A stretch of 21,654 nucleotides of DNA from a virus, in the IMG/VR virus record IMGVR_UViG_3300035182_000073, positions 1 to 21,654 of that record. One strand, 5' to 3'. Positions 1-21,654 of the stretch are shown one piece after another (position 1 is the stretch's first letter; each line of letters begins with the position of its first letter). The notes beneath the pieces were generated by a model, which saw only the letters and a list, made by a program, of their open reading frames with translations, was not told where the DNA came from and did not search any database. Position numbers and translations under genes: made by a program.

Positions 1-23
1 CCTGTACCATAAATCATAGCCAT
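1..23 (-). CDS. N-terminal codons of probable major capsid protein (partial)
   Basis: Only seven complete codons lie inside the window (M-A-M-I-Y-G-T), read from an ATG at 23 towards the left edge. A good Shine-Dalgarno (AGGAA, plus-strand 31-35) sits seven bases upstream of the ATG, which is why I call it a real start. It follows the scaffold gene by about 30 bases. In tailed phages the order portal, scaffold, major capsid is strongly conserved, so the capsid protein is the best guess. That identity is inferred from context; the seven residues prove nothing alone. Confidence 0.55.
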
Positions 24-52
24 AATAATATTCCTTTTAACCTAAAACAGAC

Positions 53-1162
53 TTAAACTGCCTTAAACAAACCAGATTTAGAATACTTCTCAAACTCTTC
101 ATCTGACATAGATAAAAAATCTGGAGTACCTGAACTTTTTGTAGAAGACATACTTTTCGTAGGAGCTAGGGCTTGCTTTTTAGCATTACGTTGCTGTTCT
201 TTGACATTATCCACAGGTGCTGTATTTTGAGTTTGTTGGGCTTTGTTGTACATTTCTAACATGTACTTAGCAGTAAGCTCATATAACTGTAAATCAGACA
301 TTCCTGCAGGGGTTCTTCCCAACATTCTTTGCTTTTCAATTTCAGCTGTAATTGCGTCATAAGCACCAGATTCAATATGAGCATGAATGTCTCGAAGTAG
401 TCTTGGATTGTTAGCAATAGCAGATCTGCTTGCAGCATCCCATTGGTTCCCTACAATAGTTGCAGTACGTGTAAATACTGGTGATTCTTGTAACTCCTTA
501 ATTACTTCGTCTAACTCAAGTTGTGAGTCATTTACGCGGTAATCATTGGGCGTGTACTTAGAGTCTGTTTCAGCATCTAGGGAGTACGCATCTAACTTAC
601 TATCAGCTACTAACTTTTTAATTGCTTCAGGTCTGCCTTGAGCGACTTCAATAAGCATATTAAGTTTGTCTTCATCTAATAGTCCGTTATCCCCTAGCAT
701 TTTTACAATACGTAAGTTAGGCTTTAATTCCTGCATACGTTTATTGTAGTTTGCACCCATTTGCATAAGTGATACAGCATCCTCAATGCTGTCTACTTTT
801 ACAGTCTTACCATTAGCTTTAAACGGTGCTAGTAACCGTTCATAAGCTGCTTTATAGTCTATTGTTTCTGGTTCAGAAACATCTTTGACATCTTTGGTAG
901 AGACATCTTTTTGCTGAGATTCTTCAGCTACTTCCTGTCCGTCAACTGGATTGGTATCTGTAGTTTGCTCTGCTTCACCCTCAGTTTCAGAAGTACTATC
1001 CTCAGAAGCTTCTGTAGACTCTTCTACAGTGTTCTCTTCTTCAGATGTATTAACTTCTTCACTAGAATCAGTTTCTTCACTAGAAGCCTTTTCTAAGGCT
1101 TCTAGATCCATTGCTAAAATGTCTTCGTCAGACATTTCTAAATAATTAACTTCATTACTCAT
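53..1162 (-). CDS. Head scaffolding protein
   Basis: This 369-residue protein very probably forms the internal scaffold around which the capsid shell assembles. The first ~95 residues are extremely rich in Glu, Ser, Thr and Asp. A helical, charged middle follows (about 100-320), then a Gln/Lys/Ser-rich linker and a short acidic then basic tail. An acidic, low-complexity, helical protein without enzymatic motifs is typical of phage scaffolds. Its place between the portal and the presumed capsid start supports the call. A short acidic motif beginning with Met-Ser-Asp-Glu occurs both near the N-terminus (10-13) and near the C-terminus (about 351), possibly duplicated interaction peptides. The start overlaps the end of the preceding gene by four bases (ATGA). 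Confidence 0.8.
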   Translation of the reverse strand: MSNEVNYLEMSDEDILAMDLEALEKASSEETDSSEEVNTSEEENTVEESTEASEDSTSETEGEAEQTTDTNPVDGQEVAEESQQKDVSTKDVKDVSEPETIDYKAAYERLLAPFKANGKTVKVDSIEDAVSLMQMGANYNKRMQELKPNLRIVKMLGDNGLLDEDKLNMLIEVAQGRPEAIKKLVADSKLDAYSLDAETDSKYTPNDYRVNDSQLELDEVIKELQESPVFTRTATIVGNQWDAASRSAIANNPRLLRDIHAHIESGAYDAITAEIEKQRMLGRTPAGMSDLQLYELTAKYMLEMYNKAQQTQNTAPVDNVKEQQRNAKKQALAPTKSMSSTKSSGTPDFLSMSDEEFEKYSKSGLFKAV

Positions 1163-1509
1163 ACATCTTCACCATTCAACATCTCATGCTGCATATCTTG
1201 CATGTCTTGAATAGCTTGTTGAGCTTGTTGAGCTTGTCCCATAAGTCTACGGAAATAAGTTCGTAGTAACCCAATAGCAGTAATTTGATTATCAACATCT
1301 TTCATGGCTTCAGCATCAAGTACGCTATCACCTTTAAGGTATACTAAACGTAATGCTTCATCTTTAAAATAACCATCACCAATTACTTTAATAAAGTCTT
1401 GGTTTGAATAAAGTCGTTGTAATGCTAATCCCATAGCTACTACTTCTTTTGCTTGCTCTAATGAGATTTCAATTTCAGCTAGTTGAGCTTCTTGGTTTAC
1501 TTCAGTCAT
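1159..1509 (-). CDS. Small conserved phage protein between portal and scaffold
   Basis: A 116-residue acidic protein predicted to be mostly helical. The C-terminal third is a Gln/Met-rich coiled-coil-like stretch (about residues 85-110, with repeated Gln-Ala and Asp-Met-Gln units). There is no signal peptide, membrane segment or catalytic motif. It lies between the portal gene (37 bases upstream) and the scaffold gene (four-base overlap), so translation is likely coupled to the scaffold. Small helical proteins at this site are common and could act as head-assembly helpers, but I do not recognise a named family. An AAAGG ribosome binding site precedes the ATG. Confidence 0.7.
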   Translation of the reverse strand: MTEVNQEAQLAEIEISLEQAKEVVAMGLALQRLYSNQDFIKVIGDGYFKDEALRLVYLKGDSVLDAEAMKDVDNQITAIGLLRTYFRRLMGQAQQAQQAIQDMQDMQHEMLNGEDV

Positions 1510-1529
1510 TTTTATCTACCTTTAGTTAT

Positions 1530-1543
1530 GGGTACGCCTACCC
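1530..1543 (-). other. Small intercistronic hairpin after the portal gene
   Basis: A perfect five-base-pair stem (GGGTA/TACCC) closes a four-base loop, in the 37-base gap between the portal stop and the next ribosome binding site. It is GC-rich compared with its surroundings. No U-tract follows it in the direction of transcription, so it is not a typical intrinsic terminator. It may affect mRNA processing or translation of the downstream gene, or be chance. Confidence 0.3.
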
Positions 1544-1546
1544 TAA

Positions 1547-3697
1547 TTATTTTGCGTCTTCTTTAGGCATTGCTTTATCTTTATGGAAGTCCAGCAATGC
1601 TTTTGCTGCATGTTCATCAATGTTTTGTTGATGTGCTTGTGCAGCTAATTCCATACTTTGTTGGTGCTCCTGTGCAGCTAAATCCTGAGTCTGTTTATGA
1701 TCAGTACCTGTAGATTTATTTACAAAATCTAAGTCAAGCATGTCAGCATCACTACTCATCTTACGAGCTTGTGCTTGTGCTACACCTGCTTTAGCTAACT
1801 TCAATTGAGCATCAACTTGTCTATCTTGACCCTTAGCCTGTTCATTCATAACCTGTGCTTGTAACATCTGTAGCTGTAATTGCTGCATCTGTAACTGCAT
1901 AGGATCTGGAGCAGGAGGCTGATAATCTTTAAGTTTCTTAGCCAGTTCAGGCATTTTACGAAGCTTAGCAATATCAGACATAATCATCATAGTTACATCC
2001 ATAGGTACACTATTACCTAATGTTTGTAGCATAAACGCCAATTCTTGAGCTTTCTCATTATCTGTTTCTGCAGTACTAATTGTCAAGCGTAAGTCAATAT
2101 TGCCTGCTAAATCATCTCTTTTGACTGGGACAAAGTTATCATTAGTGATCCTAACGACTTCAGTATCAGATAAGAATTCAGCATTCATTGAAATGAATTT
2201 ACGACCTATCTGTACAATACCATCAGCTAGTCTTCTTAAGATGCCTAATTCGCGTTTAGAAGCTGCATCTAGAGCACCTCTAACACCTGTAGCTGTATTT
2301 CCTAAACCTTGACCACCAATACCTGTATTGTAAGCTTTAACACCTGTAATAGATTCAGCTTCATTATTCATATACTGAATCATCATCATAGCTGATTGAG
2401 GTATCTCAGGGTATCTATGCATGAACACTGCTTGTTCAGGATTCATGATATTAGGGTTAAACTGATAATCTTCACCTAGATCAAATTTACGCTTGTTAAC
2501 TACATCTAGAGCATCTTTTCTAATACCTTGTTGAGCATTAGCAGATCTACCCATAAGGTCAATCATACCCCTAGTAATAGCCCCAATGATCGCTTGATTA
2601 TCCTCAATTAGTACACTATCAGGTTCGCCATAAATAGATTTACGTACAGGTAAATATTGAACTACTACGAAAGGTAGCTTCTTATCTGGATATGGGTTCT
2701 CTTCCATACGCACGATAGTGTCACCAATGTAGCATACTAGAATAGAAGTTAATGAACCATCATTGTTAACATCCCAGTATCCCCAATACTCATGCATTAC
2801 TACTTTTTTACGAGTTTTGTCTTTAAACGTAAATAAGTTACCAGCATCTTTATCGTTATAGTCTGGATAAGTACTAGGATCTTCACCAGTAAATTGAACA
2901 TTATCTAGATTTTTATACCGCTTATCTGCTCTTAATACGTCCATAGATACATTGTATCTGTGTATAACAAACTTAGCTTTTGAAATGTCACCTTTACAGG
3001 TAGGATCAATAATTACATTTTCAAACTCACAAATTTCAGCAGTAGGGTGATTCTCAACAGCAACCATCTTTTTAACTAATTTTGTACCTGTCTGGGCTTC
3101 TTGGAATGGGGGAATACCTTGAGCAATCATTTGTTGAGCTTGAGCTGGATCTTGTACAGGAACCAAACCCATTACAGGCTCTTCTACCATCTGTTCAGCT
3201 TCTTCATACTCCCAACCTACTTTAACAACGATAGTACCTTCATCGACACCTGTACGTACATACTCATCAATAAATCTTACTTTATTAATTTTATTATTAA
3301 ATTGATGATTAAGTACTAAAGTATTTTGATCAGCAGCTTTAGTGTCTTCCCATGTAACAGGTTGTGCATCAAATATATTATCAGAACTTAGAAAAGGTTC
3401 TGATAAAGACGCATAACGCCATTCAGCCTGTTTACGTGCGAGCTTAGGCTGTACACTAGATCTATTCTTAGCAAACTTAGTTTTTGGTGTACCAGCTAAT
3501 ACATCTAACCAACCATTTACATTAGTAGTATGTGATGAATGTGTAGGCAAAGCTGCAGTATAGTCATCTTTTAAATTAGATACTTTAGGTGGATTTTTCC
3601 AATTGAGCTTAAAAGTTTCTGTAACACTATTTTCTAGTTGTTCTTCAGAAATTGCATCAAATGAATCATCATCTGCAGAGAGATATTTATCTTTCAT
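1547..3697 (-). CDS. Portal protein
   Basis: At 716 residues this is the size of large portal proteins. As a ring at one capsid vertex it forms the DNA channel and docks the terminase and neck. The central region holds alternating strands and helices typical of the portal clip/stem/wing, including a segment near 345-360 on an entry to the channel domain (L-P-F-V-V-V-Q-Y) often seen in this family. The C-terminal ~150 residues are a long Gln/Met/Ala-rich helix (about 590-700) like the barrel or crown of large portals. It starts on a TAATG overlap with the ketoacyl synthase gene; a GGAG lies further upstream. Neighbours (scaffold next) fit. No frameshift is visible. Confidence 0.88.
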   Translation of the reverse strand: MKDKYLSADDDSFDAISEEQLENSVTETFKLNWKNPPKVSNLKDDYTAALPTHSSHTTNVNGWLDVLAGTPKTKFAKNRSSVQPKLARKQAEWRYASLSEPFLSSDNIFDAQPVTWEDTKAADQNTLVLNHQFNNKINKVRFIDEYVRTGVDEGTIVVKVGWEYEEAEQMVEEPVMGLVPVQDPAQAQQMIAQGIPPFQEAQTGTKLVKKMVAVENHPTAEICEFENVIIDPTCKGDISKAKFVIHRYNVSMDVLRADKRYKNLDNVQFTGEDPSTYPDYNDKDAGNLFTFKDKTRKKVVMHEYWGYWDVNNDGSLTSILVCYIGDTIVRMEENPYPDKKLPFVVVQYLPVRKSIYGEPDSVLIEDNQAIIGAITRGMIDLMGRSANAQQGIRKDALDVVNKRKFDLGEDYQFNPNIMNPEQAVFMHRYPEIPQSAMMMIQYMNNEAESITGVKAYNTGIGGQGLGNTATGVRGALDAASKRELGILRRLADGIVQIGRKFISMNAEFLSDTEVVRITNDNFVPVKRDDLAGNIDLRLTISTAETDNEKAQELAFMLQTLGNSVPMDVTMMIMSDIAKLRKMPELAKKLKDYQPPAPDPMQLQMQQLQLQMLQAQVMNEQAKGQDRQVDAQLKLAKAGVAQAQARKMSSDADMLDLDFVNKSTGTDHKQTQDLAAQEHQQSMELAAQAHQQNIDEHAAKALLDFHKDKAMPKEDAK

Positions 3698-4551
3698 TAA
3701 TTAAGTTTCTCCGTAAAAAAAGATCCATACATTCCACCCATACCTGCACTTAAATGCAATATGCTACTATTTGGATATCTATCTAAACATAGGCATAACT
3801 CTACACCTGTAGAGCTTCCCATAGTGTGTCCTATTTCTTGTTTAAAGCTAAGTGTATTACAACCTGGATACGCTTTATTAATAGCCACTAATTCTACTCT
3901 ATTTGACTCTGTATTGGTATCATGCATCTTAATATAATCTATTGGCAGACCTTTAGTAATAACATTGCTATACCCTTCTTCACATACATCTATTAGAGTA
4001 CTAGCAATAGCGTATTTATTAACTATATTAGATATTTTGCATATACTAGCTTCAGTTTGTTTAGAAGACACATGAAATATACTAGCACCAAAACCAACAT
4101 CAAATGCTTTACCTAAAACACCTACTTGGATAAAAGCTTGTTTCACTAATTCAGCAGTACCATTATCTACGTTAATTATAATAGCATCTGTAAGCTTGCC
4201 AGATTCAAACAGGTATTTAACCCATTCTAAAGTAATGATTAAGGAACTACAAGCAGATCCATCTGTGCTTAACCAATCAGTGGCATTTAGCTGTTTAGCC
4301 CATTTACCTGCTACTATCTGTGCTTGTTGCATAAAAGATACTCTAGCACTTTCTTTTCTAGTAGAGGATAAATATGTATCATCAGTACCTGTCCAAGTAG
4401 TATTACCTGAAGCAAGTAAAGTACCTACTCTATCTCCCGCAGGAGTATACTTAAAATTTGAAACTAACTTATTAACTGTATAAGTTAATGAAGATGCACT
4501 AGTACAAGATTCTAAGAGATCCAAAGTATAAGAATAGGAGTTAAGATACAT
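3697..4551 (-). CDS. Compact beta-ketoacyl synthase (thiolase-fold condensing enzyme)
   Basis: The 284-residue product looks like a shortened FabF/KS-type enzyme, which joins an acyl thioester to a malonyl-type unit carried on ACP. The motifs occur in KS order. The nucleophile Cys101 lies in D-G-S-A-C-S-S. The first His, H210, lies in M-H-D-T-N-T, aligning with the family H-G-T-G-T. Lys237 and the second His, H242, lie in K-Q-E-I-G-H-T-M-G, with the family's five-residue Lys-to-His spacing. A C-terminal glycine loop (G270-G276, A-G-M-G-G-M-Y-G-S) aligns with FabF G-F-G-G-T-N-G. So the catalytic triad is complete although the protein is about 130 residues shorter than FabF (~410). The missing parts appear to be N-terminal and in loops that include dimer and cap regions. 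It overlaps the ACP gene by 11 bases and the portal start by one. A chain-length-factor-like or inactive role is unlikely given the intact triad, but the substrate is unknown. Confidence 0.85.
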   Translation of the reverse strand: MYLNSYSYTLDLLESCTSASSLTYTVNKLVSNFKYTPAGDRVGTLLASGNTTWTGTDDTYLSSTRKESARVSFMQQAQIVAGKWAKQLNATDWLSTDGSACSSLIITLEWVKYLFESGKLTDAIIINVDNGTAELVKQAFIQVGVLGKAFDVGFGASIFHVSSKQTEASICKISNIVNKYAIASTLIDVCEEGYSNVITKGLPIDYIKMHDTNTESNRVELVAINKAYPGCNTLSFKQEIGHTMGSSTGVELCLCLDRYPNSSILHLSAGMGGMYGSFFTEKLN

Positions 4552-4852
4552 TAATACTTACTCCACTATTGTTATATTTATTAATCCAAACAACTAAATC
4601 CATAACTGTTAATTGTACTTTAGGTCCTTCTACATCTGGGAAATAACCAGGCATAGTAGCATCACCAGGCATATTAAAATAATTACCTAACCCAGCTAAA
4701 GTTAATGTAGTGTCTAAACTGTCTAAGTTAATATCTTTTAGTTTAGAATTAACAGAATAATTACTAAAATCTAAATTCAACCCTGTAGATTCATTCTCAA
4801 TAGTTTCTTTTAGTGTATCTAAAAATTCTTGTAAAGAGATTTCTTTATGCAT
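4541..4852 (-). CDS. Acyl carrier protein
   Basis: This 103-residue protein has the pattern of an acyl carrier protein, a small four-helix protein that carries acyl chains on a phosphopantetheine arm. The attachment motif is L-D-S-L-D (43-47), with Ser45 as the modified residue, preceded by a strand/turn resembling the AcpP lead-in. Helix II follows (T48-F59), and a final helix beginning L-T-V-M-D-L (81-86) matches helix IV of AcpP. A ~20-residue Gly/Pro-containing loop (about 60-79) is longer than in E. coli AcpP (78 residues). The gene lies between the GNAT-like and ketoacyl synthase genes, with an AAGG-type ribosome binding site and an 11-base overlap with the latter. No phosphopantetheinyl transferase is visible here, so the host enzyme would have to modify it. 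Confidence 0.85.
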   Translation of the reverse strand: MHKEISLQEFLDTLKETIENESTGLNLDFSNYSVNSKLKDINLDSLDTTLTLAGLGNYFNMPGDATMPGYFPDVEGPKVQLTVMDLVVWINKYNNSGVSINVS

Positions 4853-4857
4853 TGCTA

Positions 4858-5394
4858 CTACCTTCGTATTATAAAATCTACTTTGTTATTATCATCTTTA
4901 TCGAAGTATACCATAATATCAGATGTATCAAGTTCATTTATTGTAGTACCTTCTTGTAACTTAACTATATCAAATGTATCTACAAAACCTTTTCTAGCAT
5001 CTACTACTTTTAAACAATATACATTTATACTTGCTAAAAAGTTTTTGAGCTTCATAAATATATCATGAGCTACTACGTTATCAGATACCCAAATAGTATT
5101 GCATATAAAACAAGGTATTGGTCCATTATAGGTCATAGAACTACTTATATTATAAATAAAAGCAGCGACTAACTCTGATTCTTTATACACAGATAAGATT
5201 TGATACTGGTTACTAAGGATGTATTTTACATACATATCTATATTAATTTTAATAATATCTACAGTAATAGTTGCATTCATTTTATTCATAGCAAGCTTAA
5301 GCTTATCTAGGATATTAGTTATCCCTACAGCACCATAATCTGAAGCAATACCATAAGTAAATGTGTAGTCTTCTTCAACATATTTTTTAAGCAT
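4858..5394 (-). CDS. Uncharacterised protein, possibly GNAT-fold acyltransferase
   Basis: A 178-residue soluble protein without signal peptide or membrane segment. From about 70 to 115 the strand-rich pattern (S-V-Y-K-E-S-E-L-V-A-A-F-I-Y, then a strand and a helix) resembles the central sheet of GNAT N-acyltransferases. The usual acyl-CoA pyrophosphate loop (Q/R-x-x-G-x-G/A) is not evident, so the fold call is weak. The conserved Arg/Trp/Asp residues of LuxI-type acyl-homoserine lactone synthases are not evident either. It starts five bases after an AAGAG motif, directly behind the holin gene, and is followed by the ACP gene after five bases. That position makes an acyl-ACP-using transferase an attractive idea, but it is inference from context. 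Confidence 0.6.
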   Translation of the reverse strand: MLKKYVEEDYTFTYGIASDYGAVGITNILDKLKLAMNKMNATITVDIIKINIDMYVKYILSNQYQILSVYKESELVAAFIYNISSSMTYNGPIPCFICNTIWVSDNVVAHDIFMKLKNFLASINVYCLKVVDARKGFVDTFDIVKLQEGTTINELDTSDIMVYFDKDDNNKVDFIIRR

Positions 5395-5402
5395 AGATAC
5401 TC

Positions 5403-5912
5403 TTATTGTTTAGCTTTTAGTAACAATTCGTTTTTAGCAGCACTACTAGAACTAGAACCATAATAATAAGCTAGTATAGTAGTCCAGCCACCGCCTAAAG
5501 CCCCTAGCATAACTAGTAAAGCATCACCACCTTTCTCTGGCACACCGTACTGTAACATGTAACTAAGAACACCAAAGTAGCCGATTGTAACTACAGCAGC
5601 TAGAAGTTTTGGTGTCCAATCTTTTACGGACATTTCTCGCTCACGAGCAGACTTACGATCATCAGCATCTATACGTGCTAGATCAATACCTAATTCATCT
5701 GCCCTAGCTTTTGCAGCTATTTCTGCTAACTTAATTTTTGTTAAGCTTTCATCACTAAATACATCGCCTTCTTTAGCATTTATTACACTATTAGCTTTAT
5801 CTTCATCACCATCAAAAGCATCAATTAAGGCCTTTGTTGCAATACCTAAAGCAGGAGTACCTAGTAGCCCTACTAAAGTAGGAGCAATCGTCTTTAAAAA
5901 CTCTGGCATCAC
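5403..5912 (-). CDS. Holin of the three-transmembrane type
   Basis: A 169-residue membrane protein. Hydrophobic segments are visible at about 10-30, 102-121 and 130-150. They are separated by a charged helix (about 55-98) rich in Ala, Asp, Arg and Lys. The C-terminus has a Tyr-Tyr-Tyr-Gly-Ser-Ser-Ser-rich tail after the last segment, which matches the 3-TM holin family (Pfam Holin_3TMs type) where an aromatic-Gly-Ser motif follows the third helix. Holins make the inner-membrane lesion that times lysis. The start overlaps the endolysin gene by four bases (ATGA), as in lysis cassettes. Confidence 0.8.
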   Translation of the reverse strand: MMPEFLKTIAPTLVGLLGTPALGIATKALIDAFDGDEDKANSVINAKEGDVFSDESLTKIKLAEIAAKARADELGIDLARIDADDRKSAREREMSVKDWTPKLLAAVVTIGYFGVLSYMLQYGVPEKGGDALLVMLGALGGGWTTILAYYYGSSSSSAAKNELLLKAKQ

Positions 5913-6346
5913 ACTATTCCTTTTACATAGGTTGTTGGCTTACCTGGCGTAAATACTGCTGTGTACAATTCTGCACGTGGTTGTGAACCTGATGGAGCTA
6001 CTTGAACGTGTACCCAAGTAGGTTCACTAATTGCTTTATCATAAGGCAATCCAGTGTGTGAAATAGCAATAGCTAATTCAGACGGTGTCATACCAGGTAC
6101 ATGAATATCGGCAGCAAGTCCTAATTGGTGTGTACTGTTATTAGTACCACCTACTTTAGCATTAACTTCTGGAGAACGATATCCACTTGTTACAAGAATA
6201 GGCTTCTGTAAATAATTACGTAAGGGTTCTAGAAGGGTATTACATAAACGTGTGAGATTCTCGATAACTTCTTCATCAGGAGTATTATCTAATCCTGTAT
6301 TAGTTACTGTTAATTCTTCTAATGTGAAATGTTCTGATAGCTGCAT
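5909..6346 (-). CDS. Endolysin, M15-family L-alanyl-D-glutamate-type peptidase
   Basis: A 145-residue single-domain zinc peptidase that should cut the peptide stem of peptidoglycan at lysis. The family signature is clear: S-G-Y-R-S-P-E-V-N (54-62), then G-G-T-N-N-S-T-H (66-73), G-L-A-A-D-I-H (76-82) and W-V-H-V (111-114). The predicted zinc ligands are His73, Asp80 and His113. The length matches phage M15 endolysins. There is no signal peptide or wall-binding domain, so export would depend on the holin encoded next to it. A GGTGG purine-rich stretch lies six bases before the ATG. Confidence 0.9.
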   Translation of the reverse strand: MQLSEHFTLEELTVTNTGLDNTPDEEVIENLTRLCNTLLEPLRNYLQKPILVTSGYRSPEVNAKVGGTNNSTHQLGLAADIHVPGMTPSELAIAISHTGLPYDKAISEPTWVHVQVAPSGSQPRAELYTAVFTPGKPTTYVKGIV

Positions 6347-6349
6347 ACT

Positions 6350-6382
6350 TTACCACCAATAAGTTAATATAATTTGTGACAT
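6350..6382 (-). CDS. Possible 10-residue micro-ORF between the two lysis genes
   Basis: An ATG overlaps the stop of the upstream coiled-coil membrane gene as TAATG and opens a ten-codon frame (M-S-Q-I-I-L-T-Y-W-W) ending just before the endolysin. A strong GGAGG lies nine bases upstream, but it is also the coding sequence of the upstream protein's Gly-Gly-Gly tail, so it may be coincidental. If translated, the frame would couple the two lysis genes. Nothing else supports it. Confidence 0.2.
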   Translation of the reverse strand: MSQIILTYWW

Positions 6383-6666
6383 TACGAGCCACCTCCGAGA
6401 ATATTTAGTACTTTAATACCATATCCAGACATCATGAAGCTGATAACACCAACACCGCCTAAGATATACTTAACTGCACTACTGACTGTATTGGTTAATT
6501 CTTGAACTGCCTTAGTTAAAGCATCAACATCTCCGCGAAGATCCCCATGCTTTTCAGAAAGTCCATTGATACGGTTATCTATACTTTGCTTCAATAGGTC
6601 AAACTCACCCTTTAGTTGTAGGTAGTTCACATCAGTGATGCGTCTAGTAAATGATTCTTCTGCCAC
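6382..6666 (-). CDS. Membrane-anchored coiled-coil protein, candidate second holin (XhlA-like)
   Basis: A 94-residue protein with a heptad-like charged N-terminal half (about 15-62) and one hydrophobic segment near the C-terminus (about 66-84), ending in a Gly-rich tail. That arrangement resembles hemolysin XhlA-type phage lysis proteins. It lies directly upstream of the endolysin and a 3-TM holin, so it probably acts in lysis as a holin, pinholin or accessory. The start is a GTG, chosen because AGAGG sits seven bases upstream. A spanin is less likely because there is no lipobox. Confidence 0.6.
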   Translation of the reverse strand: MAEESFTRRITDVNYLQLKGEFDLLKQSIDNRINGLSEKHGDLRGDVDALTKAVQELTNTVSSAVKYILGGVGVISFMMSGYGIKVLNILGGGS

Positions 6667-6713
6667 TATGCGACCTCTACACTCAAAATAATTCCATTTT
6701 TATATTTTAACAT
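6666..6713 (-). CDS. Possible 15-residue micro-ORF upstream of the lysis cassette
   Basis: A frame of fifteen codons (M-L-K-Y-K-N-G-I-I-L-S-V-E-V-A) begins at an ATG five bases after AAGG, and its TAG stop overlaps the GTG start of the next gene by one base. It fills most of the 67-base gap. The coupled stop/start arrangement is the main support. It could be a leader peptide or a chance frame. Confidence 0.25.
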   Translation of the reverse strand: MLKYKNGIILSVEVA

Positions 6714-6733
6714 CTTAGCCTTAATTGTTAAAA

Positions 6734-7246
6734 CTATTTAGCAAATATAGCAGCAATAACATCACTAGGACTAGCTATTTGCTGTGTTAGGGTTCTATTA
6801 GCATTAGACCAAACAGCATCCGCAATTTGCTCTAAGGTGTAACTATTACCGCTACCACCACTATCACCACCACCAGTATTAACAGTAATTGCCTGTACAG
6901 GTTGTTGATAGTTAACCCTTACAACATGACTACCTAATGTATTTAGAAATGGATCACCACCTCCAGATACTAACAAAATACCATCATTAATCGTTAGTGT
7001 ATGATCTGCTTCTTGTGGTCTAACTCGCCATCCATTAACTAAAAAACCATAGATAGGAATACTAGTTCCAGCAGTAGCATCAATTACATCACCACCTACT
7101 GTTAAGAATGCTGGTAAATACTTTTGATTACCACTAGTACTAATAAACCAATCCACCCATCTGCTATATACATCCCTAACAGACATAGTAACTACTCCCG
7201 TATTGAGAGTAATTACTTTATTAACACCATCAAATGTATATGACAT
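6734..7246 (-). CDS. Small tail or fibre-associated virion protein
   Basis: A 170-residue protein with no enzymatic motif. Residues 1-105 share a layout with the start of the following 448-residue fibre protein: a strand with T-L-N, then a helix with V-Y-S-R-W-V-D-W, then a strand block. A Gly/Ser-rich linker (about 123-133) leads to a short helical end containing L-E-Q-I-A-D-A-V-W. A small head domain, a flexible linker and a helix suggest a minor virion protein that docks on the neck or tail. I do not recognise a named family. It lies ten bases after the upstream fibre stop. Confidence 0.6.
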   Translation of the reverse strand: MSYTFDGVNKVITLNTGVVTMSVRDVYSRWVDWFISTSGNQKYLPAFLTVGGDVIDATAGTSIPIYGFLVNGWRVRPQEADHTLTINDGILLVSGGGDPFLNTLGSHVVRVNYQQPVQAITVNTGGGDSGGSGNSYTLEQIADAVWSNANRTLTQQIASPSDVIAAIFAK

Positions 7247-7255
7247 ATAGTTTAA

Positions 7256-8602
7256 TTATCCAATATACGCACGGTCTGCTTCTGCTACCGCACCAAAACT
7301 AATACCTTTAGCACGAGTAATAGTACCCTGAACAACTACAGGTTTAGCATGACCTTTGTTACCTGCTACGATTACAATTTGAGCATCAGTACCTGCAGTA
7401 CGACCACCTTGAGTATTACCATCATAGTCAAAGGTAAATGGTAGTGAACTGCTTGTAATCGTACCCTGGATTGGTACACCATCTTTGTCATTAACAACGA
7501 TGGCGGTAGAAGTACCGTAATCACCATTAACAGTATCTAAGAAGTACATAATATAGTAGCCAGTACCACCAGTAGTTAATGGAGTATTGAACGTAGTTGT
7601 ACCAACAGAACTGAACGGATATGTACGAGGTACACCATTGTAGTCTGTAAATTGAATACGGTTAGCATCATTTGCTTGGATATTATTGATAAATACCCCA
7701 GTAGTAGTAACAAGTGTATCACCTACGAAATAGCATAACTCATTGGCAGTTTTACCGATTACTGTACCAGTACCAGAATCAATATCTGTAGTTTGACGTA
7801 ATAGGTATTGTGCTTTCGTGTAAATCTGTTCTAGTGTTGCACCATTACCATCAATAACAACTCTAAACGGATATGAGCCTGATCCAATTGCCTCATTCTG
7901 ATCTGCAGTGTAATAAGTAACAGTAATATTATTATATGGCGCTGCTGTCATTGAACTGTCAGGTGCTTGGATCTTTAAGTCATCTTCATTAGATAACAGT
8001 ACGTTTACCGTATAAGCACCAGTACCTGATTGCCCAGTATCAGCAAGGGTAGATGATTTATACTTTTTAGCATACTCTCTAGCAAATGCTTTGAAATATA
8101 CACGGCTATCAAAGTTACCATTATTGGTATCACCAAATACTTGAATACCTTCATTGACTTCATCTGTAAATGTAAAATTAGCAGGTGCACCACCTTGTAC
8201 TTTTTGATAATACAATTGAGCACCAGTATTTACATCACCTAGCGATACAATACCTACGTGTTGACGGTTTAAGTTACCAGAGCTATCGTATTCAGACCAA
8301 CCACCATCACGTAATGCTTGACGCGTTGTATCATTAGCAGGTTTCCAACCATTATAACTACCGCCATCCGTACCAAATTGGAATTGACCAGATTTGGCAT
8401 CGATTACATACATTGGGAATGGATATTTATTATAAGCACTAGTTTCCCAAAGTTTAATGAACTTTGAGTAGAGTGCCTGCAATGTTACACCATCTTTGTA
8501 AATCAAGTTTCCTGCTTGATTCAGTGTAAAAGTTTTTGCAGTAGTATCAACAGTAATTTCCGTACCTACTACTAACAAGTTACCATCGGTAATTTTTGCC
8601 AT
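7256..8602 (-). CDS. Tail fibre or virion structural protein with shared head domain
   Basis: A 448-residue, strand-rich, Gly/Thr/Asn-rich protein without catalytic motifs. Its N-terminus (about 15-95) shares an arrangement with the smaller downstream product: T-L-N strand, then L-Q-A-L-Y-S-K-F-I-K-L-W helix, then an aromatic/Gly strand block ending in N-G-W. The rest (about 110-448) is rich in beta strands and small residues, as in phage fibre shafts and tips. The context of fibre genes supports a virion role. Its start is preceded by AGGAG some eleven bases away. Confidence 0.65.
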   Translation of the reverse strand: MAKITDGNLLVVGTEITVDTTAKTFTLNQAGNLIYKDGVTLQALYSKFIKLWETSAYNKYPFPMYVIDAKSGQFQFGTDGGSYNGWKPANDTTRQALRDGGWSEYDSSGNLNRQHVGIVSLGDVNTGAQLYYQKVQGGAPANFTFTDEVNEGIQVFGDTNNGNFDSRVYFKAFAREYAKKYKSSTLADTGQSGTGAYTVNVLLSNEDDLKIQAPDSSMTAAPYNNITVTYYTADQNEAIGSGSYPFRVVIDGNGATLEQIYTKAQYLLRQTTDIDSGTGTVIGKTANELCYFVGDTLVTTTGVFINNIQANDANRIQFTDYNGVPRTYPFSSVGTTTFNTPLTTGGTGYYIMYFLDTVNGDYGTSTAIVVNDKDGVPIQGTITSSSLPFTFDYDGNTQGGRTAGTDAQIVIVAGNKGHAKPVVVQGTITRAKGISFGAVAEADRAYIG

Positions 8603-8615
8603 TTGAATGCATCTC

Positions 8616-11201
8616 CTATGCTAAAAAGTTTCTATCAATAATTTGTTGAATCGGTAAACTCGTGTCTGCTGTGCTCAAGTTGTAATTTCTGATGCTAGTA
8701 AAAGGAACATACCCCTGCTTATACACTCTAATATCTACTAATCCAGTATTAGAATACACATAGTTATATGTACTGGTTGGGTTACTATCTACATTAACAC
8801 GTTCATTTGTTGTCCCTGCATCAAGAATAACTATATCACTATTAGGGACTAACCCAGTTAAAGTTAAAGTAATAACATCTAGTGGATATTGATAATCTTG
8901 TGCTGACGCTGTACTTACTGTAGTCATATACACGGAAGTAATTGCTGACGTATTTGCAGTAGAGGTAGTTATCTTCAGCTTCAGCTTATGACCTTTACTA
9001 GCATCAAGAGTCAAAGCATTCAAAGCAGTACCTAGGGTTGTAGCAGTATAGTTTGCAGTAGTCATTGTAGACCAACCAGCACCATTATTTAAATCAACAG
9101 CATAGTTATAGTTATAGTTAGTTGCAGTACCACCTGCCATTACTAAAGCACTATTAGCATATTGAGTATGCCCTAACAAGTAGTTTGGCATTGTAAATGT
9201 AACGCTTTGACCAACAGTCGGCATATACAACCCACCAGCAGATGTAAATGCTGCACCGCCTGTTAGAGATACTTGACTCGCAGTACTTGCTGTTGGCTCA
9301 TTCATCATTATTGCTATGCGACCAGCAGTAGTAGATGTAAAGCAATCAAACCAATGTGTACCATAAACAGATACCTGCGCTGTTAAAGCACCAACGCCAC
9401 CCATACCTTTTCTTGTTTGGTTTAGCATGAACATTACATCTGTATTATCTGCGTAGTCACCAAAGACATTTTCTTCTGTAAAGTTGATGCAAGAGTTATC
9501 ACCTGTTGAAATACCTAAGCGAGTATTGCTTGCGTAAACTCTTTGTATTTTGAAATTTGAGCAGTTAGTGTATGCAGCGTAAATATAGCCACATGCATTT
9601 GTTGTACCTAATGATAAGGGTGCTGTTCTTGTCCCTATGTTTCTCAATTTTATGCTAGAACACCCAGCATTTGCACTGAGTAATGCAGAATATGGTTGGT
9701 TATTTGTAACAGGTAATGATAGCCCACTAAATACGCAGTTCTTAACAGATGCACTTAAATACCATACAGATGTAGCATAAGTAGTTACTGTTGTACCTGA
9801 TACTCCACCAATAAATATAGTGTTATTACATACTACAGCTTCACATGAACTTAAGTTATATCCAGCTTCTATGATAACTGGACTATTAAATGTACAGTTA
9901 GTCATACGAGTACCAAGAATTGCATACACAGAGGCATTTGCCTGAATAGTATTTGCTCTAAATGTACAGTTATTAAAGGTGAATCCAGTAATATCTTGCA
10001 GTACTGTAGTATTTGCACCAGAAGCAGCAAGAGATACCCTAGCAAATACACAATCAGACATAGTACCACCAGCATAGCAATATGTCATTGTAAGACCTGG
10101 AGTCAACAGTGCAGTAGTTGGTTTATTACCTACGCCTACTTTTGACCATGATATTGGCGATGCTATCTCATCAAGGTAAATAGCATCTACGAATCCACTA
10201 TTTGATAGAGCAACCGAGTAAGGTTGTGTAAGTGATAAGTACCATTCCATGTTACATTTATCGATATTTACAACACCACCACCAGTAGATGTAAAGTCGT
10301 ATCTTGTTGCTAATGTAGCATTTGGAATAACAACAGCATTTCTTGCTGAAGTTGTACAGTTACAGAAAAATACGTTACCCACAACAACTGCAAGACCAGA
10401 AGGTGGTACATACCCATTGGCTGCAGAACCAGAGTTACCAATACGCACTAAACCAGTGTTATCAATCCAGACTACTTTACCTCTTTCTGGCTCAGTTCCT
10501 GTAGTTGTGGTAGTGCCAGCATTAGCATAAAACTCATAGTCACCAGCTCCAGCAGTCTTCTCAATAAAAACTCCAGCAACGTGCCTAAGTGTACCATTAT
10601 TAGGTATCTGTAAAGTTTGGTTAGCTGTGCCGTTAGTAGTACCAACAGGATACCAAGCACCGTAAACGTTAAATGACCCTAATCTATTAGCATTAACTGT
10701 AGCTGCTTCATCACCAAGGATCTCTAAGAATCCTACGGTACTTGGTCCTGTAGCATTTGCTGTAACACCAGATAATGTTAATGCACCTGATGTGTACTCT
10801 GTACCATTCCATTGTTTAATCATTAGCCAGCCAGTAGTTGGCATAGTGCCACCGTTTACAAGTGGTGCAGCAGTTAATGAGCTATACACGCACATTAGTA
10901 ACCCACTAGAATTTCCTTGAGTAACTGTAGAATTTAGTGCAGGTATAGTACCACTACCAGTATCAAATGGAATTAATCTTATACTTCTACCATCAATATT
11001 ACATGTACCGCCTAATGTAGCAGAAATAGTAATAGTACCCATTGAAGTTGCGGCAGTAGCACTTGAGTTATTATTATTTAATCCAAATCTACTATGCTGG
11101 TCGATGATAAGTGTACCACCGTTAATATTGTATATATCACCGCCAGCTTTACTAGTTAGAGCATCAATATTCTGTGTTGTTGTAATGGTATAAGTTGCCA
11201 T
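8616..11201 (-). CDS. Large beta-rich tail fibre (parallel beta-helix-like)
   Basis: An 861-residue protein dominated by Ser, Thr, Gly, Asn and Val. From about residue 270 to 650 it has recurring short strands with N-C or C-N-N type turns (for example M-T-N-C-T-F-N-S and F-N-N-C-T-F-R-A), the look of a right-handed parallel beta-helix with Asn/Cys ladders, common in phage tailspikes. No clear catalytic motif is seen, so a depolymerase activity is possible but not shown. The N-terminus has a strand-rich capping region opening with a Thr-rich stretch (residues 3-10). The last ~90 residues form a likely beta-sandwich. It has an AAAGG ribosome binding site and lies just after the collagen-like gene. 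Confidence 0.72.
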   Translation of the reverse strand: MATYTITTTQNIDALTSKAGGDIYNINGGTLIIDQHSRFGLNNNNSSATAATSMGTITISATLGGTCNIDGRSIRLIPFDTGSGTIPALNSTVTQGNSSGLLMCVYSSLTAAPLVNGGTMPTTGWLMIKQWNGTEYTSGALTLSGVTANATGPSTVGFLEILGDEAATVNANRLGSFNVYGAWYPVGTTNGTANQTLQIPNNGTLRHVAGVFIEKTAGAGDYEFYANAGTTTTTGTEPERGKVVWIDNTGLVRIGNSGSAANGYVPPSGLAVVVGNVFFCNCTTSARNAVVIPNATLATRYDFTSTGGGVVNIDKCNMEWYLSLTQPYSVALSNSGFVDAIYLDEIASPISWSKVGVGNKPTTALLTPGLTMTYCYAGGTMSDCVFARVSLAASGANTTVLQDITGFTFNNCTFRANTIQANASVYAILGTRMTNCTFNSPVIIEAGYNLSSCEAVVCNNTIFIGGVSGTTVTTYATSVWYLSASVKNCVFSGLSLPVTNNQPYSALLSANAGCSSIKLRNIGTRTAPLSLGTTNACGYIYAAYTNCSNFKIQRVYASNTRLGISTGDNSCINFTEENVFGDYADNTDVMFMLNQTRKGMGGVGALTAQVSVYGTHWFDCFTSTTAGRIAIMMNEPTASTASQVSLTGGAAFTSAGGLYMPTVGQSVTFTMPNYLLGHTQYANSALVMAGGTATNYNYNYAVDLNNGAGWSTMTTANYTATTLGTALNALTLDASKGHKLKLKITTSTANTSAITSVYMTTVSTASAQDYQYPLDVITLTLTGLVPNSDIVILDAGTTNERVNVDSNPTSTYNYVYSNTGLVDIRVYKQGYVPFTSIRNYNLSTADTSLPIQQIIDRNFLA

Positions 11202-11216
11202 TTATGCTGACCTTTA

Positions 11217-11654
11217 TCAAGTATTTACTACACTAACAAGAGTATTACCTACGTAATTTAAAGTTCTTGTTTCGTTAATAGAATTTTTAGTATAAGTTAC
11301 TTTTACTAACTTATCGCCTGAATACGTAAAATTTCTAAAAGAGCCATCTTCATAGAGTATCTCAATCAACTTACCATTACTATAAGTAAAACTAGCATCT
11401 AATGGAGGAGGTGCAGCACTATCCCCCTTGTCACCTTTGTCACCTTTGTCACCTTTAGGACCTTGAGAACCAATAAGACTTGAAGTAACTATTATATTTG
11501 TATTACCTACCAGTATAGAGGTTTTAGCAGTATCCAGTAGACTTATTTTAGTAGGATATTCTGTAGTGTACACTTTAGTATTATTTGTACTGACAACTAA
11601 ACTGACATTACTTTCTAAATGAACTACTGAAGTAAAGCTAAGTAAATCACTCAT
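11217..11654 (-). CDS. Collagen-like virion protein with C-terminal YD-type repeats
   Basis: A 145-residue protein with three parts. Residues 1-62 form a strand-rich head. Residues 65-78 are a perfect Gly-X-Y run (G-P-K then G-D-K three times). Residues 88-143 hold three spaced copies of a Y-x-G-x-x-L-V/I-x-V/I motif. Collagen-like triplets in phage proteins trimerise short rods in fibres. The coding DNA contains three tandem copies of a nine-base unit. The gene overlaps the upstream gene's stop by four bases. Fibre or baseplate accessory is the likely role. Confidence 0.7.
   Translation of the reverse strand: MSDLLSFTSVVHLESNVSLVVSTNNTKVYTTEYPTKISLLDTAKTSILVGNTNIIVTSSLIGSQGPKGDKGDKGDKGDSAAPPPLDASFTYSNGKLIEILYEDGSFRNFTYSGDKLVKVTYTKNSINETRTLNYVGNTLVSVVNT
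11430..11456 (-). repeat. Three tandem 9-bp repeats encoding G-D-K triplets
   Basis: Three exact copies of a nine-base unit (GTCACCTTT on the plus strand) fill 27 bases inside the collagen-like gene. They read as G-D-K triplets on the minus strand. Perfect short tandem repeats can gain or lose units by slippage without a frameshift, so rod length may vary among related phages. Confidence 0.85.
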
Positions 11655-11965
11655 ATTGTTACAGACGCTACAGTATAAATACTAAAAGGAGTCGTGATGA
11701 TAGTTCTACCATCAGACAACGTGTATTGAATATCCTGTGAGAGTTTAGCTACAGGCCAACTTGAAGTATCGTTTACTCGCATAGTAAATTTACCTGCTGC
11801 AAAATCTACTACAGTTATTACACAGTTTGCTATAAGTTTATTAGTAGCATCCCTAATCTGACTTTTAATAGTAATGTTTGTAATGTCCACAGGCACATTT
11901 TGAGCATCTGTGTATTGACACTGTAACTCAAAAGTACTGCCTATTCTATGTGTAATTATTTCCAT
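11651..11965 (-). CDS. Small fibre/baseplate-associated protein, Ig-like or BppU-N-like
   Basis: A 104-residue beta-rich protein. The motif order (strand, then Q-Y-T-D-A near 17-21, I-T-N-I-T-I-K-S-Q-I-R-D near 28-39, A-G-K-F-T-M-R near 56-62, then Q-Y-T-L-S-D-G near 79-85) is that of the small Ig-like domain found at the start of many phage receptor-binding and upper-baseplate proteins. No catalytic residues. It probably sits where the fibre meets the tail. Its ribosome binding site is weak: the best AAGG lies about 13 bases upstream. It follows an approximately 106-base gap that holds the hairpin at 12027-12053. Confidence 0.6.
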   Translation of the reverse strand: MEIITHRIGSTFELQCQYTDAQNVPVDITNITIKSQIRDATNKLIANCVITVVDFAAGKFTMRVNDTSSWPVAKLSQDIQYTLSDGRTIITTPFSIYTVASVTI

Positions 11966-12026
11966 AATTATTTATTAACCTTACTAAATAGTATTTTTAT
12001 CTCAGTTCAACCCAAGGTATAAGTAT

Positions 12027-12053
12027 AGAAGTACTGTTATTAGTAGTACTTCT
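12027..12053 (-). other. Nine-base-pair intercistronic hairpin
   Basis: A perfect nine-base-pair inverted repeat (AGAAGTACT and its complement) encloses a nine-base loop, in the largest intergenic gap of the window (11966-12071). An outer CTCAG/CTGAG pairing (12001-12005 and 12055-12059) could lengthen it into a longer imperfect stem. No T-tract follows it in the minus direction, so it is not a simple intrinsic terminator. RNA processing, attenuation or a regulatory binding site are options. I see no ORF in the gap. Confidence 0.5.
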
Positions 12054-12071
12054 TCTGAGTTATCTCTACAA

Positions 12072-12341
12072 TCACTTATAAACTTTACAAGGTTTAAGTG
12101 AGTTAGTTTGAATAACATCAGGCATACTGCCTTTACCCTGTGTATTTATATTTGCAATTATATCAAAATCTTTAGGGATACCTGGATATAATCTAGAATT
12201 AGGTAATCTTACCCATATCCTATTAGTATTATTAAAAGATGTCTGAGTTATATTATTATTATCTAACACACTTGTAGTAACATACTGAATTACTATAGGT
12301 ATAGATGTAAAAAATGGATTAGGATCCTTGTTCATATTCAC
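12072..12341 (-). CDS. Small uncharacterised protein after the spike gene
   Basis: An 89-residue protein. It contains two strand-like blocks (S-I-P-I-V-I-Q-Y at 13-20; I-W-V-R-L-P at 42-47), a Pro-rich middle and no membrane segment. The first codon may be a GTG at 12341 or an ATG at 12335 in the same frame. A purine-rich AGGTG precedes the ATG. It overlaps the last ~20 bases of the GH114-like spike gene, so it is likely translated with it. A chaperone or connector of the spike is conceivable, but not shown. Confidence 0.55.
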   Translation of the reverse strand: MNMNKDPNPFFTSIPIVIQYVTTSVLDNNNITQTSFNNTNRIWVRLPNSRLYPGIPKDFDIIANINTQGKGSMPDVIQTNSLKPCKVYK

Positions 12342-15300
12342 CTACTTTTGTAAATAAATTAGTATTTATTCTTAAGTTAGTTAAGCTGATTGGTCTAAAA
12401 GGTAAAACATTATTCAACAAAACATTAGCAGTAGCCGATAAGAATCCATCCTGATAATCCGCTATTGTATTTGCTTCCCTTATTGCATCACCAGAAGAGT
12501 CATCAGCAGCATAATTTAAAGATAATACATCAAATACATGATTTTGTCTTAGTCTTTTTAGCTGTGTAATTAAACCTTGATTATAAGCAATAGCAGCAGG
12601 ATCTGTGATTGTAAAGTATTGTCCTGTATCCCAATTGTATTCAGATCGTATACTCTCTGCCATAACATAATTAATGTATTTAACAGAATTATCCAGAATG
12701 GTGAATCCCCTATTAGAGCAGATTTCCTTAGTAGGCCAACTTTTACGCACTTTGCTTATAAGGCTTACCATACCATTTTGGTAATTTTCGGAAGGAAATA
12801 CATCCACACTATCGATAGTATCCATAAAGACACCATCCGCATTTGGTGAAAGATAAGTAAACGTTACAGTTAATGTGTCACCCGCTTTTAGTGTTAACCC
12901 AGATGCAGCAGATTCAACCACAAATGTACCTAGTTTGGTATTATAACTATAATCCAGATGCTGTATCAAAGTAACATTATTAAACTTAATTACTATTGGT
13001 GCATCAGGATCAACAGGAAAATAGCCTTGTCTACCATCAGGGTATTGGGCACTAGGAGATTCATTAATATATGGAACTCGAAAACCTAATCCACTATTAG
13101 CGCCACCGCCTGAATCTACAGAAATTAGTGTAGCTGTAAAGGTTACTGGGTATTGTCTAGGACCGAATATGATTGGTAAATAAAATTTTAATATCCTATC
13201 GTGCCAATAACTACTTCCTGCATTAATATAACTAGAACCCCAAACACCATTTTGATCTGGAAAGTTTACAGTTGCAACTGAGAAGTCTTGACCCCAACCT
13301 GCACCACCTTCATAAGCAGGGCACTTATGATTATTAGGGGTATATTTAGGGCAGGAAGCATTACTACATGCTGCCATAGCATCTCTTTTCCAGTAATTAG
13401 TTGAGTTGTACCCTCCTCCACAATTACCTCCTGCGTTATAAGAAACATACCCATTAACAGTATCGTAGGTACAGACTTTTGAACATCGTCCTAAACCAGA
13501 AAAATACTCACCTCTACTTAGACTACAAGTTTTTGTACCGTATCTAGCATTATCATGAGTACATTCACTAGTCTCTGCAAAAGTGTCATTATCTTTACAG
13601 TAGTAGCTAGCATACCCTCCTGGACCTGTATTACCTACATCAGGACCTGCTGTAGAAACGCTCCAAGGTTCTACATTAGTATTTGCAAAATCATATAATT
13701 TAGTATTTACTGCATCCTCTTCACCAAAAGATATATATAATATAACTTTACAGCCAGCTACATGCAGAGCATCTACTTTACTATTTGATGTAGCATATGG
13801 ATCTGTGACTACTAGATCATAAGTACTTAATTCTTCATCAAAACCACTAACATAACAAATATTATATGAAGGAAATCTAGCATAGATATCTATAGAAGTT
13901 TTTAAGGCTTGTTCATACGAACTCATAGCTGGTATAGTTAGATCAGTAGTTTTACTAGACAGGTTAACAATACCAATAGAAGCTTTACCAGCAATTATAT
14001 AGGGCAATATATTGGAATACTCACAAGGTGTATAATTAGGTATATGCACTAAATTTGCATTAACTGTAATATTTTCTACAACATTAGTAAATGTAGAGGC
14101 ATATTCATATCTAATACCTGAAAACACAATGTACTTACTTGATGTATTTCTTACCTGTATGGTACATACACTTGATCCTAAATCTCCCACATAAATATCT
14201 TCAAAATATGGTGAAGGATCTTTAGTAGCATTACATGTTAAAGATGCATCTTTAGAGAATAGAACTCCATTCTTATAGACAGTAAAATTACCCCAACCCC
14301 AATCTTTTTGAACTCTAATAGTTAACTTGCCTTTAGCTGAAAATGAAAATTTAGCACTGGAGGCATTACTATAATAACGCTGCTCACTATAATTAGTATC
14401 AGAATTCCAAGCACCTGTATAGGTAACCTGCCCTGAATTTAGAGGTACACTAGAATAGTTAGTATGTACGATACTACCATTAGGGTCTGGATACTCAGCA
14501 GATAGTTGAAAATTTATAACTTGTGCATTAAGTGTTGTTATATATTGGGGTACAGCACTAATGCTGGCTGTGAGAGCAGCATTATTCAATAAAGTATTAG
14601 ACGCAGGAAGTGTTAAAGTATTCACAGGATAAGGCTGTACACTTACTGCTTTTCCAGAAACAGAATCAAATCCAAAGTTTAAACAGTCTATAAATGGGTT
14701 ACTTGTTAAAGCTATATTTGCATTATAAATAGTATTTGATGTTAGATTTTGTATTTTTAGATTTATATTATTATGAGATGTACACAGGTTATATAACTGT
14801 CTAGCATGTTCCGTAGCGAGTTGGCTATCCCCATTCCCGTCCAAATTCATATAAGGATTTATGTACAAAGGTGTGGGTAAATTTAAAACTAGACTACTAT
14901 TGGTATTATCTGCGTATTTTATACACGTAAACACAAATGGAGCAGTAACACTGTTACTAATATATAGTGTAAGTGTATGCGGTCCTGGTGATAAATTATC
15001 TGCTAATACATAATCATAGTATCCAGTGTTGACATTAACAGTTTCATTTGAGGATACTACATCTAATGGGTTAAGAACATTAGAAATTGTTGATGGTTTT
15101 ACGCCATCAATATACACATCTGCATCTCCCCAACCATAAGATATACCAACTCTAATAATACACGTAGTGCCTGTAAAGTTTACAGTAGCTTTACCTTTAG
15201 TACAGAAAGTCCGTCTCTCTTGAACATTTGCAGCTAAAACAGGGTCTACATCAATAATCCAATCTGAGTTAACTACGCTAGTAGTGTTTGGGTAGCTAAA

Positions 15301-15417
15301 TGTTGCAGGGAAATTTATTCCATCTATATTTATATACTTTAGTCTTAAGTTAATAAAATCTTGCCCATCTCTGCATTTGTCACTATAGACAGTTAACTTA
15401 TCTAAATAACTACTCAT
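12319..15417 (-). CDS. Tail spike with an interrupted GH114-like glycosidase barrel
   Basis: A 1032-residue spike. Two similar beta-sandwich modules sit in the first half (about 31-168 and 309-440), each carrying I-R-V then G-W-G-x-x-x-V-Y-x-x-G. From about 517 the pattern is that of GH114, a TIM-barrel family that includes endo-alpha-1,4-polygalactosaminidase: V-V-T-D-P-Y (536-541), then G-C-K-V-I-L-Y-I-S-F-G-E-E (555-567). After an insertion comes A-D-G-V-F-M-D-T-I-D (860-869), like the family D-G-V-F/L-D-T-V-D motif; P895, the Y918-A920 region and the L967-A970 strand complete the barrel. Two insertions (about 600-700, Cys-rich, and 740-855, beta-rich) split it. Candidate acidic residues are D539, E566, D861 and D866. 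The enzyme call comes from motifs only; activity is inference. An endosialidase-like or pectate-lyase-like alternative does not fit the motifs. Confidence 0.72.
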   Translation of the reverse strand: MSSYLDKLTVYSDKCRDGQDFINLRLKYINIDGINFPATFSYPNTTSVVNSDWIIDVDPVLAANVQERRTFCTKGKATVNFTGTTCIIRVGISYGWGDADVYIDGVKPSTISNVLNPLDVVSSNETVNVNTGYYDYVLADNLSPGPHTLTLYISNSVTAPFVFTCIKYADNTNSSLVLNLPTPLYINPYMNLDGNGDSQLATEHARQLYNLCTSHNNINLKIQNLTSNTIYNANIALTSNPFIDCLNFGFDSVSGKAVSVQPYPVNTLTLPASNTLLNNAALTASISAVPQYITTLNAQVINFQLSAEYPDPNGSIVHTNYSSVPLNSGQVTYTGAWNSDTNYSEQRYYSNASSAKFSFSAKGKLTIRVQKDWGWGNFTVYKNGVLFSKDASLTCNATKDPSPYFEDIYVGDLGSSVCTIQVRNTSSKYIVFSGIRYEYASTFTNVVENITVNANLVHIPNYTPCEYSNILPYIIAGKASIGIVNLSSKTTDLTIPAMSSYEQALKTSIDIYARFPSYNICYVSGFDEELSTYDLVVTDPYATSNSKVDALHVAGCKVILYISFGEEDAVNTKLYDFANTNVEPWSVSTAGPDVGNTGPGGYASYYCKDNDTFAETSECTHDNARYGTKTCSLSRGEYFSGLGRCSKVCTYDTVNGYVSYNAGGNCGGGYNSTNYWKRDAMAACSNASCPKYTPNNHKCPAYEGGAGWGQDFSVATVNFPDQNGVWGSSYINAGSSYWHDRILKFYLPIIFGPRQYPVTFTATLISVDSGGGANSGLGFRVPYINESPSAQYPDGRQGYFPVDPDAPIVIKFNNVTLIQHLDYSYNTKLGTFVVESAASGLTLKAGDTLTVTFTYLSPNADGVFMDTIDSVDVFPSENYQNGMVSLISKVRKSWPTKEICSNRGFTILDNSVKYINYVMAESIRSEYNWDTGQYFTITDPAAIAYNQGLITQLKRLRQNHVFDVLSLNYAADDSSGDAIREANTIADYQDGFLSATANVLLNNVLPFRPISLTNLRINTNLFTKVGEYEQGS

Positions 15418-15418
15418 A

Positions 15419-16006
15419 TTAAATCATCACTGTTGTTGTTGGTACATCATACCTAGTAGCAACTAAAGTAACATTAAAAGTATTACTTACATTACTGTTA
15501 TTACTAATCACAATACTTTTAACATTAGAAGTACCATTAATTGTGAATGGCGTACTATCTGAGAATTCTCCTAGGTTATTTACCGATAAGTAAAATAAAT
15601 TACTCTTATCATTTAGTACAGAACTCTGAGAAGCATCACCATTATAAATACTTACAGTGTAATACGCTTGAGTATCTGATGGTGTTACTTTCAAATTGTA
15701 AGCCATATACCAAGCAGGAGTATTGGCGCTAATATCTATTACATGAGAACTGTTAGCTGGTACTATAATATTTGAAGCAGTATAGTTAACTAAATTACTT
15801 ATAACTAAATTGCCTGCATTACCACTACCGCCACCAGATGATGCTCCTATAGTAGACGGATCCAAATTAGAAAAGTCTAAGTAAGTTACTGGCCCTAGAT
15901 TTTGAATTAAAGGTAAGTATTGAACAATGCCAATTTCTATGAAATCTACTAAAGTTTGTTCATTTATACTGATATTGGGTAGGAGACTAGCATTATTATC
16001 ACTCAC
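15419..16006 (-). CDS. Small structural protein with Gly/Ser hinge
   Basis: A 195-residue protein. The first ~65 residues look helical or mixed, then a Gly/Ser/Asn-rich hinge (about 73-84), then a beta-rich Ser/Asn/Thr domain to the end. The start is a GTG supported by an AGGAG six bases upstream, overlapping the last codons of a 29-codon frame. The spike gene follows after two bases. It is probably an adaptor linking the spike to the tail or neck. I do not recognise the family. Confidence 0.6.
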   Translation of the reverse strand: MSDNNASLLPNISINEQTLVDFIEIGIVQYLPLIQNLGPVTYLDFSNLDPSTIGASSGGGSGNAGNLVISNLVNYTASNIIVPANSSHVIDISANTPAWYMAYNLKVTPSDTQAYYTVSIYNGDASQSSVLNDKSNLFYLSVNNLGEFSDSTPFTINGTSNVKSIVISNNSNVSNTFNVTLVATRYDVPTTTVMI

Positions 16007-16092
16007 GGAATACTCCTAAGAATTGATCTAGTCATACTTTCTACGACAATAGTATTATTATCTTTATAGATGATATTATTTTCTATAGCCAT
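16003..16092 (-). CDS. Possible 29-residue micro-ORF
   Basis: An ATG four bases after the neck-protein stop opens a 29-codon frame (starting M-A-I-E-N-N) that ends on a TGA overlapping the GTG of the next gene by two bases. It fills an otherwise empty 90-base gap. Its own ribosome binding site is poor (AAGG 14 bases away), so coupling to the upstream stop would be needed. The AGGAG of the next gene lies inside its last codons. It may be a short peptide or a chance frame. Confidence 0.3.
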   Translation of the reverse strand: MAIENNIIYKDNNTIVVESMTRSILRSIP

Positions 16093-16096
16093 AATA

Positions 16097-16735
16097 TTAT
16101 ACAAAACCTTTGTTGTATATGTTCTTAAATAGGCTTTCTTGGTTATTCGCAAATCCACGTTCTAACAATTTTGTACAATTATTTTCAAAACGCAGAAGAC
16201 AGCTATCACTTGTTTTTTGGTTATTAGGGCCACCTAAAGAGCTATACGCTTTAAATGCTATATAACTGCATATAGGTTCTAAGAACATTCTAGAAATAGC
16301 TATATCTTCTGACAGATCTGTTACTTGAGGAAGTAACATTTTACACACAAAATTAAGATGTAAGTTATCTAAAGGATTACTAACTAAAAAAGTATTAGCT
16401 GCAATTTCCTTAATATCAAAAGAGTTCAAATCATCAATTGTATTTGGAAATGTTAAAGGTACTCCAAAATCATCATACACTTCAAGTACTTTAATAACAT
16501 TAGGATCTGTAATAGTATACACTTTAAGATCTTCATAAGTAGGTAAGGTAATAACTATGGTTTTTAAGTTAAACCTAGTACTTAGTTCTGTAATTGCTAA
16601 ATTCAAATAGTTAATTAAAACATTTACAGTATTAGCATTAGCAGCATTATAAGGGTTATTCCTGAAGGACTCTCCTAGAGATAAATTATAAATATCTCCA
16701 TAAGCTACACTATTTAGCACGTCACTTACTAGCAT
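16097..16735 (-). CDS. Putative neck or head-tail connector protein
   Basis: A 212-residue, mixed alpha/beta protein. A helical first 50 residues (with I-N-Y-L-N-L-A-I-T-E-L-S-T-R-F) is followed by a strand block around D-P-N-V-I-K-V-L-E-V-Y-D-D, and a helical C-terminus. This layout (N-terminal helices, strand insertion, C-terminal helices, about 200 residues) is typical of phage adaptor/connector proteins that sit below the portal. The position at the head of the fibre genes fits. A GGAG lies eight bases before the ATG and a candidate promoter lies about 50 bases upstream. Confidence 0.6.
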   Translation of the reverse strand: MLVSDVLNSVAYGDIYNLSLGESFRNNPYNAANANTVNVLINYLNLAITELSTRFNLKTIVITLPTYEDLKVYTITDPNVIKVLEVYDDFGVPLTFPNTIDDLNSFDIKEIAANTFLVSNPLDNLHLNFVCKMLLPQVTDLSEDIAISRMFLEPICSYIAFKAYSSLGGPNNQKTSDSCLLRFENNCTKLLERGFANNQESLFKNIYNKGFV

Positions 16736-16770
16736 TAAGCAAACTCCAATACAACTGAGAGTCGGTTATC

Positions 16771-16789
16771 AATTTATTTAGCATAAATT
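16771..16789 (-). repeat. AT-only inverted repeat overlapping the candidate promoter
   Basis: A seven-base-pair inverted repeat (AATTTAT and its complement) with a five-base spacer overlaps the -10 box at 16787-16792 and the likely start point. It could be an operator site or, being AT-only, have no function. Confidence 0.3.
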
Positions 16790-16795
16790 ATAGCA
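16787..16795 (-). promoter_or_regulatory. Candidate extended -10 promoter (TGCTATAAT)
   Basis: On the minus strand the gap 16736-16810 has TGC directly followed by TATAAT, a full match to the extended -10 box (TGnTATAAT) used by housekeeping sigma factor. A consensus -35 at the right distance is not evident, which is usual with extended -10 promoters. A GT-rich run lies just upstream. It would drive the neck and fibre block, starting about 50 bases before the neck gene. An AT palindrome overlaps it. Confidence 0.5.
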
Positions 16796-16810
16796 CACAC
16801 ACTACTTACA

Positions 16811-17698
16811 TTATCGATTAATTTGAGGTAGAGACACTACTTTACGTTTGTACTTAAAATACATTTCATCATTATTAGCATCATAGATATACTGTTTATA
16901 CACTTTTTTATAATCAGTTTGTTTATCAAAATTAGCATTTTGTCTGTAATTATTTATGCTCCATACTTGGAAAGGTATACTATCAAAGAAGTTAAAAGCA
17001 ACACTTCCAGTACCAAAGAAAGCCCTATTAGAAATTCTATCTAACACATCATGATATTTAAATACAAAATTCATACCCCATAAAAATTCACCTAAAGTTA
17101 GGTTATCAGTATTGACCAAAGTTTTTATAACGCTATCAAATAAACCATACTCATTGGTATTTAATACCTCATTATAAGGCATACGTCTTTGTTGATCAGT
17201 GTAGTTTAACATTTGCACACTACCTACAAGTTGATCCCCAATCTCTCCAGTAATTACTAACTTATTGTCTAAGAATCCTTCAGGCATTTCCCTAATGAAT
17301 TCATAACTTAGAAGTTTAGGGAACATTCTAGCACCTGTTGTTGCTACGTCTTTCTGTATATGATCAGCAAGCATAGGATACTCTTTAACAGATGATAAAG
17401 ACATACCAACACTAAACTCAATTCCAGCAGCAACTAAGGCATAGAATACTAGAGTAGAATCTATACCACCACTCCAGAGTAATACTACATCTTTAAGCGG
17501 ATGTGCTTTAATTTTCTCAATCTGCATATCAATACATTCTTGAAAAGTAGTATTTGCATATGTAGCTTTATCTTCAGAAGTAGGGACAGTATTTACAGTA
17601 TTGACTATACCTTCTAAAGTACCTGTTCTATCGCAGGGTATTACACCAAAAAACCTAAAAAATCTGATAGAGTCTGGTGAATTTTCAAAACCTAACAT
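16811..17698 (-). CDS. Asparagine-synthetase-like PP-loop ATPase without a glutaminase domain
   Basis: A 295-residue protein from the AsnB synthetase/PP-loop superfamily, which adenylates a carboxylate and lets an amine attack it. The PP-loop is L-W-S-G-G-I-D-S (74-81 from the ATG used here). The second family motif is I-T-G-E-I-G-D-Q-L-V-G-S (149-160), matching the AsnB G-E-G-x-D-E-x-x-G block except Q for E. The family's N-terminal glutaminase domain with Cys at position 2 is absent; only ~75 residues precede the PP-loop. I chose the ATG at 17698 over one 33 bases upstream because AGGAA sits seven bases before it and the longer frame would overlap the cupin gene. Possible roles are amide formation or amino-acid ligation of an acyl or sugar substrate. 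A tRNA-thiolation or ExsB-like PP-loop enzyme is less likely, because of the AsnB-type second motif. Confidence 0.75.
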   Translation of the reverse strand: MLGFENSPDSIRFFRFFGVIPCDRTGTLEGIVNTVNTVPTSEDKATYANTTFQECIDMQIEKIKAHPLKDVVLLWSGGIDSTLVFYALVAAGIEFSVGMSLSSVKEYPMLADHIQKDVATTGARMFPKLLSYEFIREMPEGFLDNKLVITGEIGDQLVGSVQMLNYTDQQRRMPYNEVLNTNEYGLFDSVIKTLVNTDNLTLGEFLWGMNFVFKYHDVLDRISNRAFFGTGSVAFNFFDSIPFQVWSINNYRQNANFDKQTDYKKVYKQYIYDANNDEMYFKYKRKVVSLPQINR

Positions 17699-17705
17699 AT
17701 AAATA

Positions 17706-17710
17706 TTCCT
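17706..17710 (-). promoter_or_regulatory. Ribosome binding site that sets the PP-loop gene start
   Basis: AGGAA lies seven bases upstream of the ATG at 17698 and overlaps the end region of the cupin gene. No comparable motif precedes the in-frame ATG at 17731, so the shorter start is preferred. Confidence 0.6.
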
Positions 17711-17711
17711 A

Positions 17712-18317
17712 TTAAACTTCAAACGTACCATTACGCATTGGGTGATTATTTTCCAGTACTGTAGAACTATACACGTGCATAGGTACTACAAGTAAGTAGT
17801 CATCTTCAGTAACAAAATGGTGTGGTGTCATCTTATCAAGTACAAGTACATCACCAGGATTTAGTGTAACTTTTAACTCATCTGACATACCTTGAACGCT
17901 ATACCCACTTCCACCAATAACTCTAACTACTCTAGTAGTTGAATGTATATGATGAGCTTGTTCTTGAGTTCCTTTAGGTAGATATAACAACTGTAATGTA
18001 GGATCCCCATGTCTTACAGGAGGGAATACTTGTTGTGAACTGCAACCATTAATGTAAGGTAAATTAACAATACTCTCATAGCTAGATGTTTTACTTTCAC
18101 ACTGGTATCCTCTAACTAATACAGCTAGAGAATCACTTTTAATCTTAGTACCACCTCTGTGTATACTAGCATTAGTATCATTAATTATCCATAAAGAATC
18201 ACCTAAAGGGATATCTACTTCATGTTCACCTACGTATACAGTATAAGCATATAAATCATATTTATTTGATTGAAGTATTGTTGTATCACCCGCAGGTACT
18301 TTTATAATATTAAACAT
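17712..18317 (-). CDS. Cupin-fold protein
   Basis: A 201-residue protein. Its second half (about 107-182) has a cupin barrel: G-T-Q-E-Q-A-H-H-I-H (116-125) gives the H-x-H metal-ligand pair (H123 and H125), a Gly turn follows at G135-G138, and N-P-G-D-V (153-157) with H166/H167 forms cupin motif 2. The usual Glu of motif 1 is not obvious. The first half (about 20-75) has a similar strand spacing and may be a degenerate second cupin. Cupins serve as isomerases, oxygenases or sugar epimerases, or as binding proteins, so the substrate cannot be read. It lies 12 bases after the 95-residue gene and very near the PP-loop gene, which suggests shared function. Confidence 0.75.
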   Translation of the reverse strand: MFNIIKVPAGDTTILQSNKYDLYAYTVYVGEHEVDIPLGDSLWIINDTNASIHRGGTKIKSDSLAVLVRGYQCESKTSSYESIVNLPYINGCSSQQVFPPVRHGDPTLQLLYLPKGTQEQAHHIHSTTRVVRVIGGSGYSVQGMSDELKVTLNPGDVLVLDKMTPHHFVTEDDYLLVVPMHVYSSTVLENNHPMRNGTFEV

Positions 18318-18329
18318 AGATTAATACCT

Positions 18330-18617
18330 TTAATTTGAATTAGCATTTTCTAATAATTTTTCTAACTTTATAGCATCATTAAATGAGTATCTATCAATAA
18401 TATGAAATTCCCCGTCAATGAAGTATATATCTTTATTAGGATTATTAATAACTTTTGCTGTTACTTTTGAAAGGGATACCCCTTCTTTTATTTGATCTGT
18501 AATATCGATCATATCTGCAGGATGGAACTTAATAGCATCTGGTGTAGTGTTAGGATACACTTTACTTTTTATTACCCTATTTTGTGCATTAAGTTTTACA
18601 TAATAAACATTACTCAT
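18330..18617 (-). CDS. Small uncharacterised protein after the large terminase
   Basis: A 95-residue protein with strand-rich first half (V-Y-Y-V-K-L-N-A at 4-11; R-V-I-K-S-K-V-Y at 14-21) and a charged helical C-terminus (from about 78). There is no signal peptide or transmembrane helix. An AAGGA lies nine bases upstream. It is followed by the cupin gene. It resembles small fibre-chaperone or virion-associated proteins in length only; I do not recognise it. Confidence 0.55.
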   Translation of the reverse strand: MSNVYYVKLNAQNRVIKSKVYPNTTPDAIKFHPADMIDITDQIKEGVSLSKVTAKVINNPNKDIYFIDGEFHIIDRYSFNDAIKLEKLLENANSN

Positions 18618-18633
18618 AGTATCTAATCCTTAT

Positions 18634-20217
18634 CTACACAATATACGAGCTATAAGCTCCACCAGTCAACTCAGGCTCATCTTCAAACATATCACCTGTC
18701 TTTGCGTTTACAGTCTCTTCTGAGGGCTTCCAAGGGGTTAGTTTAGCTAACATAGACACTGTGTCAATAGCATCATCGTGCTTACTTTTAAACCCTTTAG
18801 GGGAAGCATAACGCAATTCTTGTAGTAATTCTAGCACTAAAGGATGTTCACGCATATCTTCTGGTAACCATATCTTTTTAGTTTTAAACCAAGGGAGTAC
18901 TACGTTGAATCTTTCCATCTTATTAGTAGCAGGTCTAATGCCTGCTTTACCACTGTTATTCTCACTAGCAAGAGTAAAGTAAACATTCCTAGCAACCATC
19001 TGATCGTAGATCCAAGAGACAAAACCTCCTTGTTGACCAGATACTTCAACACCTACTTGCTGAGGTTTATACATCTGGACCAGTCTAAATAGATCATCAA
19101 CGTTCTTATCCATTAACTGTCTTTTACATATACCATCTACCAGTAACCAATCACCATTATTAGTATATGCCCATACACTTATAACACTATAGTCACTAGC
19201 TTTACTTTCACTAGTAGCAAAGTCAGTAGTAATATAGAAGTTATACCTTTCTTTATTCTGCTGTACTTTCTTAGAATCATACCACACTAAGTCATGATCA
19301 AAGACTAACCTATCATCATCACTAATAATTCTTAGCATCAACTCTTGCATGAAGCTATCTACTTTTCCTGCAAGGACTGCCTTATCATATTGATCTTTAA
19401 CATACTGATATGTAAATCGATCTTCCCATGCTCCTCTAAACTCTCCTGGAGCACACGGGAAAGTGTTGCATACTGGAAATACGTTAACGTACCACGCACC
19501 AGATTCAGCAGCTTTATATAAAGGGTCGTTACTGTTGAACGGAGTACCGTTCCAAATAATTTTACGTCTTGTAGGATGTAGTGCATAATCAATAGCCTTA
19601 TATACAGTATCCTCGATACTGGCTGTAATTGTAGGGCTTCTAGCGCCTTCGTCAGAAACCAAGTCATCTAATAAAGCAAAGTTAGGTCTCTTACCCATTT
19701 CCTTACTACCACGAACACCAGTTAATGCACCGTACCCTTTGATAATAAGCTTCTTGCCATCTTTATTAGTAAACTCCCATCGAATATCAGTAAACTTAGC
19801 TTCAGGGACATATTGCTGTAAAAACTCACTATTCTCCCATCTAAACTCTAAGTTTTTCCTCATATTCTTTACACCATTCTCTATACTATCACTTACATAT
19901 AGAGCTAGATCTACTTTACCGAATCCATATAATTCACCATAAGTAGCCAAGTATAAAAACATATACTCACCAAATACAGTAGTCTTACCTGAACCACGGA
20001 ATAGCATATTAAGTGTATTAGCTTTACCACCAGCAATCTGATCCAGCATCTTATAATGGATAATAGGAGTTAAGTTCTCTTCACCATCAGTACCATTAAC
20101 CAACTTAATAAAGTTAACAAACTCTAATGAGAACTCACTAGGGACGTAATTAACATCATTACCGTAATCAACTTGATTAAGCCAAGCTTCTACAGATTGC
20201 TTTATCGGTTTATCCAT
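18634..20217 (-). CDS. terL: Terminase large subunit (packaging ATPase/nuclease)
   Basis: A 527-residue motor protein that packages phage DNA and cuts it. The ATPase half has Walker A F-R-G-S-G-K-T-T (73-80), Walker B F-A-L-L-D-D-L (180-186) and a coupling motif W-N-G-T-P-F (222-227). The nuclease half has a first Asp in T-T-D-F-A-T (D332), an acidic residue in V-G-V-E-V-S-G (E391), and the C-terminal Asp cluster K-H-D-D-A-I-D (479-485). Size and order are complete. It starts on a TAATG overlap with the ferritin gene, so its translation is likely coupled to that gene; the best AAGGA lies 12 bases upstream. Confidence 0.95.
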   Translation of the reverse strand: MDKPIKQSVEAWLNQVDYGNDVNYVPSEFSLEFVNFIKLVNGTDGEENLTPIIHYKMLDQIAGGKANTLNMLFRGSGKTTVFGEYMFLYLATYGELYGFGKVDLALYVSDSIENGVKNMRKNLEFRWENSEFLQQYVPEAKFTDIRWEFTNKDGKKLIIKGYGALTGVRGSKEMGKRPNFALLDDLVSDEGARSPTITASIEDTVYKAIDYALHPTRRKIIWNGTPFNSNDPLYKAAESGAWYVNVFPVCNTFPCAPGEFRGAWEDRFTYQYVKDQYDKAVLAGKVDSFMQELMLRIISDDDRLVFDHDLVWYDSKKVQQNKERYNFYITTDFATSESKASDYSVISVWAYTNNGDWLLVDGICKRQLMDKNVDDLFRLVQMYKPQQVGVEVSGQQGGFVSWIYDQMVARNVYFTLASENNSGKAGIRPATNKMERFNVVLPWFKTKKIWLPEDMREHPLVLELLQELRYASPKGFKSKHDDAIDTVSMLAKLTPWKPSEETVNAKTGDMFEDEPELTGGAYSSYIV

Positions 20218-20810
20218 TAATCATCAGTATCCTTAGAATCATTATCACCATCATCGTCATCATCATCATCATCAGTATCAGCGATCTTTCTATATGCATC
20301 TAACATATACTCATCTAATTCAATTCGTAAAGAACCTTTGAACCAATCAGGAGTAGCACTATCCGAGAGTTTCATTTGATTAATTTTACCTATTAATCCA
20401 ATAAATAAACTCTCTTCTTCTCTTTGTTCAGACAAGAACCAGTTAATTAGTTTAGAACTTACATAATCATCAGCCTCATTAGCAGCTTCTTTAATAGCTA
20501 CAATAAGTTTAGTAGTATTCTGCTCTAAAGCTAATGAAGCATATACAGTATCTTCTAGGTTTTCGATAGTACCAATATCAAACTTATTCAAAGTAAAAGC
20601 TTCAGGCATATACCCAAGATCCAACAAATAACTGATGAATCTATCTCTATGATTCATCTCACCTTTAGCCTGTATAGTGAACAATTTAGCAGCACCATCA
20701 TACCCATTAAATGAACACCAGTTAGCTAGTTCAATGTAAATTAAGTTATTACTATTTTCTACACTAATCTGTCTTTGTATTAACTTTAATACTGTGTTAT
20801 CTATCTTCAT
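20217..20810 (-). CDS. Ferritin with intact ferroxidase centre and poly-Asp tail
   Basis: A 197-residue ferritin of the bacterial FtnA type, which oxidises Fe(II) and stores iron in a 24-subunit cage. Aligning by eye with E. coli FtnA (165 residues) gives the ferroxidase ligands E18, Y25, E51, H54, E96, Q129 and E132. The fingerprints are A-N-W-C-S (29-33), G-Y-D-G-A-A-K-L-F (36-44), G-E-M-N-H (50-54) and S-E-Q-R-E-E-E (127-133). The one difference at this centre is G50 where FtnA has E49 (third iron site). A loose acidic tail (D180 to D197, 13 of 18 residues Asp) follows the cage helices. The gene sits between the small-terminase region and terL, with an AGGA about nine bases upstream and a one-base overlap with terL. 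Rubrerythrin or bacterioferritin are less likely: there is no rubredoxin Cys motif and the layout is FtnA-like. Confidence 0.9.
   Translation of the reverse strand: MKIDNTVLKLIQRQISVENSNNLIYIELANWCSFNGYDGAAKLFTIQAKGEMNHRDRFISYLLDLGYMPEAFTLNKFDIGTIENLEDTVYASLALEQNTTKLIVAIKEAANEADDYVSSKLINWFLSEQREEESLFIGLIGKINQMKLSDSATPDWFKGSLRIELDEYMLDAYRKIADTDDDDDDDDGDNDSKDTDD
20250..20273 (-). repeat. GAT triplet microsatellite encoding eight Asp
   Basis: Eight consecutive Asp codons (seven GAT and one GAC, seen as ATC/GTC units on the plus strand) encode D180-D187 of the ferritin. Such a run may vary in copy number by slippage. Confidence 0.8.
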
Positions 20811-20836
20811 TACATCATTCCTATAAACACTGACAA

Positions 20837-21187
20837 TTAAACCAAGGGGTACAATAGATCAAGATTCTCTCTATTAATTATCATTATTGTACCATTCTCA
20901 GGTACATCAACATAACCAATACCTAAGTATAAACCTACTAAATCTTCTTTATAATTTACCAATATCATATTACATTTAGCAACCTTACCACCTAAACCCA
21001 ACTCTTCTACCATAGGCATATACACTGAACCATTAGGGTTATATTTCATAATTTCAATAACATCATCCAGGTCATCTAAAGTAATTTCTTTAAATATGCC
21101 CTTACTAGTTTTAGAAGCTATATCTCTAATTTCTCCTGTATTACCGAAGTTATTTAGAAATAAATTAACAGCTTTATGTTTTAGCAT
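20837..21187 (-). CDS. Small uncharacterised protein between small terminase and ferritin
   Basis: A 116-residue protein. Residues 34-50 (I-T-L-D-D-L-D-D-V-I-E-I-M) read as a helix like the opening of GNAT proteins. A strand block (about 75-95, I-L-V-N-Y-K-E-D-L-V-G-L-Y-L-G) recalls the lysine/acid-rich strand before the cofactor loop in that family, but the protein is too short for a full GNAT domain. The start is on a TAATG junction with the small terminase gene. I do not assign a function. Confidence 0.55.
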   Translation of the reverse strand: MLKHKAVNLFLNNFGNTGEIRDIASKTSKGIFKEITLDDLDDVIEIMKYNPNGSVYMPMVEELGLGGKVAKCNMILVNYKEDLVGLYLGIGYVDVPENGTIMIINRENLDLLYPLV

Positions 21188-21654
21188 TACTCTTGTTCCT
21201 CACATGTACCTTGGATAATTTTACTATGTGCTACATCAATTACACTCATAGCGCCAGTACTAATAGCAGTTAATTGAGCTTGAGCTAATGCTCTAGTAGC
21301 TTCTCTTAATTCATCAATACTCTTACTCTCTTTAACACCCATCTCAATCTCAATTTTCCTAGTCTCAGGTTGTTTTAGATGAGTTAATAAACTATTAGCA
21401 GCATCACTTCTAACCTTCTCACTAACAGCATTTCTCATCAGTTCTGCTTGTACATTAATAGCCTCTTGATAGATGTCTTGGTTCAATACATGAGTAGGTA
21501 TTAAACTCTGTTCCATAATTAGATTAACTAACTTGTTCTTATTATAAGCACTAGCAAATCCACTAATATGATTAGCAGAAGCACCTTCTTGAAGTAGTCT
21601 AGCATATCTATCTGGGAATGTACTACGGTAACTATCACTAATACCTCTACCCAT
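21187..21654 (-). CDS. Terminase small subunit-like protein (start at the window edge)
   Basis: A 155-residue, mostly helical, charged protein. The order is an N-terminal helical part (F-P-D-R-Y-A-R-L-L-Q-E-G), then a segment T-H-V-L-N-Q-D-I-Y-Q-E, a Leu-rich helix, then K-E-S-K-S-I-D-E-L-R (108-117) and a helical C-terminus with A-L-A-Q-A-Q. This overall pattern is common among small terminase subunits that recognise the packaging site, and its place upstream of the large terminase fits. The ATG lies at the last bases of the window, so an upstream start cannot be excluded. Confidence 0.6.
   Translation of the reverse strand: MGRGISDSYRSTFPDRYARLLQEGASANHISGFASAYNKNKLVNLIMEQSLIPTHVLNQDIYQEAINVQAELMRNAVSEKVRSDAANSLLTHLKQPETRKIEIEMGVKESKSIDELREATRALAQAQLTAISTGAMSVIDVAHSKIIQGTCEEQE

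Follow-up and report, generated by a model that had tools for sequence, protein, structure and literature searches.

A compact FabF-type ketosynthase and a predicted acyl carrier protein encoded as a conserved pair among the late genes of phages

The window, that is, the whole stretch of 21,654 nt analysed here, is a phage contig in which every large gene lies on the minus strand (Table 1). In the downstream direction, the lysis genes are followed by a gene coding for a 178-aa protein, the genes of an acyl carrier protein (ACP) and a ketosynthase (KS), and the portal protein gene. The last four are tightly packed, being separated or overlapping by only a few nucleotides: the ACP and KS genes overlap by 11 nt, and the KS stop and the portal start share 1 nt. 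The portal protein is 48–53% identical to the portals of N4-like (Schitoviridae-type) phages of Klebsiella, Salmonella, Pseudomonas and Vibrio, and the related contig L003 has a length of 73.9 kb, which is usual for N4-like phages. In four related contigs, the portal gene likewise flanks these genes. The first-pass annotation had described the two genes as adjacent, overlapping and located between the holin and the portal; the overlap and the portal side of this description stand, but the gene of the 178-aa protein separates the holin gene from the ACP gene. This intervening gene is kept in L001 and L003, the close relatives of the window, and its product has no family, PDB or phage match. It is possible that the 178-aa protein is a third partner of KS and ACP.

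Table 1 Features of the KS/ACP locus in the window.
Feature	Position	Strand	Basis or remark
Portal protein, N4-like phage	1547..3697	-	phrog_1216, E=3.6e-235; directly downstream of KS
Compact FabF-type ketosynthase (KS), 284 aa	3697..4551	-	Pfam, phrog_35856, AlphaFold2 and Foldseek, FabF residue mapping
KS active-site codons	C101 4249-4251, H210 3922-3924, K237 3841-3843, H242 3826-3828	-	GMGG loop at residues 270-273
Acyl carrier protein (ACP), 103 aa	4541..4852	-	ACP profile against PDB, invariant D44-S45, Foldseek (weak E-values)
178-aa protein, no recognised function	4858..5394	-	Sequence; same direction as ACP and 5 nt upstream of it
Holin-like protein, upstream of the module	5403..5912	-	First-pass annotation and sequence features
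M15-type peptidase-like endolysin	5909..6346	-	Sequence features by eye

Taken alone, the KS sequence is divergent, with Pfam detecting only the C-terminal domain (Ketoacyl-synt_C, PF02801, E=1.1e-4, above the cut-off). The match to phrog_35856 is stronger (E=1.4e-23), and the profile of the viral KS family, built from a 42-member alignment, matches FabF structures in PDB with E=3e-37. The AlphaFold2 model (pLDDT 81.9, pTM 0.86) shows beta and alpha elements alternating as in the thiolase fold. Foldseek matches it best to FabB, polyketide synthase (PKS) ketosynthases, KS-alpha and FabF, with a probability of 1.00. The residues C101, H210, K237 and H242 align with C163, H303, K335 and H340 of E. 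coli FabF (numbered without Met1; counting from Met1 gives C164 etc.), and the GMGG loop aligns with G399/G401, so the Cys-His-His triad, the lysine and the glycine loop all lie where the first-pass annotation had put them. At the four catalytic positions the chain-length factor (CLF) has Gln, Asp, Lys and Arg. All four residues are kept in each of the 153 distinct full-length viral KS sequences, and neither a structure prediction lacking the thiolase fold nor homologues lacking the triad, two of the outcomes named beforehand as refuting a KS identity, was obtained.

The FabF segments 1–35, 64–88, 212–228 and 360–390 are missing from the window KS, which explains why it is shorter than FabF with the active site intact, as had been claimed from the sequence; the loss is confined to segments outside the active site. 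Because of these missing segments, the substrate pocket and the dimer may differ from those of FabF. The window KS does not qualify as a housekeeping KAS II by the FabF equivalog model, on score as well as on length: it reaches 20.1 bits and the KS of MW202545, a 57-kb environmental phage genome, 98.6 bits against a cut-off of 493.75, and the two proteins have 284 and 366 aa compared to about 410 aa. The dN/dS value between the window and its 85%-identical relative L003 is 0.15 for KS, with 0.08 for the portal protein. On the evidence of alignment and model, the window KS is thus confirmed as a member of the FabF-type (KAS I/II) superfamily with a complete active site, its condensation activity being inferred.

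The ACP is more difficult to recognise from a single sequence. The window protein alone gives no match to the Pfam PP-binding family and is below the cut-off for TIGR00517 (E=0.038), its sequence being divergent. When 31 viral ACPs are combined in a profile, the top matches in PDB are all ACPs (best E=3e-7), and hhalign of this profile with cellular ACPs gives a probability of 93.5%. The predicted 4′-phosphopantetheine attachment site is Ser45 (codon 4718–4720) in the motif LDSLD, the proper attachment motif that the first-pass annotation had reported, and D44-S45 is invariant in 31/31 aligned viral ACPs. By a simple motif scan, DSL, DSM, DSF or DSI is found in 158 of the 160 loci that could be assessed, compared to 2.3% of control ORFs of comparable length taken from these loci with DS[LMFI] at the right position. 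The ACP model has a pLDDT of 83.8 and its best Foldseek matches are ACPs with a probability of 0.90 but an E-value of only 0.3, so the structural match to known ACPs is merely suggestive. The dN/dS value between the window and L003 is 0.17. The assignment of this protein as a dedicated acyl carrier protein is therefore supported at the level of sequence, while its phosphopantetheinylation is inferred. Purifying selection on both genes, the profile matches and the thiolase-fold model together argue that KS and ACP are not chance ORFs.

Scans of viral contigs, which started from MW202545, gave 66 relatives at first and then at least 525, with 343 found using another pattern set (the sets overlap). 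The loci fetched contain 162 distinct viral KS, 153 of them full-length, and 160 loci were assessable for ACP. A match to the ACP HMM lies directly upstream of KS in 157 of these 160 distinct loci, with only three matches elsewhere in 1.9 Mb, and in all 160 the ACP is found within one gene upstream of KS; in L078 and L085 one gene separates the two. In L004, next to an intact ACP, a short deletion, either real or an assembly error, has shifted the reading frame of KS. The pair occurs in at least three kinds of phage; far from being confined to the phage of the window, the module is widespread and is shared by several phage lineages.

The search of the phage collection revealed no cultured carrier of the pair, its only matches being MW202545 and unannotated records. 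The two of the latter that were placed in the tree were rejected as carriers since they have a cellular FabF and are likely contamination. Alteromonas phage R22Y (PP212876) was also discarded as a cultured carrier, as it possesses an ACP, whereas no KS is present within the first 50 kb of the 68-kb genome. Searches of 84,980 species genomes with two KS queries, the reach of which is limited to close relatives, revealed no prophage or host relatives.

The pair sits next to late virion and lysis genes, whether the phage is N4-like, P22-gp10-type or of another kind. Most loci have the order of a P22-gp10-like stabilisation protein, a small gene, ACP, KS and a protein of 143–211 aa designated F4, beyond which there are large proteins of the internal or tape-measure-like type as well as a lytic transglycosylase. 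Caulobacter phage GB2A, from an allied group, has the same flanking genes without ACP, KS and F4 at this site, and the three genes therefore behave as a cassette. The N4-like context includes the group of the window and also L085 and L086, in which a DUF2269 membrane protein is encoded between ACP and KS and the pair is located just upstream of the portal gene; in L088 the pair follows the capsid genes. In L076–L082, L095 and L096 the pair adjoins a gene whose product has conserved Glu and Glu/Asp-x-x-His motifs and is weakly related to FA_desaturase_2, rubrerythrin, AurF and AcsF; judging by these features, it is probably a diiron oxygenase or desaturase. The fourth context is characterised by a helicase-like gene upstream of the pair and small genes downstream. 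A GNAT or T7-gp13-like acyltransferase identity was considered for F4, for the 178-aa protein of the window, for the 163-aa protein of L088 and for a 167-aa protein of R22Y, and is not supported by Pfam, PHROGs, PDB or hhalign. The neighbourhood of the pair yielded no recognisable acyltransferase, the F4, 163-aa and 178-aa proteins matching nothing.

In two trees, a branch with 100/100 support separates all the viral KS from 16–18 cellular KS, which include FabF, FabB, NodE, KS-alpha and CLF. As the cellular sampling is thin, the viral proteins may be regarded as a deep virus-specific branch only relative to the cellular KS sampled. The AU test does not reject a topology in which the window KS branches off first, adjoining the cellular sequences (p 0.158), and the exact place of this protein is therefore unsure. 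Close relationship to a host gene, as expected of a recent auxiliary metabolic gene, was not found, again with limited cellular sampling.

Each of the 24 large contigs (43–74 kb) has exactly one Ketoacyl-synt_C match. A phosphopantetheinyl transferase (PF01648), an SDR reductase (PF13561) and FabA/Z (PF07977) were not detected in these contigs, whereas controls were; the contigs are possibly incomplete, and the missing fatty-acid synthesis genes are not proof of absence. With only KS and ACP detected, activation, malonyl groups and reduction must be supplied by the host. We consider it fairly probable, in the absence of any biochemistry and with the product and acceptor unidentified, that the pair is a host-dependent type II condensing module resembling NodF-NodE and belonging to a virus-specific FabF-type branch. 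It would suggest that a special acyl group is made late in infection with the rest of the machinery borrowed from the host, and the late location suggests, by inference, a function connected with the particle, with ejection or with lysis.

According to the mechanism proposed, host AcpS would load Ser45 with phosphopantetheine late in infection and host FabD would supply malonyl groups. The phage KS would take an acyl chain onto Cys101, decarboxylate malonyl-ACP via its two histidines and perform the condensation on the phage ACP, after which the product would be reduced by host FabG/FabZ/FabI and one special acyl chain would build up on the phage ACP, the dedicated carrier keeping it apart from the host pool. 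In some phages, the neighbouring diiron enzyme would probably desaturate or hydroxylate the chain. The acyl group might finally be moved to a late target, either a virion protein, for instance one involved in ejection, or the envelope during lysis, which is the most speculative step. The extended proposal, that an ancient virus-owned module of unrelated phage groups acylates a virion or ejection protein or a lysis component by means of its own type II synthase, can be put forward only tentatively and is rather doubtful at present.

The pair could also act as a general lipid auxiliary which shifts host fatty-acid synthesis (chain length, unsaturation, membrane fluidity) without a special acceptor and helps replication or lysis. 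The KS/ACP chemistry is compatible with this, no reductases of the phages' own were detected, which means that host fatty-acid synthesis is needed, and the lone ACPs of schitovirus R22Y and of roseobacter prophages have been so interpreted (PMC11705849, PMC8224337). It nevertheless seems unlikely, as FabF and ACP are already abundant in the host, the viral KS form a deep virus-specific lineage encoded in the late and not the early or middle region, and the presence of a dedicated ACP points to a distinct acyl pool. Less likely still is a small acyl or polyketide signal or toxin, such as a lysis-timing or superinfection signal: although bacterial KS-ACP pairs make such products and the KS profiles also match AmcF (a small biosynthetic KS) and KS-alpha, apart from the diiron gene in one group, no gene for tailoring or release was recognised next to the pair, and there is no CLF partner, with one KS per contig. 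A type II PKS with CLF was likewise dismissed, no second KS being present in the 24 large contigs.

A role other than synthesis, with KS trapping host acyl-ACP or ACP being a structural or assembly partner, is very improbable in our view. ACP acts as a partner of MukB or complex I, the existence of ACP-only phages (R22Y) indicates that it may have a KS-independent role, and the substrate regions of KS are trimmed; the invariance of the four catalytic residues weighs against such a role, since a trap or a scaffold needs no His/His/Lys. Host DNA contamination or a misassembled contig can hardly be entertained: bacterial FabF does contaminate some "phage" records, but the portal gene recurs beside the same genes in related contigs, the pair is present in hundreds of viral loci, and the species-genome search, within its reach, revealed no cellular member of this KS lineage. 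The host-dependent condensing module thus remains the preferred reading.

Lone phage ACPs have been published (PMC11705849, PMC5463345, PMC8224337), and fabF has been listed among the auxiliary genes of viruses (PMC10653327, PMC12783922, PMC5704599). No description of the late ACP-KS module was found in the open-access literature searched, most subscription journals and all preprints being outside the scope. The initial claim that this is not a described system can be maintained for the module to that extent, but single members had already been annotated automatically (MW202545, A0A6J7X0R1). The chemistry is known; the viral lineage and the setting are new. Earlier phage fatty-acid genes have been reported as scattered auxiliary metabolic genes, whereas here there is a conserved two-gene unit in hundreds of environmental contigs. 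If the reading is true, phages maintain an acyl pool of their own in late infection, and there is an acyl product or an acylated virion part yet to be identified. The viral KS are the shortest ketosynthases found in this analysis, which makes them useful for defining a minimal condensing fold, and a testable function is offered for phrog_35856 and, probably, phrog_28189, both listed as of unknown function.

Some members of the family are present in databases under other names. In MW202545, KS is annotated as "3-oxoacyl-ACP synthase" and the neighbouring ACP is labelled hypothetical; this KS and phrog_35856 belong by sequence to the same viral KS family, and the best structural match is the UniProt entry A0A6J7X0R1 "FabB" (TM 0.78). 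In these three cases the labels are automatic and given to single genes, with the module unrecognised. Compared to E. coli FabF and AcpP, the Cys-His-Lys-His residues, the thiolase fold and the ACP DSL motif are shared, but the viral KS score far below the equivalog cut-off and the window KS is without several FabF segments. A minimal type II PKS likewise has dissociated KS and ACP, and the KS model resembles the actinorhodin KS/CLF; the phages, however, are without CLF, and their KS retain the residues that CLF has lost.

In roseobacter putative prophages, fabG-acpP-fabF has been reported (PMC8224337). That gene order is the one of a housekeeping operon, host DNA is therefore possible, and there is no compact virus-specific late KS. 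Cyanophage lipid desaturases (Roitman et al. 2018, cited in PMC8224337) are similar in being phage genes altering acyl chains. They reportedly act on membrane lipids, whereas the genes found here are an ACP-KS pair, accompanied by a soluble diiron protein in one group.

In the rhizobial NodF-NodE system, a specialised ACP and KS together with host fatty-acid synthesis build one special acyl chain, which is fed to NodA. The viral KS differ from NodE in lying outside its branch in two trees and in their length (280–376 aa for most, compared to about 402 aa), the phage pair is located in late genes, and no NodA-like acyltransferase was recognised beside it. NodF-NodE-type ACP-KS gene pairs are observed on rhizobial plasmids, and the phage pair shares with them the arrangement of a dedicated ACP gene followed by an adjacent KS gene, without a full fatty-acid synthesis set of its own.

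The diiron-type proteins encoded beside the viral acyl carrier protein (ACP) and ketosynthase (KS) genes have a size of about 235–313 aa, possess EExRH and DExRH motifs and match FA_desaturase_2, AurF and AcsF only weakly; this neighbor looks like a chain-modifying enzyme. In the N4-like contigs L085 and L086, a gene coding for a DUF2269 membrane protein separates the ACP from the KS. At most loci the gene immediately 3′ of the KS encodes a protein of 143–211 aa from the F4 family (the L054 member and about 124 relatives, alignment A7), which keeps GNT and RALNADT motifs and gave no matches in the libraries searched.

Genes and alleles related to the ACP-KS loci, and further genes of the window
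Feature	Location	Strand	Basis
F4 family member	L054:11119-11577	+	alignment A7
Related ACP, then 167-aa unknown gene	L245:23774-24554	+	Alteromonas phage R22Y
Ferritin-like protein	window 20217-20810	-	Pfam Ferritin E=1.2e-21
PP-loop ATPase-like gene, with adjoining cupin gene	window 16811-18317	-	motif LLWSGGIDST; Cupin_2 E=2.8e-7
Frameshifted KS allele	L004:3621-4452		short deletion
Diiron-type protein gene	L076:6455-7243	+	adjoins viral ACP-KS
Diiron-type protein gene	L077:7030-7737	+	adjoins viral ACP-KS
Diiron-type protein gene	L078:257-1198	+	adjoins viral ACP-KS
Diiron-type protein gene	L079:5561-6367	+	adjoins viral ACP-KS
Diiron-type protein gene	L080:6503-7312	+	adjoins viral ACP-KS
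Diiron-type protein gene	L082:8885-9694	+	adjoins viral ACP-KS
Diiron-type protein gene	L095:6724-7548	+	adjoins viral ACP-KS
DUF2269 membrane protein	L085:7360-7803	+	E=1.5e-11

The short deletion in the L004 KS shifts the frame 3′ of the active-site Cys, and the allele is either a true pseudogene or an assembly error. The FabF genes of OR848561 and OR846615, the only unannotated Listeria, Enterococcus and Staphylococcus phage records with KS matches that were placed in the tree, group among cellular KS; they are likely host contamination of the phage collection.

In the window, the N-terminus of the ACP (4778-4852, minus strand) is similar to a 29-aa peptide from the antirepressor of Bacillus phage phi106 (PDB 9sf2_B, E=0.0018); this is probably a chance likeness between short helices. 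Elsewhere in the window, the ferritin-like gene adjoins the large terminase gene, and the late-region PP-loop ATPase-like gene, neighbored by the cupin gene, matches QueC and NAD synthase weakly.

Alteromonas phage R22Y, a cultured schitovirus, harbors a related ACP followed by the 167-aa unknown gene, with no KS found in the first 50 kb examined. Except for the KS, its gene arrangement is similar to that of the N4-like locus L088.

Follow-up and report, generated by a model that had tools for sequence, protein, structure and literature searches.

The window, as we call the whole stretch of 21,654 nt analysed here (a 21.7 kb linear virus record, itself a metagenomic contig), has one long open frame in the interval 20217–20810. 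It lies on the minus strand and runs for 197 codons from an ATG start; read on the plus strand, this interval is broken by stops throughout. The frame encodes a ferritin, set among phage packaging genes in the following arrangement.

18634–20217, minus strand: large terminase subunit gene (TerL), directly downstream of the ferritin gene (phrog_38, 1.2e-95; 62–65% identical to Schitoviridae TerL)
20217–20234, minus strand: final five codons and stop codon of the ferritin gene (KDTDD*), matching the terminase leader of the empty site in a sister phage record, L009
20217–20810, minus strand: ferritin gene, 197 aa (PF00210, FtnA match, AlphaFold2 model)
20220–20267, minus strand: acidic C-terminal tail of the ferritin, residues 182–197, modelled with low confidence and encoded in part by GAT repeats
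20268–20348, minus strand: predicted fifth (E) helix of the ferritin, residues 155–181 (AlphaFold2, alignments)
20811–20836, minus strand: ferritin leader, 26 nt, with the putative ribosome-binding site AGGA (read from the sequence)
20837–21187, minus strand: gene for 116 aa of no known family, forming the upstream flank of the ferritin gene (78% identical in L008 and L009)
21187–21654, minus strand: N4 small-terminase-like gene, cut by the contig end (phrog_2109, 4.2e-60; 93% identical in L009)

A first-pass annotation of the DNA had placed a ferritin at 20217–20810, with no strand given, between small-terminase-like and large-terminase genes in an operon of late proteins. The ferritin is confirmed, on the minus strand; its position between the two terminase genes also stands, except that one extra gene, for 116 aa, intervenes on the small-terminase side. 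The small-terminase-like gene has a weak TerS match as well (phrog_2538, 0.003). At the other flank, the TerL start overlaps the ferritin stop codon (TAATG), and a putative TerL ribosome-binding site, AAGGA, lies inside the last ferritin codons at 20217–20234. No terminator-like site was found on the minus strand beside the ferritin gene. From this tight packing, the stop/start overlap and the lack of a terminator-like site there, we infer that the 116-aa gene, the ferritin gene and TerL are co-transcribed late, in support of the proposed late-operon position.

The 197-aa protein matches the Pfam family PF00210 (Ferritin) at E 1.2e-21 (77.6 bits, cut-off 24.5), and its best solved-structure match by sequence is Escherichia coli FtnA (E 1.4e-19, residues 8–145), a match that improves to 5.6e-25 when the query is a two-row profile combining the window protein with its closest relative, from contig L070. 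These E-values, with the predicted fold, rule out chance similarity. Against the E. coli-type FtnA equivalog model (NCBIfam NF007638) it scores 75.3 bits, where the cut-off is 178, and is thus homologous to that group but outside it. By sequence and predicted fold, then, the protein is an FtnA-type (non-haem) ferritin. Identity as a bacterioferritin was rejected (TIGR00754, 27.8 bits against a cut-off of 125.6; the B site is Q129/E132, with no His), as was identity as a Dps. Dps proteins bind iron between subunits and lack the fifth helix that is present in 24-subunit ferritins, whereas here an E helix is predicted and the intra-subunit ligands are kept. With bacterial FtnA proteins (E. coli 1eum/4xgs, Vibrio cholerae 3qz3, Helicobacter pylori 3bve, Campylobacter jejuni 1krq) the window ferritin shares the four-helix bundle plus E helix, the ligands of the dinuclear site, and Tyr25, Trp124 and Q129. 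It differs from them in being phage-borne and only ~22–30% identical, in having Gly in place of E49, in a longer D–E loop and E helix, and in its acidic tail.

In E. coli FtnA the dinuclear ferroxidase ligands are E17, E50, H53, E94, Q127 and E130, and the corresponding set in the window ferritin—E18, E51, H54, E96, Q129 and E132—is complete. The first five of these had been named from the sequence as an intact ferroxidase centre, a claim to be abandoned were they lost in homologues; the assignment was correct, and none is lost, all five being invariant across 17 aligned ferritins (the window protein and 16 relatives). Alignments with up to 16 other ferritins show further invariant positions at Y25, E128, E131, E132 and E133. 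The residue equivalent to FtnA E49 is G50 in the window ferritin and Asp in the L070 protein. We take E49 to belong to a third iron site (site C; ligands E49, E126, E129 and E130), an accessory feature that is not needed in every ferritin. Three of the four third-site ligands are kept (E128, E131, E132), and the glycine at the fourth means that turnover or mineralisation may differ from that of FtnA.

An AlphaFold2 model of the monomer, built from 17 aligned sequences, has a mean pLDDT of 92.6 and a pTM of 0.85, with five predicted helices (residues 5–34, 38–64, 85–112, 116–146 and 155–181) mostly above a pLDDT of 90. Compared with solved structures, it gives Z scores of 23.3 for V. cholerae ferritin, 23.0 for H. 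pylori ferritin and 22.2–22.8 for E. coli FtnA; superposition yields an rmsd of 1.5–1.7 over 161–168 residues, and the likeness to bacterial ferritins spans residues 2–177. The subunit is therefore predicted, from a monomer model, to have the five-helix fold of the 24-mer type. A structure unable to form the cage had been put forward as grounds for doubting the ferritin, and to the extent that a monomer can speak to assembly the modelled fold fits a ferritin. Counted against simple cage assembly is the C-terminus: the E helix is longer than that of FtnA and is followed by the acidic tail. Residues 182–197 are probably disordered, judging from the model, and 14 of the last 25 residues are Asp or Glu. 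The C-terminus of ferritins lies near the fourfold axis and can point into the cavity, and by analogy the acidic tail may lie inside the cage. Its poly-Asp run is encoded by GAT repeats and has no counterpart in the L070 ferritin, so the run may be neutral.

The contig is that of an N4-like (Schitoviridae-type) phage, as judged from its sequence: the 62–65% identity of TerL to N4-like terminases extends over at least 94% of its length, and the portal protein belongs to phrog_1216 (3.6e-235). This supports the phage origin claimed for the ferritin. L009, the 73.9 kb sister record, runs colinear with the window at 57–94% identity gene by gene (TerL 92%, portal 92%, tail genes 57–94%); in a region outside the window fragment it encodes a giant virion RNA polymerase of 3300 residues (phrog_2206, 2.9e-223), and it also carries single-strand binding, major head, NrdA, NrdB and ThyX genes.

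Several other minus-strand genes of the window merit description. Three genes between the lysis genes and portal (3697–5394) are all 75–85% conserved in L009: the first encodes a 284-aa ketosynthase-like protein (PF02801, 1e-4) whose motifs ACSS, HDTNT and GHTMGSSTG resemble a Cys-His-His triad, the second a protein of 103 aa whose DSL motif is acyl-carrier-like (TIGR00517, 0.038 only), and the third a 178-aa protein with no assigned family. A ketosynthase and carrier pair would be unusual in a phage. The lysis cassette at 5403–6666 includes an M15 peptidase and a 94-aa gene 53% identical to one in L070; L009 has another holin, endolysin and Rz in the same place. At 12319–15417 lies a gene (phrog_37372) whose 1032-aa product weakly resembles GH114 over one stretch (3.4e-4) and is probably an enzyme of the tail or spike, and at 16811–18317 a cupin (PF07883, 2.8e-7) adjoins a PP-loop protein (SGGIDS), both of which are found in L007 and L009 too.

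Among the window genes listed, the ferritin and the exchanged lysis cassette are the only differences from L009. A search of related phages at the same locus, as the first-pass annotation had suggested, showed that L009 and a further record, L008, share the gene order—small-terminase-like gene, a gene for 117 aa, terminase—with no ferritin in between, and a PF00210 profile search, which does detect the L070 ferritin, found none elsewhere in L009. Downstream, at the junction, the window sequence is AAGGATACTGATGATTAATG and that of L009 GTGGAGACTGATGATTGATG, the latter being the terminase leader. Here the ferritin end, KDTDD*, aligns with untranslated L009 DNA that reads VETDD* in the same frame; from this alignment, the last codons of the ferritin correspond to what is untranslated DNA in the empty site. 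The simplest reading of these sequences is that one gene was inserted just upstream of the terminase leader and reaches into it; possibly, the ferritin was instead lost in the L009 lineage. The spacing of the two terminase genes in the N4-like loci compared runs from an overlap to several kb of other genes, and a place so varied in length and content is a variable one. The ferritin is an accessory gene, gained or lost, with a presence/absence polymorphism at this locus.

Since the window is a linear metagenomic contig, a bacterial ferritin might have been joined to phage DNA by misassembly or host contamination, and a close relative (L007, TerL 97% identical) begins at the terminase start, so that the junction cannot be confirmed from that record. 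Such an origin is nevertheless very improbable. The sequence on either side belongs to the phage and is colinear with that of L009, the stop codon of the ferritin runs into the start of the terminase, the GC3 of the gene (0.22) matches the base composition of its neighbours (0.16–0.30), and an independent contig, L070, has a relative within an N4-like late region of its own.

That relative, the nearest found, comes from a second N4-like contig (L070, IMGVR_UViG_3300042143_000004) with the same portal and related head families, and is 51% identical overall and 54% over the best segment. The two ferritins share a phage type and, in the E-helix region, the motif TPxWFKxxLRxEL, present in these two alone among the sequences compared; the FtnA C-terminus is unlike it. 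They differ in site of insertion—the L070 gene lies between the lysis genes and portal—and in the poly-Asp run. Within L070 itself, the portal gene (10536–13652) contains an apparent intein, residues ~413–775 interrupting the portal match; this insert matches portions of terminase families that probably carry inteins. In a tree, the window and L070 ferritins group with 100/100 support; with few cellular sequences included, this places the two N4-like ferritins together and does not speak to their origin. Differences between the two genes stand at 0.58 at third codon positions against 0.30 at second positions, and the greater divergence of third positions is as expected for a constrained protein.

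The group is small. PF00210 scored above its cut-off in 1/17 N4-like records searched, namely L070, and searching with a profile built from the two ferritins brought up no further one. The negative searches in the sister and 15 other N4-like records would suit a passenger gene, captured by chance and of no benefit, as would an acidic tail that looks like the product of expanding GAT repeats, joined to the former terminase leader. We think this improbable, however, given that the reading frame is intact, that the five named ligands persist in a protein 51% identical to its one near relative, that third positions show the bias just described, and that ferritins recur in unrelated phages.

A search of viral contigs recovered 23 with a ferritin. 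T4-like large phage contigs (L073–L091), up to 254 kb in length, make up a group apart and carry FtnA-like ferritins at a conserved place; these are ~25–31% identical to the window ferritin, keep the ligands, form a separate clade and differ in having an ordinary GLYxxxK-type C-terminus. The link to T4 comes from an S77 peptidase of the T4 prohead-protease type in 3/5 large records tested and a T4-type RNA ligase near the L075 ferritin. The ferritin genes of this group, at about 10001–10504, are oriented opposite to both neighbours. Two contigs were set aside as probable host sequence, L071, with a ferritin identical to that of E. coli (FtnA), and L086, in the record of an apparent isolate; L079 and L092 were placed neither as host nor as phage. 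A tblastn search of 50,697 phage records for a precedent in isolated phages returned four unannotated records only, two of them faecal fragments marked 'UNVERIFIED' and the other two from S. aureus phages, with the look of host ftnA. As to a cellular donor, a pattern-based scan of bacterial genomes, which detects close relatives only, yielded just two Corynebacterium ferritins (31–35% identity), and the best ferritin identity among plasmid records was 38%. It is conceivable, though we hold it only tentatively, that N4-like phages own a distinct ferritin lineage that moves between phages and late-gene sites, its C-terminus (a long E helix, and an acidic tail reaching into the cage) remodelled for iron handling in infected cells.

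The view that a viral ferritin would be without precedent is not borne out. A 'putative bacterial non-heme ferritin' of similar fold is recorded in UniProt from an uncultured marine phage (A0A8D9C9X5), ferritin is known in giant viruses (PMC7136201), and an archaeal virus has a bacterioferritin under purifying selection (PMC10904782). The last two have viral iron storage or oxidation in common with the window protein, and belong to other families or hosts. Phage Dps proteins, described in Lactobacillus phages (PMC6669764) and 'Gratiaviridae' (PMC8008677), are likewise of the ferritin superfamily, with protection from oxidative damage proposed; the window protein differs from them in its intra-subunit site and E helix. 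The open-licence literature searched yielded no account of a phage ferritin of the FtnA type, and the main text of a survey of N4-like phages reporting 1,101 metabolic genes does not contain the word 'iron' (PMC10654107). To the viral ferritins already on record the window gene adds a well-documented case, possibly one of a phage-specific lineage.

We consider it probable, from sequence and model, that this is an accessory (cargo, or 'auxiliary metabolic') gene of an N4-like phage, encoding a working FtnA-type ferritin that is transcribed late and cages and stores iron in the infected cell. With its gene transcribed along with the late packaging genes, the protein would form a cage of 24 subunits, with Fe(II) oxidised at a dinuclear centre made up of E18, E51, H54, E96, Q129 and E132 and the iron stored as a ferric mineral; cage assembly, ferroxidase activity, co-transcription and benefit are all inferred. 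The likeliest benefit would be the removal and buffering of labile Fe(II) late in infection, which might spare replicating and packaged DNA some Fenton damage and leave iron at the disposal of iron enzymes. One such iron user, NrdB, is encoded with the class I ribonucleotide reductase genes of the L009 sister, the window being a fragment. No NrdB match was found in the T4-like ferritin carriers tested, and iron supply for ribonucleotide reductase is therefore not a general explanation. A role tied to packaging, as had been suggested from the adjacent terminase, is weakened, since the sister packages its DNA without a ferritin at this locus and L070 carries its gene elsewhere, beside the portal; the position next to the terminase looks incidental.

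Two other roles were weighed against storage in the infected cell. The ferritin might withhold iron as a takeover factor, locking it up so as to shift Fur regulation or to starve competing phages or host pathways. In several virocells, changes in host iron storage genes do accompany infection (PMC10986025, PMC12282109), but late expression, as judged from gene position, is atypical of takeover factors, and we regard this as unlikely. Alternatively, the ferritin might sit in or on the virion, in tail or head, delivering or displaying iron in the manner of a 'ferrojan horse'. Its gene does lie in the late, structural half of the genome, and in Vi01-like phages a ferritin-like protein, assigned by Phyre only, was detected by mass spectrometry (PMC10892097). 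Those phages, however, showed no dependence on TonB or FeoB (PMC10892097), the sister has the same tail and head genes and no ferritin, and the window protein has no fusion or docking domain save the short acidic tail, whose poly-Asp L070 lacks; a place in the virion seems improbable.

Iron in phage-infected bacteria has been much discussed, mostly by way of tail proteins and host responses. To that picture the window adds an intact ferritin in a well-understood type of phage, and the comparisons show ferritins turning up repeatedly, in two or more phage groups that are unrelated. Because nature supplies a sister phage that lacks the gene at this very locus, the use of iron storage to a phage becomes testable by comparison of nearly identical phages.
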